A stretch of DNA of 64,000 nt. It comes from JBDRCC01 sp043822065 [NCBI: archaeon] (GTDB taxonomy: Archaea > Undinarchaeota > CAZHTU01). Both the position numbers and the translations under genes were made by a program. Position 1 is the stretch's first letter, and each line of letters opens with the position of its first letter. The notes under the pieces were generated by a model. That model was given only the letters and a program-made list of their open reading frames with translations, was not told the origin of the DNA and did no database searches. The stretch lies in contig JBDRCC010000007.1 of NCBI GenBank assembly GCA_043822065.1, positions 79,373 through 143,372 of the forward strand. Direction: 5' to 3'. Below are positions 1 to 64,000 of this stretch, in pieces.

Positions 1-386
1 CGGAGCCGACGCTCGATGATGTCCGGACACTCAGTGTGGATGACTTCCTCAACAGGAGGCTCCAGACCTTCGTTTTTAGGAACGGGATGGCGTTCTCCCA
101 GAAGCAGGCAAGGCAGTTCATAGTCCACGGCCATATCACTGTTGGCCCAAACACAGTTTCAATCCCAAGCTACACAGTCTCAAAAGGCGAGGAAAGCCAA
201 ATAACGTTCAATCCGAACGGCAAGGTGCAGAAGGGGCACGCAGCAGTGCCTGCCGTCGTGAAGCACGAAGAGAAAAAATCGGGAAAGGCAGACGCTTCAA
301 AGGCAGCGAAGAAGCTTGACGAAGTTGTCGAGACCGAAAAAGTGCTTGACAAGATAGCCGAAGTTGTGGAGGAGACCAATGAGTAG
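1..386 (+). CDS. rps4: 30S ribosomal protein S4 (C-terminal part)
   Basis: The reading frame is open from the left edge (first full codon at base 3), so the N-terminal part lies outside the window; 127 codons are visible. The visible part holds the S4 RNA-binding domain, with the RRLQTFVF and [13 protein letters not shown] motifs typical of archaeal S4, a primary 16S rRNA-binding protein. The last 40 or so residues are a Lys/Glu/Ala-rich tail that resembles tails on other ribosomal proteins here. The stop overlaps the start of S11 by 8 bases, so the two are translationally coupled. In archaea S4 normally precedes S11 and RpoD, as seen here. Confidence 0.95.
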
Positions 387-774
387 TCCGAAGGAGCGCT
401 GGGGCATAGCCCACGTATTCGCGTCATTCAACGACACGATAATCACAATAACCGACATCAGCGGCGCCGAGACAATAGCAAGGTTCTCGGGCGGCATGAT
501 GGTCCGCTCCGACAGGGAGGAGTCCTCCCCGTACGCAGCAATGCAGGCAGCCCAGAGGGCAGCCGACGTTGCAAAAGAGCGCGGAATAACATGCATGAAC
601 GTAAAAGTCAGGGCGCCGGGCGGCCACCTTTCAAGGAGCCCAGGACCTGGGGCGCAGGCGACCATACGCGCACTCTCGCGCGCAGGCATAAAAATCGGCA
701 AAATTGACGACGTCACTCCGATACCGCACGACACTACCAAGGCGCCGGGCGGAAAGAGGGGGCGCAGGGTATGA
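379..774 (+). CDS. rps11: 30S ribosomal protein S11
   Basis: The 131-residue protein matches archaeal S11 over its full length: [12 protein letters not shown] near the N-terminus, the conserved VKVRAPGGH segment, and the C-terminal [17 protein letters not shown] signature that binds 16S rRNA in the platform of the small subunit. The ATG at 379 is chosen over a GTG at 364 because it starts with the family's usual short N-terminus and still overlaps the S4 stop by 8 bases. The stop codon overlaps the ATG of rpoD (ATGA), so S4, S11 and RpoD form one unit. Confidence 0.97.
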
Positions 775-1367
775 AGATAAAAATCCTCGACCAGTCGGAC
801 ACGAAAATAAGCTTCCAGCTTGAAGGCGCCACAACCGCGTTCGCAAACGCCCTCCGCCGGACGATGATTGCTTATGTCCCGACTTATGCTATAGATACTG
901 TAGTGTTTGTCCAGAACTCCTCCATCCTCTACGACGAGATAGTTGCCCACCGGCTCGGGCTGATACCCCTCAAGACCGACCTTTCAGCCGACCTACTGCT
1001 CTCCAAGAAGACCCAAACAGTCAAGTTCACCTTAGACAAAAAAGGCCCGTGTACGGTTTACTCCGCTGATCTGAAGACAAAGGACAAGGTTGTCAAGCCG
1101 GTGTACGAAAAGATGCCCATAGCAATGCTTGGCGCGGGGCATTCGCTTACCTTCGAGGCAGAGGCAATCCTTGGGATAGGAAAGGACCACGCCAAGTGGC
1201 AGCCGACCACAGTCTGCTACTACACCCAGCTGGAGGGCAAGAAGGACACATTCATATTCACCGTTGAAACATCCGGAGCACTTCCTCCGGAGAAGGTGGT
1301 GAAAACAGCCTCAAAGATACTCGAGCAGAAGGCAAAGGACTTTGAGTCTGCGATGAAGGAGCTATAA
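771..1367 (+). CDS. rpoD: DNA-directed RNA polymerase subunit D
   Basis: Subunit D (homologue of bacterial alpha and eukaryotic Rpb3) dimerises with L and nucleates RNA polymerase assembly. The dimerisation motif [19 protein letters not shown] is at residues 23-41 and HRLGLIPL follows at about 60-67. At 198 residues it is shorter than the roughly 260 residues of D subunits with the ferredoxin-like domain, and it has only two cysteines, so no Fe-S cluster domain is present; such cluster-less D subunits are known in several archaea. It starts inside the S11 stop codon (ATGA) and ends 7 bases before tRNA-Leu. Confidence 0.96.
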
Positions 1368-1374
1368 CTGCCGT

Positions 1375-1458
1375 GCGGGGGTTCCCGAGCGGCCAAAGGG
1401 GCAGGGCTTAGGACCCTGTGGCTTAGTGCCTTCGCGAGTTCGAATCTCGTCTCCCGCA
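1375..1458 (+). tRNA. tRNA-Leu (anticodon TAG)
   Basis: An 84-nt class II tRNA with a 7-bp acceptor stem (one G-U pair), a perfect 5-bp anticodon stem around the loop CTTAGGA (anticodon TAG), a long variable arm (TGGCTTAGTGCC) and a T arm with loop TTCGAAT. It reads CUA and, by wobble, other CUN leucine codons. No CCA is encoded. It lies between rpoD and L18e, the usual place of a tRNA-Leu in euryarchaeal ribosomal clusters, and is probably cut out of the polycistronic transcript. Confidence 0.97.
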
Positions 1459-1477
1459 TCCTTCAAAAAAACAGAAA

Positions 1478-1840
1478 ATGAAACCGACTGGACCAACAAA
1501 CCCGGAAACAAAGAAGCTTGTTGAAGAGCTTGCCCAGCTTGGCAGAGACAGCAAGGTAAAGCTTTGGGCAGACCTATCCAGGCGCATCATAGTCTCAAGG
1601 CGCAGCAGGCCAGTGGTTAACCTCAGCAAGCTACAACGGTTTTATAACAAGGACGAGACAATAGTCGTCCCAGGCAAGGTCCTCGGCTCCGGCCAGCTGA
1701 CTAGCAAGGTCAACGTTGCGGCGCTTGAGTTTTCCGGCTCCGCGGCTGAAAAGATAAAAGCAGCCGGCGGAAGCGCAATGACAATTCCGGAGCTTGCGAA
1801 GTCCAAAAAGGACGGAAAAAGAATCAGGATAATAAAATGA
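1478..1840 (+). CDS. rpl18e: 50S ribosomal protein L18e
   Basis: The 120-residue protein is a full-length archaeal L18e (L15/L18e fold), with NPETKKLVEELAQLGRD near the start, a central RPVVNLSKL motif and VVPGKVLGSGQL. It binds 23S rRNA in the large subunit. The ATG lies 19 bases after the tRNA-Leu. Its last codons overlap the ATG of L13 (ATGA), so translation of the L18e-L13-S9 block is likely coupled. Confidence 0.96.
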   Translation: MKPTGPTNPETKKLVEELAQLGRDSKVKLWADLSRRIIVSRRSRPVVNLSKLQRFYNKDETIVVPGKVLGSGQLTSKVNVAALEFSGSAAEKIKAAGGSAMTIPELAKSKKDGKRIRIIK

Positions 1841-2427
1841 GCGAACAAAAAGCAGAGCCACAAAAGCAGAAGCCTGCAGAGGCTAAGCCAGAAGCTAAAG
1901 GGGCTAAGCCAGCCGCAGCCCCAGCTCAGCCAAAGCCCGCTGCCGCAAAGCAGGAGAAAGCTGCAGCGCCAAGGCAGAAGCGGCAGAAGTTCCCGTTTGA
2001 CCAGAACTCTGTCCTCCTCGATGCTTCCGACGCAGTTTTGGGCAGGCTTGCATCCGTTGCTGCCAAGAAGGCTTTGGACGGGAAGAAGGTTTTCATAATC
2101 AACGCCGAGAACGCGATAATCTCCGGCGACAGGTACAAGACGCTTGCGATGTGGAAATTCCTCCGCGGCGAAATCGGCAGCAGGTACCACGGGCCGTATT
2201 TCCCACGGCGCCCGGACATGTTTGTCCGGAGGTCAATCCGCGGAATGCTCCCCTGGAAGCGCTCGCGCGGAAGGGACGCATACCGCCGCATACGCGTGTA
2301 CATCGGGGTGCCTGACGAGCTGCAGGGGAAAGTGGCAGCCAAGCCGGATGCAATCCTTGACAACCTCGGGACACTGAGGTTCGCGCGCATAGGCCCGCTC
2401 TGCAAGCAGCTGGGGTGGAAGCAATGA
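1837..2427 (+). CDS. rpl13: 50S ribosomal protein L13 with N-terminal Lys/Ala/Pro extension
   Basis: Residues from about 55 to 196 are archaeal L13: LGRLASVAAKKAL, the INAENAIISGDR motif, then RGMLPWKRSRGR and a conserved C-terminus. This is an early-assembly 23S rRNA-binding protein. The first 50 or so residues are a low-complexity stretch of Lys, Ala, Pro, Glu and Gln, not part of the normal L13 fold, so the protein is about 50 residues longer than usual. The extension is in frame with the ATGA overlap to L18e and there is no good internal start before the L13 core, so it is likely translated. L13 is followed by S9 as in most archaea. Confidence 0.94.
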   Translation: MSEQKAEPQKQKPAEAKPEAKGAKPAAAPAQPKPAAAKQEKAAAPRQKRQKFPFDQNSVLLDASDAVLGRLASVAAKKALDGKKVFIINAENAIISGDRYKTLAMWKFLRGEIGSRYHGPYFPRRPDMFVRRSIRGMLPWKRSRGRDAYRRIRVYIGVPDELQGKVAAKPDAILDNLGTLRFARIGPLCKQLGWKQ

Positions 2428-2816
2428 TATTTACTGGAAAACGGAAGAAATCAATAGCCCGCGCATCAGTCACGAAGGGCAGCGGCTTGGTAAGGGTTAA
2501 CTCCCTGCCATTGCAGCTGTATATGCCTGACCTCGAGCGCCTCCGCATGCAGGAGCCACTCATACTCGCCGGCGAAGATGTCATAAACAAGCTCGAAATC
2601 AACGTCATCGTCACTGGCGGCGGAATAAGCGGCCAGACCGATGCGGCTCGGACTGCAATCGCCAAGGCGATTGTCGGCTTCACAAAAAACGAGGTCGTAA
2701 AGAAGCAGTTCAAGGAGTATGACAGGAGCCTGCTCGTAAGCGATATGAGGGGCAAGGAAACCTCAAAGCCGGGCGGCCACGGCGCAAGGAACAGGAGACA
2801 GAAGAGCTACAGGTAA
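2424..2816 (+). CDS. rps9: 30S ribosomal protein S9
   Basis: The protein (130 residues from the ATG at 2424) is archaeal S9: [13 protein letters not shown] at the N-terminus, [19 protein letters not shown] in the middle and the C-terminal KSYR tail that reaches the P-site tRNA in ribosomes. The ATG at 2424 makes the usual ATGA overlap with the L13 stop; a GTG nine bases upstream is possible but adds only three residues unlike the family. The rpoN start codon follows two bases after the stop. Confidence 0.96.
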
Positions 2817-2818
2817 AG

Positions 2819-3049
2819 ATGATAATACCAATACGCTGCTACACATGCGGGAAGCCGGTTGCGCACTTGTGGGAGGACTACAAGAGGCGCGTTGACGCCG
2901 GCGAAGACGCAAAAAAGGTCTTAGACGACCTTGGTGTTGATCGCTACTGCTGCCGCAGAATGCTCCTTACCCACGTAAATCTCATCGAGGAGGTAATGAG
3001 ATTCGGTCCCCAGGGATTCACCGAGGAGAAAACCCGTGAGGGGTCGTAG
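2819..3049 (+). CDS. rpoN: DNA-directed RNA polymerase subunit N (Rpb10)
   Basis: A 76-residue zinc-binding RNA polymerase subunit equivalent to eukaryotic Rpb10. It starts with [18 protein letters not shown], the first zinc pair (CxxC), and has the second pair in RYCCRRML, followed by a helical tail. It joins D, L and P in the assembly platform. Typical RpoN proteins are 55-75 residues, so the last 10 residues (EEKTREGS region) are an unusual tail. Those codons run into the next gene: the last 10 bases, including the stop codon, are also the first 10 bases of tRNA-Pro. Confidence 0.96.
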
Positions 3050-3112
3050 GGTAGTTTGGTATCCTACCGGCATGGGGTGCCGGTGACCCGAGTTCAAATC
3101 TTGGCGGCCCCA
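3040..3112 (+). tRNA. tRNA-Pro (anticodon GGG)
   Basis: A 73-nt tRNA with a 7-bp acceptor stem (GGGGTCG with CGGCCCC, one U-G pair), anticodon stem CCGGC/GCCGG around loop ATGGGGT (anticodon GGG) and a T loop TTCAAAT. It reads CCC and CCU. No intron and no encoded CCA. The 5' acceptor strand overlaps the end of rpoN by 10 bases, so one transcript cannot give both a full-length rpoN mRNA 3' end and this tRNA after 5' processing, although rpoN could be translated before processing. Confidence 0.96.
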
Positions 3113-3122
3113 CTCGCATAAA

Positions 3123-3350
3123 ATGCCTGAAAACAAAAAAGAAAACATGAAAACCGAAGCAGAATACACAAAGTATGAAGTCGCTAGGATAGTCGGAGCC
3201 AGGGCGCTCCAGATATCCATGGGCGCGCCAGTCCTTGTAAAAGTCCCCAAGGCACTCTACGATTCTATAGATATCGCGAAATTCGAATTTGACCAGGGCG
3301 CAACACCTCTCACAATCAAGCGGATAATGCCCTACGGGGGCGCAGCATGA
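3123..3350 (+). CDS. rpoK: DNA-directed RNA polymerase subunit K (Rpb6)
   Basis: A 75-residue RNA polymerase subunit homologous to Rpb6 and bacterial omega. The core runs from [21 protein letters not shown] to the C-terminal [12 protein letters not shown], both diagnostic. It clamps the C-terminal part of the largest subunit. The first 15 residues are a short charged leader. It starts 10 bases after tRNA-Pro and overlaps the S2 start by 4 bases (ATGA). Confidence 0.96.
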
Positions 3351-3940
3351 GCGAAGACCTTTTAGTTTCACTGGACAAGTACCTCGCAGCTGGCGTGCAC
3401 ATAGGCACCCAGCAGAGGGAGGCAGGCATGAAGCGGTTCATATACAACATACGCCCGGACGGCCTGTCAGTGTTCAACATCCAGCAGATAAACGACCGCA
3501 TCCGCGAGGCTGCGACGCTTCTGTCAAAATACGATGCGCCAAAAGTGCTTGTTGTTGTCTCAAGGGAGAACTCCAAAGACGCCGTTGCGAAGTTCGGCGA
3601 GATGACCGGCGTTAACGCGCTTGCGGGCAGGTTTATGCCAGGCACGCTTACCAACCCCAACTACAAGGAGTACATGGAGCCTCAAATCGTCCTTGTGGGG
3701 GACCCGAACCTCGACCAGAGGGTTATAGACGAGGCCACAAAGGTTGGAATCCCTGTTGTAGCTTTCTGCGACACGAACAACAGCCCGAAGAATGTGGACG
3801 TAATACTCCCTGGAAACAACAAGGGCAAGAAGTCAACCGCGCTAATGCTTTGGCTCATTGCGAGGGAGATGCTCAAGGCACAGGGAAAAATAAAGTCTGA
3901 CTCTGACATGAAGTACTCCCTGGACGACATCCAGGCGTAA
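3347..3940 (+). CDS. rps2: 30S ribosomal protein S2
   Basis: At 197 residues this is a normal-length archaeal S2 (SA/S2 family). The N-terminal [19 protein letters not shown] and the [17 protein letters not shown] and [11 protein letters not shown] segments are conserved. S2 sits on the back of the small subunit and joins late in assembly. It starts within the rpoK stop and is followed 4 bases later by the MEMO gene, matching the common rpoN-rpoK-S2-MEMO order in archaea. Confidence 0.96.
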
Positions 3941-3944
3941 TTAG

Positions 3945-4775
3945 ATGGAATCAATACAACGGCTTCCTGCAGTGGCAGGCCAGTTCTATACTGACAATCC
4001 AACCCAGCTCAGGCAGCAGATCCTCTCCTTTCTCCCGCAGTCAGTGAAGCCGACTGCGCTGGCAGTTATTTCCCCGCATGCCGGCTATATGTACTCCGGG
4101 CGGGTTGCGGGCTATTCTTTCAAGGCACTTGCCGAGGCTGACACCTACATCCTTTTAGGCCCGGTCCACCAGATGGCAAAAGCCCATTTTGGCATGTCGC
4201 TCAAGGACTGGTCAACCCCCCTCGGCACAGCGAGAATAGACGCGGGGCTTGCAAAAACCCTTGAACAAAAAACACAGATTGTCTGCGATGAAACCGCACA
4301 CCTCCGCGAGCATTCACTCGAGGTGCAGCTTCCATTTCTCCAGGTGACAAATCCCAAAATGAAGTTTGTCCCCGTTGCAGTCCATCCAACTTCAACCTTC
4401 AAGGAGGACGCGGCAGAGCTCGGCTCCGCAATCGGCGGGATAATCAAATCTTCAAAAAAGAGCATAGGCATAGTCACAAGCTCGGACTTTTCCCATTTCA
4501 TCCCAGAAGGCGAAGCAAAAGAGGTCGACCTTGGGGCGATAGACCTTATAACACGGCTTGATGCGGACGGCTTTTTGGACTACGTCGAGTCAAACAACGC
4601 GTCAATTTGCGGGTACGCACCCATAACTGTCATGCTTCACGCCCTAAAAACAATAGGTATTAAAAAGGGCGAGCTCCTTAAGTATGATACTAGCGCATCA
4701 GTGACTCACGATACCAGCAATGTCGTAGGGTACGCGTCAGTTAAGTTTGACAAGAGGAAAAATGGGCCTGTTTAG
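3945..4775 (+). CDS. MEMO1 family protein
   Basis: A 276-residue member of the MEMO1 family, related in fold to class III extradiol dioxygenases. The candidate metal or active-site residues are all visible: the His in SPHAGYMYSG, the His in REHSLEVQLPFLQ, the SSDFSHF stretch, and the Cys in NASICGYAP. The archaeal function is unknown; human MEMO1 binds metals and has been linked to copper or iron handling and redox signalling. The gene sits next to S2, a conserved neighbourhood in many archaea. Its 3' end overlaps a small membrane-protein gene by 14 bases. Confidence 0.92.
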   Translation: MESIQRLPAVAGQFYTDNPTQLRQQILSFLPQSVKPTALAVISPHAGYMYSGRVAGYSFKALAEADTYILLGPVHQMAKAHFGMSLKDWSTPLGTARIDAGLAKTLEQKTQIVCDETAHLREHSLEVQLPFLQVTNPKMKFVPVAVHPTSTFKEDAAELGSAIGGIIKSSKKSIGIVTSSDFSHFIPEGEAKEVDLGAIDLITRLDADGFLDYVESNNASICGYAPITVMLHALKTIGIKKGELLKYDTSASVTHDTSNVVGYASVKFDKRKNGPV

Positions 4776-4929
4776 CAACATACTGCTCTTCATTGTCTTC
4801 GTCGTCTCGATAGTTAGCGGCTTTTACTACATCCGCGCCCACCTCTATGGCGAGGTGCGGCTTGAGCTTGCCGCGCTCTTTTTTGGAGGGCTCATCGCCT
4901 TCATAATTCTGACGCTGCTCCTTCTTTAG
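4762..4929 (+). CDS. Small two-helix membrane protein
   Basis: I do not recognise this 55-residue protein. It has two strongly hydrophobic segments (about residues 5-23 and 33-55) joined by a short polar loop with the sequence HLYGEVRLE. The ATG at 4762 gives a compact membrane protein; an ATG at 4747 would add five polar residues inside the MEMO gene. It overlaps the end of the MEMO gene and probably shares its transcript. The TATA box of RNase J starts just behind its stop codon. Confidence 0.6.
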   Translation: MGLFSNILLFIVFVVSIVSGFYYIRAHLYGEVRLELAALFFGGLIAFIILTLLLL

Positions 4930-4935
4930 AAAAGC

Positions 4936-4943
4936 ATTATAAG
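4936..4943 (+). promoter_or_regulatory. TATA box for RNase J gene
   Basis: The sequence ATTATAAG is centred about 27 bases before the ATG at 4966. Archaeal TATA boxes lie about 26-27 bases before the transcription start, so the mRNA probably begins at or next to the start codon (leaderless). No Shine-Dalgarno sequence is seen. Confidence 0.6.
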
Positions 4944-4965
4944 CTTGCGCTCTTTTACGTATAAC

Positions 4966-6324
4966 ATGGTAGAAATAATACCTCTTGGCGGATATGAGGA
5001 AGTCGGGCGCAACTCGACCGCTGTCAAGTACAAGGACGAAATAGTCATATTTGATTTCGGCTTCCACATGGAGCGCATAGCCTCGATGGGCGAGGACACC
5101 CACGTCCAGATACGGGACATGTCAATTTCCGAATTGCACGAGATAGACGCGATACCTGATGACAAGTGCATCCTGCCCATGAAGAACAAGGTAGTTGCAT
5201 TAGTCTCAAACCATGGCCACCTTGACCACATAGGCGCAATGCCCCAGCTCGCGCCCCAATACAAGGCGCCGATAATCGGGAGCCCATTCACCACCGAGCT
5301 CATAGAGGGCATGTTTGCTGACGCAGCCGTCAAGAACCGAAACAAGCTTGTTACCATGCACCCAGGCGAGCAGGTCGAGCTCTCAAAAAACCTGACCCTT
5401 GAATTTGTGCATACGACCCACAGCATACCTGATACTGTCTTTTCCGTCCTCCACACTCCCGACGGCCCGCTCGTTTACTGCAACGACTTCAAGCTCGACA
5501 ACCACCCGACCGTCGGCGAGAAGCCAGACTACAAGCGTATACGGGAGCTCGGCGACGAGGGCGTCAAAGCTACCATAATCGAAACCGTCAGGATTGACAG
5601 GGAGCGGAAGACTCCGAGCGAAGCAGTCGCCCGCGCACTTTTGGAGGATGTCCTCCTCGGCAGGGAGCACGAAAACGCACTCTTCATAACGACGTTTGCT
5701 TCCCACATACACAGGATAATGATAATCCTCGAGACTGCAAAGAAAATGGGGCGCATTCCGGTCCTCCTCGGGCGCTCGATGTCACGATATTCTGCAATAG
5801 CCGAGCGGCTTGGAATAATGAAAATTCCAAAAGGCGTAGAAGTCGTCGGCAAGGGCAAGGCTATTGACGCCAAGCTAAAGAAATGCGCAAACGATATGGA
5901 CAACTACATTTTCATATGCACTGGCCACCAGGGCGAGCCCAATTCCGTCCTTGACAGGATAGCAAGCAAGAAATTTTCCTACAAAGTCCGCCCTGGGGAT
6001 GAAATCGTGTTCTCAAGCTCAGTAATACCATCGCCAATAAACGAGGACAACCACTACCGCCTGTCGACCAAGCTCAAGGCGCAGGGCGGCCGGCTCTTCC
6101 GCGACGTCCACGTGTCCGGACACGCCTCAAAGGAGGACCACCGCGACCTTCTCATGATGTTCCGCCCCGAGAACATAGTACCCTGCCATGGCGACCTCAA
6201 GAAGCTTGCCGCTTACGCGGAGCTTGCCTCTGAAATGAACGCAGTAAAGAACGAGATGGGCAGGGAGTACAAGCTCGGCCAGAATGTTCACCTTTTGCAC
6301 AACGGCCAAAGGCACGAACTCTAG
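4966..6324 (+). CDS. rnj: Ribonuclease J-type beta-CASP exonuclease
   Basis: A 452-residue metallo-beta-lactamase/beta-CASP nuclease. Motifs in order: GGYEEVGRN at the N-terminus, the metal-binding HGHLDHIGAMP, the later motif His in FVHTTHSIPDT, the Asp in YCNDFKLD, and the beta-CASP motifs ending in SGHASKEDH and NIVPCHGD. Archaeal RNase J is a 5'-3' exoribonuclease in mRNA decay and rRNA maturation. The ATG at 4966 is preferred over a TTG at 4945 because a TATA box sits at the right distance and because homologues start close to the EIIPLGGYEE motif. The GluRS gene follows one base after the stop. Confidence 0.93.
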   Translation: MVEIIPLGGYEEVGRNSTAVKYKDEIVIFDFGFHMERIASMGEDTHVQIRDMSISELHEIDAIPDDKCILPMKNKVVALVSNHGHLDHIGAMPQLAPQYKAPIIGSPFTTELIEGMFADAAVKNRNKLVTMHPGEQVELSKNLTLEFVHTTHSIPDTVFSVLHTPDGPLVYCNDFKLDNHPTVGEKPDYKRIRELGDEGVKATIIETVRIDRERKTPSEAVARALLEDVLLGREHENALFITTFASHIHRIMIILETAKKMGRIPVLLGRSMSRYSAIAERLGIMKIPKGVEVVGKGKAIDAKLKKCANDMDNYIFICTGHQGEPNSVLDRIASKKFSYKVRPGDEIVFSSSVIPSPINEDNHYRLSTKLKAQGGRLFRDVHVSGHASKEDHRDLLMMFRPENIVPCHGDLKKLAAYAELASEMNAVKNEMGREYKLGQNVHLLHNGQRHEL

Positions 6325-6325
6325 A

Positions 6326-7981
6326 ATGTCCCTCGAAAAAGACATCCGGATAGCTGCCCTTAAAAATGCAGCTTCCCACAGCGGCAAAGCAGACCCGGGC
6401 GCCGTCATTGGCTATATTCTCGCAGGCAGCCCCGAATACCGCACAAAATTCAAGGAGATAGTCCTAGACCTCCAGCGAATTGTAAAGGATGTCAACAAGC
6501 TTACCGTAACTGCCCAGGTGAAGGAGCTTTCTTCCCTTGGCGTCAGCCTTGAGCGGAAGGTCGAGGAGAAAAAAGGCCTTCCAGAATTACCCGACCGCGG
6601 CCCTGTCAGAATGCGATTTGCCCCGTCCCCTTCCGGTCCCCTCCATATCGGGCACGCAAGGACGATACTCCTTAACGACGAGTACGTCCGCAAGTACGGC
6701 GGCAAATTTATCCTTCGGTTTGAGGACACGGACCCAAACAACATACTTCCCGAAGCCTACGACTGGATACCGGAGGAAATCGCCTGGCTGGGCGTTAAAA
6801 TACACGAGACCTACTACCAGTCAGACCGGCTCGAGGAGTACTACAAGGTCGCAAAGAAGCTTTTGGATGCGGGCCACCTGTACGTGTGCACCTGCAAGTC
6901 CGAGGATCACAAGTCTCTTTTAGACGCAGGCAAGCCCTGCCCCTGCCGCGGGCTTTCGAAGGACAAAAATCTTGAGCGCTGGCAGAAGATGTTCTCTTCC
7001 TACAAGAGCGGCGACGCAGTCATCCGGGCGAAGACCGACCTCAAGCACAAGAACCCGGCACTCCGGGATTTCCCACTTCTGAGAATTCTCGATGTAAAAC
7101 ACCCGCGGGCCGGTGACAACTTCAAAGTGTGGCCTCTGTACAACTTCTCCTGCGCCGTTGACGACCATGACATGAAAATCACCCACATCCTCCGCGGAAA
7201 GGACCACCTTACAAACACCGACCGCCAGGAATTCATCTACGACTGGCTCGGCTGGATGAAGCCATGGTTCTTCCACCACGGAAGGCTCAAAATCGGGGAC
7301 CTCGAGCTCAGCAAGACAAAGACCAAGCAGAAGATACGCGAGGGACAATATACTGGCTGGGACGACGTCCGGCTCGGGACCCTCAAGGCGCTCGCTGCAA
7401 GGGGCATCAGGCAGGAGGCAATCCGCCAGACAATCCTTGACATGGGGCTGAAGGCCGTCGACGTAAACCTCTCCTGGAAGAACCTGTTCAACTACAACCG
7501 CCACCTGATAGAGGAGAGCGCCAACCGCTATTTTTTCGTCCCAGACCCCATGCAGATTGAGCTGCACCACCCAGACACTGCAGAAGTTTCGCTCCCGCTC
7601 CACCCCGACTACCCAAAGCGCGGCTCAAGGGTGTTCCACCTGTCTCCAGCAGACGGCAAGCTGAAGCTCTTCATATCCGCCCAGGACTACAAGCTTTTGG
7701 AGAAGGGGCCACTCCGGCTCATGAACCTCTTAAACATAAAGCTCGTCGGAAAGGGCAAAATCCACGCAGAGCTTGGCGAGAAGCTCGACAAGAAAATCCA
7801 GTGGCTCCCCGGCGGCATCCAGGTCACGCTCCAGACGCCGGAGGGCGAGATAACCGGGATTGGCGAGGAAACCCTGTCAGCCCTGAATGTTGGTGCCATA
7901 GTCCAGTTCGTCAGGACTGGCTACGCCTGCCTGTTCAAGAAGCAGAAGGACATGCTAATTTTCAGGCTAACCCACCCATAA
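6326..7981 (+). CDS. gltX: Glutamyl-tRNA synthetase (archaeal type)
   Basis: A 551-residue class Ic synthetase. Residues 1-90 form the archaeal N-terminal helical domain, then RFAPSPSGPLHIGHART carries the HIGH motif and LELSKTKTKQKI replaces KMSKS. The C-terminal part is the beta-barrel anticodon-binding region of the archaeal GluRS/GlnRS type. Archaea use this enzyme to charge tRNA-Glu and usually also mischarge tRNA-Gln, later amidated by GatDE. The ATG at 6326 is one base behind the RNase J stop, so the two are probably co-transcribed. Confidence 0.95.
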   Translation: MSLEKDIRIAALKNAASHSGKADPGAVIGYILAGSPEYRTKFKEIVLDLQRIVKDVNKLTVTAQVKELSSLGVSLERKVEEKKGLPELPDRGPVRMRFAPSPSGPLHIGHARTILLNDEYVRKYGGKFILRFEDTDPNNILPEAYDWIPEEIAWLGVKIHETYYQSDRLEEYYKVAKKLLDAGHLYVCTCKSEDHKSLLDAGKPCPCRGLSKDKNLERWQKMFSSYKSGDAVIRAKTDLKHKNPALRDFPLLRILDVKHPRAGDNFKVWPLYNFSCAVDDHDMKITHILRGKDHLTNTDRQEFIYDWLGWMKPWFFHHGRLKIGDLELSKTKTKQKIREGQYTGWDDVRLGTLKALAARGIRQEAIRQTILDMGLKAVDVNLSWKNLFNYNRHLIEESANRYFFVPDPMQIELHHPDTAEVSLPLHPDYPKRGSRVFHLSPADGKLKLFISAQDYKLLEKGPLRLMNLLNIKLVGKGKIHAELGEKLDKKIQWLPGGIQVTLQTPEGEITGIGEETLSALNVGAIVQFVRTGYACLFKKQKDMLIFRLTHP

Positions 7982-7986
7982 ATAGA

Positions 7987-7995
7987 TTTATATAT
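7987..7995 (+). promoter_or_regulatory. TATA box for orphan gene at 8017
   Basis: TTTATATAT is centred 26 bases before the ATG at 8017, matching a leaderless archaeal promoter. It overlaps nothing; the GluRS stop is at 7979-7981. Confidence 0.6.
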
Positions 7996-8016
7996 TGCAA
8001 ACTCAAATAAGCCCTT

Positions 8017-8589
8017 ATGGGAGTATTCAGCCAGTCAGTTCCAATGCAATTTGATGCGGCATTTGTAGGTCCGGTGCATTATTTCTTGAAGGTATTCATC
8101 AACACTCAAGTGTATGGCAAGGATATTGATCCGCACACCCTGACCAAAATCCTCCTCAAGGAAAAGCGCCTTTCCGAAGCCCACTCAAAGAAGGAGATCT
8201 ACTATCTTGTATACGTCCGCGAGGGCACAAACTTAGATAAAAAGAATGTCATCAACCTCCTCTCGTTCGGGAAGGATGGAAGCCTCATAGAGCACTTCAG
8301 GGAGGATTCTACCAAGCACATAATCGACTTTGAAGCGGAAGCCATTACCGCGCCATTCGGCTTATTTTCCCTCTTGGAAAGGGGCCCGCCCGCAGATACT
8401 CACCACCCATTCACAGTGGACCTCCTAACGGCTGTTGTTGAAGAGTCGGTCCGGCTTTGCGTGGATAAAACCCACCCAGAGCTTGTGCTTGAAGCCTTCA
8501 TGGGCGGCAAAAAAGCGAAGCATGCGCTGGGCGCCTGCCCAGGCGTACAGTCCATCATAGACCGTTATGCGCCCCGCTGGGTGAAATAA
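8017..8589 (+). CDS. Conserved-looking hypothetical protein (190 aa)
   Basis: I do not recognise the family. The 190-residue protein is soluble, with no membrane segment or signal peptide. It shows alternating short strands and helices, a His-rich segment (ADTHHPF, about residues 127-133) and two cysteines in the C-terminal half. It has its own TATA box and a leaderless start and is followed, 33 bases later, by another unrecognised gene that also has its own promoter-like element. Codon use looks like that of the flanking housekeeping genes, so recent transfer is not indicated. Confidence 0.7.
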   Translation: MGVFSQSVPMQFDAAFVGPVHYFLKVFINTQVYGKDIDPHTLTKILLKEKRLSEAHSKKEIYYLVYVREGTNLDKKNVINLLSFGKDGSLIEHFREDSTKHIIDFEAEAITAPFGLFSLLERGPPADTHHPFTVDLLTAVVEESVRLCVDKTHPELVLEAFMGGKKAKHALGACPGVQSIIDRYAPRWVK

Positions 8590-8622
8590 GTTTTTATCCT
8601 GTGTCATCCAATAATAATCAAC

Positions 8623-9081
8623 ATGATGTTCGAAGCCTCCGTGCAGTATGGGAATGAAACTGCCTACGCCATGGTCCTTTATCACGGTCGGGAGCTCTGG
8701 AAAAAGATACACAATGAGAAGCTTCTTGGCGATTTCCCTGACCCGCACCTGGTTGCGTATGCCGCAATTTTCGTTTTCAAAGGCCTCAAAAAGGCATCCT
8801 CCGAGATGAATTTCTTCGCATTTGACGAGCACTGCGGCCTTTTAGAGCGCATCAGGGAAGCCAAGCCGCCGCGGAAGGGGCCGAGTTCGGCAGAGCTGAT
8901 AGAAAACGCCCTGCGCGGGTACGAGGCTGGTAACGCCGAGAAAATGGCGTATGATGCTGCCAAGAAGATAACACATTTCATCGTTGACGAGCTCAAATTG
9001 GAAGGCGCGGAAGTGGTCAAGGAAGCGCTCTTCGATAACCTGCTCGACAAGGGCTATATTAGGAAAGGCTTCCTCCTGTAG
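8623..9081 (+). CDS. Hypothetical protein (152 aa)
   Basis: Unrecognised soluble protein of 152 residues, rich in predicted helix, with a central AKPPRKGPSSAEL linker dividing two halves. A T-rich element (GTTTTTATCC, about 8589-8598) lies 30 bases before the ATG and could be a promoter. It stands between the orphan gene at 8017 and the L7Ae operon, and the two orphans may form a functional pair, though the sequence offers no proof. Confidence 0.65.
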   Translation: MMFEASVQYGNETAYAMVLYHGRELWKKIHNEKLLGDFPDPHLVAYAAIFVFKGLKKASSEMNFFAFDEHCGLLERIREAKPPRKGPSSAELIENALRGYEAGNAEKMAYDAAKKITHFIVDELKLEGAEVVKEALFDNLLDKGYIRKGFLL

Positions 9082-9097
9082 CCGCCCAATCTCAAAA

Positions 9098-9168
9098 CCT
9101 TTATAAAGTTAGGATGAAATATAGACCACACTTCAAGCCATAAATGCGTGATGAACCGTTGGAGGTGA
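9098..9168 (+). promoter_or_regulatory. TATA box and Shine-Dalgarno leader of L7Ae operon
   Basis: A TATA element (CTTTATAAAG) at 9098-9107 would start transcription near 9130. A strong Shine-Dalgarno sequence GGAGGTGA at 9161-9168 lies five bases before the ATG at 9174. The roughly 44-base leader contrasts with the leaderless promoters of many genes nearby and fits a highly expressed ribosomal operon. L7Ae binds kink-turns and is autoregulated through its leader in some archaea; no kink-turn could be firmly drawn here. Confidence 0.55.
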
Positions 9169-9173
9169 ATAAT

Positions 9174-9704
9174 ATGGCAGATGTACCAGAAGCATTAGTT
9201 AATGAGTCCTTGAAAGTCCTTGAAATCGCCAGGAACACTGGAAAGATTTCACGCGGGACGAACGAGGCAACAAAGCAGATTGAATCAGGCAAGGCTAAGC
9301 TAGTTTTAGTGGCGACCGACGTCCAGCCGAAGGAGATAATTTCATTCCTTCCGGGGCTGTGCGCCGAGAAGAAGGTCCCCTGCATTAGCGTCCCGAGCAA
9401 GCAAGAACTCGGCAAGGCAGGTGGGCTTGACGTACCTGCAGCATCGATAGCAATAATCGACGCAGGCAACGCAAAGAAAGAGCTTACCCAGCTTGTAGAG
9501 AAGCTTGCCGCCGGCAAATCGAAGCCGACGGAAGAGGCTCCAAAGCAGGCAGAGGCGAAGCCAGCCGAGAAAAAGGCTGAAGCCAAGCCGGCTGAAAAGC
9601 CAGCCGAGCATAAGCCAGCCGAAAAACCGGCCGAGAAAAAGGCTGAAGCCAAGCCGGCTGAAAAGCCAGCAAAAAAGGAAGAGACGCCTAAAGAGAAGAA
9701 ATAA
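9174..9704 (+). CDS. rpl7ae: 50S ribosomal protein L7Ae with long repetitive tail
   Basis: Residues 1-118 are archaeal L7Ae: [21 protein letters not shown] contains the kink-turn-binding residues and [13 protein letters not shown] the conserved strand-loop. It is a 23S rRNA protein and also a core subunit of box C/D and H/ACA sRNPs and of RNase P. The family is about 120 residues; this one has 176, because a 58-residue tail of Lys, Ala, Pro and Glu repeats follows. The tail includes an exact 41-base direct repeat. The ATG at 9174 with its strong ribosome site is preferred over one at 9144. The stop overlaps the S28e start by one base. Confidence 0.95.
9564..9670 (+). repeat. 41-bp in-frame direct repeat in the L7Ae tail
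   Basis: The same 41 bases occur at 9564-9604 and 9630-9670, exactly 66 bases (22 codons) apart and in frame. They encode the [12 protein letters not shown] pattern. This shows the tail grew by tandem duplication and it could vary in length between strains. Confidence 0.85.
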
Positions 9705-10003
9705 TGGCAGACGACCAGAAACCTGCTGAGAAACCAGCTGAGAAACCCGAACCCGCCCAGAAGCGGGGGCGCCCTGAAAGGGGCAAGGAATCAGTTGGCG
9801 CTCTGAGGTACCCTGCGCAGGTCCTGAACATAATCGGCAGGACCGGCACGACTGGGGACATAACCCAGGTCAGGGTCAGGGTTCTCGACGGCTACGACAA
9901 AGGGAAGATTATGCGCAGAAACGTCAAAGGGCCAATCCGGGTAAACGACGTACTCCTTCTCAGGGAGACTGAGATGGAAGCCCAGAAGCTCAGGCAGGTA
10001 TAA
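9704..10003 (+). CDS. rps28e: 30S ribosomal protein S28e
   Basis: The C-terminal 65 residues are S28e: [27 protein letters not shown] with the later [19 protein letters not shown]28e sits near the mRNA exit of the small subunit. The family is about 70 residues; the first 30 residues here are an extra [16 protein letters not shown] extension like the L7Ae tail just upstream. It starts in the L7Ae stop (TAATG) and L24e follows after one base, the standard archaeal L7Ae-S28e-L24e order. Confidence 0.95.
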
Positions 10004-10004
10004 A

Positions 10005-10343
10005 ATGCCGAGGCACCAGAGATGCTCATTCTGCGGCAGGGACTTTGAGCCAGGCACTGGGATAAATCTCGTCACGAACGACGCGATTGTCCACCCCTTC
10101 TGCACGAGCAAGTGCAGGAAGAACTACGCCCTTGGGCGAAACCCCATTCGCGTAAGGTGGACTCTCAGGTACAAGCAGTTCCGCGAGGAGACCCTTGGTA
10201 TCCGCAAGGCATCCGAGCAGAAGGCTGAGGCTAAGAAGGCCGAGCCGCCGAAAGCGGAGAAGCCAGCCGTAAAGAAGCCGGCAAAAGAGAAGACGGTTTC
10301 CCAGCGCAAACTCAGAAAGAAGGAATCAAGGCAGAAGAAATAG
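10005..10343 (+). CDS. rpl24e: 50S ribosomal protein L24e with C-terminal extension
   Basis: Residues 1-65 are the zinc-ribbon L24e: CSFCGRDFEPGTG carries the first CxxC pair and FCTSKCRKN the second, followed by the RWTLRYKQFR motif. The protein binds 23S rRNA near the subunit interface. A basic tail of about 45 residues rich in Lys, Ala, Glu and Pro follows, so total length is 112. In many archaea nucleoside diphosphate kinase comes next; here a radical SAM gene takes that place. Confidence 0.95.
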   Translation: MPRHQRCSFCGRDFEPGTGINLVTNDAIVHPFCTSKCRKNYALGRNPIRVRWTLRYKQFREETLGIRKASEQKAEAKKAEPPKAEKPAVKKPAKEKTVSQRKLRKKESRQKK

Positions 10344-10346
10344 TGC

Positions 10347-11237
10347 ATGCCTTTAGAGCGCTATAGCCGGGTTCTCTCCGGGAACGAGCTTCCAAACTTC
10401 AAAATCTCGCGCGAGCAGGGCGACCTATCCCAAAAGGCAGGCGAGGCGGAGATACTTCTCCACTCCTGCGCCCTCTGCGAGCACAACTGCAGGGTCGACC
10501 GCCATACTACGGCCGGGGTCTGCGGTGTGGGCGCAGAAATGCGGGTCGCATCCGACTTCATTCACCTCGGCGAGGAGCCCGAGCTTGTCCCGAGCTACAC
10601 TATATTCTTTGCAGGCTGCAACATGAAGTGCCAGTACTGCCAGAACGCTGACATCTCGCAAAACGCGCTGGCAGGCCACCCAGTCAAGCCGTGGTCCCTG
10701 GCTTATATGATCGACAGCCATCCGACGGCAAAGAACGTCAATTTCGTCGGCGGCGAGCCCACCCCCCACCTCGCAGGCATACTTCGCGCCCTGACCGAAG
10801 TCAAGTCAAACATCCCGGTCGTCTGGAACTCAAACATGTACCTTAGCGAAAAGGGCATGTCCCTCCTCGACGGGGCGGTCGACGTCTGGCTTACCGACTT
10901 CAAGTACGGCAACGACAAGTGCGCAAAGCGGCTGTCCAAGGTTGGCAATTACTGGAAAGCCGTCACGCGCAACCACAAGCTGGCTGAAACGACCAAATAC
11001 CCAAGCGAGCTGCTTATCCGCCACCTTGCCCTGCCGGGGCATCTTGAATGCTGCACCAAGCCAATCATCGACTGGATTTCAGAGAACCTAAACAACCCCA
11101 GAATCAACATCCTGGACCAGTACCGCCCACAGTACGAAGCACATAAATATAAAGAAATCAATAGACCTCTGAAGCCGGAGGAGCATGGCGAAGCGGTGCG
11201 CTACGCCAAAAAGCTCGGCTTAACCAACATAGTATAA
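10347..11237 (+). CDS. PflX-like radical SAM protein
   Basis: A 296-residue radical SAM enzyme of the PflX (COG1313) type. The radical SAM cluster motif is CNMKCQYC (CxxxCxxC, residues about 91-98). An extra N-terminal Cys motif CALCEHNC may bind a second cluster. GGEPTPH follows, the SAM-binding GGE motif of the superfamily. The family resembles pyruvate formate-lyase activase, but no glycyl-radical enzyme is seen in the window and the true substrate is unknown. It begins 3 bases after L24e, so may be co-transcribed with the ribosomal genes. Confidence 0.88.
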   Translation: MPLERYSRVLSGNELPNFKISREQGDLSQKAGEAEILLHSCALCEHNCRVDRHTTAGVCGVGAEMRVASDFIHLGEEPELVPSYTIFFAGCNMKCQYCQNADISQNALAGHPVKPWSLAYMIDSHPTAKNVNFVGGEPTPHLAGILRALTEVKSNIPVVWNSNMYLSEKGMSLLDGAVDVWLTDFKYGNDKCAKRLSKVGNYWKAVTRNHKLAETTKYPSELLIRHLALPGHLECCTKPIIDWISENLNNPRINILDQYRPQYEAHKYKEINRPLKPEEHGEAVRYAKKLGLTNIV

Positions 11238-11260
11238 TCCAACAATCCTAAAACGACTTT

Positions 11261-11345
11261 GCGGGAGTGGCGGAGTCTGGAAAACGTGCCCGGTTCAGGG
11301 CCGTGTGGCTTAGTGCCTACGAGGGTTCAAATCCCTTCTCCCGCA
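11261..11345 (+). tRNA. tRNA-Leu (anticodon CAG)
   Basis: An 85-nt class II tRNA with acceptor stem GCGGGAG/CTCCCGC, anticodon CAG in loop TTCAGGG, the same variable arm (TGGCTTAGTGCC) as the other tRNA-Leu at 1375, and T loop TTCAAAT. It reads CUG. The anticodon stem CCCGG/CCGTG has a C-U mismatch at its second pair. Unlike tRNA-Leu at 1375, a CCA is encoded directly after the discriminator base (11346-11348). Confidence 0.93.
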
Positions 11346-11361
11346 CCATATCTCTCTGCGT

Positions 11362-12117
11362 TCAGCGGCTCTTCCAATCCGAGACGAAGCGCTCTAGCTT
11401 CCTGAAGTCCTTTTCTGTGTCTTCGATTGCGGTTGGCACGTATTTCGCAGTCCTGCTGGCGTCGCCCAGCTCCCCTTTAATCATCTCCCCCCACTTTTTC
11501 ATTTCGCTTATGTCTTGCCTCGCCCTGCCCAGGATGAACTCCGCGCCAAGCCCGAGCTCCTTCGCGAGCACCAATGAGTTGTAGAGCCCGCATTTCGAAT
11601 CATCATAAAAGTCGTCCATCTCGCCCACAAACTCGCCGTGGTCCAGCCGCGGGCGCAGGAACTCTCGCATCATCTTCAGGCATTTAGGCTGAACCCTGCC
11701 GTACCCTTCCGCAAGCCTGAAGCAGATGTCGAAGTCGCAGTGCTTGCGCGCCCAGATGTCCACCATCATCCGCATCGCAGTCTTTTTGTCCAGCGAACGC
11801 TTCCTGCGGAGCTCCATGGCGGTGCATTCCAGGGAGAACAGCTCCTCTACCCTGCTTATCATTGCCTGGCTTTCCGCCCCTGGCGCTAAAAACCTGCCGA
11901 TGTCCAGTCTCATCTTCCCGGCTTCCTTTCCAAACTCGCTGCAGCTTGCGCTTCGCATGCACTCAAACTTCTCGTCGTACTTGTATACTACGCGGAAAAA
12001 GCGTAGAAGAAGGTCAGCCAGCTCATGCGCTTTGGCGGCAGGTATGTCATAAAGCTCCAGCGCGTCGCCCATCACAAAATTTACGTGGGTGCGGCACTTT
12101 TTCTCAGCCCCGTCCAT
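11362..12117 (-). CDS. Hypothetical protein (251 aa)
   Basis: Unrecognised soluble, mainly helical protein of 251 residues with eight or so cysteines scattered through it and a strongly charged C-terminus. It is read from the minus strand toward tRNA-Leu(CAG). A TATA-like element (GTATTAATAATATG read on the minus strand, about 12138-12151) lies 27 bases before the ATG, implying a leaderless transcript. No catalytic motif is evident. Confidence 0.7.
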   Translation of the reverse strand: MDGAEKKCRTHVNFVMGDALELYDIPAAKAHELADLLLRFFRVVYKYDEKFECMRSASCSEFGKEAGKMRLDIGRFLAPGAESQAMISRVEELFSLECTAMELRRKRSLDKKTAMRMMVDIWARKHCDFDICFRLAEGYGRVQPKCLKMMREFLRPRLDHGEFVGEMDDFYDDSKCGLYNSLVLAKELGLGAEFILGRARQDISEMKKWGEMIKGELGDASRTAKYVPTAIEDTEKDFRKLERFVSDWKSR

Positions 12118-12180
12118 ATTACCAAAATGGCAGGCATATTATTAATACCTTGTGCCGGTCTGTCCGACTCAAAACAAAGT

Positions 12181-12197
12181 ACCCACTCCAGGTGGGT
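12181..12197 (-). terminator. Hairpin terminator behind the gene at 12225-12449
   Basis: On the minus strand a 6-bp stem (ACCCAC with GTGGGT) with a 5-base loop is followed by a T-rich stretch (TACTTTGTTTTG). It lies about 30 bases past the stop of the small membrane-protein gene. A second short hairpin (GCCA/TGGC, 12201-12211) sits between the two. Confidence 0.45.
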
Positions 12198-12224
12198 TCT
12201 GCCATCCTGGCGTGTTCTGGCACC

Positions 12225-12449
12225 CTATTTTGTGGATTTCTTCTTCTCTGTGATGCCAAAAAGGTCGTACCACATCATCAGGCCGCTTCCAAGAAGGAGC
12301 ATGCTGACGAGGTAGTACGCCACCGGCATCAAAGTTATTGCGCCGCCCGCGTTCCACTGCACTGCAAAGCCCTTCACAAATAGGGCTATGCCAGCAGTCC
12401 CCAAAACAGTCATACTAAGGAAATGGCCCTTATTCTTGGTATTGTACAT
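12225..12449 (-). CDS. Small two-helix membrane protein (74 aa)
   Basis: Unrecognised. Two hydrophobic segments (about residues 13-30 and 40-61) are joined by a short loop, with a Lys-rich C-terminus (TEKKKSTK), which would stay in the cytoplasm. A TATA box (GGTTTATAAG on the minus strand, about 12474-12483) sits 27-28 bases before the ATG at 12449, which supports this start over a later ATG. The gene runs opposite to the AlkD-like gene at 12533; both promoters lie in the 83-base gap. Confidence 0.6.
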   Translation of the reverse strand: MYNTKNKGHFLSMTVLGTAGIALFVKGFAVQWNAGGAITLMPVAYYLVSMLLLGSGLMMWYDLFGITEKKKSTK

Positions 12450-12532
12450 AATTCTATTTCCAAAAGCATCCCTTCTTATAAACCTTTGCCTGAGAGCAAA
12501 GTTATATACCGTGGCGCAATGGTAATTTTTAA

Positions 12533-13210
12533 ATGGAATCTTCCGAGGTCTTACGAAAATTGCAGTCCCTATCTGACCCGAAAAACGTTGCAGGCATGGC
12601 GCGGTTTGGGATTAGCTCCAAGAACACGCTTGGAGTCCCCGTCCCGGAGCTTCGCGCAATCGCAAAGCAGGCAGGGAAGGACCACAAGATTGCTCTTAGG
12701 CTTTGGAAGTCCGGAATCCACGAGGCGCGGATTCTGGCGAGCATGGTGGAAGAGCCGGCGAAGGTGACAGAGGCGCAGGCCGATGCATGGGTTGCCGGAT
12801 TCGACTCCTGGGATGTGTGCGACCAGTGCTGCATGAACCTCTTCTGGACGCTGCCCTTTGCGAATAAAAAAATATTCGAATGGGCGAAGCGGGACGAGGA
12901 GTACGTCAGGCGGGCCGCGTTCGCCCTCATCGCCAGCATTTCCGTGAAAGACAAAAAGATGCCTGGCAGTGAAATCGAGCGGTTTTTCCCGTTGATAAAG
13001 GAGTACTCCACAGATTCTCGGAACTACGTCCGGAAGGCCGTAAACTGGGCGCTGCGGCAGATCGGAAAAAGGAACTCAAAGCTGAACCTGAAGGCGGTCG
13101 CGGTCGCGAAGGAAATCCAGAGAATAGACTCGAAATCTGCGAAGTGGGTTGCGGCTGATGCCCTGCGGGAATTGACCAGCGGGGCGGTCCAAAAACGGCT
13201 TAAAAAATAG
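12533..13210 (+). CDS. AlkD-like DNA alkylation repair protein
   Basis: A 225-residue HEAT-repeat protein of the COG4912 (AlkD) family. The N-terminal part has GVPVPELRAIAKQAG and the central SWDVCDQCCMNLFW holds the Trp-Asp stretch that in AlkD lies in the DNA-binding and catalytic groove; repeated helix pairs such as VRRAAFALIASIS and VRKAVNWALRQIGKR follow. Family members excise positively charged alkylated bases such as 3- and 7-methylpurines. The TATA element GTTATATACC (about 12500-12509) is 28 bases before the ATG, so the mRNA is probably leaderless. Confidence 0.88.
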   Translation: MESSEVLRKLQSLSDPKNVAGMARFGISSKNTLGVPVPELRAIAKQAGKDHKIALRLWKSGIHEARILASMVEEPAKVTEAQADAWVAGFDSWDVCDQCCMNLFWTLPFANKKIFEWAKRDEEYVRRAAFALIASISVKDKKMPGSEIERFFPLIKEYSTDSRNYVRKAVNWALRQIGKRNSKLNLKAVAVAKEIQRIDSKSAKWVAADALRELTSGAVQKRLKK

Positions 13211-13265
13211 ACCTACCAAAAGCTATTTATGTGCGGGTTTCTTTTCTTGTATGGGGTGAACCAAA

Positions 13266-13694
13266 TTGCCAGCTAAAAAGAAAGCCGCAAAGCCGAAAAA
13301 AGCGGCCGCAAAGCCAAAGAAAAAGGTTGCAAAATCTGCACCAAAGCCAAAGGTAGCACCACTTGCGCCGAGGCCAGCCTTCGCAAGGCCAGCTCAGGTC
13401 CAGGCGCCGGCAGCACCTGCAGGACCGCAGGCTCCAGCAAGCAAAGAGTATGTGGGGGACGTCGCAGCATATTTCGGCGGCGTGAGCGTCATAGCGATTG
13501 ACCTGACCGCCGGCCTGAATGTAGGCGACGAGATATGGGTTGAACGCGGGGACAACCTGAGCTTTAGGCAGAGGGTTGACTCAATGCAGATAGACAGGGT
13601 GCCAGTCCAATCCGCGACGAAAGGCCAGTCCGTCGGCATAAAAGTTAGCCAGAAAGCAGCCCCTGGAAACAAGGTTTACAGAATCACTAAGTGA
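13266..13694 (+). CDS. EF-Tu-domain-like protein with histone H1-like N-terminal tail
   Basis: The C-terminal 80 residues (from EYVGDVAAYFGGVSV) form a translation-factor domain 2-like beta-barrel of the small stand-alone archaeal 'elongation factor-like' type, with VGDEIWVERGDN and the SMQIDRVPVQSATKGQSVG stretch typical of it. Its role is unknown. The first 58 residues are almost only Lys, Ala and Pro, like a linker-histone tail, and could bind nucleic acid. The start is a TTG at 13266, chosen because a ribosome site (GGGGTGAA, 13253-13260) lies five bases upstream and a TATA element (GCTATTTATG) lies behind it. It converges with the next gene and overlaps it by 8 bases. Confidence 0.8.
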   Translation: MPAKKKAAKPKKAAAKPKKKVAKSAPKPKVAPLAPRPAFARPAQVQAPAAPAGPQAPASKEYVGDVAAYFGGVSVIAIDLTAGLNVGDEIWVERGDNLSFRQRVDSMQIDRVPVQSATKGQSVGIKVSQKAAPGNKVYRITK

Positions 13695-14388
13695 CCTTAA
13701 TGCCCATGCTCTGCAGGGCGGTTTTTGCCTTGCCGGCTGCAAGGCCCTTGTGAAGCCTTACGGCAGTTTTTAGCTCATGCACGTTTTCGTGCAGCGAAAG
13801 GTGCTCTAGCACGTAAAGCGAGATTCCAAGCATCTCCTCCGCGGTGAATATGCCGTGGTGGGTCTCTTTCGCCCCGAACAGCTTGGTTTCGATTTTGCCG
13901 ATGAGCCCGGTGCCGTCTTTAAGCTTGTCTGCGAGCAGCTCCTCTGCGATTTCTTTCCTGACGTCCCACATTACATAGAACAGGTACATCCCGGCAGTTA
14001 TCCTGGCAGCCTTCATCATGGACTCCGGCGCCGCAAGGAACTCCTCTAGAACATATATGTCTCCAATATCGCTGCCTGAAATCTTTTCTTTTGGTATTAT
14101 AAGTATCTCGACCGGTCGTCTGGAGCTGGTCATCATCCACTCCTTGAATGCCTCCCACGAGCTGCGCCTGCCGCCGATTTTCATCTTTTTGAGGTAGAGG
14201 CTGAGCCTGAGCTGGTCCATCATGTTCCGGCTCTTGATAATTTTTATCTCCCCCCTGTTGGGGTAGTACTGCTCCAGTCGCACTCTCTCTGCTTTGCCAG
14301 TCTTGGGGTTAGTAAGTGTGAGGGGGTGCGCATATGCCTCCCTAAGCACGTCGCAAATCTCTGAGTAAAGCTCGTTTGCAGTTTCCAT
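13687..14388 (-). CDS. Hypothetical protein (233 aa)
   Basis: Unrecognised soluble protein with an N-terminal alpha/beta part and a helical C-terminal half rich in His (ETHHGIF, LEHLSLHENVHEL). The Cys content is very low. It is transcribed from a minus-strand promoter shared in the short gap (14389-14468) with aIF5B and converges with the EF-Tu-domain gene. No known motif is visible. Confidence 0.7.
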   Translation of the reverse strand: METANELYSEICDVLREAYAHPLTLTNPKTGKAERVRLEQYYPNRGEIKIIKSRNMMDQLRLSLYLKKMKIGGRRSSWEAFKEWMMTSSRRPVEILIIPKEKISGSDIGDIYVLEEFLAAPESMMKAARITAGMYLFYVMWDVRKEIAEELLADKLKDGTGLIGKIETKLFGAKETHHGIFTAEEMLGISLYVLEHLSLHENVHELKTAVRLHKGLAAGKAKTALQSMGIKVT

Positions 14389-14435
14389 GCGTTGCCTAAA
14401 TACTGAGTTCTATTTAACCTTTACTTGATAGGCAA

Positions 14436-14445
14436 ATTATAAAAG
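14436..14445 (+). promoter_or_regulatory. TATA box for aIF5B operon
   Basis: ATTATAAAAG is centred 28 bases before the ATG at 14469 and would give a leaderless or nearly leaderless transcript that may continue through S6e, aIF2-gamma and beyond. Confidence 0.6.
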
Positions 14446-14468
14446 ATACGCAGGGCTAGTTCTGGGAT

Positions 14469-16220
14469 ATGATACGCCAGCCAATTATTTCCATACTTGG
14501 CCATGTCGACCACGGGAAGACGTCGCTCCTAGACTGGATACGCGGCTCGTCTGTTGTTGACAAGGAGGCTGGCAAGATAACCCAGCACGTTTCTGCCACT
14601 GAGGTGCCATTTGACGCCCTTAAGCGGATATGCTCAAGCATATCATCCGGCAAGTTCAGCGTCAAAGTCCCCGGCCTGCTCTTCGTTGACACTCCCGGGC
14701 ACGAGGCGTTCACCACCCTGCGGCGCAGGGGCGGCGCGCTTGCAGACATAGCCGTGCTCGTTGTCGACATAAACGAGGGCGTAATGCCCCAGACCGAGGA
14801 GAGCATAAGCATACTCAAGCACACGAAGACGCCGTTTGTCGTTGCAGCCACCAAAATAGACCTTCTGCCCGGCTGGAAGGAGAAAAAAAACTGCACTTTC
14901 TCCGAAGCGCTTTCGGCCCAGAAAGATTCGGTAAAAGAGGAGCTTGACAAGAAGCTATACCTGCTCGTTGGGAAGCTGAGCTCGTACGAGATATCCTCCG
15001 AGCGCGTTGACCGGGTTAACGATTTCACGAAGGAAATATGCATTGTTCCCGTTTCCTCGAAGCATGGCGTGGGAATCCAGGACGTCCTTACGCTCCTCTT
15101 GGGTCTTTCCCAAAAATTCCTGCAGGAGCAGCTCAAGGTCGAGGTCTCCGGCCCTGCCAAGGGCTCAGTGCTGGAAGTAAAAGAGGAGAAAGGCATAGGA
15201 TCGACTGCGGACGTCATAGTCTACGATGGAGTCCTGAAAAAGGGAGACCGCATCGTCCTGATGTCGAAAAACGGCCCGGTTGAGACGCGCGTCAGGGCGC
15301 TTTTCAAGCCTGCGCCAATGACTGAGACAAAATTCGGCAAGCAGTACCAGTCTGTTGACTCTGTATCTGCGGCAAGCGGGGTCAAGCTTTCAGCCCCGGG
15401 CATAGAGGACACGCTCGCAGGTTCGCCCCTGCGGGTGGTCGCCGGTGACAGCGAGGAGCTCAAGACGCAGATTTCCACTGAATTTGAGCACATAAGGATT
15501 GAGACAGAGGACCTCGGGTGTGTCCTAAAGGCGGACACCTATGGCTCCCTTGAGGCGCTGATTGCCTTCCTGAGCGAGAACCAGATTCCAATCCGGTACG
15601 CAGACATAGGCGCGGTTTCGAAGAGGGGAATTGCCGAGGCGGAAACGGTTGCGATTGCAGACCCGTTCCTCGGCGTGGTGTTTGCTTTCTGTGTTGACGT
15701 TCTGCCGGATGCGCGCGAGAAGGCGAAGAACTCAGGGATAAAAATATTCGAGGAGAACATCATCTACAAGCTGGTGGACGAATACAAGGCGTGGAAAGAC
15801 GCAGAGATGGTGCGCCAGAAGTCAAAGAAGCTTGACGGAATACCAAAGCCGGCGTACATCAGGTTCCTGCCCGGCTACGTCTTCCGCCAGAAGGATCCTG
15901 CTGTCTTTGGGATTGAGATTCTTGAGGGCACCCTCTTGCCCAAAACCCAGCTGACGAACGCCTCAGGCAAGGTGGTCGGCACCGTAAAAGAGATGCAGCA
16001 CGAGGGTGAAACCATCCAGTTCGCGTCCTCCGGCCAGAAGGTAGCGCTTTCCCTTGAGGGCCCAACTATAGGCCGGCACATAAAAGAGGGGGAGTATTTC
16101 CTATCATACGTCACCGAAACCCAAATGGAAACTTTAAAAAACAACAAGAACCTACTCTCAGAGAGCGAAATTGCAGCTCTTAAACGAGTTATAATTTTAG
16201 CGCTTGATCAAAATGACTGA
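14469..16220 (+). CDS. infB: Translation initiation factor aIF5B
   Basis: A 583-residue GTPase of the IF2/eIF5B family that promotes subunit joining. G motifs: GHVDHGKTSL (P-loop, residues 11-20), DTPGHEAF (G3), and TKID in place of the usual NKxD (G4). C-terminal domains with the conserved RFLPGYVFRQKDPAVFG segment and a final helical part are present, so length is normal for archaea. The stop overlaps the S6e start by 8 bases. The aIF5B-S6e-aIF2-gamma order is common in euryarchaea. Confidence 0.96.
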   Translation: MIRQPIISILGHVDHGKTSLLDWIRGSSVVDKEAGKITQHVSATEVPFDALKRICSSISSGKFSVKVPGLLFVDTPGHEAFTTLRRRGGALADIAVLVVDINEGVMPQTEESISILKHTKTPFVVAATKIDLLPGWKEKKNCTFSEALSAQKDSVKEELDKKLYLLVGKLSSYEISSERVDRVNDFTKEICIVPVSSKHGVGIQDVLTLLLGLSQKFLQEQLKVEVSGPAKGSVLEVKEEKGIGSTADVIVYDGVLKKGDRIVLMSKNGPVETRVRALFKPAPMTETKFGKQYQSVDSVSAASGVKLSAPGIEDTLAGSPLRVVAGDSEELKTQISTEFEHIRIETEDLGCVLKADTYGSLEALIAFLSENQIPIRYADIGAVSKRGIAEAETVAIADPFLGVVFAFCVDVLPDAREKAKNSGIKIFEENIIYKLVDEYKAWKDAEMVRQKSKKLDGIPKPAYIRFLPGYVFRQKDPAVFGIEILEGTLLPKTQLTNASGKVVGTVKEMQHEGETIQFASSGQKVALSLEGPTIGRHIKEGEYFLSYVTETQMETLKNNKNLLSESEIAALKRVIILALDQND

Positions 16221-16719
16221 ATTTAAACTTTCAGTGTCCGGCAAAGACGGGAAGGCATACAAGAAGCAGCTTTCCGGCAGCGACGCCGATGCACTCATTG
16301 GCAAAAAACTCGGCGAAACAATAAGCGGAGACATGTTAGGCCTCCCTGGGTACGAGCTCAAGATAACCGGCGGCTCGGACAAGGACGGCTTCCCAATGCG
16401 CCCCGGATTCCATGGTAGCAGGGTCGTAGAGCTTCTGCTTGCAGAGGGGCCAGGCTTCAGGCCGGCAACCAAAGGCGCAAGGAGGAAGAAGCGGGTCCGC
16501 GGAGACACGGTATCCGAATCAATCTGCCAGATAAACTTCAAAGTCACAAAGCAGGGCGGCAAAACACTCAGAGTGCTCCTTGGCGGAGATCAGGGCGCGG
16601 CTGAAAAGTCTCGGGACGAAGTTCTTGAAGAGAAGAAGAGGCAGATACAGGAGGCTTTGCTTAAGGTTGGTGAGGCAACAGCTGCCGAAGCGAAGAAAAA
16701 GGCCGCCGGGGGTGGCTAA
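16213..16719 (+). CDS. rps6e: 30S ribosomal protein S6e
   Basis: The 168-residue protein is S6e: FKLSVSGKDGKAYKK at the N-terminus, GLPGYELKITGGSDKDGFPM and GFRPATKGARRKKRVRG are diagnostic. It binds 16S rRNA at the foot of the small subunit. The last 50 residues are a charged helix ending in Ala/Lys/Gly, longer than in most archaeal S6e (about 120-130). The ATG at 16213 fits better than a TTG at 16204 since homologues start with the sequence MxEFKL. aIF2-gamma follows 6 bases after the stop. Confidence 0.95.
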   Translation: MTEFKLSVSGKDGKAYKKQLSGSDADALIGKKLGETISGDMLGLPGYELKITGGSDKDGFPMRPGFHGSRVVELLLAEGPGFRPATKGARRKKRVRGDTVSESICQINFKVTKQGGKTLRVLLGGDQGAAEKSRDEVLEEKKRQIQEALLKVGEATAAEAKKKAAGGG

Positions 16720-16725
16720 TCATTC

Positions 16726-17940
16726 ATGACCCAGCCGGACGTTAGCATCGGTCTGGTAGGTCACATTGACCACGGCAAAACAACACTTACCGAAGCCCTA
16801 AGCGGCGTTTGGACCGATACTCATTCTGAAGAGCTAAAAAAAGGCATAACAATCAAGCTAGGCTACGCAGACACTACGTTCTACAAATGCAAAAAGTGCG
16901 ACGCGCCCGTCTGCTACTCTCCGACCAAGAAGTGCGAGGCGTGCGGCGGCGTGTGTGATGCAGTGCGGACAATATCCTTTGTCGATGCCCCTGGGCACGA
17001 GACGCTCATGGCGACAATGCTGTCCGGTGCCGCGATAATGGACGGCGCAGTCCTTGTCATAGCTGCGAACGAGCCCTGCCCGTCGCCGCAGACGAAGGAG
17101 CACCTAATGGCGCTCGACATCATCGGCAAGGAGAAGGTAGTTATAGTCCAGAACAAAATCGACCTTGTTACCAAGGAGCAGGCTATGGAGAACTACAAGC
17201 AGATAAAGGCGTTCGTGAAGGGCACCGTTGCTGAGAACTCCCCTATAATCCCAATCTCAGCCCAAAAGCGGCAGAACATCGATGCAGTCATAATGGCAAT
17301 CGAGACGCACATCCCCACCCCGAAGCGGGATGTGAAGTCCCCTCCAAAAATGCTCATCGCAAGGAGCTTTGACATAAACAAGCCAGGCACGAAGCCGAAA
17401 GACCTAAAGGGCGGCGTGCTCGGCGGCGCGCTTATTGCCGGCGAGCTGAAAGTCGGGCAGACAATAGAGATACTTCCCGGCGTGAAGCTCGGCGAAGGCA
17501 AGTGGCAGCCGGTAGAGACGGAAATTGACACGCTCTTTGCCTCAGGCAAGCCCCAGTCATCGGTGCACGCCGGCGGCTCAATAGGCATTGGGACCAAGCT
17601 TGACCCTGCCATGACGCGGTCAGACAACCTCTCCGGCAACCTGCTTGGCATTAAGACAAAGCTCCCGCCGCTCAGGACCGAACTTGACCTAAAGCCATCT
17701 CTCCTGAAAAAAGTAATCGGGCTCAAGGACGAGATTGACGTTGCACCTATCCGGACCAATGAGCCACTTATGCTGACCGTAGGCTGCACAATAACTGTGG
17801 GCGTAACTGTGAAGGCTGACAAAAACTCAATCAAGCTGAAGCTGAAGCTCCCCGTCTGCGCTGAAAAGGGCGACCGGGTAGTCATCTCGCGGCAGATTGA
17901 GCACAGGTGGCGGCTCGTTGGATACGGAACGATACTATGA
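16726..17940 (+). CDS. eif2g: Translation initiation factor aIF2 subunit gamma
   Basis: The 404-residue GTPase brings initiator Met-tRNA to the small subunit. G1 is [11 protein letters not shown]3 [10 protein letters not shown]4 NKIDLV. The zinc knuckle typical of this subunit is seen in CKKC and CEACGG (residues about 46-72). The two C-terminal beta-barrels include [15 protein letters not shown] and the end motif WRLVGYGTI. The stop overlaps the start of the downstream membrane-protein gene (ATGA). In many archaea this gene heads a cluster with a PIN protein, RpoE and Spt4, as here. Confidence 0.97.
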
Positions 17941-18353
17941 ACTGGCAGATATATGCTATACTCTCCTTAGTCCTCCTTGGTGCGTTCTACACGAGCATGA
18001 AGTTCGCCTTAGCGGCTGGCATAAACCCACAGCTTGCTGCAGTTGTCCTGCAATTTGCTGCGCTTGTATCGGTCGGGATTTATTTCATAGCCAACCGGGC
18101 TAGCATCCCGCTCCAGTACACCCAGACAAGCCTCACGTATGCTGTCCTTGCAGGGGTGTTCGTCGGCGCTGCCAACCTGGTGCTTTACCTTGCACTCAGC
18201 AGCGGGCCGGTCTCAAAAATAAGCCCAATAACCGGGATGGCCGTAATGATACCTGCTGTAGTCGGCATCCTTTACTTCAAGGAGCCCGCCAGCCTTAAGG
18301 TAATGGCTGGGCTTCTCTGCGCCGTTGCAGGCATTCTGCTCCTCTCTACATAG
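17937..18353 (+). CDS. EamA-like half transporter (DMT superfamily)
   Basis: A 138-residue membrane protein with about five hydrophobic segments, resembling one EamA repeat of drug/metabolite transporters; conserved features are the N-terminal [11 protein letters not shown] and the C-terminal [21 protein letters not shown]. Full DMT proteins have two repeats, so this half-length form would need to dimerise, as small multidrug transporters do. The ATG at 17937 overlaps the aIF2-gamma stop. The PIN gene follows immediately. Its substrate cannot be guessed from sequence. Confidence 0.8.
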
Positions 18354-18731
18354 ATGGTGAAGCTACTACTAGACACAAACTTTCTCATGGTGCCTTTCCA
18401 GTTCGGGGTGGACATCTATTCTGAGTTCGACAGGATACTCCACGAGCCGTATACCATGTTTACCATCACTGCGGTGGAAGACGAGCTGGTCCGGCTTTCA
18501 AAGACCAAGCCCGCAGCAGCAGCCGCGCTGAAATTAGCAAAACTTAAAAAGGTGCGCATTATTCAGAATCCAGCAGATTCTCCGCAAGGGACAGACCCAA
18601 AAATCCTGGCTGCCGCGGAGTCAGAGGGTGCGGCGGTATGCACCAATGACTCTGCCCTCCGGAGGCAGGCTCGGGTGAAGGGCCTGAGGGTCATAACCCT
18701 TCGGCAGATGTCGCATTTAGTGGAGGCATAA
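18354..18731 (+). CDS. PIN-domain nuclease-like protein (Fcf1/VapC9 type)
   Basis: The 125-residue protein has a PIN fold with acidic residues at LLLDTNFLM, VEDELVRL and CTNDSALRRQA, as expected for a metal-dependent RNase. Stand-alone PIN proteins next to aIF2-gamma and RpoE are conserved in archaea and relate to eukaryotic Fcf1/Utp24, which cuts pre-rRNA. No antitoxin gene is adjacent, so a toxin role is unlikely. It shares its last base with the next start codon. Confidence 0.88.
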   Translation: MVKLLLDTNFLMVPFQFGVDIYSEFDRILHEPYTMFTITAVEDELVRLSKTKPAAAAALKLAKLKKVRIIQNPADSPQGTDPKILAAAESEGAAVCTNDSALRRQARVKGLRVITLRQMSHLVEA

Positions 18732-19249
18732 TGGCAAAATCACAGAAGAACCCTGAAAAATGGCCAGAATCCGTGGAGGTAGTCGTCACTATGCCTAAGG
18801 GCTCAAGGAACAGGTACTCTGTCCTTAAGTCTGCGGTCAAGGTCGAAAAGGTTTTCCCCCTCCCAAGCGTTGTCGAAACCGGGTTCATCTCCGGCACAGA
18901 GTCTGATGACGGAAACCCCTTAACAGCATTTGTCCTGGTGGATGAGCCAACCTTCCCTGGCTGCATAATCTCTGCGAGGCCAGTCGGCGTTTTGAAGCTT
19001 GCAAAAAAGGACATGTACATTGACCTAATCCTGCTGGTCCCCACTGCAGACCGGAGGTACGATTCGATCACGGAGCTGGAGGATGTCCAGGAGAGCGTAA
19101 AGAAGGACATTTCCAACTGGTTCCTTGGCGTCTCAAAAATGCTTGTTGCGCCGCTCGATACCGCGCCAGCCATCCAGGGCTGGGTGGGTTCGGCTCAAGC
19201 CAAAAACTCTATAAAGCATGCCGCGGATTTATTCAAGCGACGTCATTAG
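18731..19249 (+). CDS. Family I inorganic pyrophosphatase homologue, active site degenerate
   Basis: The length (172) and fold signatures (MPKGSRNRY, TGFISGTE, PVGVLKL) match soluble family I pyrophosphatases. The catalytic signature D-x-D-P-x-D reads DGNPLTA: only the first Asp (D60) remains, the others being N62 and T65. Aligning by eye to the E. coli enzyme, the equivalents of E20, E31, Y55, D97, D102, K104 and Y141 are also replaced. I therefore read it as a pseudoenzyme, perhaps a structural or binding protein. It lies between the PIN gene and rpoE1, overlapping the former by one base. A membrane pyrophosphatase is encoded at 22752. Confidence 0.8.
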   Translation: MAKSQKNPEKWPESVEVVVTMPKGSRNRYSVLKSAVKVEKVFPLPSVVETGFISGTESDDGNPLTAFVLVDEPTFPGCIISARPVGVLKLAKKDMYIDLILLVPTADRRYDSITELEDVQESVKKDISNWFLGVSKMLVAPLDTAPAIQGWVGSAQAKNSIKHAADLFKRRH

Positions 19250-19257
19250 GTGTTACT

Positions 19258-19917
19258 ATGTATGAACTAGTTACAGTACAGGATAACGTAAGGGTTCCGC
19301 CAGACAAGTTTGGCACCGACCTGAAGGGCACGATAATAAGCGTGCTGAAGCGCCAGTACGAGGGCTACCTTAACAAGGACCTCGGGCTCGTCGTCAGCGT
19401 GGCTGACGTTGACACAATCGGCGAGGGCGAGATACGCCCTGGCGACGGAAGCGCATACTATGACACAGTCTTCAAGATACTCACATTCAAGCCGGAGATG
19501 AACGAGCTCGTCCTCGGGAAAGTGATAGAAATCGTCGAGTTCGGCGCGTTCGTAACATTGGGTGCGATTGACGGCCTCATTCACGTTTCACAGGTCACGG
19601 ACGACTTCCTTTCATATGACGACAAGGGCAGGCGCCTCGTCGGCAAGGAGAGCAAGAAGTCAGTCAGCGAGGGGGACTTCCTCCGCGCGAGGATTGTCGC
19701 ACTCTCAATGAAAAAGTCACAGAGCCAGAAAGTAGGGCTCACCATGCGCCAGAGCGGGCTTGGCAAGCTCCAGTGGATTGAGGAGGAGCGGAAGAAGGCG
19801 AGCAAGGAAAAGGCAGCGCCAGCCGAAACGAAGGATAAGCCAAAAGACAAGGCAAAGGACAAGCCGAAGGAGAAGCCGAAAGAGAAGGCTAAAGACTCCC
19901 CAAAGGGGAAGAAATGA
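19258..19917 (+). CDS. rpoE1: DNA-directed RNA polymerase subunit E' (Rpb7)
   Basis: The 219-residue protein has the N-terminal tip domain (MYELVTVQDNVRVPPDKF) and a C-terminal S1 RNA-binding domain with VIEIVEFGAFVTLGAIDGLIH. It forms the stalk with subunit F. After the S1 domain ends near residue 178 there is a 40-residue tail of Lys, Asp, Pro and Glu repeats (KPKDKAKDKPKEKPKEK) absent from most RpoE. A GTGTT leader separates it from the gene upstream. The stop overlaps the Spt4 ATG. Confidence 0.95.
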   Translation: MYELVTVQDNVRVPPDKFGTDLKGTIISVLKRQYEGYLNKDLGLVVSVADVDTIGEGEIRPGDGSAYYDTVFKILTFKPEMNELVLGKVIEIVEFGAFVTLGAIDGLIHVSQVTDDFLSYDDKGRRLVGKESKKSVSEGDFLRARIVALSMKKSQSQKVGLTMRQSGLGKLQWIEEERKKASKEKAAPAETKDKPKDKAKDKPKEKPKEKAKDSPKGKK

Positions 19918-20096
19918 TTAAGGCATGCAAGAACTGCCACGTGCTCACCGAAGAGTCAGTATGCCCAGTTTGCAAGTCGCAGGAGTTCAGCCCGAAGTGG
20001 AAGGGCTTCATCACAGTCATTGACGCCGACAGGTCAGAGGCGGCAAAGCGCATGGGCGTTACAATGCCCGGCAAATATGCATTAAAGATTGGTTAA
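19914..20096 (+). CDS. spt4: Transcription elongation factor Spt4
   Basis: A 60-residue zinc protein (formerly RpoE''). Zinc-binding pairs are CKNC and CPVC, followed by the SPKWKGFITVIDADRSE segment that binds Spt5. The partners Spt4/5 raise RNA polymerase processivity. Its ATG overlaps the rpoE1 stop (ATGA) and S24e begins one base after its stop. Confidence 0.96.
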   Translation: MIKACKNCHVLTEESVCPVCKSQEFSPKWKGFITVIDADRSEAAKRMGVTMPGKYALKIG

Positions 20097-20097
20097 A

Positions 20098-20574
20098 ATG
20101 GAGCTACAGATAACTAACAAAAAGGAAAACAAGCTGCTGAACAGGACCGAAATTGAAGGCACGGTAACGTTCGACGCGGCAATACCTGCGAAATCCGAGG
20201 TAAGCACAAAAATCTCCGCCACCCTTGGCGGAGACAAGAACCTTGTTGTTTTGGACCACATCTACCCCCAGTTTGGGGCAAGGCAGGCAAGGATAATCGC
20301 CAAAGTCTACAAGGACAAGAAATCACTCGACGCTTATGAGCCAAAGCCAAAGGCGGCAGCCCCGAAGAAGGAGGGCGCGCCAGCCGAAAAGCCGGCAGAA
20401 GCCAAGGCAGAGGCCCCAAAACAGGAAGCGCCCGCTGAGAAGTCGGCAGAAGCGAAAAAGGATGCTCCCACGGCGGAAGCTCCAAAACAGGAAACCCCTG
20501 CTGAAAAGCCGCCGGAGAAGAAAACCGAGGCTCCAAAGGCGGAAGCCCCAGCGGAGAAAAAGGAGGCTAAATAA
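20098..20574 (+). CDS. rps24e: 30S ribosomal protein S24e with long Lys/Ala/Pro/Glu tail
   Basis: Residues 1-85 are S24e: [17 protein letters not shown] and the [18 protein letters not shown] motif. The rest (about 73 residues) is a repetitive tail of [20 protein letters not shown] units that nearly doubles the protein length over the usual 100. The ATG at 20098 is chosen over a TTG at 20089. The last base overlaps the S27ae start. Confidence 0.95.
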
Positions 20575-20771
20575 TGGCTGAAGACAAGAAAGGCGGAAGC
20601 AAGAAGTCAAAGTCTGAAAAGTGGAAATTCTACAAGGTCGAGGGCGACCAGGTCTTACGGACAAAGAAGTCATGCCCCCGCTGCGGCCCGGGCGTGTACC
20701 TTGCAGAGCACAAGAACAGGATGACCTGCGGCAAGTGCAACTACACAGAATTCAAGGCCAAAAACCAATAA
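20574..20771 (+). CDS. rps27ae: 30S ribosomal protein S27ae
   Basis: A 65-residue zinc ribbon: [22 protein letters not shown] has both CxxC pairs, the canonical archaeal S27ae. It ends the aIF2-gamma to S27ae block. The N-terminal 15 residues are basic (Lys/Ser/Gly rich). The short gap before tRNA-Trp includes a small hairpin (ACTCC/GGAGT, about 20804-20818). Confidence 0.95.
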
Positions 20772-20832
20772 AGTTTTATATTCTGCCACTACTACCTTAT
20801 TAACTCCTACGCGGAGTGCACCCTTCGGCTTT

Positions 20833-20957
20833 GGGGCTGTGGGGTAGGCAGGCATCCTGGCTGGCTCCAGTCTCTAGAAATTCACGAGCCTTCGGGCGAT
20901 GATGAAAGAATGGAGCGAGGATACCAGCAGATTCGGGTTCAAATCCCGACAGCCCCA
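20833..20957 (+). tRNA. tRNA-Trp (anticodon CCA) with a 52-nt intron
   Basis: Acceptor stem GGGGCTG/CAGCCCC, T stem TCGGG/CCCGA with loop TTCAAAT, and a 5-bp anticodon stem (GCTGG at 20860-20864, CCAGC at 20924-20928) give a complete tRNA once 20871-20922 is removed. The anticodon CCA is at 20867-20869, and the intron follows G37, the standard archaeal site. CCA is encoded (20958-20960). The intron can pair with the anticodon loop (TGGAGC with GCTCCA), consistent with a bulge-helix-bulge-like splice site, though the exact bulges are not canonical. It contains a box C-like ATGATGA (20899-20905). Confidence 0.9.
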
Positions 20958-20969
20958 CCACTCCCTATC

Positions 20970-20992
20970 CCTTTCTTTTAAGAAAAGAAAGG
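20970..20992 (+). terminator. AT-rich 10-bp hairpin behind tRNA-Trp
   Basis: A perfect 10-bp inverted repeat (CCTTTCTTTT with AAAAGAAAGG) has a 3-base loop AAG. It starts 9 bases after the encoded CCA. A hairpin of the same size and design follows tRNA-Ala. It could end transcription or protect the 3' trailer before tRNA maturation. Confidence 0.45.
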
Positions 20993-21077
20993 TCTAAGGG
21001 TCACCCCAAAGAAAAACATAGACAATACCAAAAGAAAACTACTCTAGGATTCGCTCCGCTCATAATATTAGTAGCAT

Positions 21078-21824
21078 ATGAAGCCGCCTGACAAACTTAT
21101 ACAAACGGACAAAAGTGAAAGAGATGAGTTTGGACTTTTTGAGAAATACGCCGACCTCAGGGAAAAGAAGGTAATTGAGATTGGGTGCGGGTATGGTAAA
21201 TACACGGTCCGCCTTGCGCCTCTTGTCAAGTCGATTTCCGCGATAGACATGTCCGAAAAGGAGCTTGCGAGGGCTATTGCAATTACCCCCGAGCGGCTCA
21301 AGTCGAAGATTCAGTACAAGCACGTGTCTGCGGCCGACCTTCCATTCGCGGACGCGTCTTTTGATACTGCATTTCTTGCGTTTGTCTTCCATGAAATCCC
21401 CCACGAGGAGCAGGAGAAAGCTTTAGCTGAGATTCTCAGGGTCCTTAAGCCAGGCGGGCAGGCCGTCCTAATCGACCCGACCCCTTACTCGCCGTTCCAT
21501 AAATTCGTCCGGATTTTCAAGCCGGAAGAGGACCACGGCTGGAGGGTGGAGCGCTCGAATGCGAGGATTGTCCAGGCTGTTGAGCAGGGCATGTTCAAAA
21601 AGGAGCAGGCACTGGAATTCCACAAGACTTTTGAGTACGAAAGCAGGGATGCTGCATACACTGCAATTCTCGGTAACTGGGCGCGGGTTGCAACTCCGAA
21701 AGATAACTCAGAGCGGGAGGTGTGGAAACGGAAGATTGACGCTATACTGGGTGACGCCATAAAGCAGCAACCAGTCCGCCTCTATGAGCACTGCCAGCTG
21801 ATAACTCTAAGAAAGCTTAAATAA
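21078..21824 (+). CDS. SAM-dependent class I methyltransferase
   Basis: A 248-residue Methyltransf_11-type enzyme. Motif I is VIEIGCGYGKYTV, motif II carries the acidic AIDMSEKE, and motif IV is AADLPFADASFDTAFL, followed by RVLKPGGQAVLID. The C-terminal 80 residues form a substrate-recognition part. The acceptor molecule cannot be predicted. No clear TATA box lies at the usual distance, so the start is less certain than others. The gene follows tRNA-Trp after a 117-base gap with an AT-rich hairpin. Confidence 0.88.
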   Translation: MKPPDKLIQTDKSERDEFGLFEKYADLREKKVIEIGCGYGKYTVRLAPLVKSISAIDMSEKELARAIAITPERLKSKIQYKHVSAADLPFADASFDTAFLAFVFHEIPHEEQEKALAEILRVLKPGGQAVLIDPTPYSPFHKFVRIFKPEEDHGWRVERSNARIVQAVEQGMFKKEQALEFHKTFEYESRDAAYTAILGNWARVATPKDNSEREVWKRKIDAILGDAIKQQPVRLYEHCQLITLRKLK

Positions 21825-21845
21825 TGCATAATCGAATACTTAGGC

Positions 21846-22694
21846 ATGGGTTACGCCCTTTATTTTGACAAGAGCGCCTGGAAAAATAACTGTGTTACAG
21901 TATATCCTGTCTGTAAGGACAAACAGTGTGACGCCCCTGCTGGCGAGCTCTGTAAGCTCTTTGCAAGCGAGGTAATTGATGGCGTGAGTATAGGGCAAAT
22001 CAGTTACTTGACGTTTTTTGGCCCTGTACAACCTGGTAAGTCAGAGCCGACGAGCATGACGTTTACCTGTCCAAAGTATTCTTCTGGCATCTCTTGCGCA
22101 CATTTTCTTCAGCAGGAAGGGTGGGAATGGTTTGCGAGACGGGCAGGCATAAGCCCCTTCGACTATAATCGCGGCGACCAAGGTGATGGCCGACCTACTG
22201 CGCCTTTCTATTGCAACAGCTTTGATTCTAATCATAAGCAGGAGATGAAAATCGCAGTAAACCCCCATTCCAATTTAGAGCATTACATCCTTGCGGGGTT
22301 TTGGCTGGCTAATCCAGCCCTGAAGCAGTACCTTGTGTCCAAGTATCACACCGAGGACCTAGAATTTTCCATGGTCGAGGAAACCTCGGCGGAGCTAACT
22401 GGGAAGTTTTTTGAGGATAACAGGCGTAAAGTAAAAAAGATTGCCAAGCTCCAGGGTGCCAGTGATGGCTCCAATAGATGCCCTGGAGTCCGTAATGTTG
22501 AAGACTACAAAGCAGAGATATACTCACATGGTATTATCAACAACAAAGAAATTAATGCCTGTGGCTTCATGCTCTCTGAGCTGCCGCGGATGTCAGGCTG
22601 TTATGGCAAGGTTTATACTAATAACGTCGAAACCCGTTGCGGTGGGAATTACAAAACAAAATCTAAAATGCGGCTGATTTGCAGCAAAGCCTAA
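21846..22694 (+). CDS. Cysteine-rich hypothetical protein (282 aa)
   Basis: I do not recognise this protein. It has 12 cysteines spread over its whole length, mostly single, plus several short Gly- and aromatic-rich stretches (SYLTFFGP, DQGDGRPTAPFY). There is no signal peptide or membrane helix at the N-terminus. Base use is visibly more A+T rich than in flanking genes and codon choice includes many rare codons, suggesting transfer. A TATA-like element (AGCTTAAATAATG) sits 26-27 bases before the ATG, so it is probably leaderless. Its functions could include metal binding or disulfide chemistry; neither can be shown. Confidence 0.7.
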   Translation: MGYALYFDKSAWKNNCVTVYPVCKDKQCDAPAGELCKLFASEVIDGVSIGQISYLTFFGPVQPGKSEPTSMTFTCPKYSSGISCAHFLQQEGWEWFARRAGISPFDYNRGDQGDGRPTAPFYCNSFDSNHKQEMKIAVNPHSNLEHYILAGFWLANPALKQYLVSKYHTEDLEFSMVEETSAELTGKFFEDNRRKVKKIAKLQGASDGSNRCPGVRNVEDYKAEIYSHGIINNKEINACGFMLSELPRMSGCYGKVYTNNVETRCGGNYKTKSKMRLICSKA

Positions 22695-22705
22695 GCAAAA
22701 GTAAA

Positions 22706-22745
22706 TATTATATACCGTCTGCTTTTAGTAGAGCACAAGGGGGTT
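22706..22745 (+). promoter_or_regulatory. Promoter and ribosome site of membrane pyrophosphatase
   Basis: The TATA box ATTATATACC spans about 22707-22715, giving a start near 22738. GGGGGTT at 22739-22745 lies a few bases upstream of the ATG at 22752 and serves as a strong ribosome site on a short leader. Confidence 0.55.
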
Positions 22746-22751
22746 AACCTA

Positions 22752-24722
22752 ATGGAATACTTTGCATACACACCGATTGCAGGGCTCCTCGCCATAGTCT
22801 TTGCGGGGTACCTGTCTTACATGGTTCTGAAAAAGGAGGAGGGCACTCAGAAGATGAGCGAGCTTTCCCATGCAATTCAGGAGGGCGCACTGGCTTACTT
22901 GACGCGGCAGTACAAAACACTGGCAGTCTTCATAGCAATTGTTGCAGTAATATTCGCGTATGCATTGTCGCCCATTGTCGCATTAGTATACCTTATAGGG
23001 ACCCTTTGCTCAATCGCCGCAGGATTCATAGGCATGTACGTCGCTACAAGGGCGAACACCAGGACGACAAACGCCGCGAGGACGAGCCTAAATTCCGCCC
23101 TCCAGATTGCATTCCGGGGCGGCTCTGTGATGGGAATGTCCGTCGTTGGGCTAAGCCTATTGGGGATTGGCGTGACCTTCTATGTCTTTAGGGACATACA
23201 GGTGGTCACCGGCTTCGCATTCGGTGCGAGCTCAATCGCACTTTTCGCCAGGGTCGGCGGGGGAATATTCACCAAAGCAGCTGACGTAGGTGCAGACCTC
23301 GTTGGCAAGATTGAGGCCCACATACCAGAGGACGATCCGAGGAATGCCGCAGTAATCGCAGACAATGTCGGCGACAACGTAGGCGACGTCGCAGGTATGG
23401 GCGCAGACCTGTTCGAATCATATTCCGGCTCAATAATCTCTGCTGTGGTGCTTGGCTCTACTGCAATGGTTATCGGGCAGTTCGGGGTAAACTCCGTTTT
23501 CTTCCCATTCTCGATAGCCATCATGGGCGTGCTTGCATCGATAGCTGGTGTCTTTGTAGTCCGGACAAAAGAGGGTGCAGACCCCCAGAAGGTTCTTAAC
23601 AACGCAACATTCTCAAGTGCGATAATCCTGGCAATCGGCGCGTACTTCCTCTCCAGATACCTCCTTCACAGCATTAGCCCGTTTATCGCCGTGGTCGCAG
23701 GGCTTGTTGCGGGAGTAGTCATCGGCCTGCTTACCGAATACTACACGTCAGCGGACTACAAATATGTCAAGGCGATAGCCAAAGCCGCCGAAACCGGCGC
23801 TGGCACAAATGTCATTCAGGGAATCGCCGTCGGCATGCAGAGCACCGCGCTTCCTGTGCTCTCAATCTGCGCAGCTATCCTGCTGTCCTACCATGTCGCA
23901 GGAATATACGGCATTGCAATGGCCGCGGTCGGAATGCTTTCCATAACCGGGATTGTTGTTGCGGTCGACTCGTACGGCCCGATTGCAGACAACGCTGGCG
24001 GGATTGCAGAGATGGCCGGGCTCCCGAAGTCCGTCCGGGCAAGGACAGACAAGCTCGACGCACTTGGCAACACGACAGCCGCAATCTCAAAGGGATTTGC
24101 CATCGGCTCTGCCGCGCTTACCGCACTCGCGCTGTTCATAGCGTTCGCACAGACTGCAAACATCAGCGTGATAAGCGTGCTGGACCCGACCGTCCTTGTC
24201 GGAATGCTCATTGGAGGCATCCTGCCATTCGTCTTCAGCTCAATGGCTATGAAGGCGGTGGGAAACGCCGCATTCGAGATAATCGAGGAGGTCAGGCGCC
24301 AGTTCAGAGAGATAAAAGGCCTGATGGAAGGAAAGACAAAGCCTGACTACGCCAGATGTGTTGACATATGCACAAAGTCCGCACTACGCGAGATGATTGC
24401 GCCCGGTGCGATGGCTGTTCTTGCCCCCCTTGCAATGGGCTTCCTCCTTGGCAAGGAGGCGCTCGGCGGCATGCTTGCCGGCGCTACAGTCACCGGCGTC
24501 ATGCTAGCAATATTCATGGCAAACGCCGGCGGAGCCTGGGACAACGCCAAGAAGTACATCGAATCCGGGCACCTTGGCGGAAAGGGGACGCCAACACACG
24601 ATGCCGCCATAGTCGGCGACACAGTCGGCGACCCGTTCAAGGACACAGCAGGGCCATCGCTGAACATCCTAATCAAGCTGATGGCTGTAATCGCCCTCCT
24701 GGCGGCGCCTCTGCTGGCTTAG
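22752..24722 (+). CDS. hppA: Membrane-bound ion-pumping pyrophosphatase (K+-dependent type)
   Basis: A 656-residue protein with about 15-16 membrane segments. It hydrolyses pyrophosphate and pumps H+ and/or Na+ outward. The catalytic loops are visible: [20 protein letters not shown] (residues about 200-220), the GNTTAAI region at G439-I445, and the final [15 protein letters not shown]. The residue after GNTT is Ala (A443), as in K+-dependent enzymes (Lys marks K+-independent ones). The fourth following residue is Ser (S446), where K+-dependent enzymes usually have Gly. Whether it pumps H+ or Na+ cannot be decided by eye. Confidence 0.95.
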
Positions 24723-24783
24723 AAAAAACTATTAAAACAGCAGAAAACTAAGGCTGGATACTGCCAAGTCTTTCAGCCATTTT

Positions 24784-24854
24784 GCGGTGGTGATGTAGTC
24801 GCAGCATTCGAGCCTTCCAAGCTCGCCGCCCGGGTTCAAATCCCGGCCGCCGCA
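24784..24854 (+). tRNA. tRNA-Gly (anticodon TCC)
   Basis: A 71-nt tRNA with acceptor stem GCGGTGG/CCGCCGC, anticodon stem CGAGC/GCTCG, loop CTTCCAA (anticodon TCC) and T loop TTCAAAT. It reads GGA and GGG. No intron and no encoded CCA. It sits 61 bases after hppA and 6 bases before a gene on the other strand. Confidence 0.95.
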
Positions 24855-24860
24855 CTCCTT

Positions 24861-25484
24861 TTACAGATAATACGACGGGTCTGCAACCCGATCCATGTTT
24901 GGGTCTATCTTGCGCTCGGTGTACTCTTTGGCGTAGTCTATAAGTTCTTCTAAGAAGTTTATCTCTGTGTCCACTCTCTTGATAAACGCCTTTGGCGCCC
25001 CCGTCTCTAAGAGCTTAATGTGCAATTTTGACTTAAGGTAAAGCCCAAACCCAAAACTGTTCTGTATGGCCCTTACGTCCTTTTCAGCATATTCACCCGA
25101 ATCCATGAACTCGCCGATATCCTTCAAAAGCTTTTGCATGACCGTGACATCCGCAAGGAAAAACTGGGCGCCCCGCAAGAGGGTTTCTACTGCGGCGTAA
25201 ATCCCGCCCTTTGGGATTGTATGCCTTTCTGTTTTTGATATTCTCACGACCGAATCCTCTCTAAGGTAGGCGAGCGTGTCCTCCACGTTCTTCGCCCGCT
25301 TCTCTATCCCCCCACGGTAGTCCTTCTCGTTTAGGTATGCAAGGTCATCTATCCAGCCCTCGAACAGCCTCTTGAGATAGGGCGGCAGCTCGGCAACCCG
25401 CCGGATATCCTCGTACGGGCGTCTGGCGAAATCCTCCAGGCCATTAGTCAACCCAATCTTCGGTGCTGAGAGCGACGGCGACAT
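24861..25484 (-). CDS. Hypothetical helical protein (207 aa)
   Basis: Unrecognised soluble protein of 207 residues, almost all helix and charged, ending NMDRVADPSYYL. The ATG at 25484 is preferred over one at 25622 because a TATA box (AGATATAAATACT on the minus strand, about 25507-25519) sits 27 bases upstream, and the longer form would include the promoter and the end of the neighbouring gene. Downstream is tRNA-Gly on the opposite strand. Confidence 0.7.
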   Translation of the reverse strand: MSPSLSAPKIGLTNGLEDFARRPYEDIRRVAELPPYLKRLFEGWIDDLAYLNEKDYRGGIEKRAKNVEDTLAYLREDSVVRISKTERHTIPKGGIYAAVETLLRGAQFFLADVTVMQKLLKDIGEFMDSGEYAEKDVRAIQNSFGFGLYLKSKLHIKLLETGAPKAFIKRVDTEINFLEELIDYAKEYTERKIDPNMDRVADPSYYL

Positions 25485-25519
25485 AAAGAAAATATTGCAG
25501 GCGGAGTATTTATATCTAG

Positions 25520-26023
25520 CTAAATAATGGTCTTTTTCCTGTACGCAGCCCAGTCCTTTTTGTACCTCACTGCAAGATACTTCTCTTCCTGGAGCGTCCA
25601 GTAGAGCATGAAGCCTATCCAAATGGGCGAAGTATAGAGCGCCATCATGCTTCCAAATACCATCGGCACGCCTGCCACCATGAGTATTGAGCCATAGTAT
25701 GTCGGGTGGCGCACGAGCTTGTAGATGCCGCTTGTTATCAGCTTCTTCGGATCCCTGAATGGTATATGGGTGTAGCTCAAGACTACCAAAAGTATGCCAA
25801 CCGTGCCGAGCAATGTGCCAGCGTCCTGCATGAGCGCGCTTCCGCCCTTCGTGCTGTCAAAAAACACCATTGCGAACCAGGCAATCCAGCCGCCGAAGAC
25901 AACGTACTTGACGTTCTTGTCGTACCTGGCGGACGGGTTTCCTGTGTGCTCCTGCCTGTGGTAATAGGCGTGTACGCAGTAGCATGCCAGGCAGACTGCG
26001 AATGCGGCGTAGAACAGCATCAT
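25520..26023 (-). CDS. Isoprenylcysteine/phospholipid methyltransferase-like membrane protein
   Basis: A 167-residue integral membrane protein with five or so hydrophobic segments. The C-terminal SGIYKLVRHPTYYGSIL and LQEEKYLAVRYKKDWAAYRKKT are hallmark sequences of the ICMT/PEMT family, where the RHPxY motif helps bind SAM. Archaeal members have unknown substrates; lipids or prenylated cysteine are the obvious candidates. A TATA box (GGTATATAATAAT on the minus strand) lies 27 bases before the ATG, inside the end of the upstream gene. Confidence 0.87.
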   Translation of the reverse strand: MMLFYAAFAVCLACYCVHAYYHRQEHTGNPSARYDKNVKYVVFGGWIAWFAMVFFDSTKGGSALMQDAGTLLGTVGILLVVLSYTHIPFRDPKKLITSGIYKLVRHPTYYGSILMVAGVPMVFGSMMALYTSPIWIGFMLYWTLQEEKYLAVRYKKDWAAYRKKTII

Positions 26024-26046
26024 GTCCTAACTAAAAAACAGGATTA

Positions 26047-26982
26047 TTATATACCCTTCGGCTTTCTGCCGAGCTTCCTAATCGAGGCGACAAAGAAGCC
26101 TGAGGTGTTGTTGTCCTGCGGCCATATCCGCAGGCACCTTTCGACCGTTGGGTTGTACTTTTCCCCCTCGAACTCAAGCACCGGTTCGCTTCTCTTAAGC
26201 CCGGGCAGGATTATCTCTTCTAGTTCTGATTTCTTGTGCCGCTTAAGGAGCCAGCTGACAACCGCCTCGTCCTCCTGCGGGTCGACGCTGCAGGTCGAAT
26301 AGACAAGCCGCCCGCCCTTTTTCAGCAGGCAGTAAGCCGAGTGCAGGATGCTCTTCTGGTCGTCCGAAAGCCTTTTTGCGAGTTCAGGCGACCACGTCTC
26401 GGCAGTTTCAGGGGACTTCTGCAATATGCCTGTGCCGGTGCAGGGCGCGTCAGCAAGCACCCGGTCGAACTGGATGTCCGTTAGCTGCTGGACTGAGCTC
26501 ATCTCCACTACGCAATTTGTAACTTTCATCCTCTCGACGTTCCTCCTCAGTATGGCAATCCTGTCCTGCCTGACGTCAAGCGCGACTAGTGCGCCCGTGT
26601 TCCCCATATACTGGGCTATCTGGGTGGTTTTTGCACCAGGGGAGGCGCACGCGTCAAGGACATTCTCACCCGGCATCGGACCGAGGACTACCGCAGGTAT
26701 CATGCTTGCGGCTTCCTGGACAAAAAAGTGCCCCTCTTTGTGGCCAGGTACGTTGCCGATGTCCTGGCGTTCGCCTTTCTTGTGGGCTATCCAAAAGCCT
26801 TCAGGGCACCATGGGACTGGGTCAAGATTCCATTCCGCCTCAATGGCACCCTTTAATTTTTTAGCAGATGTGGCTATGGTGTTGACCCGTATGGATTTTC
26901 TCAGCGGCTGGGCTATTGCAGATGAAAATTCTTCCCATGAGGTGAGCTTTTCGTATCTCGCTTTAAATTCTTCCATACTCAC
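26047..26982 (-). CDS. NSUN-family RNA cytosine-C5 methyltransferase
   Basis: A 311-residue NOL1/NOP2/Sun-type enzyme that makes m5C in rRNA or tRNA with SAM. The SAM-binding motif is LDACASPGAKTTQ, the first catalytic-region Cys is in ADAPCTGTGI, and the second in YSTCSVDPQEDE, as expected for the two-cysteine mechanism. The N-terminal 65 residues form the RNA-binding helical part with IRVNTI. The ATG at 26982 overlaps the flavodoxin stop (ATGA), so the two minus-strand genes are coupled. Confidence 0.93.
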   Translation of the reverse strand: MSMEEFKARYEKLTSWEEFSSAIAQPLRKSIRVNTIATSAKKLKGAIEAEWNLDPVPWCPEGFWIAHKKGERQDIGNVPGHKEGHFFVQEAASMIPAVVLGPMPGENVLDACASPGAKTTQIAQYMGNTGALVALDVRQDRIAILRRNVERMKVTNCVVEMSSVQQLTDIQFDRVLADAPCTGTGILQKSPETAETWSPELAKRLSDDQKSILHSAYCLLKKGGRLVYSTCSVDPQEDEAVVSWLLKRHKKSELEEIILPGLKRSEPVLEFEGEKYNPTVERCLRIWPQDNNTSGFFVASIRKLGRKPKGI

Positions 26983-27449
26983 TTGCGAAGCCTGGATGCA
27001 AACTCTCTGACCTTTGCCGTGTAGTTGCCCTCTGCGACCTCTTTGGCAGTTAGGTACAGGCTTGATATAGGGGGCTTCCCCAGCGTGGTTTCCATGTCAC
27101 TAAAAACGCGCTGCTCCGAAGCGCTTCCCTGGGTTGCGAAGAATGCAACTTTTTTGAGCTTCCCCCTGTTTTGGCTGATGTACGTCCTCACTGGGCTTGC
27201 CATCCGCCCGGCCCAGACTGGGGTGCAGAGAACCACAATATCATACTTTGATGGGTCCTTCTTCTGGCTGTTTATCAGCGGCAACTTCCTTGCCACGGCT
27301 TCCCTGCCCGATTTAAGATAGCCAATCAAGCCTGCGCGGCTCGCCGGGTCAGTTATCTCTTCAAGGTCTGAGCGAAGGGCTTTTGCAACTTCCTGCGCGG
27401 CTTTTTTCGTGAAGCCGGTTCTCGAATAAAAAACTGTCAGGGCTTTCAT
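26979..27449 (-). CDS. Flavodoxin-like protein
   Basis: A 156-residue protein with the FMN phosphate-binding loop YSRTGFTKK at residues 8-16, CTPVWAGRMASP (the 60s-loop-type FMN contact) and VAFFATQGSAS (90s-type loop). Flavodoxins shuttle low-potential electrons and can replace ferredoxin. It leads a two-gene unit with NSUN and diverges from tryptophanase; both start codons are about 25 bases from the same A/T-rich box at 27471-27480. Confidence 0.9.
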   Translation of the reverse strand: MKALTVFYSRTGFTKKAAQEVAKALRSDLEEITDPASRAGLIGYLKSGREAVARKLPLINSQKKDPSKYDIVVLCTPVWAGRMASPVRTYISQNRGKLKKVAFFATQGSASEQRVFSDMETTLGKPPISSLYLTAKEVAEGNYTAKVREFASRLRK

Positions 27450-27470
27450 GGATTCGCTAAATCCAAACTC

Positions 27471-27480
27471 TTTTAATAAT
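27471..27480. promoter_or_regulatory. Shared symmetric TATA box between flavodoxin and tryptophanase genes
   Basis: TTTTAATAAT lies almost exactly midway between the flavodoxin ATG (minus strand, 27449) and the tryptophanase ATG (plus strand, 27500). Read on the opposite strand it is ATTATTAAAA. It is about 25-27 bases from each start, so one element could direct leaderless transcripts both ways. Confidence 0.5.
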
Positions 27481-27499
27481 GTTCTGACTAACTCTCGCT

Positions 27500-28867
27500 A
27501 TGCCTACTCCGGAACCTTTTAAGATAAAAATGGTGGAGTCCATAAAGCTCCTCCCGCGCGAAGAGCGCGAGAAAAAAATAAAAGACGTCGGATACAACGT
27601 CTTTATGCTGAGAATCGATGACATCTTCATCGATTTGCTTACCGATTCCGGCACCTCTGCCATGAGCGACATGCAGTGGGCTGAGATGATAAAAACCAAG
27701 CAGACTTATGCCGGGACAGACGCCTACTACTGCCTTGGCGACTCGATAAAAGAGATATTCGGCTTTGAGATGTACCTGCCGGTCCACCAGGGCAGGGCGG
27801 CAGAAAACGTGCTTTTCTCGACCGTTGTCCGGAAGGGCGACTTCGTGCCTAACAACATGCACTTCGACACGACAGAAGCGAACGTCCGCCACAACGGCGG
27901 CATACCTGTCAATCTGGTCAACGACGGCGCCTATGACACCTCAAAGATTGCGGATTTCAAGGGAAACATGGACGTCGCGAAGCTCGAGGGGCTCATCAAG
28001 GAGAACGGGAAGGAAAAAATCCCATTCATCATGCTGACGATAACCAACAACACCGGAGGCGGTCAGCCGGTCTCAATGGAGAACATACGGGCTGTCCGGA
28101 AAGTAGCGGATAAGCACGGCATCCCGTTCTTCTTCGACGCGTGCAGGTTTGCCGAGAACGCCTACTTCATCAAGACGCGGGAGAAAGGCTATGCTGGCAA
28201 GTCCATCCGCCAGATTGTCAGGGAGATGTTCTCATATGTTGACGGCTTCACGTTCAGCGGCAAGAAGGAGGCGCTGACAAACATCGGCGGCCTTCTCGGC
28301 TTCAGGGACGAGAAGCTTTACGAAAAGTGCAGGAATGAGCTAATCATTGTCGAGGGCTTCACGACCTACGGCGGGCTTGCATGCCGCGACCTTGCAGCAA
28401 TGGCGCAGGGACTTAAGGAGTCGACTGAGGACTCATACCAGGAGTACAGGCACGCCCAGGTGGAATACCTTGGAAACCTCCTGAAGAAGGCAGGCGTCCC
28501 GATAATAGAGCCAATCGGTGGGCATGCGGTTTATATCGACGCGAAAAAGTTCCTCCTGCACATCCCTCCTGAGCAGTTCCCGGGGCAGGTTCTAACCTAC
28601 AGCCTCTACGTAGAGTCTGGAGTGCGCGCGGTTGAGCTGGGTTCGTCCGCATTCGGCTACTGGGACGAGAAAGAGAATTTTATCCCTGCAAAGCTCGAGA
28701 CAATGCGGCTTGCAATCCCGCGCCGGGTTTACACGAACTCGCACCTGGAATACGTTGCAGAAGCAATAATAACGCTTTACAAGAAGAGGGGCCAGCTCAA
28801 GGGCCTGAAGCGGATTTATGCGCCAAAGCTCCTTGGCCACTTCACAGCCAGGTTTGAGCCTCTGTGA
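27500..28867 (+). CDS. tnaA: Tryptophanase (PLP-dependent beta-eliminating lyase)
   Basis: A 455-residue fold-type I PLP enzyme of the tryptophanase/tyrosine phenol-lyase family, full length. Motifs: LTDSGTSAMSD, HQGRAAENVLFS, TNNTGGGQPVSM, FFFDACRFAENAYFI, and the PLP lysine in FTFSGKKEALTNIGG. The FDTT sequence near residue 130 and the AVELGS stretch without the Arg used by tyrosine phenol-lyases to bind the phenol point to tryptophanase, which gives indole, pyruvate and ammonia. Such enzymes are rare in archaea, so transfer is likely. The start is supported by the TATA box at 27471. Confidence 0.9.
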   Translation: MPTPEPFKIKMVESIKLLPREEREKKIKDVGYNVFMLRIDDIFIDLLTDSGTSAMSDMQWAEMIKTKQTYAGTDAYYCLGDSIKEIFGFEMYLPVHQGRAAENVLFSTVVRKGDFVPNNMHFDTTEANVRHNGGIPVNLVNDGAYDTSKIADFKGNMDVAKLEGLIKENGKEKIPFIMLTITNNTGGGQPVSMENIRAVRKVADKHGIPFFFDACRFAENAYFIKTREKGYAGKSIRQIVREMFSYVDGFTFSGKKEALTNIGGLLGFRDEKLYEKCRNELIIVEGFTTYGGLACRDLAAMAQGLKESTEDSYQEYRHAQVEYLGNLLKKAGVPIIEPIGGHAVYIDAKKFLLHIPPEQFPGQVLTYSLYVESGVRAVELGSSAFGYWDEKENFIPAKLETMRLAIPRRVYTNSHLEYVAEAIITLYKKRGQLKGLKRIYAPKLLGHFTARFEPL

Positions 28868-28885
28868 TTCTTAAAAAATAGAAAA

Positions 28886-28905
28886 TAGGGGGCGTTCGCC
28901 CCCTA
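28886..28905. terminator. Bidirectional terminator between tnaA and the secreted SCP2-like gene
   Basis: A perfect 8-bp inverted repeat (TAGGGGGC/GCCCCCTA) with loop GTTC lies between the convergent genes. It is followed by ATTTTT on the plus strand, and on the minus strand by TTTTCTATTTTTTAAG, so it can stop transcription from both sides. Confidence 0.65.
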
Positions 28906-28913
28906 CCGAATTT

Positions 28914-29840
28914 TTAGCAGGTGCAGACTACAGGCGGCTTGTTCTGGTAGGAGAAGTCAGTCAGCGTCTTTCCGACACAGTAGACTCCGGTCTTGCCAAT
29001 CAAGCTTTCCATCTCAGTGCCCTCAAATACGCACTGGACGCTCTCGCCCAAGTTGTTTTTGCCCTTGTCGCACCTTGCCGGGCAAGGCGTAGCACTGGGC
29101 TTTACTGGCTGGCATCCGCATCCTTGTTTGCTGTTTGGCCCGTAAAGCGTGAGCTCTCCAGGGCATGTTCCGCTGAGAGGCGCCTTGTTTGCGTATTCCG
29201 CCTTAACAAAGCACGCGCCAGGGGTCGTCTGCGGCCCGAAAAGCGTGTATGGCGGCTCGCAGGCAAACGGGCAGATTTCCGCCACTGCTGCGGCTGCCGG
29301 CTGGGCCGGAGCCGATGGCTTGAAGAATATGTTGTATACCTTCAGGGAAATCTTAAGGAAGCTGAGCTTTATCTTCCCCGTTATCGTCCGCGCCTTTATC
29401 TCTATCTTTTTCGTGTTCAGCGCAGTTATGAGCGCGTTCGCCGGGTCTGGGGAGTTCATTATCTGGCCAAGGGTGTCCTCCTTAATGGTCATGGAGTACG
29501 CCCACTGGTCGACGGCCCCCGGGCCGATGTCGGTCACCTTGCCATCAGAGCCGATTATCATGTACCCCGTTTCAACCGCACCTGTTGCGGACACAAAGTC
29601 GAGCTTTATCCTGCCCTTTGGCAGCGCCTTTGCCACCATCTGGTTCGACATAAGCCCGTTGTTGATTTTTGCAGTAACTGCGTTCTTCAGAGTGACGTCC
29701 GCCTCGATGTCGGCAAGCGCCGCAGCTATATCTGCAATATTCGAACTGAAAAGCTTGTCTAGCGTCTCATCAACAGTCGCAGCAAGGGCGATGTTGGATA
29801 CCAGGACCAAGCCCAATACAAAACCTAAAAACCTTTTCAT
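28914..29840 (-). CDS. Secreted SCP2-like protein with Cys-rich C-terminus
   Basis: The 308-residue protein starts with a signal peptide (MKRFLGFVLGLVLVSNIALA). Residues about 60-180 resemble the SCP2 lipid-carrier fold (GYMIIGSDGKVTDIGPG, TLGQIMNSPDPANALITAL). A Pro/Ala linker leads to a C-terminal third of about 100 residues with some 14 cysteines, including CPFACEPP and GCGCQ, probably disulfide-bonded. The ATG at 29840 is chosen over one at 29858 because the TATA box (TTTTTATACC on the minus strand, about 29869-29878) and GGTGG ribosome site place transcript start downstream of the latter. Function and ligand are unknown. Confidence 0.82.
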   Translation of the reverse strand: MKRFLGFVLGLVLVSNIALAATVDETLDKLFSSNIADIAAALADIEADVTLKNAVTAKINNGLMSNQMVAKALPKGRIKLDFVSATGAVETGYMIIGSDGKVTDIGPGAVDQWAYSMTIKEDTLGQIMNSPDPANALITALNTKKIEIKARTITGKIKLSFLKISLKVYNIFFKPSAPAQPAAAAVAEICPFACEPPYTLFGPQTTPGACFVKAEYANKAPLSGTCPGELTLYGPNSKQGCGCQPVKPSATPCPARCDKGKNNLGESVQCVFEGTEMESLIGKTGVYCVGKTLTDFSYQNKPPVVCTC

Positions 29841-29947
29841 AATACCACCATAGCCCATAATCGCGCCTTGGTATAAAAATGAAACGCTTTGGCAGGATAT
29901 TATAATTTTAAATACCAGTTAGCGTTTCCTGTGGTTAGGAGGTTCAA

Positions 29948-30657
29948 ATGAACTACGAGACAGCATTCAAGAAACCAGTTACTGACGTCAAGAAGCTGGT
30001 GATAGGCGTGATCCTTGGCATGATACCGGTAATCCACTGGATTGCCAAGGGGTTCTACCTGAACTGTTCAAATGTCGGGAAGGTGAAAACGGGCGATAAG
30101 ATGCCGGAGTGGACCGACTCCCAGCTCTTTTCATCACCGGTCTTCTGTCAAGCATAATAGCCTTCATCTACATGCTGCCTGCAACCGCAGTAATCGCAGT
30201 TGGTGCAGGCATGGGCCTCATGACCCTGATGAGCGGCCTCCTTGCAGCAGGCGTCCCGTCGCAGTTCATGGGCATTATCCACGGAGGCCAGGCGAACGCG
30301 CAGGCAATGTTGCCGTTCTTCCAAAGCAACCTGATGGCGCTTCTACCTGCGGCAGTGGGATTTGTGCCGTACATGGTAGTAGGCTTCCTGCTGATGATGG
30401 TCGCGCTTTACTTCACACCGATGGCCGTCCTGAGCTATGTTGCTAGCGGAAATTTCGGCGACGCGTTTGCGCTGAAAAAGGTCTATGCTCGCGCCATGAA
30501 CACAGAATACTTTGTTACTTGGCTTATAGTGCTGATTGGCGTTACTGCAGTGCTCGGCTCAATACTGCGTTTTGTCCCAGTCATAGGCTTTGGGCTTGCA
30601 ATGTTCGTGGGCGGAGTCATCAGCTACTCGCTGTTTGGCCAGATATACAAGAAATAA
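29948..30657 (+). pseudogene. DUF4013-family membrane protein with a frameshift
   Basis: The N-terminal 57 residues (frame starting at 29948, NYETAFKKPVTDVKKLVIG) and the C-terminal 180 residues (frame including 30109) together make one DUF4013-type multi-helix membrane protein. The first frame ends early at 30157. The family sequence continues from the PEW motif directly into LPALFITGLLSSIIAF in the other frame. One base appears missing around 30116-30122 (GACTCCCAG); an extra base there would restore a single frame. It has a strong ribosome site (AGGAGGTT, 29937-29944) and TATA box. This may be a real mutation or a sequencing error. Confidence 0.8.
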
Positions 30658-30666
30658 CCAGATGTT

Positions 30667-30686
30667 GGAGCAACTTTGGTTGCTCC
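30667..30686 (+). terminator. Hairpin terminator behind the DUF4013 locus
   Basis: A perfect 8-bp stem GGAGCAAC/GTTGCTCC with a 4-base loop, followed after a few bases by the T-rich CTATTTTTAG. It lies 9 bases after the stop codon and before the next small gene. Confidence 0.65.
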
Positions 30687-30738
30687 CTCCTCTATTTTTA
30701 GACGAAAGGGATATTAATCCGTTTGAGATATTCTCATC

Positions 30739-30981
30739 ATGGTGAACGCTACCGCCTCCGGCCTCCTTGGGAGCCTGATGAGCCCGTCAGCGACTCCGTT
30801 TTCTATATTCCTGCTTGTCCTTGGGCTAATCCTCCTCGTCTGGGGCGTTGCCTGGAACCTAAAAAAGTTTCTCTATGGGGACAACATAAGCCTGTTAGAG
30901 CCGGACGACGTCCTTGTCTACGTTGGCATGATTCTCTGCTTCACAGCCTTCCTCATGATATTTGGCAAAGGCTGGTTCTAA
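30739..30981 (+). CDS. Small two-helix membrane protein (80 aa)
   Basis: Unrecognised. Two hydrophobic helices (about residues 19-40 and 58-75) are separated by a polar loop (KKFLYGDNISLLEPDD). A TATA-like element (GATATTAATCC, about 30711-30721) is at a suitable distance from the ATG. It lies between the DUF4013 locus and the MS-channel-like gene, both membrane proteins, with no shared motif. Confidence 0.6.
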   Translation: MVNATASGLLGSLMSPSATPFSIFLLVLGLILLVWGVAWNLKKFLYGDNISLLEPDDVLVYVGMILCFTAFLMIFGKGWF

Positions 30982-31089
30982 TCCGGCGCTCAGCAGTTTG
31001 CAGAATCTGAAATACTTAAAAATTTCCGGAAACCCTCGATAGCAAGGCTTATATACGCCGGTAGTTTTTGCCTTGGTAGGTGATGCAGG

Positions 31090-31761
31090 ATGGCAATCCC
31101 AATAGTTGAGCAAACTGTCTTCAGTCTACAGGCAGCACTGCTTAGTCTTTGGGCGTCCTTCCTCGAAGTGTTTCCGGGAATCATCGCGGCACTAGTTGTA
31201 TTAGTGATCGGTGGTCTTATCGGCCTGCTCTTCGGGAAGATACTTACGAAGGTCCTGCAAGAGGCCAAGATTGATGAATGGCTTAAGTCGCACGGCGTGG
31301 CAAAGGCGCTCGAGGGCATGTCGCTCTCTGGTGTCCTTGGCAGCGTGCTCAAGTGGTACATCATTGTTGTCTTCCTCGGCGAAGCCGCGGCGCTGGTTAA
31401 ACTGGCAGCCATACAGGTCTTCATGCTGAGGATGGTAAGCTATGTACCCTCCTTGATCGGGGCGTTCATCATACTTCTGCTTGGTCTCCTTATCGGCGAA
31501 TACGCAAAGAACAGCGTCATAAAGAAGATGGACTTCAAGTACGCAAAGGAGCTTGGCAAGTTTGCCAAATTCCTGATAGTGTATTTCTCCATCGTCATCG
31601 GTCTCCAGACCGCACAGTTTGACGCTGGTATTCTCGAGGATGCCTTTAGGATAGGCTTCACTGCCATAGTAATCATCGTGGCAGTGGTCTTCGGTGCGAC
31701 ATTCGCTTGGACCTTCAGAAAGGATGCCGAAAAGTTTTGGAATGAAGTCAAGAAGATGTAA
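31090..31761 (+). CDS. Mechanosensitive-channel-like 'TM helix' repeat protein
   Basis: A 223-residue membrane protein with about four to five long hydrophobic helices. Two segments, LVVLVIGGLIGLLFGKILTK and FIILLLGLLIGEYAKNSVIK, match the conserved TM-helix repeat seen in MscS-related proteins, each rich in Gly. The cytosolic MscS beta domain is missing, so channel function is uncertain. The leader has a TATA box (CTTATATAC, 31048-31056) and a ribosome site AGGTGAT six bases before the ATG. Confidence 0.78.
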   Translation: MAIPIVEQTVFSLQAALLSLWASFLEVFPGIIAALVVLVIGGLIGLLFGKILTKVLQEAKIDEWLKSHGVAKALEGMSLSGVLGSVLKWYIIVVFLGEAAALVKLAAIQVFMLRMVSYVPSLIGAFIILLLGLLIGEYAKNSVIKKMDFKYAKELGKFAKFLIVYFSIVIGLQTAQFDAGILEDAFRIGFTAIVIIVAVVFGATFAWTFRKDAEKFWNEVKKM

Positions 31762-31776
31762 ATCTTCTGCTTAACT

Positions 31777-31794
31777 GGAGGGAGACATCCCTCC
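31777..31794 (+). terminator. Hairpin terminator behind the MS-channel-like gene
   Basis: A perfect 7-bp stem GGAGGGA/TCCCTCC with a GACA loop is followed by CTTATTTTTTATC, 16 bases after the stop codon. Confidence 0.7.
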
Positions 31795-31842
31795 TCCTTA
31801 TTTTTTATCTTGCCCCACGGGGCGGTATAATGCGCGTAAACG

Positions 31843-32352
31843 CTAAACCAGGCTTGAAACGATGCTCTCGCCCTTATTCTTCTTTCTCCGGTACATGGCG
31901 AATGCCTCCGAGTCCCACCGGTTCAGGTCGTAGCTCCCTGCCTGCCTAATCTCAGGGTATACGAAAAAATCCTTTAGGAGCGGGTATTTCCGGTACAGGC
32001 GCGCCCTCCTGTCCTCCATTCTCTTTGCGAGCCTTTGCACCTTTCCCTTGTTCTGGGAGTAGACGTTTGCGAATATGTAAAGCTCCGTCGGTGAAAACCT
32101 GTTGCCGTACTCGAACGGGCTCCTCTTCCTGAAGTGCACAATTTTCGTCCTCGTAAGCCCAAGGCCGCTGACCAGCCTTCCGTTTGACACGCCAGACGAT
32201 AGCTGGATGTTTTTGAACCCGAAGTCCTTCTCGAATATGCTCTTCAGCAGCCCAATCCTCCTGTTCCTGTGAAAGCTGCCCTTAAACGCCTGCGAGTCCT
32301 TGAAGCTGACCAGCCGCGTGACGTATGTTATATGCAGAACGTACCATACCAT
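31843..32352 (-). CDS. Basic hypothetical protein (169 aa)
   Basis: Unrecognised soluble protein with a high Arg/Lys content (KRMEDRRARLYRKYP, AMYRRKKNKGES), which suggests nucleic-acid binding. It has no cysteines and no zinc motif. A TATA-like element on the minus strand (AGTATAAAAAC, about 32377-32387) lies about 28 bases before the ATG. The gene converges with the MS-channel-like gene and diverges from the radical SAM gene. Confidence 0.65.
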   Translation of the reverse strand: MVWYVLHITYVTRLVSFKDSQAFKGSFHRNRRIGLLKSIFEKDFGFKNIQLSSGVSNGRLVSGLGLTRTKIVHFRKRSPFEYGNRFSPTELYIFANVYSQNKGKVQRLAKRMEDRRARLYRKYPLLKDFFVYPEIRQAGSYDLNRWDSEAFAMYRRKKNKGESIVSSLV

Positions 32353-32448
32353 TTTGCTCTTTTAAAGATGTCCCTGTTTTTATACTTAATTATTATCGGC
32401 AAGCTCCTCTGACTCCGGGTTTATATCCCGTTAAAAAATTTATGAAGC

Positions 32449-33540
32449 ATGACCCACCTGGCGCTTCAGGAAAGGATAAAGATACTTGCTGAGGCAAGCA
32501 AGTACGACACCTGCTCAGTGTCGGGGATATGCCACACCTGGGGACCGGACGGGCGCTGCATCGACCTTTACAAGACGCTCTCAAGCAACTGCTGTTCCGG
32601 CGAATGCACATACTGCCCGAACCGCTGCGGCAGGGACACCACCCGCACAAGCCTGTCCAAGGACGAGATAAAAAAGATTACCTGGGCGCTCTATAGGGGC
32701 AACTCAATCGAGGGCCTCTTCCTCTCATCTGGCATAGTTGGGGACGCGCACCAGACGACAGATTTCCAGATAGATGTCGCCAGAGAGCTCCGCCAGGAGG
32801 GGTTTGCCGGCTACATCCACATAAGGCTGATGCCTGGCGTTGCAAAAAGCCAGATAGACGAGATATCCCACTATGCGGACAAGTTCGGGATAAATATCGA
32901 GACGACGTCCAGCTCCCATTACTCTGAAATTTGCCCGAATTTTGACTACGGAATAGACGCAATGCGGCGGATGCGGTACACCGAGGACATAATCAAAAGA
33001 CGCAGGCGCGAGGGGAGGATTGTCGGGGCGAACGACACCCAGTTTGTCGTGGGTGCGGCAGGCGAGTCCGACTGGGAGTACCTGAAAAAGACCGAGCGGC
33101 TAATCTCTGATTTCAGCCTCCGCAGGCCGTATTTCATGGCGTTCAATTCAGTGAAGCATACTCCCTTGGAAAAAGAGGCATCAGTCCCGCTTTGGAGGGA
33201 GCACAGGCTTTACCAGTCATTCTTCCTCCTTAAGGAATATGGGTTCAAGGCGTCAGAGTTCAGGCAAGTCCTTGCTGGAGGTAACCTCCAGAACACAGAC
33301 CCGAAAGTGCTTCTCGCAGGCGACCTGACCGTCGACATAAACTCTGCGGATGAGGCCGAGCTCCTCCGCGTCCCAGGAATCGGGCCGCGTTCAGCATACA
33401 GGATTATCAATTCAAGGCCAGTCCACAGCTTTCAGGAGCTAAAGAACCTCGGGGTCGTGCTTAAGCGCGTCGCACCGTACATCGAGCTGAACGGAAGCCG
33501 GCAGGAGAGGATTTCAAAATGGCTGCAGTCAGCGTGCTAA
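32449..33540 (+). CDS. Radical SAM DNA modification/repair protein (TIGR03916 type)
   Basis: The 363-residue protein has the radical SAM motif CCSGECTYC (CxxxCxxC with a neighbouring Cys) in a Cys-rich N-terminal region. The central part follows the family pattern (EGLFLSSGIVG, HIRLMPGVAKSQ, FVVGAAGESDWEYL). The C-terminal 65 residues contain a helix-hairpin-helix (DINSADEAELLRVPGIG) that would bind DNA. The family is annotated as putative DNA modification/repair and normally pairs with a DUF4130 protein, which is exactly the next gene, overlapping by 22 bases. The reaction is unknown. Confidence 0.88.
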   Translation: MTHLALQERIKILAEASKYDTCSVSGICHTWGPDGRCIDLYKTLSSNCCSGECTYCPNRCGRDTTRTSLSKDEIKKITWALYRGNSIEGLFLSSGIVGDAHQTTDFQIDVARELRQEGFAGYIHIRLMPGVAKSQIDEISHYADKFGINIETTSSSHYSEICPNFDYGIDAMRRMRYTEDIIKRRRREGRIVGANDTQFVVGAAGESDWEYLKKTERLISDFSLRRPYFMAFNSVKHTPLEKEASVPLWREHRLYQSFFLLKEYGFKASEFRQVLAGGNLQNTDPKVLLAGDLTVDINSADEAELLRVPGIGPRSAYRIINSRPVHSFQELKNLGVVLKRVAPYIELNGSRQERISKWLQSAC

Positions 33541-34295
33541 TGCTCAAGAGGGTGTCCGCGCTCGCGCAGGCGGTCGAGCTTGCGAGGGAATATCCAGTCC
33601 GGGTAACCGGGATAGACTTTCCCTGGGGGCGCGGGGATTTGCTTTCTGAATTCGACATCGAGCTCGGCTTCGAGCCCTCAGACGCCGAGCTTCCCGGGCA
33701 CTGGGTCGCGACAGTAAACCAGTGGTGCAAGATAAACACGCGGGGCTTTTTTGACATGTGCCTGCGGAACCGGGACCTTGATCCGAATCTCCTTGTGCGC
33801 GCGATTTTAAAAAATTACCAGGACACTAAGCAGCTCATGGTCAGTGGGGGGGACCTCGAGCTAAGGATACGCAAGGCGTTTCTTGAAGCCGGGCGGGAAA
33901 ACCACCGGCTGAAGCAGTTTGTCCGGCCGCAGCACGACAGGGTGAACATGATTGCAAACCTCAAGTGCAGGCACAGGTTGTTCGACCTGTTCGGCAACTG
34001 GCTGAAGGCGCGGAACCCATGCCTGCACGTCTACGTCCAGTGGGGCGGGCTTGTCTGGAAGGACGGAATAACTTACCCTGAATCAAAAATCGAGCTTCCC
34101 CTCATCGGCGAGAACCGGGAGATGAAGGCGATTTACCGCGCATTTTTTGAGGCGAACTACATACCTGAAAGGAGGAACAAGCGGGCTGCGATGCAGCACG
34201 TCCCCTTGAAGGCTGTGTCACTTTCGGATGAAACAAAATGGCAGAGGCACCTTGCCGAAGTTGGAATCGAGAACAAGCTTACAAACTACCTTTGA
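33519..34295 (+). CDS. DUF4130 'probable DNA metabolism' protein (TIGR03915 type)
   Basis: A 258-residue partner of the radical SAM gene upstream. It carries the DUF4130 core features: RKAFLEAGRENHRLKQFVRP (AxREaHRxkqFvRf-like), the HDRVNMIANLKCRHRLFDLFG segment with a basic groove, and the C-terminal YIPERRNKRAAMQHVPLK. In bacteria DUF4130 is often fused to a uracil-DNA-glycosylase-like domain; no such domain is fused here. The tight overlap with the radical SAM gene implies one complex or pathway. Confidence 0.85.
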   Translation: MAAVSVLMLKRVSALAQAVELAREYPVRVTGIDFPWGRGDLLSEFDIELGFEPSDAELPGHWVATVNQWCKINTRGFFDMCLRNRDLDPNLLVRAILKNYQDTKQLMVSGGDLELRIRKAFLEAGRENHRLKQFVRPQHDRVNMIANLKCRHRLFDLFGNWLKARNPCLHVYVQWGGLVWKDGITYPESKIELPLIGENREMKAIYRAFFEANYIPERRNKRAAMQHVPLKAVSLSDETKWQRHLAEVGIENKLTNYL

Positions 34296-34334
34296 CTAGT
34301 AAGCTTTAATAATAGCTCGCTATTTACCTAAAAC

Positions 34335-35585
34335 ATGTACGAAATAAGGGAAGTCAGGGCGCGCCAGATTCTTGATTCGCGCGGGAACCCGACGGTAGAG
34401 GTTGATGTCAGGACCAGCAAGGGGTTCGGGCGCGCTGCCGTCCCCTCCGGCGCATCAACCGGCTCGTACGAGGCAGTCGAGCTGAGGGACAAGGGAAAAT
34501 CATATGGCGGAAAATCTGTCCTGAACGCAGTCGAGAACGTCAACAAGGTCATCGCGCCCAAGCTTATGGGGCATGCCGCCACAGACCAGAAGGACATCGA
34601 CGCCCTGATGGCCGAGCTTGACGGGACGGACAACAAGGGCAAGCTTGGCGCGAATGCAATACTCGGGGTTTCCATGGCAGTCGCAAAAGCCGCGGCGGAC
34701 GCTGGCAAGGTTCCGCTGTACAAATACCTCTCCGAGACGATGCAGTTTTCCATGCCCGTGCCGTTCATGAACGTAATCAACGGCGGGAAGCACGCCGGCA
34801 ACAGCCTTGACATTCAGGAGTACATGATTGCGCCAATCGGGGCAAAATCCTTTTCGGAGGCGGTCATGATGTGCTCCGAGGTTTACCATTCCCTCAAACT
34901 GATGCTTAAGATGATGTACGGCCCGCCGGCGACCAACGTCGGCGACGAGGGCGGCTTCGCCCCGCCGATTTCTGACTATGCCGAGCCGCTAAACATAATG
35001 CTTAAGGCGGTTGAGCAGTGCGGCTACGGCGGGAAAGTGAAGCTCGCCTTGGACGCGGCATCCAGCGAATTCTTCTCCAAAGGCAAATACACCATAAGCG
35101 GCAAGCCGTATTCCGGGCCGGAGCTCGTTGACTTCTACACAAGCCTCTGCAAGGAATACCCAATAATATCCCTCGAGGACCCGTTCTCGGAGGATGACTG
35201 GGGCGGCTTTTCCAGCATCACTAAAAAGCTCGCCGGCAAGGTTGCAATAGTCGGGGACGACCTTTTTGTCACGAACCCATCGCGCCTGCAGAAGGGGATA
35301 GGCAAGGGCGCGGCAAACTCACTTCTCCTCAAGGTCAATCAGATTGGCACCGTTACGGAAGCCAAGGACGCGGCAAAGCTCGCGTTTGGCAGCAAATACT
35401 CAGTGATGGTCTCCCATCGCTCAGGCGAGACCGAGGACACGTTCATATCCGACCTGGCAGTTGGCATTGGCGCAGACCGGATAAAAAGCGGTGCGCCGGC
35501 AAGGGGGGAGCGGACTGCAAAATACAACCAGCTCCTGCGGATAGAGGAATCCTTAGGCAAATCGCAATACGGATTAAAGCTGTAG
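34335..35585 (+). CDS. eno: Enolase
   Basis: The 416-residue enolase interconverts 2-phosphoglycerate and phosphoenolpyruvate. Motifs: ARQILDSRGNPTVEVDV, VPSGASTGSYEAVELRD, VGDEGGFAPP with the catalytic Glu, SLEDPFSEDDW with metal-binding Asp/Glu, VGDDLFVTN, and the catalytic Lys in LLLKVNQIGT followed by VMVSHRSGETED. Length is normal. A TATA box (GCTTTAATAATAG) centred 26 bases before the ATG suggests a leaderless mRNA. In many archaea eno is in the rpoN-S2 cluster; here it stands apart. Confidence 0.97.
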   Translation: MYEIREVRARQILDSRGNPTVEVDVRTSKGFGRAAVPSGASTGSYEAVELRDKGKSYGGKSVLNAVENVNKVIAPKLMGHAATDQKDIDALMAELDGTDNKGKLGANAILGVSMAVAKAAADAGKVPLYKYLSETMQFSMPVPFMNVINGGKHAGNSLDIQEYMIAPIGAKSFSEAVMMCSEVYHSLKLMLKMMYGPPATNVGDEGGFAPPISDYAEPLNIMLKAVEQCGYGGKVKLALDAASSEFFSKGKYTISGKPYSGPELVDFYTSLCKEYPIISLEDPFSEDDWGGFSSITKKLAGKVAIVGDDLFVTNPSRLQKGIGKGAANSLLLKVNQIGTVTEAKDAAKLAFGSKYSVMVSHRSGETEDTFISDLAVGIGADRIKSGAPARGERTAKYNQLLRIEESLGKSQYGLKL

Positions 35586-35598
35586 CATTGGTAGAACC

Positions 35599-36306
35599 AT
35601 GGCTTCAAAAAAGAAAAAAGCAAAAAAGGCAAAGCAAAAAATCAAAAAGCCGCTCCGGCGGAGAACGGCGAGGCAGCCTGTGCTGCGGACTGGGGACGCC
35701 ACGCTTCAGAGAAGCGTCCAGAAGCGCGTTGATTCCCTCCACAAGCTGACTTTAGGCTTTGCGCGGAAGCTCCGCGACATCGAGTTCTCTCTGGAAAACG
35801 ACATTTCCGTGCACAAAAAATCAACCGATGCCGGGCTGAAGTCCCTTGGCGCCGATTTTGACGATAAGCTCGCCCTCCAGGCCCGCGAGTTCCACAAGAG
35901 CATTTTTAAGCTAAATGATGACGTCCAGCGGCAGATTATCGACGTCGAGGCAAACCTGTCAAACCGGCTCCGGGAGTTTGAGCACCTGATAGAGGACGTT
36001 TCGATAAAGCTCCAGCGCGACATAGACGTCCGCCAGCGGCTTGAGGGGATATCGCCGAACATTCCGGGGCGGCTCTCCGACCTTGAGCGGCAGATAGAGA
36101 CCTCCCAGCACCTCATGACCGAGGTTGTCGAGCTTATCAACAAGTTCCGCTCCCAGTTCGACATGCGAAAGGTTGACAGCAGGATAAGCCAGATAGAGAA
36201 CCGGGTAAACGACCTTGACCTTAAGGAGATTAAGGCGCTTACGGCAAAGCTCGAGGAGATAAGGGGCGAGCTTAAGAAGGCGATTTCTTCACAAGGGAAG
36301 CTCTAA
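35599..36306 (+). CDS. Coiled-coil protein with basic N-terminus (235 aa)
   Basis: Unrecognised. The first 30 residues are nearly all Lys/Arg/Ala (KKKKAKKAKQKIKKPLRRR), then the rest is a long amphipathic coiled coil broken only by SPNIPG in the middle. It has no Cys. It could bind DNA or RNA through its tail while dimerising through the coil. A second coiled-coil gene (36679) lies nearby, separated by a membrane-protein gene on the other strand whose 3' end overlaps by four bases. It begins 13 bases after eno and probably shares its transcript. Confidence 0.7.
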   Translation: MASKKKKAKKAKQKIKKPLRRRTARQPVLRTGDATLQRSVQKRVDSLHKLTLGFARKLRDIEFSLENDISVHKKSTDAGLKSLGADFDDKLALQAREFHKSIFKLNDDVQRQIIDVEANLSNRLREFEHLIEDVSIKLQRDIDVRQRLEGISPNIPGRLSDLERQIETSQHLMTEVVELINKFRSQFDMRKVDSRISQIENRVNDLDLKEIKALTAKLEEIRGELKKAISSQGKL

Positions 36307-36641
36307 CTGAACCTTTTTTTCTCGTAAAAGACGTAGTTCAGGAGGCTCATTATCTCAAACCCGAGGACAAGGAAAACGAACAGTATAATTGTGAGCCTCC
36401 ACACCATTGGGTACATGTAAAGGAAGTTGCTGTATAGGAAGTACAGAAGTACGGCAGGGATATACAGGACTACGATGCCAATAAACAGGTATGCCATTTT
36501 CGTATGCTCAAGCATCAGCCTCTTTTCCCGCACGCTCAGCTTTCTGCTTTTGGCCCATTTGTCCCAGTAAAGGTAGTACATCAGCGCCGGAATGGCCACC
36601 GCGAACGTAACTACGAGCATTGTCAGTATCTTCATCGGCAT
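36303..36641 (-). CDS. Three-helix membrane protein (112 aa)
   Basis: Unrecognised membrane protein with three hydrophobic helices (about residues 5-24, 47-69, 78-104) and a basic loop KSRKLSVREKRLM. It runs opposite to both coiled-coil genes. A minus-strand TATA box (ATATAAAAAG, forward 36663-36672) is 27 bases from the ATG at 36641, supporting that start over the ATG at 36635. Confidence 0.65.
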   Translation of the reverse strand: MPMKILTMLVVTFAVAIPALMYYLYWDKWAKSRKLSVREKRLMLEHTKMAYLFIGIVVLYIPAVLLYFLYSNFLYMYPMVWRLTIILFVFLVLGFEIMSLLNYVFYEKKRFS

Positions 36642-36678
36642 AAATATCCTTAAATAGAACTTCTTTTTATATCTTTAT
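36642..36678. promoter_or_regulatory. Compact divergent promoter with crossed TATA boxes
   Basis: The 37-base gap between the divergent genes holds a plus-strand box CCTTAAATAG (36649-36658), 25 bases before the ATG at 36679, and a minus-strand box (ATATAAAAAG, forward 36663-36672), 27 bases before the ATG at 36641. The two boxes lie inside each other's transcribed direction, so firing of one should interfere with the other. Confidence 0.55.
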
Positions 36679-37272
36679 ATGGCAAGCAAGGACGACCTGT
36701 CAAGGCTGACGCAATCAATAATTCTCGCCAAAAACGAGCTGTCAACCGCCATCTCGCAGGAAACGAAATCCCTCGACGACAGGATGGATAAGCTCTCCAG
36801 GAAGATGGAGCAGCTCAAGGCACAGCAGGCAGAGCTTGACAAAAGGGTCAAGGCAGTGGACCGGGACTCAAAGAAGAACTCAAAGATAATCGAGTCCCAG
36901 GTCGAGGACTACCTCCCAACGCAGGTCACCCATCTTAACGCCCAGGTTGCAAGCTTGAATGAACGGGCAGGAGGCCTGCAGTCAAAGATGGAGACCGTAA
37001 AGACAATCCTTGACAAAGTGGTGGACATGCTAAAATCAGGCACCGGGCCGTCGTCTGACCTCATGGAGCGCGTGGATGCCCTGGAAGGCCGCTGGGCGGA
37101 ATTCGAGTCGCTTAACCTGCTGCCGCTTATAGACAAGCTGGAGTCCATACAGGAAGACATACGCAGCGCGCATTCCAGCCTTCCTGCGAGGGACATCAGC
37201 GAGCTTGACATCCGTATGAGCACGATGGAGTCCAAGATTGCGGGGAAAGCCCAAAACAGGGACAGCGAGTAG
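36679..37272 (+). CDS. Coiled-coil protein (197 aa)
   Basis: Unrecognised, strongly charged and Gln-rich coiled-coil protein (LSRKMEQLKAQQAELDKRVK and similar heptads) with no Cys and no membrane segment. The heptads break at the GTGPSS and LPARD points. It resembles the gene at 35599 in general architecture but lacks its basic N-terminal tail. LeuRS follows with its own promoter. Confidence 0.68.
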   Translation: MASKDDLSRLTQSIILAKNELSTAISQETKSLDDRMDKLSRKMEQLKAQQAELDKRVKAVDRDSKKNSKIIESQVEDYLPTQVTHLNAQVASLNERAGGLQSKMETVKTILDKVVDMLKSGTGPSSDLMERVDALEGRWAEFESLNLLPLIDKLESIQEDIRSAHSSLPARDISELDIRMSTMESKIAGKAQNRDSE

Positions 37273-37311
37273 GCAACTTATTTATATCCTGGTTCCAATA
37301 CCCAGTATTAA

Positions 37312-40200
37312 ATGGCAGACTTCCAAAAGATAGAAAAGAAGTGGCAAAAGCGCTGGAAGGAGTCAAAAATTTTTGAGGGGCAGCCCGACCCATCGCGAAA
37401 AAAGTTTTTCATAACTGTCCCTTACCCCTACGTCAGCGGCCCCTACCACATCGGGCACGGGCGGTCATACATAATCGGCGACGTTTTCGCCAGGTACAAG
37501 CGGCTGAAGGGGTACAACGTCCTTTTCCCTATGGCGTATCACGTCACCGGCACGCCAGTCCTTGCGGTTTCACAGGGCATAAAGTCGTCAGACCCGAAAT
37601 TTGTCAGCCAGATGAGGGAGTACATCGCAATCCACACCCAGAACCCGCAGGAGGTTGAAAAGATACTGAACTCGTTTACCGACCCATGGAGCGTCTACGA
37701 ATACTTCTCAAACACAATGCGCGTCGACTTTGAGAGCATCGGGATGGGCGTCGACTGGAGGCGCGACTTTACCACAGGGGACAAGATATACAACCAGTTC
37801 ATCTGGTGGCAGTACTTCAAGTTCAAGGAGAAGGGCTACCTCGTCAAGGGGAGCTACCCGATTCTCTACAGTATAGCTGACCAGAACGCAGTCGGTGAGG
37901 ACGACATAAAGGATGGGGACATCGACAAGGTCTCAATCAGCGAGTTCAGCCTCCTCAAGTTTAAGTTTGACGGCGCCTACATTGTTGCCGCAACCCTGCG
38001 CCCAGAAACGGTTTTCGGCCAGACAAACATGTGGGTCCACCCTGACGTTGAATACGTCAAGGCACAGTTCGGCAAAGAGGCGTGGGTGCTCAGCCAGCCC
38101 TGTTTTGACAAGCTGAAGTACCAGGGAAAAGAAGGCAAAATTACAGGAAAAATAAGGGGCAGCGAGATGCTTGGCAGATACTGCCACGCGCCAGGCGTTG
38201 AGCGGGACATAATAATCCTCCCTTCTTACCACTGTGACCCGGATGTCGGCACCGGGCTCGTCACATCCGTCCCATCCGATGCGCCATTCGACTGGATGGG
38301 CCTGCATGACTTGCAGAAGGACAGAAAGCTTGCTGAGAAATTCGGATTGAGCTATGAAAAAATCAAGGCGATAAAGCCAATCCCGATAATCAAGTCCAAA
38401 GGATATGGTGACCTTCCAGGGGTGGAGATATGCGAAAAGATGAAGATACGCTCCCAGGCGGAGTTTGAAAAGCTGACCGAGGCGACCAACGAGATATACA
38501 AGCTCGGCTTCCACACTGGGGTTATGATGGATGCCTGCGGCGAATATGCAGGCATGTCGGTCCAGGAGGCAAAGGACAAGGTCAAGGCAGACCTTGAGTC
38601 AAAGGGCCTTGCTGACACCATGTATGAAGCTTCCAGGAAAGCAGAGACGAGGGGCGGCGGGAAGGTCATCGTGGCGAAGCTGGACGACCAGTGGTTCCTT
38701 GACTACAAGGCAGGGAGCTGGAAAAAGCTGGCATCAGACTGCCTCAAGCAGATGGTTATATACCCTGAAAAATACCGCGGGCTTTTCGAAGTCACGTTTG
38801 ACTGGCTTGACAAGAGGCCTTGCGCAAGAAAGCGCGGTCTTGGGACGCAACTGCCGTTCGACACCCACTGGGTGATTGAGTCTCTAAGCGACTCGACGAT
38901 TTACATGGCGTTTTACACAATCGCAGGTATAATAAAACAGAACAAAATCCGGCCAGAGTGCCTGATACCTGAAGTATTCGATTTCGTCTTCCTTTCGAAG
39001 GGCAGCCTTGCTGACGTTTCAAAGCGCAGTAAAATAGGCGAGACGGTCTTGCAGGCGATGCATGCCGAATTCAATTACTGGTACCCGATGGACCTGAGGC
39101 ATACTGCGATAATGCACATAAACAACCACCTCAGCTTCTCCATCTTCCACCATGCCGCAATATTCCCTGCGAAGCTCTGGCCCAAGGCGTTTACCCTTAT
39201 AGAGCCGGTTATAGCCGAAGGAAAGAAAATCGGCAAGTCCAAGGGCAATGTCATCCCCCTTGCTGTGGTCAGCAGAAAATATGGCGCCGACCTATTTAGG
39301 CTTTACATGATAAACAACGCCGAGTTTGGGACCACGGTCGACTGGAGGGAGCCCGAGGTAATCGCAACCAAGAAACAGCTTGAAAAGTTCTACTCGTTTG
39401 TCCTGGATGCGGTCGAGCTTTCAAAAAAAGCAAAGAAATCTGAATCCGTACACGCAAAGGCAGCGCTGTCCTTCTTCAACCGTCAGCTGAGGGAGATTGA
39501 GTCCCACCTTGACGGATACAACCTGCGGAAGTACACGCAGTCCGCTTTCTACTCGCTGTTCAACTACATGCAGTCCATGCAAAAGCTCCTGACCGAAGCG
39601 GAGCAGGGCTATGTCTTTAAGGAGATACTGCCTAAATGGGTGGTTGTCCTTTCCCCGGTTATGCCCCACTTTGCGGAGGAGGCATGGGAGCTCCTCGGCA
39701 ACAAGCCCTTCGCGTCCCTCTCCGCATGGCCGGTTGCGGACGGCAAGCTCATAGACGAAGGCGCTGAAATCGCAAGCCAGACTATCACGAATACCCTATC
39801 CGATACTGAGATTGTCATGAAACTGGCTAAAATCGAAAAGCCGTCCAAGATAAGCCTTTTCGTTGCCCATGACTGGAAGTTTAGGCTCTTTTCCAGCATC
39901 AAGGCGGCGATGGAGAATACAAGGAACCCAAAGGACATACTCGACCTGCTGATGAAAGACACAGAGCTAAAGAAGCACTCGAAAGACATGCCAAAAATAG
40001 TCTTCTCCGTACTCAAGGACCCATCAAAGATACCGCCTATAATCCTTGACCAGAAGGCAGAGCTCAAGGCAGTAGAGTCGTCAGTCGCGCTTCTCAAGGA
40101 AAAGTATGGCTGCCAGGCATCAGTTCAGCTTGCTGAAAAATCGTCCGAGCCAAAGGCAAACTCAGCCCTTCCAGGCAAGCCTGCGATACTGGTTGCCTAA
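37312..40200 (+). CDS. leuS: Leucyl-tRNA synthetase (archaeal type)
   Basis: A 962-residue class Ia synthetase. The HIGH motif is in VSGPYHIGHGRSYIIGD, the KMSKS motif is KIGKSKGNVI, and the large editing (CP1) insertion with TLRPETVFGQTNMWV and TSVPSDAPFDW lies between. The archaeal/eukaryotic arrangement, with the C-terminal anticodon helices and a small end domain, fits the length. A TATA box (ATTTATATCC, about 37278-37287) lies 28-30 bases before the ATG. The window also has two tRNA-Leu genes. Confidence 0.97.
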   Translation: MADFQKIEKKWQKRWKESKIFEGQPDPSRKKFFITVPYPYVSGPYHIGHGRSYIIGDVFARYKRLKGYNVLFPMAYHVTGTPVLAVSQGIKSSDPKFVSQMREYIAIHTQNPQEVEKILNSFTDPWSVYEYFSNTMRVDFESIGMGVDWRRDFTTGDKIYNQFIWWQYFKFKEKGYLVKGSYPILYSIADQNAVGEDDIKDGDIDKVSISEFSLLKFKFDGAYIVAATLRPETVFGQTNMWVHPDVEYVKAQFGKEAWVLSQPCFDKLKYQGKEGKITGKIRGSEMLGRYCHAPGVERDIIILPSYHCDPDVGTGLVTSVPSDAPFDWMGLHDLQKDRKLAEKFGLSYEKIKAIKPIPIIKSKGYGDLPGVEICEKMKIRSQAEFEKLTEATNEIYKLGFHTGVMMDACGEYAGMSVQEAKDKVKADLESKGLADTMYEASRKAETRGGGKVIVAKLDDQWFLDYKAGSWKKLASDCLKQMVIYPEKYRGLFEVTFDWLDKRPCARKRGLGTQLPFDTHWVIESLSDSTIYMAFYTIAGIIKQNKIRPECLIPEVFDFVFLSKGSLADVSKRSKIGETVLQAMHAEFNYWYPMDLRHTAIMHINNHLSFSIFHHAAIFPAKLWPKAFTLIEPVIAEGKKIGKSKGNVIPLAVVSRKYGADLFRLYMINNAEFGTTVDWREPEVIATKKQLEKFYSFVLDAVELSKKAKKSESVHAKAALSFFNRQLREIESHLDGYNLRKYTQSAFYSLFNYMQSMQKLLTEAEQGYVFKEILPKWVVVLSPVMPHFAEEAWELLGNKPFASLSAWPVADGKLIDEGAEIASQTITNTLSDTEIVMKLAKIEKPSKISLFVAHDWKFRLFSSIKAAMENTRNPKDILDLLMKDTELKKHSKDMPKIVFSVLKDPSKIPPIILDQKAELKAVESSVALLKEKYGCQASVQLAEKSSEPKANSALPGKPAILVA

Positions 40201-40553
40201 AAGGCAGATAGGAGCGCTTCGTCCTCTTGCTTAAGCCGGAGTTCACTTACCGAGACAATTTCACCCTCTGTCTTCAGGTTTCTAGCCTTCAGCGCGGCGA
40301 AGACTACAGAGTAAACGAGCTTATTGTCCGGGAATACCAGCGAATACGCACGGGCACCGTCTCCGTGCATTAAGAATATGGCGCCTTTTCGTCCCCTGGT
40401 AGAGATGTCAAGCCTTGGCGGCCTCTGCTGGCTGAGCTGGCTGCTTATCCCATGCATATCTAGCTCAGCCCGCAGGTTAATCGCCTGGAATAGCTCTGCC
40501 ATTGACGGGTAATTAAGGTGGGTGTTGAAGCTCAGTTTTATAGCTAATGGCAT
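40197..40553 (-). CDS. Hypothetical protein (118 aa)
   Basis: Unrecognised soluble protein with alternating strand and helix segments and no cysteines. It converges with LeuRS, overlapping by four bases. A minus-strand TATA-like box (GTTTAAAAGC, about 40575-40584) lies 27 bases before the ATG, favouring a leaderless transcript. Confidence 0.62.
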   Translation of the reverse strand: MPLAIKLSFNTHLNYPSMAELFQAINLRAELDMHGISSQLSQQRPPRLDISTRGRKGAIFLMHGDGARAYSLVFPDNKLVYSVVFAALKARNLKTEGEIVSVSELRLKQEDEALLSAF

Positions 40554-40592
40554 AATGGTGTTATGGCGCAGGTGCTTTTAAACCTTGACATC

Positions 40593-40958
40593 TCATTCCT
40601 GTATGGTGTCAGGTCCCTTGAACTTTGTAACTTTGTCTGCCTCAATTAGTGGGTCGCAGACGCATTCTGCGTCGCAGGGGAAGACAATGTAATCTCCATA
40701 CACGGCCACATTGTAGCCCCGGAATTTTTCCAGGGATTTTCCCTCAACCCGCACACTAGTCCCCCGTATGTAGTAATCCCCTAGGCAGCCGAGGAGCCTT
40801 CCGTCAAACTTGCCCTGTATTAGGGTTCCCACGGTCTGGACTTTTGGGATTTCGCTGCTGGCGTTCTGCTGGAGATAAACTGGATCGTAATACTTGTAGT
40901 CCTTAACCGACACGCATCCAGCGGCAATAAGCACTATTACAAGCAGAGCCCACTTCAT
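40593..40958 (-). CDS. Putative lipoprotein (121 aa)
   Basis: The N-terminus is a signal peptide with a lipobox-like IAAGC, so Cys16 may be lipid-anchored and the rest exposed outside the membrane. The mature part has few recognisable motifs and three further cysteines near PCDAECVCD, perhaps metal-binding or disulfide-bonded. The ATG at 40958 is favoured over one at 40982 because a TATA box (AGTTTATATTGC, about 40980-40991, minus strand) is 27 bases before it. The cupredoxin gene lies just upstream. Confidence 0.7.
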   Translation of the reverse strand: MKWALLVIVLIAAGCVSVKDYKYYDPVYLQQNASSEIPKVQTVGTLIQGKFDGRLLGCLGDYYIRGTSVRVEGKSLEKFRGYNVAVYGDYIVFPCDAECVCDPLIEADKVTKFKGPDTIQE

Positions 40959-40988
40959 AGAATCCCAGAAAACCCCAGGCAATATAAA

Positions 40989-41528
40989 CTATTCGGTTAC
41001 GACAAGCGTTCCCTTTTCGGAATGCCCAAACTCATTGCAATAGTATGTGAATGTCCCTGCATTGTCCGCCTTGAACTCGACCACGGTCATGTCCATCCTG
41101 TCCTTCCCCGCCGGCACCTGGACATAGACGCCGTATTCGTCAAGTGCGAAGCTGTGGGCTGTGTTGTAGTCGCCGCTCGCTATCTTCAGGCGTACGATAT
41201 CCCCCATTGAGACGCGTATCCGGTCTGGGGTGAACCTGAACTTCCTGATAAGCAGAAGGGTTTCACCGGCGGAGGCGGCTTCGTCTGGCTCGTTGCCAGA
41301 AGCAAGCACCACGAAAGGCGCCGGCTGGGATGCCCCGAACTCAGACTCAATCTCCGCGAATGTCTTTTTGTCTTCCACCTGTGCCGATGGCTGGTCTGAT
41401 GCCTTTAGCTCTACGCCAGAGCCAAATCCGTCAACAGTTGGAAAAGCGCCAAAATCAAAGCCCTTGACGTAGCCCCCAAAAAGGACTAAAAGACCCACCG
41501 TCATGAGCACCCACCATGCCTGTTTCAT
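40989..41528 (-). CDS. Membrane-anchored cupredoxin-like protein
   Basis: A 179-residue protein: signal anchor (residues 1-20), a low-complexity linker, and a cupredoxin domain over the last 90 residues (FRFTPDRIRVSMGDIVRLKI). Copper ligands are the His in TAHSFALDEYG and the Cys and His in YYCNEFGHSEKG. The Met that usually completes the site after the second His is replaced by Glu/Lys, so the copper would be less hindered. Cupredoxins move electrons outside the membrane. A TATA box (GGTTTATAAAG on the minus strand) is 27 bases before the ATG. Confidence 0.85.
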   Translation of the reverse strand: MKQAWWVLMTVGLLVLFGGYVKGFDFGAFPTVDGFGSGVELKASDQPSAQVEDKKTFAEIESEFGASQPAPFVVLASGNEPDEAASAGETLLLIRKFRFTPDRIRVSMGDIVRLKIASGDYNTAHSFALDEYGVYVQVPAGKDRMDMTVVEFKADNAGTFTYYCNEFGHSEKGTLVVTE

Positions 41529-41571
41529 AATTCTCTATTGCCCGGATGTTCTTTATAAACCTTGCGTTTGC

Positions 41572-42159
41572 TTATCTGCCTTTCCCTCGGCTCTCTTCGT
41601 ATATCCTCAATAACTCTGATACCACATTCTCAGGAGGCGTTAACTTCTCCTTGTTTTTCTCCAGCTCTTCCACATAATTAGCAACTGCTACCATCCAATC
41701 CCTGACACCACGCAGGGCGAAATCAAGCATATCCTCATTGAACTTCACACTAATTATTCCCGCATTTATCTTACTGGAAACATCTCTCATCTTTTTGATA
41801 TTGTCGTACCTCAATACATCTGTTGTCTCCACTTTTGAATCTACACCGTACATATAAATCTGCGCAAAAAACAATTCGATTAGATTTGCATAGCTCTTGA
41901 AGATGAAAAGCGCCTTGTAGTAGGGTGTCAAATCATCAGTCCATGGCTTCCATTCTGTCTGGAACTGATTTTGGAGCTGAAGTAAAATTGGAATTTCCTC
42001 AATTGTCATTATTTCTTTAATAAAATCGTGGACTGTTTCCATAGAGGAACGGATATTTTCGCCGACCGCCACAATGTCTGAAGTACTGCGCTTTTTTTTC
42101 TTCCAATGCCCCACCATACTCGAAGCATAAGCCTCAAGTAGGTCAGATGTCTTAGCCAT
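41572..42159 (-). CDS. A+T-rich hypothetical helical protein (195 aa)
   Basis: Unrecognised soluble, nearly all-helical protein; its codons are richer in A and T than those of surrounding genes, which suggests recent acquisition. It lies directly 3' of tRNA-Ala on the same strand; tRNA 3' ends are common integration targets, but no integrase or att repeat was found. A TATA box (GGATTATAAAC, about 42180-42190, minus strand) lies 27 bases before the ATG. Confidence 0.65.
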   Translation of the reverse strand: MAKTSDLLEAYASSMVGHWKKKKRSTSDIVAVGENIRSSMETVHDFIKEIMTIEEIPILLQLQNQFQTEWKPWTDDLTPYYKALFIFKSYANLIELFFAQIYMYGVDSKVETTDVLRYDNIKKMRDVSSKINAGIISVKFNEDMLDFALRGVRDWMVAVANYVEELEKNKEKLTPPENVVSELLRIYEESRGKGR

Positions 42160-42217
42160 GCTTTATTATTCTCTCTTTTAGTTTATAATCCTTTAGGTTC
42201 AGTATAGTTTTTTGCAT

Positions 42218-42240
42218 CAGCTTTTTTAGAAAAAAAGCTG
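42218..42240 (-). terminator. AT-rich 10-bp hairpin behind tRNA-Ala
   Basis: A perfect 10-bp inverted repeat (CAGCTTTTTT with AAAAAAGCTG) and a 3-base loop lies 3 bases from the 3' end of tRNA-Ala (minus strand). It matches in size and design the hairpin behind tRNA-Trp (20970-20992). Confidence 0.5.
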
Positions 42241-42243
42241 AAG

Positions 42244-42317
42244 TGGACCCGTCGGGATTTGAACCCGAGGCCTCCTGCTTGCAAAGCAGGCGCGCTACCA
42301 GTCTGCGCCACGGGCCC
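42244..42317 (-). tRNA. tRNA-Ala (anticodon TGC)
   Basis: A 74-nt tRNA on the minus strand with acceptor stem GGGCCCG/CGGGTCC, anticodon loop TTTGCAA (anticodon TGC) closed by a CTGC/GCAG stem, and T loop TTCAAAT. It reads GCA and likely other GCN codons. CCA is not encoded. The gene at 42351 lies just upstream. Confidence 0.95.
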
Positions 42318-42350
42318 ATCAAGCAGACTAAGCAGAAGTCGATACGAGTG

Positions 42351-42707
42351 TTACTTCTTTGCTTCTTTCTTTTCCGGCTCTTTCTTGGCGGGCTCCTTCT
42401 TCGCTGCGTCCGCGCCTGCCGGCTTGGCCTCGCCCGGCTTGGCTTCTGCTGCACCTTCCGCCGGCGCTGCGCCCGGAGCTGCCCCTGCTGCCGCGGCCTT
42501 TGCCGCTGCCTCGGCTGCCTTCTTGACCGCCTCTTCAGCCTTCTTGCTAGCGTTTGCCTTGAGCTGAGCTTCGTGCTCGCGCCTTATTTTGTCGAGCTGA
42601 TCCTTTGAGAAGACCTTGTGTGCGTAAGGGTTGCACCTCTTGCAGAGGCTAAGCCTGTTAACAAGCTTTTCCGCCCCGCAACATATGCATCGCTCTTTGG
42701 TCTTCAT
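42351..42707 (-). CDS. Small zinc-finger protein with Lys/Ala/Pro tail (118 aa)
   Basis: The N-terminal 30 residues carry a CICC and LCKRC pair that together can bind one zinc ion. A helical DQLDKIRREHEAQL stretch follows, and the last 60 residues are a Lys/Ala/Pro/Glu tail (AAKKEPAKKEPEKKEAKK) like the tails on ribosomal proteins in this window. I do not recognise the family, but the architecture resembles the small zinc ribbons of ribosomal proteins such as L37e or L40e. The ATG at 42707 is supported by a TATA box (ATATATATAAGG on the minus strand) 28-30 bases upstream. Confidence 0.7.
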   Translation of the reverse strand: MKTKERCICCGAEKLVNRLSLCKRCNPYAHKVFSKDQLDKIRREHEAQLKANASKKAEEAVKKAAEAAAKAAAAGAAPGAAPAEGAAEAKPGEAKPAGADAAKKEPAKKEPEKKEAKK

Positions 42708-42762
42708 AAGGTACTCAATATACTCAATTAACCTTATATATATGTTTCCATTACCAAACGGT
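42708..42762. promoter_or_regulatory. Divergent promoter between zinc-finger and CrtC-like genes
   Basis: The AT-rich segment centred on CCTTATATATATG (about 42731-42743) can be read as a TATA box in both directions: about 28 bases before the minus-strand ATG at 42707, and 26 bases before the plus-strand ATG at 42763. Confidence 0.5.
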
Positions 42763-43797
42763 ATGCGGTCGAATATGTGGCAGCTCGACTTGTCCAATAA
42801 AATTTCTGGGCGGACTTGGTGGTGGTGGTTCTGGATACTCTTCATCCACAACAAGCGCCAGCCTTCACGGCCTGACCAGCTTATGGTTCTGTGGTCCACC
42901 CGCGATGTTGACAGCATAAAAGTCAACGACATGCCCATCACAATAGACCGGTCAGCCCAGACTCCCTCCAAATTCCACGGTGCGGTCGCCGCCTGGAACT
43001 GCATGGGCGGAAAAATGGCTAACGATTTTATTCTGGAGGAGTGCGATTTGGAAATCCGGGGCAAAGCACTTTCCTGCAGCACAAAAAATGACTACTCTTT
43101 CGCAGAAACCAAGAACGGCTTTTCCGCTAACCTAGCAAAAACCGGGCTGCCGCACTCGTTCAGCATGGAGTACGAGCCGGGCCTTCCGCTGGTTGAAAGC
43201 AGCTATTACCCCATAGGAAAATACGGCTTTGACATACACGCGGTCGAGCGCATGAAGCTGTCTGGAAAGCGTGCCGGGAAAAAAATAAGCGGAACCGCAT
43301 ACTTTCAGAGGGTTACAGTAAATGCCCCCGCAATACCCTGGTACTGGGGGGTAAACCACTTTGAAAACGGAAGCGTCCTGCTTTACAACTCGCCGCATAT
43401 GGGCGTTGACCTCATGGCTTCAATCCAAAAGAAGTTCCACCCGCTCCGGCACGGCATACTTGCGCTTCCCGGGCATGTCAGCCTCTTTGACCCAGATTCC
43501 AAGAGCTGGTCCAAGTACGGCAACGTAAAGGTCGCATACTCCAAAAACGGCATGGGCCTCCCTGTCTGGGAGGTGTATGCCAACCGCAGAGGAAATCGCA
43601 TCCGCTTTACTGTTGACAGCTATGCGCATGCATACTGGAAATTCCAGCTTCCGCAGACCTTTGGCGGCCTTTTCTACTATAACGAGTATCCGGTGGAGGT
43701 GGCTGACTTTAAGCTAACTGGCGAGAAAGAGTTGTCACTCTCAGATCTTGGGTATGGGTACGGCAATTCGGAGCACTCTGTCGGGCTCTTATTATAG
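42763..43797 (+). CDS. CrtC/AttH-like lipocalin-fold protein (tentative)
   Basis: The 344-residue soluble protein resembles the CrtC/AttH (hydroxyneurosporene synthase-like) family: a Trp-rich WWWWFWILF start, GTAYFQRVTVNAPAIPWYWG and a C-terminal FYYNEYPVEVADFKLTGEK. In bacteria CrtC hydrates carotenoids; archaeal members have no known role, and no carotenoid genes lie nearby. The start is either the ATG at 42763, which fits a TATA box at 42737 and a leaderless mRNA, or one at 42742. No signal peptide. Confidence 0.6.
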   Translation: MRSNMWQLDLSNKISGRTWWWWFWILFIHNKRQPSRPDQLMVLWSTRDVDSIKVNDMPITIDRSAQTPSKFHGAVAAWNCMGGKMANDFILEECDLEIRGKALSCSTKNDYSFAETKNGFSANLAKTGLPHSFSMEYEPGLPLVESSYYPIGKYGFDIHAVERMKLSGKRAGKKISGTAYFQRVTVNAPAIPWYWGVNHFENGSVLLYNSPHMGVDLMASIQKKFHPLRHGILALPGHVSLFDPDSKSWSKYGNVKVAYSKNGMGLPVWEVYANRRGNRIRFTVDSYAHAYWKFQLPQTFGGLFYYNEYPVEVADFKLTGEKELSLSDLGYGYGNSEHSVGLLL

Positions 43798-45762
43798 CTA
43801 AAGCTTGAGGAGCCTGTCTTCCAGTATCTCTCTCAAATATCGCAAAACTTCGCCCTCAGCCAGTATATACTCCTCGCCTATCGTGTTCTGGCATATTTTC
43901 AAGCCCTCGGTGACAAACTCTTTGAAAATCGGCTCCATACCATCGCCTATGTAGCCCAGGAGGTCCGCCCTTATCAGCCACATCGCAAGTATAATCTTCT
44001 GGACGCGTACGTCGGTCGCCATGAACGCTGCGCGGAAGAACTCTTTCCATTTTTTCTTCCGTAGGGTGGATAGGATGGTTTTCATCCGCTCAAAGCCTAT
44101 TATATCCTCGACAGCCAGGAAGCATGTCTTGTCCAGGTTTTTTGCGTGTGTTGGGGAGAACCGCTTCTCGTTGTCCTCCATGAGCTTTTTGTACACATAG
44201 TACGAGCAGTAAATGTCGTAGAGCCTGTACCTCTTTTTCACCCACTCGAACTTATCTCTGTCGTCTCTGAGCAGGCGCGCTATAGCCTGTGAGGCGGCAT
44301 CGCCTTTCTTAGCGTGGGCGTGCATGCTCCTGGCAAAGAGGCTGTAGGTCTTGCCAAGGAACCGGATGTAGAATGCGAGCTTGTCCTTTTCCTCGTCGCT
44401 CCTCCCCTTTATGCGGCTTATTATCTCGCGCAGGACCTCCTCATTTTCCACCATTACTTCCCACCTCTCGGCATGCTTCCGTTGCCTGAAGAGGCATAGT
44501 CCAATGTCATCAAGCACCCGCGCCGTTATCTCGAGCTTTTTGAGCTTTGTCTTGAAGCCTATCTTGCTGAGCTTTTTTCTCGCTTCGCTGAGTATTGCCA
44601 TCGCGCCGCCGAAGTCATCCGCCTTTATGCGTGCGCTCGCGTCATTCAGCTGGAGCTCAAGGGATGTCAGGTCGGTGATTGGGCGTATCTCCAGGTCGGC
44701 TGGCGCCTCGGCTTCCTCCTCCTCTGAAGGCTCCTTCCACTTAAAGCCTGGGAAGTACTCAGGCGCCGCGCTTGTGCCCTGCTCTATGTACTCCATCCAG
44801 TTTTCTCCTTCCTCTGCTGCAGCGGTGTGCTTTGTCTCCTTTACAGTCCGGGAAATCTCCTCTGCCTTGGAGAAGTCTTCTATCGCCATCTTCAGCAGCT
44901 CCGCCCGGCCTCTGCCGCCTTTCGCCCTTGCCTCATAATCCCAGAGGTCCTCCCTCGCCTTACCCGCGCAGTAGTAGGCGCACACCGCGGCGCTCTTTAT
45001 CTGAGCATCATCCAGCGTCTCCCTGACCGCGATGCTTTCCTCCATAGCCTGTATGAACTTCTTGGTCTCGTCAAAAATCCTGCCTGCGGTCTCGTACCGC
45101 CTCGTTATCTCCTCCGACTTCTTCTCCATCCTGAATTTTGAGAGGTAGCTGTAAGCCCTGCCGAGGTTAAGCCCGACGAAGAACATGTAGACCGACTTCG
45201 GGTCCTCCGGCACCACGACTGGGGCAAGCGTACCCTCAGACAGCGGCTTTTGGTCGAAAAGGAACTTTGCTGCCTCCACAAAGCTGTCCCTTGCCCGAAG
45301 GTAGCTCTCCTCCGCCTGCTTGTAGAGGCCCCGCGACTCTTTCGCCCTGCCATCCCTGATGTAGAATTTCCCTAAGCCGTAATGGAGCTGGAGGATGTAT
45401 GCTGCGCGGATGCTGTAAATCCCCTTGTCCCGCTCTGTCAGGTACTTGAGGCGCTCCCCCATTTTTACGTACTTGTCAAAAATCTTGCTGTCCGAGGTGG
45501 TTATGGCGGCGTCCTCAAACTCAAAGTCGGCTATGAACTTTACAAGAACCTTCGCAAATTCAGGCATGTAGACCAGCGTCAGGTACTTCTCCCATGCCGC
45601 CCCGCCCCTTTGCCCGCTTGCGATGCAATGGAGGAGCGGCTGCAGCTGGTATTCTGCTTGTAAAACTCCAGGCAGTTCCCTCGGCTGCTTCACATTGTGC
45701 ATGTCCGACAAGCGCTCGATTATCCTGCTTATCTCTGCGCTGGACCTGTTCTCATCAAGCAT
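43798..45762 (-). CDS. Large helical, TPR-like protein (654 aa)
   Basis: Unrecognised. The 654-residue protein is almost entirely helical with TPR-like helix pairs (GLGKFYIRDGRAKESRGLY, DFSKAEEISRTVKE), split by an acidic linker PSEEEEAEAPADLE near residue 370. TPR arrays bind other proteins. It abuts the end of the CrtC-like gene on the other strand. A TATA box (CTATTTATACTAAG, about 45784-45797, minus strand) is 28 bases before the ATG. Confidence 0.72.
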   Translation of the reverse strand: MLDENRSSAEISRIIERLSDMHNVKQPRELPGVLQAEYQLQPLLHCIASGQRGGAAWEKYLTLVYMPEFAKVLVKFIADFEFEDAAITTSDSKIFDKYVKMGERLKYLTERDKGIYSIRAAYILQLHYGLGKFYIRDGRAKESRGLYKQAEESYLRARDSFVEAAKFLFDQKPLSEGTLAPVVVPEDPKSVYMFFVGLNLGRAYSYLSKFRMEKKSEEITRRYETAGRIFDETKKFIQAMEESIAVRETLDDAQIKSAAVCAYYCAGKAREDLWDYEARAKGGRGRAELLKMAIEDFSKAEEISRTVKETKHTAAAEEGENWMEYIEQGTSAAPEYFPGFKWKEPSEEEEAEAPADLEIRPITDLTSLELQLNDASARIKADDFGGAMAILSEARKKLSKIGFKTKLKKLEITARVLDDIGLCLFRQRKHAERWEVMVENEEVLREIISRIKGRSDEEKDKLAFYIRFLGKTYSLFARSMHAHAKKGDAASQAIARLLRDDRDKFEWVKKRYRLYDIYCSYYVYKKLMEDNEKRFSPTHAKNLDKTCFLAVEDIIGFERMKTILSTLRKKKWKEFFRAAFMATDVRVQKIILAMWLIRADLLGYIGDGMEPIFKEFVTEGLKICQNTIGEEYILAEGEVLRYLREILEDRLLKL

Positions 45763-45809
45763 GCGTAGAATAGCGCGCTCTTAGTATAAATAGTTTAAAG
45801 AAAGAAGGA

Positions 45810-45883
45810 TGGGCCCAACGGGAATTGAACCCGCGACCTACCGGTTAAGAGCCGGTCGCTCTACCAGCCTGAGCTATGGACCC
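45810..45883 (-). tRNA. tRNA-Lys (anticodon CTT)
   Basis: A 74-nt tRNA with acceptor stem GGGTCCA/TGGGCCC, anticodon stem ACCGG/CCGGT, loop CTCTTAA (anticodon CTT) and T loop TTCAATT. It reads AAG. No intron and no encoded CCA. It lies between the 654-aa gene and a membrane-protein gene, all on the minus strand. Confidence 0.95.
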
Positions 45884-45927
45884 ATAAGTGGAATTCAGTA
45901 TACTGAACTAAGTTTATAACTTTTCTC

Positions 45928-46422
45928 TTATTTCTTTTTTGCAGCCTGAGGCTTCTTTTGGGAGATTTTGCCGCCGGCTACGAGGGACGGGTTGGCTTTG
46001 GCTATCCTTTCAAGGGTTTGGTCGTCAAGCTGCGGGCTGAACTCGTTGCTCGCCGGAACCTGCCCAAGCAGGAACCCGCTCGGGTTTGTCTCGGCAAGCG
46101 CCCTGAGCAAATCAGGGTACGGCTTCCTCGGCGGCTCCTTCGGCACAATTTTGCCCTCCTTTACCCTCTGAACATACTCCTTGTCCGCACTAAGCATTTC
46201 TGCCCTTACTTTGGATATTTTGTCGGCAAGCTCGAATGGCGCCTTTGTAGCCTTTATGGCGTCCAAAAATGACGCAACAAAGCTGATAAGGGACCAGAAT
46301 GAAAGCGCGAAAATGGCAAAAACAAGCGCAGACTGCCATATGGGCAGAAGAAGATATGCATAAGTCGCGTAGGCGGCTAAGACCGCCAATATTATGCTAG
46401 TTGCTATTGATAGTACTCTCAT
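45928..46422 (-). CDS. Two-helix membrane protein with cytosolic tail (164 aa)
   Basis: Unrecognised. The N-terminal half has two hydrophobic helices (residues about 1-25 and 30-55). The rest is a soluble tail ending in QKKPQAAKKK. It starts at the base where L37e stops, so it is translated as the third gene of an Lsm-L37e-membrane protein unit. Confidence 0.65.
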   Translation of the reverse strand: MRVLSIATSIILAVLAAYATYAYLLLPIWQSALVFAIFALSFWSLISFVASFLDAIKATKAPFELADKISKVRAEMLSADKEYVQRVKEGKIVPKEPPRKPYPDLLRALAETNPSGFLLGQVPASNEFSPQLDDQTLERIAKANPSLVAGGKISQKKPQAAKKK

Positions 46423-46607
46423 TAAACGAGTCTGACCTTGTTAAGGTCCTTGTTCTGCCAATCATAGTTTCTGAGCTTTTTGCTCCTTCCGTAGCCGCAA
46501 GCCGCGCAGATGCTCTTCTTTTTGTGGTATGCGTGCCTGCCGCACCGCCTGCAGACTATGTGCAAACTGTTCTGCCGCTTTCCGAACGATGGAGTTCCTT
46601 TGCCCAT
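46422..46607 (-). CDS. rpl37e: 50S ribosomal protein L37e
   Basis: A 61-residue zinc ribbon: [20 protein letters not shown] and CAACGYG give the two CxxC pairs, the archaeal L37e signature, full length. It binds 23S rRNA. It overlaps the Lsm gene stop by one base, matching the frequent Lsm-L37e pairing in archaea. Confidence 0.95.
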
Positions 46608-46834
46608 TATTGCACCGTTTCGGGCGAGATGTAAACTACAGTGTCGCCCCTCAGCAGGACCCTGCCGAGCTTTATATGCCCGCCGTTGCTCATGTCTTCG
46701 GCGTCGTCAAGCACGAGGTTCATGTGGATGTCAAAGGCTTTTAACTTGCCCCTGAAGTCCTTATTGTCCTTGAGCCGGACTAGTACATTGCTCTCAATCG
46801 CCGTCTTCAAAAAATCAAAAGGTCGGTCGGACAT
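46607..46834 (-). CDS. Lsm/Sm-like RNA-binding protein
   Basis: A 75-residue Sm fold: [29 protein letters not shown] is the Sm1 motif and [14 protein letters not shown] is Sm2. Archaeal Lsm proteins form heptamer rings that bind U-rich RNA. The ATG has a minus-strand TATA box (CTTTAAATACC, about 46858-46868) 27 bases upstream. Confidence 0.95.
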
Positions 46835-46940
46835 GGTGGTATAGATTATCCGAGTTGGTATTTAAAGGTTTTGCAATCCAGAAAATCCCCGGGCACAAAT
46901 CAAAAACCATTTAAACGTGCCGCCCTAATTCTATCGCACA
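46835..46940. promoter_or_regulatory. Divergent leaderless promoters of Lsm-L37e and S8e
   Basis: The 106-base gap holds a minus-strand TATA box (CTTTAAATACC, about 46858-46868) for the Lsm gene and a plus-strand box (CATTTAAAC) centred near 46912, about 28 bases before the S8e ATG. Confidence 0.5.
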
Positions 46941-47330
46941 ATGGTATGGCAAGGAAGGTCACTTAGAAAGCCGTCCGGCGCAAGGATTCGCTCCGCCCGG
47001 AAGAAGAGGCGGTTTGAGTACGGCAGGGAAGCCACAGAAACCAAGATAGGCGAAAGGAAAATCAAGTCAATCCGCTCCCGTGGTGGCAAGACAAGCACCA
47101 TATACCTCCAGGCAAAGTACGTCAATGTTTACAATCCAAAGACGAAGAAATGCATAAAAAGCACAATCAAGAGCGTCCTCGAGAACCCTGCTGACCCGCA
47201 CTATGTAAGGCGGAATATCATCACAAAGAACGCCGTTCTCGACACCGAAGCAGGCAAGGTCAAAGTCACGAACCGGCCGGGCCAAGAGGGCTGCGTTAAC
47301 GCGATACTGCTCGAGCCAAAATCGAAATAA
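46941..47330 (+). CDS. rps8e: 30S ribosomal protein S8e
   Basis: The 129-residue protein is archaeal S8e: MVWQGRSLRKPSGARIR at the N-terminus, KSIRSRGGKTSTIYLQAKYVNV and NPADPHYVRRNIITKNAVL are conserved. It binds 16S rRNA. The stop overlaps the HIT gene start by one base. Confidence 0.95.
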   Translation: MVWQGRSLRKPSGARIRSARKKRRFEYGREATETKIGERKIKSIRSRGGKTSTIYLQAKYVNVYNPKTKKCIKSTIKSVLENPADPHYVRRNIITKNAVLDTEAGKVKVTNRPGQEGCVNAILLEPKSK

Positions 47331-47743
47331 TGCCAGACTGCATATTCTGCAAGATACTCGCTGGGCAAATCCCTGCGCACATGATTTACACTAACGACTC
47401 AGCCGCGAGCTTTCTAGACATAAGCCCCGCGGCGGAGGGTCATTCGCTTGTAGTCCCCAAAAAGCACTATGAGACGCTCTCAGACATTCCCTCTGAAGAG
47501 TTCAAAAACCTGATGTCTGCTGTCAAAAAGGTTGCTAACGCCGTTGTTGCTTCCACAGCGTCTACGGGGTTCAATATTATCCAGGCCAACAAGCCCTCTG
47601 CCGGGCAGGTTGTGCCGCACGTGCATTTTCATGTAGTCCCAAGGAAAGACGGCGACGGCCTGCAGATGGACTTCAACCGCAAAAGCCCCACGCCGGAGCA
47701 GCTCAAGTCGACTGCGGGCAGAATCCGGCAGGCAATCCAATAA
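47330..47743 (+). CDS. HIT-family nucleotide-binding protein
   Basis: A 137-residue HIT (histidine triad) protein: CIFCKILAGQIPA with its zinc-binding Cys pair, PKKHYETLSDI, and the catalytic HVHFHVVPR triad. Family members hydrolyse nucleotidyl bonds such as AMP-lysine or AMP-amidates. It overlaps the S8e stop by one base (TAATG). Confidence 0.93.
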   Translation: MPDCIFCKILAGQIPAHMIYTNDSAASFLDISPAAEGHSLVVPKKHYETLSDIPSEEFKNLMSAVKKVANAVVASTASTGFNIIQANKPSAGQVVPHVHFHVVPRKDGDGLQMDFNRKSPTPEQLKSTAGRIRQAIQ

Positions 47744-47765
47744 GATTTGTCATTGTGCGGCAGGA

Positions 47766-48038
47766 CTATTCATATATAGAATAGTTCGTGACCTTTCTGA
47801 CCCTCAGCTCTTCGGTCTTCAGCACTTTTTCGCCCTTGTGCAGCTTTACGCCCTTGTAGGGGTTCGCAGGGCAGTCGTAGCAAGCCTCAGAAATCTCATA
47901 GTCATAAGAGGGCTCGTCCTCAAAGCACCCCGACGGCATGCCTATGTGCATCCTGCCGCGGGAGCAGGAGCACTCAAAGGGCCTGAGCATGAACTCCTTG
48001 GCATGCCCGTGCTTGTCCGCCTTGTAACGCGTTACCAT
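47766..48038 (-). CDS. Small Cys-containing protein (90 aa)
   Basis: Unrecognised. Residues 23-60 contain CSC, GCF and ACYDC, plus several His residues, so a zinc or Fe-S site is plausible. A TATA-like box (GTTATTAAGG, about 48059-48068, minus strand) lies 27 bases before the ATG, implying a leaderless mRNA. It runs toward the HIT gene. Confidence 0.6.
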   Translation of the reverse strand: MVTRYKADKHGHAKEFMLRPFECSCSRGRMHIGMPSGCFEDEPSYDYEISEACYDCPANPYKGVKLHKGEKVLKTEELRVRKVTNYSIYE

Positions 48039-48123
48039 AATTAAAATCTAGTTTTTGCCCTTAATAACCCTTTCTAAGCCTGCTATAAAAGTATAAAACC
48101 AGCCTATGATTTATACCCTTGGA

Positions 48124-49185
48124 ATGCAGCAGGACATACTGAAAAAATCGAGGTCCGCACGGCTCCCGCCAGGCTCGCTCGTTCAGCCCGGCGCTGGGAA
48201 AGGTATCAGCTCGAAAATTACGCTATTTGAGTACAACGGCAAGACTTATTCTGAGCGGGTTGTAAACTCTGCAGACGAATGCTTCCCCTCAAAAAAATCC
48301 TCAAACGTCAGCTGGATAAATGTCGACGGCCTGAACCCGGACGTGATAAACTCTCTTGGCAAGAGCTTTGGCATTCACCCAATGGTCCAGGAGGACATAT
48401 TGGACACAGGCCAGAGGCCCAAGACTGAGGTTTTTGACAATTACATTTATATGGTATTCAAGCAAATCCACTTCGATGCGACTGCGAACAGGATAAACGA
48501 CGAGCAGATAAGCCTTCTAATCGGATCCAATTTTGTCATCTCTTTTCAAGAGGTGCCGGGTGACGGGTTTGACCCTGTTCGGGACAGGATTCGAAAGAAC
48601 ACGGGCAGGATTCGCTCAATGGGCGCGGACTATTTGGCATACTCGCTCCTTGATGCCGTGGTCGACGAGTACTTCAGGATACTAGAGGTCCTTGGCGAGA
48701 AGATTGATGTCCTAGAAGAGGAGCTTGTGCGCAACCCGACCCCCAAGACACTGCGGACAATATATTCCCTCAAGCGGGAGATGCTTTTCCTGAGGAAGGC
48801 GGTTTGGCCCCTGAGGGAGGTAATCCTCGGCGTAGAGCGCGGTGGGGAGAGGATAATACGCAAGCCGACGTTCGTTTACCTCCGGGATTTGTACGACCAC
48901 ACAATCCAGGTCATAGACACCATAGAGACCTTCAGGGACATACTCTCCGGCATGTTGGACATATACCTGTCTAGCATAAGCTACAAGCTGAACGACATAA
49001 TGAAGGTCCTGACGATAATCGCAACAATCTTCATCCCGCTGACTTTCATAACCGGCATCTACGGCATGAACTTCCACTACATGCCTGAAATTGATTGGCA
49101 CCTTGGGTACCAGTTCAGCCTCTCCCTTATGCTGGTGGTTGGCCTCGTAATGGTGGCATACTTCAAAAAGCGCCGCTGGATGTGA
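48124..49185 (+). CDS. corA: CorA-type divalent cation channel
   Basis: A 353-residue CorA: a large N-terminal cytoplasmic domain, long stalk helix (YSLKREMLFLRKAVWPLRE), and two C-terminal membrane helices with the pore motif GMNFHYMPEIDW, which has the family's Gly-Met-Asn and acidic residues. It imports Mg2+ and perhaps Co2+ or Ni2+, the last relevant to the [NiFe] hydrogenase nearby (inference). Two TATA boxes in CTATAAAAGTATAAAACC suggest a start at the ATG at 48124; an ATG at 48106 would add six residues. Confidence 0.92.
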   Translation: MQQDILKKSRSARLPPGSLVQPGAGKGISSKITLFEYNGKTYSERVVNSADECFPSKKSSNVSWINVDGLNPDVINSLGKSFGIHPMVQEDILDTGQRPKTEVFDNYIYMVFKQIHFDATANRINDEQISLLIGSNFVISFQEVPGDGFDPVRDRIRKNTGRIRSMGADYLAYSLLDAVVDEYFRILEVLGEKIDVLEEELVRNPTPKTLRTIYSLKREMLFLRKAVWPLREVILGVERGGERIIRKPTFVYLRDLYDHTIQVIDTIETFRDILSGMLDIYLSSISYKLNDIMKVLTIIATIFIPLTFITGIYGMNFHYMPEIDWHLGYQFSLSLMLVVGLVMVAYFKKRRWM

Positions 49186-49201
49186 GCCCTTAAAAAATAA
49201 G

Positions 49202-49223
49202 GGGCGGGCAGACTCACCCGCCC
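49202..49223. terminator. GC-rich hairpin between convergent corA and membrane-protein genes
   Basis: A perfect 7-bp stem GGGCGGG/CCCGCCC with an 8-base loop lies between the convergent stops (49185 and 49233). Read from the minus strand it is followed by an A/T-rich stretch; it may serve both genes. Confidence 0.5.
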
Positions 49224-49232
49224 GCCAACTGT

Positions 49233-49523
49233 TTATCTCCCGAACACCCACGCAATCAGCAACACCATCGGCGACATGAAAAAGGCAAGTATCTTGCCGA
49301 TGAGTATCGCATACACTGGGTCTATGCCTGCCGACACAAGCATAAACACCCCGGCTGCGGAAACGAACTCGTAGCAGGGCGAGACGACCCCGCTGAATGC
49401 CATATGCAGGACCTGCACTGCAATGCTGCTTCCTATCAGCAGTATCATGTAAAAGTGCAGCAGGGGATCGTCGGAGAACAGTACCAGTGCTATCACGATT
49501 TGCACGAATATAGCAGATATCAT
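49233..49523 (-). CDS. Four-helix membrane protein (96 aa)
   Basis: Unrecognised membrane protein with three to four hydrophobic helices and hardly any polar residues; CYEFVSAAGVF is the only marked sequence. The ATG at 49523 has a Shine-Dalgarno-like GGGGGTGAGGGG directly upstream, while an ATG at 49553 would fit a leaderless start from an upstream TATA box. The choice is uncertain, and both would keep the frame. Confidence 0.6.
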   Translation of the reverse strand: MISAIFVQIVIALVLFSDDPLLHFYMILLIGSSIAVQVLHMAFSGVVSPCYEFVSAAGVFMLVSAGIDPVYAILIGKILAFFMSPMVLLIAWVFGR

Positions 49524-49604
49524 TCCCCTCACCCCCACATCACTATAAAACATATATCTCTTTAAAGAATGGCTTTAAATATATAAAGAGATTATAACTT
49601 CTTG

Positions 49605-50579
49605 ATGAAACGCAAGATTCAGGAGATAGGAGGATCATTCCTCATTTCAATACCCAAGAACTGGGCAAAGCTGCACAAGCTCGCCAAAGGCGCGGACCTA
49701 GAAATAGAGCCTAATGAGAAGGGCCAGCTTGTTGTTGCGCCCATCATAGAGAAGGCAGCCCTGCGCAAGGTGCGCAAGTCGCTGAAGTACTCTCCCCATA
49801 TGGGGACTGAGCTCTTCAGGGCTTACTTCTCCGGCGCAAGCGAGATAGAAATCACGTCGGAAAACCCGTTCACGCCGGACCAGAGGGCGGAAATCAAGGA
49901 GTTTGCCGACTCGATTCTGTCAGTGGAAATTGTCGAGGAGGACGTCCGAAAAGTACTCCTCCAAAACTACGGCTACGAGCTCATGCCGATTGACCAGTCG
50001 CTAAAGCGCCTGTTCCAGCTGAGCTATTCAATGCTGAACGACGTTATGAAGGAGAAAATCACCAAACAGCTCCTGCACTCGCTGTCCGAGCGGGAGCGGA
50101 CAGTAGACAAGTTTTATTTCATGATAGTGACGCACGTCAACCGGCTTGCCGTGCTTGGCGCATATGACAAGGAGATAAGCTACGCAAAGGCGCTGCACTA
50201 CAGGATAGCAGCAGCCAGGGTGGAGATGATTTCCGACAAAATTGTTGAGATGTCCGAGCTATTTTACAATTCCCCCCAAGATATAAAGTCGGAGATGGTG
50301 CCTATTCTGGAGGAGGTAAGCCGGAAAGTCCTCGAGTTCTACAAGAGCTCCTTTGACGTGTTCCTGTCAGGCGAATACAGGAGCAGCGGAGAGCTCTGGA
50401 ACAGGATGGACGACCTGCTGGCCGAGATTGACGTCTGCCTGGAGGGCACAACCGCCCGCTGCTGTTCCGGCAGGAAGTCAAAAGCGGAGCGCAGGACCTA
50501 CTGCAGCATGCGCAAGATACTAAACAACCTGAAAGACATTTTGCGCTTTGCAAAGGACATAGCCGACCTAGCCATTTGA
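49605..50579 (+). CDS. AbrB-PhoU family regulator
   Basis: The 324-residue protein begins with a SpoVT/AbrB-type DNA-binding domain ([20 protein letters not shown], residues 3-22) and continues with two PhoU-like helical domains, the second with [14 protein letters not shown]. In archaea such AbrB-PhoU proteins are linked to phosphate or metal sensing; the role here cannot be read off. It starts at an ATG at 49605 preceded by a TATA-rich stretch (AAATATATAAAG). A small Cys-rich part near residues 280-303 ([15 protein letters not shown]) is unusual. Confidence 0.85.
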
Positions 50580-50591
50580 GTGCGAACGAAA

Positions 50592-50641
50592 GATATTTAA
50601 GAGCATTTCCTATTTTCCTAAGACCGCTTCATTAGGGGGTA
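50592..50641 (+). promoter_or_regulatory. TATA box and ribosome site of icd
   Basis: A TATA-like ATATTTAAG lies at about 50592-50600 and would start transcription near 50623. AGGGGGT at about 50634-50640 is a strong ribosome site before the ATG at 50647. Confidence 0.5.
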
Positions 50642-50646
50642 AACCA

Positions 50647-51891
50647 ATGGTGAAATTTCAAAAGATTGCTCCTCCCAAAGAGGGGAAACCGATTACTTAC
50701 AGGGGAGACAAAATTGTCGTTCCGGACAATCCAATAGTGCCGCACATTGCTGGCGACGGGATTGGCCCGGACATCTCGAATGCTATGAGGATAGTCGTCG
50801 ACGCCGTAGTGAAGAAGGCATACGGCGGAAAAAAGAGGATTTCCTGGTTTGATGTTTACGCTGGCGAGTCCGCAATGGGCATGTACGGCACGCCGCTGCC
50901 CAAGGACACAGTTAATGCAATCAAGGAGTACAAGGTCGCGATAAAGGGTCCGCTCACTACTCCCGTCGGCGGCGGGATCAGGAGCCTTAACGTCTCCATG
51001 AGGCAGATGATGAACCTATACTCCTGTGTGCGCCCGGTCAAGTGGATAAAGGGCGTGCCCGCACCGGTCAAGGAGCCGGAAAAGCTGAACGTCGTCATAT
51101 TCAGGGAGAACACCGAGGACGTTTACGCCGGCATAGAGTGGAAGCAGGGCAGCAAGGAAGTGAAAAAGGTCATCAGCTTCCTCAAGAACCAGATGAAAGT
51201 CAATGTACGGTCCGACTCCGGAATCGGCATAAAGCCAATCTCGATTACCGGGACCAAGCGGCTTGTGCGCGCGGCGATAAAGTACGCGATAAAGCACAAC
51301 AAGAAATCCGTGACCATAGTGCACAAGGGGAACATTATGAAGTTCACCGAAGGCGCCTTTAGGGAGTGGGGATACGAGCTTGCTAAGGAGGAGTTCTCCA
51401 AGCAGGTTATTACCGAAGAGGACGTCAACAAGAAATACGGCGGGAAAATCCCTGCCGGCAAAATACTCTTAAATGACAGGATTGCGGACGCTATGTTCCA
51501 GCAGATCCTTCTCAGGCCGGACGAGTACGAAGTCATCGCACTCCCGAACCTGAACGGCGACTATCTGTCCGACGCCTGCGCAGCGCAGGTCGGCGGGCTT
51601 GGCATGGCGCTCGGCGCGAACATCGGGGACACCATTGCCCTGTTTGAAGCGACCCACGGCACCGCGCCGAAGTATGCCGGCCAGGACAAGGTAAACCCAG
51701 GCTCCATAATACTGTCTGCAAAGATGATGCTTGAGCACCTTGGCTGGAAGGAAGCAGCAGAGCTGATAATCCCTGCAATGGAAAAGACAATCGCGCAGGG
51801 CTATGTTACCTACGACCTTGCCCGGCAGATGGCAGGGGCGAAAGAGGTAAAGTGCTCGGAGTTTGCCAAGAAGATTGTCTCGAACCTGTGA
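50647..51891 (+). CDS. icd: Isocitrate dehydrogenase (NADP-type)
   Basis: A 414-residue isocitrate dehydrogenase of the E. coli type. Substrate motif: [19 protein letters not shown], with the serine and arginines that bind isocitrate. [14 protein letters not shown] and [19 protein letters not shown] contain catalytic Tyr and metal-binding Asp residues. [15 protein letters not shown] has the Lys-Tyr pair that prefers NADP over NAD. The reaction gives 2-oxoglutarate, CO2 and NADPH. Aconitase follows, so the two genes give citrate to 2-oxoglutarate, probably for glutamate synthesis. Confidence 0.96.
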
Positions 51892-51965
51892 GGGGCAAAT
51901 GAGGCTCTTACCTGTTTTTTCGTCGACGTTTTTTCCAGAGAAAAAAGGTCGTGTGAGGTGCTAAA

Positions 51966-53897
51966 ATGAAGGGAACGCTGGCTGAAAAGATACTGAAGGC
52001 GCACGTCGTCGATGGAAAGTTTGAGCCCGGGGCGGAAGTCGGCATACGGATTGACCAGACGCTGACCCAGGACGCAACCGGTACCATGGCCTACCTGCAG
52101 TTCGAGGCCATGGGGCTGCCGAAGGTGAAGACCGAGCTGTCCGTCTCCTATGTTGACCACAACACCCTCCAGACGGACTTCATGAACGCAGACGACCACA
52201 AGTACCTGCAGTCAGTCGCCGCAAAGTACGGCATAATCTTCTCGAGGCCTGGCAACGGCATTTGTCACCAGGTCCACCTCGAGCGGTTTGGCGTTCCCGG
52301 AAAAACTCTCCTTGGCTCTGACAGCCACACCCCCACAGGGGGAGGGCTCGGCATGATTTCAATCGGTGCCGGAGGGCTCGACGTCGCCGTCGCAATGGGC
52401 GGCGGCTCGTTTTACCTCAAGGTCCCGAAGGTCATGGGGATAAAGCTCAAGGGCAGGCTGAAGCCTTGGGTCTCCGCAAAGGATGTGATACTTGAAGTCC
52501 TCAGGCGGGTTGACGTGAAGGGCGGGGTCGGTTACATCCTCGAATACTTCGGGGACGGAGTTAAAACACTTACAGTGCCCCAGCGCGCGACCATAACCAA
52601 CATGGGCGCGGAGACTGGCGCGACGACCTCAGTTTTCCCTTCGGACGAAGTCACAAAGAAATTCATGAAGTCGCAGAGCAGGCTCAAGCAGTGGAAGGCG
52701 TTGAAGGCGGACAAGGGCGCGGAATACGACGAAGTTATTGAAGTCGACCTTTCAAAGGTCGAGCCGCTTGTTGCCCAGCCGCACAGCCCCGGGAAAGTGA
52801 CCACGGTGCGCGAGCTTGAGGGCATGCCAGTCGACCAGGTCGCAATAGGCAGCTGCACAAACTCATCCTATACCGACCTTTCCATCGTCGCTGCAACCCT
52901 GAAAGGCAAGACAGTTTCGCCCAACACAAGCCTGTGCATATCGCCAGGCTCAAGGCAGGTCATGAACACGATTGCAAAGCAGAGCTCGCTCAGCGCGCTC
53001 GTTTTAGCAGGGGCGAGGATGCTCGAGTGCACCTGCGGGCCGTGCATAGGCATGGGGCAGGCGCCGCCGAGCGCTGGCGTCTCTGTCAGGACGTTCAACC
53101 GGAACTTCGAGGGCAGGAGCGGGACCAAGGACGCGAAGGTCTACCTTGTCAGCCCCGAGACCGCGGCTGCAACCGCACTAAAGGGAAAGCTCACCGATCC
53201 GAGGAGGCTCGGCAAGTACCCGACTGTCAAGATGCCTGACAAGTTCGAGATTGACGACAGCATGCTGCTCAAGCCGCCCAAGGGCGGCAAGTCAGTCGAG
53301 ATAATCCGCGGGCCGAACATAAAGCCCCTTCCAATCAAGGAGGAGCTCCCGGACACGCTGTCCGGCGAGGTACTGCTCAAGGTTGAGGACAACATAACCA
53401 CAGACCACATAATGCCGGCAGGGGCGAAAATCCTTCCGCTTAGGAGCAACATACCCGCAATCAGCGAGCATGTATTCGAGCAGGTCGACAAGACATTTGC
53501 AAAGCGCGCCAAGGAAAAGGGCGGCGGAGTCATTCTCGGCGGGGAGAACTACGGCCAGGGCTCGTCAAGGGAGCATGCCGCGCTTGCACCGATGTACCTC
53601 GGAGTGAAGGCAGTAATCGCAAAATCCTTTGCGAGGATACACAAGGCCAACCTTGTGAACTTTGGCATACTTCCTGTGATCCTCAAGAACCCGGCAGACT
53701 ACGAAAAGATTTCACAGGGCGACATGCTGGAGATTCCAGGCGCCAGGAAATCCGTTGAGGGCGGAAGCAGGGAGCTCAAGGTCGTCAACAGGACCAAGAA
53801 CATCGAGATTCCAGTCGTGGCTGACTACTCAGAGCGCGAGAGGGAGATACTTTCCGTTGGTGGCCAGCTCAACTATACAAAGGCTAAAGCGAAATAG
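51966..53897 (+). CDS. acnA: Aconitate hydratase
   Basis: A 643-residue aconitase that isomerises citrate and isocitrate. The [4Fe-4S] ligands are Cys in IGSCTNSSYTD and the pair in CTCGPCIGMG; the substrate motif DQTLTQDATGTMAYLQF is at the start; the swivelling C-terminal domain has YGQGSSREHAALAP and SFARIHKANLVNFG. Length is normal for this shorter archaeal and mitochondrial-like form. It has a GAGGTG ribosome site. The 74-base gap behind icd has a T-rich stretch but no strong terminator, so the two genes may be one operon. Confidence 0.96.
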   Translation: MKGTLAEKILKAHVVDGKFEPGAEVGIRIDQTLTQDATGTMAYLQFEAMGLPKVKTELSVSYVDHNTLQTDFMNADDHKYLQSVAAKYGIIFSRPGNGICHQVHLERFGVPGKTLLGSDSHTPTGGGLGMISIGAGGLDVAVAMGGGSFYLKVPKVMGIKLKGRLKPWVSAKDVILEVLRRVDVKGGVGYILEYFGDGVKTLTVPQRATITNMGAETGATTSVFPSDEVTKKFMKSQSRLKQWKALKADKGAEYDEVIEVDLSKVEPLVAQPHSPGKVTTVRELEGMPVDQVAIGSCTNSSYTDLSIVAATLKGKTVSPNTSLCISPGSRQVMNTIAKQSSLSALVLAGARMLECTCGPCIGMGQAPPSAGVSVRTFNRNFEGRSGTKDAKVYLVSPETAAATALKGKLTDPRRLGKYPTVKMPDKFEIDDSMLLKPPKGGKSVEIIRGPNIKPLPIKEELPDTLSGEVLLKVEDNITTDHIMPAGAKILPLRSNIPAISEHVFEQVDKTFAKRAKEKGGGVILGGENYGQGSSREHAALAPMYLGVKAVIAKSFARIHKANLVNFGILPVILKNPADYEKISQGDMLEIPGARKSVEGGSRELKVVNRTKNIEIPVVADYSEREREILSVGGQLNYTKAKAK

Positions 53898-53917
53898 CTG
53901 CAAGCCGCCAACTAAAA

Positions 53918-53928
53918 GCTTAAAAATG
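53918..53928 (+). promoter_or_regulatory. TATA box of the Mrp-Mbh hydrogenase operon
   Basis: GCTTAAAAATG is centred 26 bases before the ATG at 53949, so the long operon probably has a leaderless first gene. Confidence 0.5.
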
Positions 53929-53948
53929 GATTGAGCCTTACGCTAAAG

Positions 53949-54419
53949 ATGAATACGACAGCAATACAAACCTATGTTGCATTGCTAGCAGTATGGTTTT
54001 TACTGGCTGGCGTAAACAGCCAGACAATCGCGTTTGGGATGTTCTCCTGCTTCATCATAGTCTATTCCACTGGTGCAAAGATTTTCAATAAGGGCGTATT
54101 GTGCAAGCTCCACCTAAAGCGGCTTTTCTGGTTCCTGAGGCACCTTCCATACTATATATGGGCTGAGATAATGTCTCACCTGCTCGTCCTAAGGATGATT
54201 TATCTAGGGGGCATAAAGCCGGAGATCATCGAGGTTCCCCTCCATACTCGAGAGGATCTGACGATAACTGCCACTGGAAACTCGGTGACAATGACGCCAG
54301 GGACTCTTACCCTTGTAGCTGACCAGAACAAGCTCTGGATTCACACCATCGACTCTGACCAAGACGTGGTTGCCGTCACCAAGAAGTTTGAGCAGAATTT
54401 TGAGGGGATGCTCGAATGA
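53949..54419 (+). CDS. mbhA: Mrp/Mbh antiporter subunit E (MbhA)
   Basis: A 156-residue membrane protein of the MnhE/MrpE family (two N-terminal helices, then a soluble domain with TLTLVADQNKLWIHTIDSD). It starts the operon. In Pyrococcus Mbh the matching subunit MbhA is part of the Na+/H+ antiporter-like arm. The ATG at 53949 is preferred over a TTG at 53931 by the TATA spacing. It overlaps the next start by four bases. Confidence 0.88.
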   Translation: MNTTAIQTYVALLAVWFLLAGVNSQTIAFGMFSCFIIVYSTGAKIFNKGVLCKLHLKRLFWFLRHLPYYIWAEIMSHLLVLRMIYLGGIKPEIIEVPLHTREDLTITATGNSVTMTPGTLTLVADQNKLWIHTIDSDQDVVAVTKKFEQNFEGMLE

Positions 54420-54661
54420 TGCTTGAAGCCGTTATTGTGATACTCGTGCTTGCGGCAATACGAGCGGTAATAGGCCCGACCGTGCCCGACCGGGTTGTTT
54501 CGCTTGACTCAGTCGGCTCTATAATGATATTCATTCTTGCGTTCATCGCGTATGCGTACAAGGAGTGGTACTTGGTCGACATAGCCCTCGTATATGCGTT
54601 CCTTTCGTTTGTGGCGGTAATCGCAATCTCGCGTTACTTGCGGGGTGATTGGAGTGCTTGA
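54416..54661 (+). CDS. mbhB: Mrp/Mbh antiporter subunit F (MbhB)
   Basis: An 81-residue, three-helix membrane protein. The conserved RAVIGPTVPDRVVSLDSVGS is the MrpF signature. It overlaps MbhA by four bases (ATGA) and MbhC by 17 bases, showing tight coupling. Confidence 0.9.
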   Translation: MMLEAVIVILVLAAIRAVIGPTVPDRVVSLDSVGSIMIFILAFIAYAYKEWYLVDIALVYAFLSFVAVIAISRYLRGDWSA

Positions 54662-54959
54662 ATACCTCTTGTGGCTTGCGGCATTTTTCATGTTCTCGGG
54701 AGCCATAGGCATGCTCCGCTTCCCGGATGTCTACAACAGGATACACTCAAGCACACTGATAACCGTCGGCGGGGCAATGCTCGGCATTTTCGTGCTTGCG
54801 ATAAAATCCTACCCGCTTTCACCGCAGACCTCGATAAAGATGCTCCTATTGATAGCCCTTCTAATCCTGACATCGCCGGTGTCCAGCCACGCAATTGCGA
54901 ACGCTGCGTACAAGTCCGGCATAAAGCCAGTGGGGGTGAAGAGAAGTGCTCCTGCTTAG
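54645..54959 (+). CDS. mbhC: Mrp/Mbh antiporter subunit G (MbhC)
   Basis: A 104-residue, three-helix membrane protein of the MrpG family, with SGAIGMLRFPDVYNRIHSSTLI and LLLIALLILTSPVSSHAIANAAY. The start is a GTG that overlaps the MbhB stop. It completes the E-F-G small-subunit set of the antiporter module. Confidence 0.9.
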   Translation: MIGVLEYLLWLAAFFMFSGAIGMLRFPDVYNRIHSSTLITVGGAMLGIFVLAIKSYPLSPQTSIKMLLLIALLILTSPVSSHAIANAAYKSGIKPVGVKRSAPA

Positions 54960-55188
54960 CCTTTACTATGTTGCCGTTGTCGCTATGATTGTGATGGCAG
55001 CCATAGCCATACACGCCAAGGACCTTCTCTACGCAGTCATAATCATGGGCGGCTCGCTTGTCATGCTCTCAATAGTTTTCCTTATGCTCAAGGCCCCGGA
55101 CGTTGCAATCACCCAGGCAGCGGTCAACGGTGCTCTCGGCACGGCGCTCTACGTCTTTGCAGTCCTTAAGACCAGGAGGGACGAATGA
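54946..55188 (+). CDS. mbhD: MbhD-like subunit (DUF4040, MrpA C-terminal part)
   Basis: An 80-residue, three-helix membrane protein. MGGSLVMLSIVFLMLKAPDVAITQAAVNGA is the DUF4040/MbhD signature, corresponding to part of the C-terminal region of MrpA. The start is a GTG overlapping the previous gene by 14 bases. It helps form the ion channel of the antiporter arm. Confidence 0.88.
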   Translation: MLLLSLYYVAVVAMIVMAAIAIHAKDLLYAVIIMGGSLVMLSIVFLMLKAPDVAITQAAVNGALGTALYVFAVLKTRRDE

Positions 55189-55463
55189 GGCGCGAATCCT
55201 ATCTTGTGCTCCTGCTTGTCTTTGCAGCCCTTTTCGCATACTACTCTGTTCAGTTCCCAGCCTTCGGCTCTTCAGAGTACCTTGGCAGGGACAGGACTGT
55301 TGCGGGGCACTACCTCGAGAACACACTAACCGACACTGGCTCGTGGAACGTTGTCAGCGCAGTCGTCTGGATGTACCGGGGCTACGACACGATGGGCGAA
55401 GTCACAGTGCTGTTTACCGCGGCGCTTTCAGTCTCCTTCCTGTGGAGGATGATGCAGAAATGA
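55185..55463 (+). CDS. mbhE: MbhE-like subunit
   Basis: A 92-residue protein with two membrane helices and a conserved loop containing YLENTLTDTGSWNVVSAVVWM and YDTMGEVTVLF, as in MbhE and the end of MrpA. Overlaps of four bases (ATGA) with both neighbours show it belongs to this operon. Confidence 0.88.
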   Translation: MRRESYLVLLLVFAALFAYYSVQFPAFGSSEYLGRDRTVAGHYLENTLTDTGSWNVVSAVVWMYRGYDTMGEVTVLFTAALSVSFLWRMMQK

Positions 55464-55873
55464 TAATCCTCAGGACAATCGGCAGGATAATGTTCCCGTT
55501 CATCCTTGTGATGGGCGTAGCGATGGGCGCGTATGGCCACCTTACTCCGGGCGGGGCATTCCCAGCGGGAGTCATAGTGGCGACCGCTTTCCTCCTATAT
55601 TATATTACTCAGGCAGGCAGCCTGCCTGGTGACCTTGGCGCCAAGCTCTCTGACGAGTACAATGTATCGTCCGCAGGCGTCATGGGCATAATGCTCGTTG
55701 TCCTGTCCGGGCTGGTCATCCTTATGGTCAGGCCGGAGCTTGCAATAAGGTACCCCGGCGAGCTGTTCTCTGCGCTCACCGTCTTTGGGCCCAACACCTG
55801 GGGGATACTCTCAATTGGCTTGGAGCTGATTGTGCTTATACTGTGCTTCATGCCAAAGGAGCAGGAAAAATGA
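55460..55873 (+). CDS. mbhF: Mrp subunit B / MbhF
   Basis: A 137-residue protein of the MnhB/MrpB family with four membrane helices. YGHLTPGGAFPAGVIVATAFL is the family signature. The ATG at 55460 overlaps the MbhE stop (ATGA); a longer frame starting at 55103 is an artefact of overlap with the upstream genes. Confidence 0.9.
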   Translation: MIILRTIGRIMFPFILVMGVAMGAYGHLTPGGAFPAGVIVATAFLLYYITQAGSLPGDLGAKLSDEYNVSSAGVMGIMLVVLSGLVILMVRPELAIRYPGELFSALTVFGPNTWGILSIGLELIVLILCFMPKEQEK

Positions 55874-56220
55874 TAGAGTACTCTGCCTGCTTCATCCTGA
55901 TGCTCATCGGGCTGTACGCCCTCCTCATGAAGGAGAATGTTGTAAAGAAGATAATGGGGCTTTCAATCTTCGGCTCCGGGATAAACCTTCTCTTGATAAC
56001 CCTTGGGTTCAGGCACACCTTCGAGACTGCGGTTATACCAATCATCGGCCCGGAGGTCTCGTACGCCGCGCTGGTCGCGCAGTCAGTCGACCCGCTTCCT
56101 CAGGTCCTTGTGCTGACCGCAATAGTCATAGACGTGAGCGTTGTCGCTCTGGCTCTTTTCCTCGGCATAAACGCCTACAAGCAGTTTGGTACGCTTAGGA
56201 TGGAGGAGTGGAAGGAATGA
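55870..56220 (+). CDS. mbhG: Mrp subunit C / MbhG (NuoK-like)
   Basis: A 116-residue, three-helix protein of the MrpC/NuoK family. FGSGINLLLITLG and VDPLPQVLVLTAIVIDVSVVALAL are diagnostic, with the conserved Gln-Val-Leu-Val-Leu-Thr segment. The ATG at 55870 makes the usual four-base overlap with the MbhF stop. Confidence 0.9.
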   Translation: MIEYSACFILMLIGLYALLMKENVVKKIMGLSIFGSGINLLLITLGFRHTFETAVIPIIGPEVSYAALVAQSVDPLPQVLVLTAIVIDVSVVALALFLGINAYKQFGTLRMEEWKE

Positions 56221-57662
56221 TTGACATAATCCTCGTCCCGTGGTTCGGAGCGTTTGCGACAGGAATTGTCTGCAGGTTTACGAAGAAGTTCGGCTACGTG
56301 CCGGTGCTTACATCGCTAATCGCGCTCCTGCTCACGATATGGCGCGCCCCAGCTTTCCTGACTGGCGTAGTGACCCTTGAGATATGGGCGCAGGCGCCTT
56401 ACGGAATCGCGCTTGAGGCGGACGCATTCAACGGGACAATGGCGCTCCTTGCCGGGCTCATATTCACCCTTGTCGCCATATACTCTGTGCGGTACATCGG
56501 CGAGGACGAGAAATACGTCCAGTTCTATGCCCTCTACCAGCTTTTTGTCGCAGGCACCCTTGGCATAATACTTACCGGCGACATCTTCAACATGTTCGTC
56601 CTGCTTGAGATTGCGTCAATAAGCTCGTATGCACTCGTCTCATACGCCCTTGACAAGGAGTCGGTCGCCGGCGGGCTCAGGTACATGCTCATAAGCGCCC
56701 TCGGCACGAGCATATTCCTCCTTGGCGTGACTTTCCTCTACGCGCTTGCGGGCACGCTTAACATTGCCCACCTCGTTGTCATGCTCCAGGGCGTCAACAC
56801 TCCTGTGCTGTTCGCGGCGTTCTCTTTCCTGTTCATAGGTGTTGGCGTAAAGGCTGCAGTCATCCCGCTCTACCTGTGGAAGCCTAAGGCGATTTCGGCA
56901 ACGCCAATACCTGTTGCTACCTTAGTCTCAGGCATCTCAACCGCGACAGCGGTTTACATCCTAATGCGCCTGACCTACACAATATTCTCGGTCTATTCAG
57001 GGATAATCTCCAGCATCCTGCTGTATGCGGGCGTCCTGACGATGCTTCTCGGAGCCTTTATGGCGCTCCTTGAGCCAGACGTCAAAAAAGTCCTTGCATA
57101 TTCCGGCATCAGCCAGGTCGGTTATGCATTCCTCGCTATTGGGTTTGCAACAGCTTCCGGAATCTTTGCAGGCATATTCCACATAATCAACGTCGTCCTT
57201 GGGGAGGCGCTCATATTCCTTTCCCTTGGCTACGTAATACTCCACACTGGTGAAAAGAACCTGCACAAACTTGGGGGGCTTGCCCCGAAGATGCCGCTCG
57301 CGGCTGCAGCATTCCTTTTCGGCTCGCTTTCTGTGGTCGGGGTTCCGCCCCTGAACGGTTTTGCGAGCAAGTGGTTGATATACCTTGAGGGCATAAGCAC
57401 CAACCACATCCTGGCGACCGCGGTCGCGCTTGTCGTCTCGGCGCTCACCCTGGGCTATTACATGAAGGCGTTTTCAGCCATATTCCTCGGGCCCGGCAAG
57501 TGGGCTGATTTCAAATCGGATTGGAGGCTTGACTACCCCATTCTCATACTCCTTGCATTGTGCCTGGTAATCGGCATTTATCCGCCGATAATCTATCCGC
57601 TACTTCAGCCAGCCACTGACGCACTGCTTACGGTTTCAGGCTACCTGGGGGTGCTGGCATGA
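56217..57662 (+). CDS. mbhH: Mrp subunit D / MbhH (ion-conducting, NuoM/N-like)
   Basis: A 481-residue membrane protein with about 14 helices, the large antiporter-like subunit. The conserved Glu sits in TGDIFNMFVLLEIASISSYAL and the key Lys in KAAVIPLYLWKPKAISATP; further Lys residues are in EPDVKKVLAYSGISQVGYA. It moves H+ or Na+ coupled to hydrogenase turnover. The ATG at 56217 overlaps the previous stop (ATGA). Confidence 0.94.
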   Translation: MIDIILVPWFGAFATGIVCRFTKKFGYVPVLTSLIALLLTIWRAPAFLTGVVTLEIWAQAPYGIALEADAFNGTMALLAGLIFTLVAIYSVRYIGEDEKYVQFYALYQLFVAGTLGIILTGDIFNMFVLLEIASISSYALVSYALDKESVAGGLRYMLISALGTSIFLLGVTFLYALAGTLNIAHLVVMLQGVNTPVLFAAFSFLFIGVGVKAAVIPLYLWKPKAISATPIPVATLVSGISTATAVYILMRLTYTIFSVYSGIISSILLYAGVLTMLLGAFMALLEPDVKKVLAYSGISQVGYAFLAIGFATASGIFAGIFHIINVVLGEALIFLSLGYVILHTGEKNLHKLGGLAPKMPLAAAAFLFGSLSVVGVPPLNGFASKWLIYLEGISTNHILATAVALVVSALTLGYYMKAFSAIFLGPGKWADFKSDWRLDYPILILLALCLVIGIYPPIIYPLLQPATDALLTVSGYLGVLA

Positions 57663-57958
57663 TAGGTATTGGGTACTACATGCTGGTTGTCTTCGGGCTG
57701 GTCTTTGTCATAGGCGGCTCGCTTTACCTCTTCATGTGCAAGCGCCCGACTGGTGCGAAGGGCAAGCAGACCTACCTCGGGGGGGAAGACCTCGAATGGA
57801 CAGGCACAGGTGCGAACTACTACCAGCAGTTTGAGAAGTCGCTGAAGCGGATTTATCCTGCGCTGGAATGCTTCCACAAGGAGGACGCAACATACTACAT
57901 CTTCCTTTTGTGTCTTACCCTCGCCGCACTGCTTCTCGGAGGCTACCTATGGATATGA
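57659..57958 (+). CDS. mbhI: MbhI-like linker subunit
   Basis: A 99-residue protein with an N-terminal and a C-terminal membrane helix and a soluble middle with YLGGEDLEWTGTGANYYQ. In Mbh complexes MbhI tethers the antiporter arm to the hydrogenase arm. It sits at the correct place, between MbhH and the small hydrogenase subunit, and overlaps both neighbours by four bases. Confidence 0.85.
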   Translation: MIGIGYYMLVVFGLVFVIGGSLYLFMCKRPTGAKGKQTYLGGEDLEWTGTGANYYQQFEKSLKRIYPALECFHKEDATYYIFLLCLTLAALLLGGYLWI

Positions 57959-58386
57959 CCAAATATCTGGCAAAGTCCCCCTGGCTTTTAGTTTGGGAGA
58001 CTGGCGGGTGCAACGGCTGCATAATTGAGACGCTGGCGTCGGTCACGCCAAGGTTCGACGTTGAGCGATTTGGAATACTCGCAAAGGGCACGCCAAGGCA
58101 CGCGGACATATTCATGGTTCACGGCACTCCGACGCGCCAGAACGCAAAGCGGCTCAAGCGGCTTTACGAGCAGATGCCAGACCCGAAGGTCGTTGTCGCA
58201 GTCGGCGCATGCGCGTCAGGCGGCGGCGTTTTCAAAGGATGCTATGGCACCCACGGGCCAGTTGAAAATGTCATACCCGTCGACGTTTACGTCCCTGGCT
58301 GCCCGCCAAAACCGGAAGCCATAATACTCGGCGTGGTCAAGGCAATAGACGTCCTAAAAAAGAGAGGTAAAAATGCCAAAAAATGA
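57955..58386 (+). CDS. mbhJ: Hydrogenase small subunit MbhJ (NuoB-like)
   Basis: A 143-residue NuoB-like protein that binds the [4Fe-4S] cluster next to the NiFe site. Cluster ligands: C19 and C22 (TGGCNGC), the Cys in GACASGG, and the Cys in VPGCPPKPEAI. The ATG at 57955 is chosen for the ATGA overlap with MbhI; an ATG at 57949 would add two residues. It belongs to the group 4 [NiFe]-hydrogenases. Confidence 0.94.
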   Translation: MTKYLAKSPWLLVWETGGCNGCIIETLASVTPRFDVERFGILAKGTPRHADIFMVHGTPTRQNAKRLKRLYEQMPDPKVVVAVGACASGGGVFKGCYGTHGPVENVIPVDVYVPGCPPKPEAIILGVVKAIDVLKKRGKNAKK

Positions 58387-58807
58387 ATCGTCTGCGATGA
58401 AGTACTTGCGCGGCATAGCCAAGAACGCAAAGGGGGACTTTGCTGTTGTCGCACCAGAAAACCTGCGGAAAGCAGTCCAGAAGCTAAAGGACAACGGCAT
58501 GTACCGGCTCATATGCATCACCGGCGTTGACACCGGAACTGCAGTTGATGCCATCTACACGCTCTCCTTCGACGGCACAATGTTCAACCTCAAGGTTCCG
58601 CTCAACCACAAGAAGCCGGAAGTCGAATCCATATCCGACCTCCTCCCAGCGGCTTCGCTCTATGAGCTGGAGCTGATGGAGATGCTCGGCGTCAAAGTGC
58701 TGAACCATCCAATGCCTGAAAAGCGCATGTTCCTCCCCGAGGACTGGAAACAGGGCCCGCCGCTGAGAAAAGCATTCATCCAGAAACTGGCAGGAGGGCA
58801 AAAATGA
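58373..58807 (+). CDS. mbhK: Hydrogenase subunit MbhK (NuoC-like)
   Basis: A 144-residue NuoC-type protein: DGTMFNLKVPLNHKKPEVESISDLLPAASLYELELMEMLGV is the family's core, in which the Glu-rich helix packs on the large subunit. It overlaps MbhJ by 14 bases and MbhL by four. It has no cofactors. Confidence 0.9.
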   Translation: MPKNESSAMKYLRGIAKNAKGDFAVVAPENLRKAVQKLKDNGMYRLICITGVDTGTAVDAIYTLSFDGTMFNLKVPLNHKKPEVESISDLLPAASLYELELMEMLGVKVLNHPMPEKRMFLPEDWKQGPPLRKAFIQKLAGGQK

Positions 58808-59976
58808 TAGAGAAAGAGTACTCCTACTTCCTTCCGATCGGGCCGCAGCACCCAGCGCTAAAGGAATCCATGCACCTGACCTTCAAGATGGAGGCGGAAG
58901 AGATAAAGGACATGGACTTCAACGTCGGTTACGTTCACCGCGGGATAGAGGGCGGCATGATGACCCGCTCTTACGACAAGAGCCTGTACCTTGCGCAGAG
59001 GATATGCGGAATCTGCAACCAGATACACGCAAGCGCCTACTGCCTTGCGGTCGAGAGGCTTGTTCCAACCTTCCAGGTTCCAAAGCGCGCAGAGTACATA
59101 CGGACCGTGCTCAATGAGCTGGAGAGGATCCACAGCCACATGCTATTCGTTGGAGTTGCAGCCCACGAGTTCGGTTTCGACACAGTTTTTATGTACACCT
59201 GGCGTGACAGGGAACTGATAATGCAGCTAAAGGAGAAGATTACTGGCAACCGCGTCACGAACGATATGAACTGCGTCGGTGGAATGAGGCGCGACATACC
59301 CAAAGAGCTGGAAAAAGAGCTTGAGGACGCAGTCGAGTACTTCTCAGAGCGTGCGGACTACTACGTTCGCGTATTTACCAAGGACATTTCCGTCCAGAAG
59401 AGGACAAAAGGGATTGGCGTCCTGAGCAAAAAAGATGCGCGGCGGCTGAACGCAGTCGGGCCGACTGCAAGGTCGTCTGGCATCGACTATGATATCCGCT
59501 CGGCGGATCCATATGAGGTATACAAGTATATCAAGTTCAAGCCGGTAATCCTCGAGGACGGCGATGTTTTTGCAAGGGTTGCCTCAAGGATTCTCGAGGT
59601 AAAGCAGGCGTGCGACGTCATAAGGCAGTGCCTGCCGCTCCCGGAGGGCAAGCTAAAGGAAGTCTTCCCAAGGAACGTCCCGCCAGCAGAGGCAGTTGCC
59701 TCCGTAGAGGCGCCGAGGGGGGAACTATTTTACTATGCGAAGTCAAACGGCACAAACATACCTGAGCGCATAAAGGTCAGGACGCCGACTTACGCCAACT
59801 TCCTCGCCCTCAAGCAGTTCACGGTTGGCTACAAGCTCGCAGACATACCACTCCTTGTCGCAAGCATTGACCCGTGCCTCTCCTGCACAGACCGGGTAAC
59901 GGTTGTTGACGAGAAGTCCACGCGGGTGCTTACGCATGCAGACCTCCAGGATATCGCAAAGGAGGAGTACAGATGA
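58804..59976 (+). CDS. mbhL: [NiFe]-hydrogenase large subunit MbhL
   Basis: A 390-residue large subunit of a group 4 hydrogenase. Both NiFe ligand pairs are intact: C68 and C71 in RICGICNQIH, and C358 and C361 in DPCLSCTDR. Complex I NuoD has lost these, so this is a real hydrogenase making or using H2. As in other Mbh enzymes, the C-terminal motif ends without a His-type processing site. It overlaps neighbours by four bases. No hydrogenase maturation genes (hyp) lie in the window. Confidence 0.96.
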   Translation: MIEKEYSYFLPIGPQHPALKESMHLTFKMEAEEIKDMDFNVGYVHRGIEGGMMTRSYDKSLYLAQRICGICNQIHASAYCLAVERLVPTFQVPKRAEYIRTVLNELERIHSHMLFVGVAAHEFGFDTVFMYTWRDRELIMQLKEKITGNRVTNDMNCVGGMRRDIPKELEKELEDAVEYFSERADYYVRVFTKDISVQKRTKGIGVLSKKDARRLNAVGPTARSSGIDYDIRSADPYEVYKYIKFKPVILEDGDVFARVASRILEVKQACDVIRQCLPLPEGKLKEVFPRNVPPAEAVASVEAPRGELFYYAKSNGTNIPERIKVRTPTYANFLALKQFTVGYKLADIPLLVASIDPCLSCTDRVTVVDEKSTRVLTHADLQDIAKEEYR

Positions 59977-60821
59977 TTGAGGGAATCCTGCTGATAGCCC
60001 TTGCAATCCCTGCCGGGCTGGTCCTTCAGGGAATAGACCGGAAGCTCACGGCCAGGATGCAGAACAGGATAGGTCCGCCAATCCTGCAGCCCTACTACGA
60101 TTTTATGAAGCTAATCCAGAAACGGGACATAATACCGGACAATGTGGGGGTTTTCTTCACAATTTTTCCGATACTGACCCTCGTAGCATCGCTTTGCGTA
60201 CTGCCATTCCTATCACTTATCTCATTCAAGGGCGACATAATAGTTACCCTCTACCTCCTGCTGATGATTTCAGCCTTCCTCGCCCTCAGCGGATTCGCAA
60301 GCGGCAGCCCGTTCGGCACGATTGGCGCATGGAGGGAGATAATGATGGTCATAGGCTACGAGCTCCCCCTTGTTGTTGCAGTTGTCGCAGTAATAATGGA
60401 CGCTGGCTCGCTTTCGCTTTCCCAGATAGCATCCTCTGCCCACTTCCTGCCGTTTGCTTTCGCAGCCTTCCTGATTTCGACGCAGGCAAAGCTTGCCAGG
60501 TCACCATTCCACATCCCGGATGCAGAAACCGAGATAGTTGCAGGCATACACACTGAATACTCCGGCGTCCGCCTTGCCATGCTGAACCTGTCCGCGGCAG
60601 TCGACCTGTTCATAATGGTAGTTCTTGCCGTGATGCTTTTCCTCAGCCCGCCTACCTGGTACTACTTTGCAGGCTACAGCCTTGCGATTCTTTTCGTCCT
60701 GACCACAGTAAAGGTCATAACCGGAAGGCTCAGGATAGACCAGATGATACGCTTTTTCTGGTTTATTGTCGGGCCAATCGCGCTGATAGACCTGCTCCGC
60801 GTGCTTTTCCTCGCCGCTTAA
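59973..60821 (+). CDS. mbhM: Membrane anchor subunit MbhM (NuoH-like)
   Basis: A 282-residue membrane protein with eight or so helices. RMQNRIGPPILQPYYDFMKLIQK and the acidic ARSPFHIPDAETEIVAGIHTEYSG loop are diagnostic of NuoH/MbhM, which links electron transfer to ion movement. It ends the operon here. The expected following gene, the ferredoxin-like MbhN (NuoI-like), is missing: the ATP synthase genes start 53 bases on. Confidence 0.94.
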   Translation: MIEGILLIALAIPAGLVLQGIDRKLTARMQNRIGPPILQPYYDFMKLIQKRDIIPDNVGVFFTIFPILTLVASLCVLPFLSLISFKGDIIVTLYLLLMISAFLALSGFASGSPFGTIGAWREIMMVIGYELPLVVAVVAVIMDAGSLSLSQIASSAHFLPFAFAAFLISTQAKLARSPFHIPDAETEIVAGIHTEYSGVRLAMLNLSAAVDLFIMVVLAVMLFLSPPTWYYFAGYSLAILFVLTTVKVITGRLRIDQMIRFFWFIVGPIALIDLLRVLFLAA

Positions 60822-60841
60822 TCGAAAACGCTCACCGCGAA

Positions 60842-60851
60842 CATATTAAAA
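60842..60851 (+). promoter_or_regulatory. TATA box of the A-type ATP synthase operon
   Basis: CATATTAAAA is centred 27-28 bases before the ATG at 60874, giving a separate leaderless promoter for the ATP synthase genes. Confidence 0.5.
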
Positions 60852-60873
60852 CCACTTAGACCTAATTTCGGCT

Positions 60874-61188
60874 ATGGAAACAATCGACACTATCAGGAAG
60901 ATAAGGGAAGCTGAAGCGGCTGCCAGGAAGGACATAGAGAATGCCAATCGGCAGGCGGCAGAAATTGTTGCCAGCGCCGATATTGATATAGCCCGGCTCA
61001 AAGGCTCTGCTGCAAAGGATGCCAGCGCCCAGGCTAAAAAGCTGTTTGCAGAACATACTAAAGCGGGCAAGGCGGAAGCTGGCAAGGTGCGTACGCGCTC
61101 AAAAAAGGAGCTCGAGTCAATTAGAAAGAAGGCCAAGGCAAGGCTCCCTTTGGTTGTTTCCTCTCTCGCGGAGCAGGTGGTAGCTTGA
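60874..61188 (+). CDS. atpH: A-type ATP synthase subunit H (AhaH)
   Basis: A 104-residue coiled-coil peripheral-stalk protein (IRKIREAEAAARKDIENANR) of the AhaH/V-type G subunit family. It forms the stator with subunit E. Its stop overlaps the start of subunit I. Confidence 0.88.
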   Translation: METIDTIRKIREAEAAARKDIENANRQAAEIVASADIDIARLKGSAAKDASAQAKKLFAEHTKAGKAEAGKVRTRSKKELESIRKKAKARLPLVVSSLAEQVVA

Positions 61189-63101
61189 TTCGCCCTGCCA
61201 GGATGAGCAGGTTTGACGCAGTAGTTTTAGAGCAGGATCGGGACAGAGTTGTAGATGCGCTTCACGAAAACGGGATAGCCCAGATTGAGGACCAGAGCCA
61301 GAGGCTAAGGGGAAAAGAGTGGTCCGAGCTGGCGCGCGCAGGCGCTTCCGAGAGGAGCTCAAACGCATCTTCTCGCCTTTTGAGGGTGAAATGGCTGCAC
61401 GACTTTCTTTCTTCTGCAACCACGCAGCCTCCTGGCAAGTTTGACGTGCTGATGCAGTACTTAAAGCCGGACATTCCTACTCCTAAAGAAATACCGAAGC
61501 GCGGTGTCTTTCGCATGGTCGATTCCCTCCTTGCTGAGGCAGAGCCAAAAATAAAGTTGCTTGAAGGGAAGCATTCTGCAATTCAGTCCGAGAAGGCTAA
61601 GCTCCAGAAGACAATCGATGATGCGGAAAGGATAAAGGGCATACCGTTCGACGTGAGCTGGCTTGGCGAGTCAGAATATACCCTGACCGAGGCAGGAGTC
61701 ATCTCCAAGGAGCATCTCCCTGACCTAAAAGACCTGCCTGGGGAGGTAGCTATTGACAGCTCTGGCGAGTCTGCGGCAATACTCATTTGCTACCTCAAAA
61801 TCGACAGGGAAGCCGTGTCAAAGCAGCTAAGGAAGACTGGCTTTTCCCAAGTGCTCCTCTCCGGCTCTGGAACGCCTGCTGAACTCATAGAGCGCTCCAG
61901 AAGCCGCCTCGGCGAACTTGAATTAAACGAGAAAACCCTCCTTGCAAAGATTTCATCCACTGGAAAAAAGTATCTTGACGGGCTTGCGGCCTGCAGGGAG
62001 CTCCTGGAGATTGAAAAGGCCCGCGGCGAAATATCGTCCGCCTTTGCGAAGACCGAGAAAACCGTCCTCCTAAGCGGTTTTGTCCCCTCCGGCCAGGCGG
62101 AGAGCCTAAGGGAAATTGTGAAGAAATCTTCTTCTGACAGGTACTATTTTGCACATTCCGATGCGGACGACGCCCCCGTGCTGCAGAGCAACCCAAGGTT
62201 TCTGAAGCCTTTCGAGCAGCTAACTGAGATGTTTGCAGTCCCAAAATACAACGAGATAGACCCGACCTTCCTGCTTGCGCCTACCTTCGTAATCTACTAC
62301 GGCCTTATGCTCACAGATGCAGTATATGGCGTAATTCTCTTTGCCCTGAGCGTCCTCCTGCTCAAGACCTATGGAAAGGCCAACAAGGCGGCAAAGGACT
62401 TCAGCTGGGTGCTAATCGCGTGCGCAGTATCCACTATAATATTCGGCGTCCTTACCGGCGGCTACCTGGGCGACATAATGGCGTATCTATTTGGCGCAAA
62501 CCCAGCAGACCTGGCGTTATGGGTTGACCCGCTTACTGACCCGATAGTCATCCTGAAGCTTGCAATCATTATCGGGATACTCCATGTCGACACCGGCGTT
62601 TTTGTCAGCCTCTTGGAAAACCTTCGCCAGAAAAACTTCCGGGCGGCTGCCGTCGACAACGCAGTATGGTTCATACTGCAGGCTGGGATTCTTATGTACT
62701 ACCTCGGGATGCGGGCAGGGCTTGTTCTCATGGGCATTAGCGTGCTCCTGCTGTTCTACGGCTACAAGGTGATGGGGATAATGCACATAACCGGGTTTAT
62801 GGGCGATATCCTTTCCTATGCTAGGCTTTTGGCGCTGGCTCTTGCGACCGGAGGGATAGCCATGACTGTCAACCTGCTGGCAAAGATGGTCTTTGCAGTC
62901 CCTTACGTTGGAATAGCCCTCGCAGCCGTGGTCCTGCTGGTCGGCCACACCTTCAACTTCATCATGAACGCATTAGGCTCTTTCATCCACAGCCTCCGCC
63001 TGCACTACGTTGAGTTTTTCGGGAAATTTTACTCGGGCGGCGGAAGCAAGTTTTCGCCATTTAGGGCGGAGCGCAGGCTGACGAAATTGGAGGCTCGTTA
63101 A
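61185..63101 (+). CDS. atpI: A-type ATP synthase subunit I (a)
   Basis: A 638-residue protein: a cytoplasmic N-terminal half with long coiled helices, then a membrane half with about seven helices including NEIDPTFLLAPTFVIYYGLMLTD-type features (PTFLLAPTFVIYYGLML) and the conserved Arg-containing SYARLLALALATGGIA; the Arg faces the rotor ring. The start is a TTG at 61185, overlapping the AtpH stop; homologues begin with the same RPARMSR sequence, so the ATG 18 bases later is less likely. It carries ions across the membrane with the c-ring. Confidence 0.94.
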   Translation: MIRPARMSRFDAVVLEQDRDRVVDALHENGIAQIEDQSQRLRGKEWSELARAGASERSSNASSRLLRVKWLHDFLSSATTQPPGKFDVLMQYLKPDIPTPKEIPKRGVFRMVDSLLAEAEPKIKLLEGKHSAIQSEKAKLQKTIDDAERIKGIPFDVSWLGESEYTLTEAGVISKEHLPDLKDLPGEVAIDSSGESAAILICYLKIDREAVSKQLRKTGFSQVLLSGSGTPAELIERSRSRLGELELNEKTLLAKISSTGKKYLDGLAACRELLEIEKARGEISSAFAKTEKTVLLSGFVPSGQAESLREIVKKSSSDRYYFAHSDADDAPVLQSNPRFLKPFEQLTEMFAVPKYNEIDPTFLLAPTFVIYYGLMLTDAVYGVILFALSVLLLKTYGKANKAAKDFSWVLIACAVSTIIFGVLTGGYLGDIMAYLFGANPADLALWVDPLTDPIVILKLAIIIGILHVDTGVFVSLLENLRQKNFRAAAVDNAVWFILQAGILMYYLGMRAGLVLMGISVLLLFYGYKVMGIMHITGFMGDILSYARLLALALATGGIAMTVNLLAKMVFAVPYVGIALAAVVLLVGHTFNFIMNALGSFIHSLRLHYVEFFGKFYSGGGSKFSPFRAERRLTKLEAR

Positions 63102-64000
63102 TGGTGTCTGAAGGGGCCGTGCTTGCGGCGCTTGGGGCGGCAATAGCAGTCGGCGGCGCAGGTCTCGCAAGTGGCATGGGTGCTGGCATCAGCGGAGCGG
63201 CGGGCGCGTCAGTGGTAGCTGACGACCCAAAGAAGTTCGGCCTTGCGATAATATTTCAGGCAATTCCGCAGACCCAGGGCTTTTACGGCTTCCTCATCGG
63301 CATTCTCATACTGTTCGGCACAGGAATCCTTGGCGGGGCTGGCGTCGAGGTGCCTATTGCAGTCGGGCTTGCGTGCGTCGGCGCAGGGCTCGCAGTCGGC
63401 ATATCCGGATTCTCCGCAATCGGCCAGGGGATAGTCTCCGGTGCTGCTGTCTCCGAGGCAGCCAGGCGCCCGGGGATGTTCGGCAAGGGGATGGTCTTTT
63501 CCGTACTTCCTGAAACCCAGGCAATATACGGCCTTCTCATTTCAATATTAATCCTATTTTTTACTGGGGTTATCGGCGGTGCAGGGATGCCTGACATCCC
63601 CCTCGCTGCCGGGTTTGCAGCAATAGGCGCAGGGCTCGCAGTCGGGCTTGCCGGGTTGTCGGCAATCGGACAGGGAATTGCCGCGGCGGCAGGCGTCGGA
63701 GCGACTGCTGAGAAACCAGAGGCGTTCGGGAAGTCAATGGTATTTTCCGTACTTCCGGAGACCCAGGCGATATACGGGCTGTTAATCTCAATTTTGATAC
63801 TTTTCTTTACAGGAATTATCGGCGGAAATTACCTTCCGCAGATGGAGCTACCAATTGGAATCGCCGCAATAGGCGCAGGCATGGCAGTTGGTTTTGCAGG
63901 GCTTTCTGCCATAGGGCAGGGCATTGCGGCGGCAGCAGGCGCAGCAGCCACTGCGGACAAACCCCATATGTTCGGCAAATCAATGGTCTTCTCCGTACTG
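63101..64000 (+). CDS. atpK: A-type ATP synthase rotor subunit K/c, multi-hairpin (partial)
   Basis: The frame starts at an ATG overlapping the AtpI stop by one base (TAATG) and runs off the right edge; 300 residues are visible. It contains four consecutive two-helix hairpins of about 81-82 residues. The ion-binding Glu sits in LPETQAIYGLL of hairpins 2 and 3 (E138, E220), and the matching position of hairpin 4 lies just past the edge. In hairpin 1 the site reads IPQTQGFYGFL (Q57), so it lacks the carboxylate, and its helix-1 Gln is also replaced by Ala. Ordinary K subunits have one or two hairpins. Confidence 0.9.
   Translation, partial: MVSEGAVLAALGAAIAVGGAGLASGMGAGISGAAGASVVADDPKKFGLAIIFQAIPQTQGFYGFLIGILILFGTGILGGAGVEVPIAVGLACVGAGLAVGISGFSAIGQGIVSGAAVSEAARRPGMFGKGMVFSVLPETQAIYGLLISILILFFTGVIGGAGMPDIPLAAGFAAIGAGLAVGLAGLSAIGQGIAAAAGVGATAEKPEAFGKSMVFSVLPETQAIYGLLISILILFFTGIIGGNYLPQMELPIGIAAIGAGMAVGFAGLSAIGQGIAAAAGAAATADKPHMFGKSMVFSVL

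Follow-up and report, generated by a model that had tools for sequence, protein, structure and literature searches.

We found that a cluster of 13 genes in a 64-kb stretch of archaeal DNA (the window) is, as judged from its sequence, a Pyrococcus-type membrane-bound hydrogenase (Mbh) operon from whose end the last gene, mbhN, is missing. Most likely, mbhN has left the operon and its product still serves the complex in trans. Electrons enter Mbh through MbhN, the counterpart of NuoI, a subunit that is conserved among complex I relatives.

The cluster consists of 13 adjoining open reading frames on the plus strand, at positions 53949-60821, and all frames are open. The positions of the reading frames, the family matches and the ligand cysteines confirm the preliminary description of 13 subunits, MrpE-F-G and MbhD-M, in which the [NiFe] ligands are preserved (Table 1). 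The Mrp-like module (MrpE, F, G and MbhD-G) and the antiporter-like MbhH share one operon, and the features of an Mbh-type group 4 [NiFe] hydrogenase were found, namely the motifs of the large and small subunits, the Mrp module, MbhH, MbhK and MbhM. The gene order is the same as what we take to be that of the Pyrococcus Mbh operon. The 14-subunit Mbh of Pyrococcus furiosus (PDB 6CFW) has the same MrpE-F-G and MbhD-M set and conserved NiFe ligands; unlike in that system, the operon of the window contains no mbhN, and its MbhI matches its family weakly (a score of 21 bits, where the cutoff is 95). We prefer the ATG at 53949 over the TTG at 53931 as the start of MrpE because a TATA-like stretch lies 22-31 bases 5' of the former, as with other genes of the window (judged by eye); the start given earlier is probably right. 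The MbhJ frame is open from 57868, and the ATG at 57949 agrees better with homology.

Table 1. The Mbh operon and the genes that follow it, in window coordinates.
Feature	Position	Strand	Basis
MrpE-like subunit	53949..54419	+	NCBIfam match; ORF can also begin at TTG 53931
MrpF-like subunit	54416..54661	+	NCBIfam, E 9.2e-18
MrpG-like subunit	54645..54959	+	TIGR01300 above its own cutoff, E 6.7e-26
MbhD-like subunit	54946..55188	+	NCBIfam, E 5.9e-18
MbhE-like subunit	55185..55463	+	NCBIfam, E 2.5e-19
MbhF-like (MrpB type) subunit	55460..55873	+	NCBIfam, E 1.2e-11
MbhG-like (MrpC/NuoK type) subunit	55843..56220	+	NCBIfam, E 5.4e-27
MbhH, antiporter-like (MrpD/NuoN type)	56208..57662	+	NCBIfam, E 3e-90
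MbhI	57659..57958	+	NF053600, E 3.6e-4 (weak), with position and length
MbhJ (NuoB type), small subunit, one [4Fe-4S]	57949..58386	+	Family match; nearest PDB chain 6cfw_J, E 7.7e-50
MbhK (NuoC type)	58373..58807	+	PF00329, E 1.8e-23
MbhL, [NiFe] large subunit	58804..59976	+	Family match; nearest PDB chain 6cfw_L, E 6.8e-81
MbhM (NuoH type)	59973..60821	+	PF00146, E 1.4e-66
Gap where MbhN is expected, 52 bp	60822..60873	+	No MbhN remnant; TATA-like ATATTAAAA inside
ATP synthase H-like coiled-coil subunit, first gene of the next operon	60874..61188	+	PF16999, E 0.002 (weak), with position
ATP synthase subunit I/a	61185..63101	+	PF01496, E 1.8e-24

Neither a motif scan nor a profile search detected an MbhN-like 2x[4Fe-4S] gene after MbhM or elsewhere in the 64-kb window, as first described. 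A six-frame scan of the window for CxxCxxC(2-4)C gave a single, spurious match, and a profile made from 16 MbhN genes found in relatives, run against window reading frames of at least 30 residues, gave only a hit with an E value of 0.02 inside the GltX gene. A remnant of MbhN was also sought in the junction between MbhM and the ATP synthase genes, and none was visible. That ATP synthase genes, here of an archaeal-type operon, come right after MbhM, as the preliminary description had it, holds; the spacing of 53 bases does not, since 52 bases lie between the two (60821 to 60874). The PF16999 match of the H-like reading frame is weak, an unrelated coiled-coil family scoring alike, and subunit I follows it.

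We compared 169 related loci, 156 of which reach far enough for the presence of MbhN to be judged. An MbhN-like gene lies within 6 kb in 152 of the 156, adjoining MbhM in 125, and in the other four there is none within that distance. The absence of MbhN from an Mbh operon is therefore unusual, although MbhN is not universal in the operons of the family. In two genomes counted among the 152, MbhN follows MbhM behind unrelated genes, at 3,208 bp (G904) and 951 bp (G891), a gene order indicating that displacement of MbhN is in progress there.

Two other operons likewise have no MbhN. The one in G879 (L202), an archaeal genome with a listed size of 0.8 Mb and a main contig of 832,779 bp, also ends at MbhM without MbhN; it occupies 24.6-34.6 kb in the order E-F-G-D-E-F-G-H, J, K, other genes, L, M. 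It differs from the window in that C39-peptidase-like genes separate K and L and that an orphan MbhN is known. This lone MbhN-type gene (168061-168402, minus strand; HMM E value of 3.2e-18) lies about 133 kb from the Mbh operon on the same contig, and its 114-residue product carries the N-terminal YP...P..FRG motif and two CxxCxxCxxxCP motifs. Its neighbors are hydrolase-, cupin- and nitroreductase-like genes (named by eye). A weak MbhJ match 3 kb away from it is rubrerythrin-like by eye and is therefore no indication of a second complex at that site. The ATP synthase I, aconitase and IDH of the window had no match on the G879 main contig. The operon of G914 (L201), E-F-G-D-E-F-G-H-J-K-L-M, likewise has no N in the 3.9 kb downstream of it; unlike in the window, M24 peptidase and NUDIX genes, not ATP synthase genes, follow, and the two operons are not sisters in the tree. 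We found no MbhN-type gene in the 625,686 readable bases of the G914 genome (listed at 0.8 Mb), the best score, 36.9 bits, being that of an ordinary ferredoxin.

In a tree built from MbhJ, MbhL and MbhM, G914, G904, G891 and G879 fall on separate branches. The window operon forms a separate long branch, nested with neither G879 nor G914, so that the analogy of the window to G879 is a distant one. Because G879 keeps a lone MbhN far from a truncated operon, mbhN has probably been moved, not lost, in the archaeon of the window. The suggestion in the preliminary description that MbhN is encoded elsewhere is supported, short of proof here, by the lone MbhN of G879 and the displaced genes of G904 and G891. 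In the genome of the window, mbhN would lie beyond the ATP synthase genes or be unlinked to the operon, and its product, made in trans, would still become part of the Mbh complex. In that case MbhN would be reduced by ferredoxin, as in the Pyrococcus Mbh (PMC11228991), and electrons would pass to the [4Fe-4S] cluster of MbhJ and on to the [NiFe] site of MbhL, where H2 would be made. The energy released would drive ion movement via MbhH/MbhM and the Mrp module, which the neighboring ATP synthase would use. Weighing somewhat against this picture, MbhK of the window departs from the conserved residue at 4 of 19 columns (rank 11 of 15, leave-one-out), MbhL at 6 of 77 (98 of 105) and MbhM at 5 of 42 (23 of 28); the three are rather divergent, and some of these columns may face MbhN. 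The titles and abstracts of the open-licence literature that we searched gave no account of a displaced or missing MbhN.

An unlikely alternative is that MbhN has truly been lost, and that the single cluster of MbhJ receives its electrons from a soluble 2x[4Fe-4S] ferredoxin, or from the flavodoxin of the window, bound to the exposed face of this subunit. Slightly less probable still is the reading that a hydrogenase of the complex I superfamily really works here without a subunit of the NuoI/MbhN type, a soluble carrier passing electrons directly to the MbhJ cluster; its electron-entry module would then be shorter than in the Mbh relatives examined. The absence of MbhN from the window and the same arrangement in G914, with no MbhN in the readable part of that draft, are consistent with a loss, as is the flavodoxin gene, which is real as earlier reported (26979-27449, minus strand; Flavodoxin_4, E value of 1.8e-10). 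However, the proposal that this flavodoxin is the alternative carrier found no positive support: the gene is unlinked to the operon, about 26.5 kb away on the opposite strand, and has no BLAST match on the G879 main contig at an E value of 1e-3. Against a loss also stand the 152 loci with an MbhN-like gene nearby and the orphan MbhN retained by G879 alongside the same truncated operon. Moreover, MbhJ follows the conserved pattern. Its four cluster cysteines are all present, in columns that 98-99 of 99 relatives conserve, and the window protein deviates at none of the 28 columns conserved in 99 MbhN-bearing relatives. Since the median relative also deviates at none in a leave-one-out control, MbhJ looks ordinary, not remodelled. 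We saw no sign of a changed docking face among these 28 columns.

That the complex is no longer a ferredoxin-driven hydrogenase, being in decay or having changed its partner and direction, seems to us very improbable. In its favor, residue 22 of MbhL, beside Glu21, is Ser in the window, where all 102 relatives that have a residue at this position carry Pro. The deviations of MbhL given above also count in its favor, as do those of MbhH at 12 of 49 conserved columns, a figure without a leave-one-out control. Yet none of the 13 frames is interrupted, the ligands of the NiFe site and the FeS cluster are preserved (in MbhL, C68, C71, C358 and C361 of the N- and C-terminal CxxC motifs), and MbhL retains a C-terminal extension beyond SCTDR, which the 6cfw chain lacks. 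We give as little credence to a misassembly, in which a false join near 60.82 kb would have brought the ATP synthase operon to where MbhN should come. The window record may be a draft or a metagenome, but GC shows no break at the junction (the 1-kb bins on its two sides have 0.52 and 0.53), the TATA-like ATATTAAAA in the gap sits 23-31 bases 5' of the ATG at 60874, a spacing that other genes of the window share, and other genomes likewise have no N after M. A small discontinuity is seen in GC3, which is 0.548 for atpH and 0.633 for atpI against 0.64-0.70 for MbhM, MbhL and MbhH.

By its proteins, the archaeon of the window is without close relatives among the genomes searched. A single-protein MbhL scan of genome contigs found no relative and a scan of viral contigs none; an alignment-based MbhL scan found at least 80, and among the matches listed none was titled DPANN, which is no evidence of absence. 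MbhL matches were found in none of 6 genomes from the phylum of G191 and in 13 of 371 from that of G321, at most 40% identical. The best matches of the window proteins fall in different groups, protein by protein, so that we assign the window to no phylum. For aIF2-gamma the best match was 62% (in G360), for IF-2 50-51% (G214 and G385) and for LeuRS 46% (G213 and G321), or 51% over part of the protein (G332); ATP synthase I matched at 36-41% in genomes mostly of 1.3-1.8 Mb. A group 4e [NiFe] hydrogenase is reported for 'Ca. Fermentimicrarchaeum limneticum' (Micrarchaeota) in PMC8561730, citing Kadnikov 2020. There, as in the window, a small archaeon has a membrane hydrogenase of group 4.

We conclude that mbhN is detached from otherwise intact operons on several branches of small-genome archaea, and that a missing mbhN beside an Mbh operon is not, alone, evidence for a new electron donor. 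G914 and the genome of the window are places where a true MbhN-less complex could be tested. If the loss were true, it would show how little of an electron-input arm an ion-pumping hydrogenase requires.

In agreement with the preliminary description, the hydrogenase operon was found to encode 13 subunits of a Pyrococcus-type membrane-bound [NiFe] hydrogenase (Mbh); its ORFs match MrpE, MrpF, MrpG, MbhD to MbhH, MbhI (weakly), MbhJ, MbhK, MbhL and MbhM. Among solved structures, the Pyrococcus Mbh complex supplies the nearest matches, its subunit L for MbhL and its subunit J for MbhJ. The [NiFe] cysteines of MbhL, said to be intact, are present (C68, C71, C358 and C361), as are all four cluster cysteines of MbhJ. 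The reported absence of MbhN, the 2x[4Fe-4S] NuoI-like subunit expected directly 3' of MbhM, was also borne out, as neither a 2x[4Fe-4S] search nor an MbhN profile found a gene of this type in any frame of the 64-kb window. ATP synthase genes do adjoin MbhM, 52 bases away, and no remnant of MbhN was seen in this gap. The gap carries the TATA-like ATATTAAAA, 23-31 bases 5' of the ATG, a spacing that by eye is about that found 5' of the genes for IF2, LeuRS, enolase and S8e in the window; this suggests that the ATP synthase operon may have its own leaderless promoter.

Coordinates of the features and loci discussed
Feature	Source	Coordinates	Remark
Membrane pyrophosphatase	Window	22752-24722	PF03030, E 3.2e-279
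Flavodoxin	Window	26979-27449 (-)	
Isocitrate dehydrogenase and aconitase	Window	50647-53897	
Mbh operon	Window	53931/53949-60821	Ends at MbhM stop
MbhH	Window	56208-57662	
MbhL	Window	58804-59976	
ATP synthase operon	Window	from 60874	
ATP synthase K (proteolipid)	Window	63101-64000	Frame open to window end
Mbh operon	G879, C1	about 34.6 to 24.6 kb	
114-residue ORF	G879, C1	168061-168402 (-)	MbhN profile, E 3.2e-18
MbhL cluster, L167	G374, C79	46000-64000	
Locus without MbhN, L043	Methanophagales MAG		621 bases from MbhM to contig end
Locus without MbhN, L089/L166	G419, C103	5000-23028 (L166)	K and L alone
Locus without MbhN, L183/L201	G914		
Locus without MbhN, L190/L202	G879		

To see how unusual such an operon is, MbhL relatives were taken from named species genomes (L001-L080, among the matches listed) and from further archaeal genomes. 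Sixteen of the loci L001-L080 served to build an MbhN profile, with which 169 loci (L001-L140 and L172-L200) were searched, 20 of them replaced by wider stretches for this count; MbhN was called at 45 bits or more, within 6 kb and on the same strand. MbhN adjoins MbhM in 125 loci, lies elsewhere in the neighbourhood in 27 and was not found in 17; these counts include the 16 seed loci, which match by construction, exclude the window, and draw on only the best matches per search, some genomes contributing two or three loci. Thirteen of the 17 are uninformative, with at most 288 bases after MbhM or MbhL, and among the 156 informative loci 152 have MbhN and four do not. By eye, the ORFs 3' of MbhM in L043 resemble a toxin-antitoxin pair. 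L166 holds lone MbhK and MbhL homologues (49% for the latter), with J, M and N undetected in 18 kb.

Small archaeal genomes were sampled through relatives of a Thermococcus genome, then relatives of G213 and members of the G321, G319 and G329 phyla. As the preliminary description had proposed, operons of relatives were compared, and MbhN proved to be adjacent, displaced or missing after MbhM. The gene order detected in G335 (L170), G783 (L168) and G905 (L212) is that of the window, except that these operons end L-M-N; their MbhI is too divergent to score, and the operons of G335 and G783 carry an extra ORF. In the G329 phylum, where MbhL finds a match at E 1e-70 or better in 35 of 156 genomes, MbhN is next to MbhM in members such as G896, G905, G919 and G920. 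It lies 951 bases 3' of MbhM in G891, with a 2-hydroxyacid dehydrogenase between, and 3,208 bases away in G904, beyond an ORF that matches no Pfam family, a UDP-sugar dehydrogenase and a nucleotidyl transferase. The G914 operon ends at MbhM, and the remaining 3.9 kb of its contig contain no MbhN; the G879 operon likewise ends at MbhM. Thus, MbhN has drifted from MbhM in some members of this phylum. The MbhL cluster of L167, with three MbhH-like antiporter subunits, stands head to head with an ATP synthase I gene, about 1 kb separating the outermost detected genes, an arrangement different from that of the window.

In a J+L+M tree (47 tips; 813 columns; LG+G4, no model test; rooted at the midpoint), the window forms a long branch of its own within a clade (ultrafast bootstrap 91) of L083, 13 of 14 operons of the G329 phylum (L187 falls outside) and all nine sampled operons of G213 kin, whose common phylum we infer from a genome listing that states no kinship. 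G914, G904, G891 and G879 lie on different branches, several of them among operons with adjacent MbhN, and MbhN has therefore probably left the side of MbhM more than once. The sister operons of G914 and G879 (L206 and L210) stop inside or right at MbhM and are uninformative on shared loss. The presence of Mbh relatives in small genomes would point to a DPANN-like archaeon as the source of the window. In the Micrarchaeon Fermentimicrarchaeum, a hydrogenase of group 4e is reported (PMC8561730).

The genome of G879 is listed at 0.8 Mb, so its contig C1 (832,779 bases, 6,400 of them N), searched whole, represents most or all of it. The best MbhN-profile match there (64.7 bits) is a 114-residue ORF; the next are ordinary ferredoxin-like ORFs of at most 33 bits. 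MbhN genes of one set score higher, at 86-141 bits, and those of another, at 54-118 bits, bracket this score. The ORF has the N-terminus typical of MbhN as well as both cluster motifs, and ten MbhN genes of relatives align with it; by eye, its neighbours are hydrolase-, cupin-, nitroreductase- and rubrerythrin-like. It is thus an orphan MbhN, some 133 kb away from the Mbh operon.

We consider it likely that the window operon, too, has been separated from an MbhN that acts in trans. Somewhat against displacement, no MbhN-type gene was found in 61 loci of G914 (625,686 bases, against a listed genome size of 0.8 Mb), where the best profile matches are ordinary ferredoxins (36.9 bits at most). True loss of MbhN from the complex is nevertheless unlikely in our view. 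Of the MbhJ columns conserved to at least 90% in 99 relatives, each with an MbhN-like gene in its locus, the window matches all 28, as does the median relative; this fits, without proving, a complex still using MbhN. Divergence is greater in MbhK (4 of 19 conserved columns), MbhL (6 of 77) and MbhM (5 of 42), with ranks of 11/15, 98/105 and 23/28, for which the long branch alone could account. The flavodoxin put forward as an alternative carrier is indeed encoded in the window, but it is unlinked to the operon and has no match on the G879 main contig, which leaves this alternative without support.

An altered or decayed complex is very improbable. An assembly artefact at the MbhM-ATP synthase junction is just as hard to credit. 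Residue 22 of MbhL is Ser; at this position Pro is found in all 102 relatives in which it is occupied, and the adjoining Glu21 is present in the same relatives. MbhH deviates at 12 of 49 columns conserved in 45 relatives (no leave-one-out control), including Tyr222 for an invariant His and Lys227 for a 91% Asp, and keeps E134, K215 and K388.

The window encodes a further ion pump, a membrane pyrophosphatase 52% identical to one in G879. The main contig of G879 (L215-L256) carries a membrane pyrophosphatase besides its Mbh operon; window ATP synthase I, aconitase, isocitrate dehydrogenase, CorA and flavodoxin gave no BLAST hit there at E 1e-3. ATP synthase K of the window comprises four or more fused hairpins; Q in the first (PQTQGFYGF) stands in place of the E of the next two (PETQAIYGL), a pattern that we take to be reminiscent of Na+-binding rotor subunits. 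Immediately 5' of the hydrogenase operon, and in the same orientation, are the genes for isocitrate dehydrogenase and aconitase, and this neighbourhood of isocitrate dehydrogenase, aconitase, Mbh and ATP synthase would fit H2-evolving electron disposal together with ion-driven ATP synthesis.
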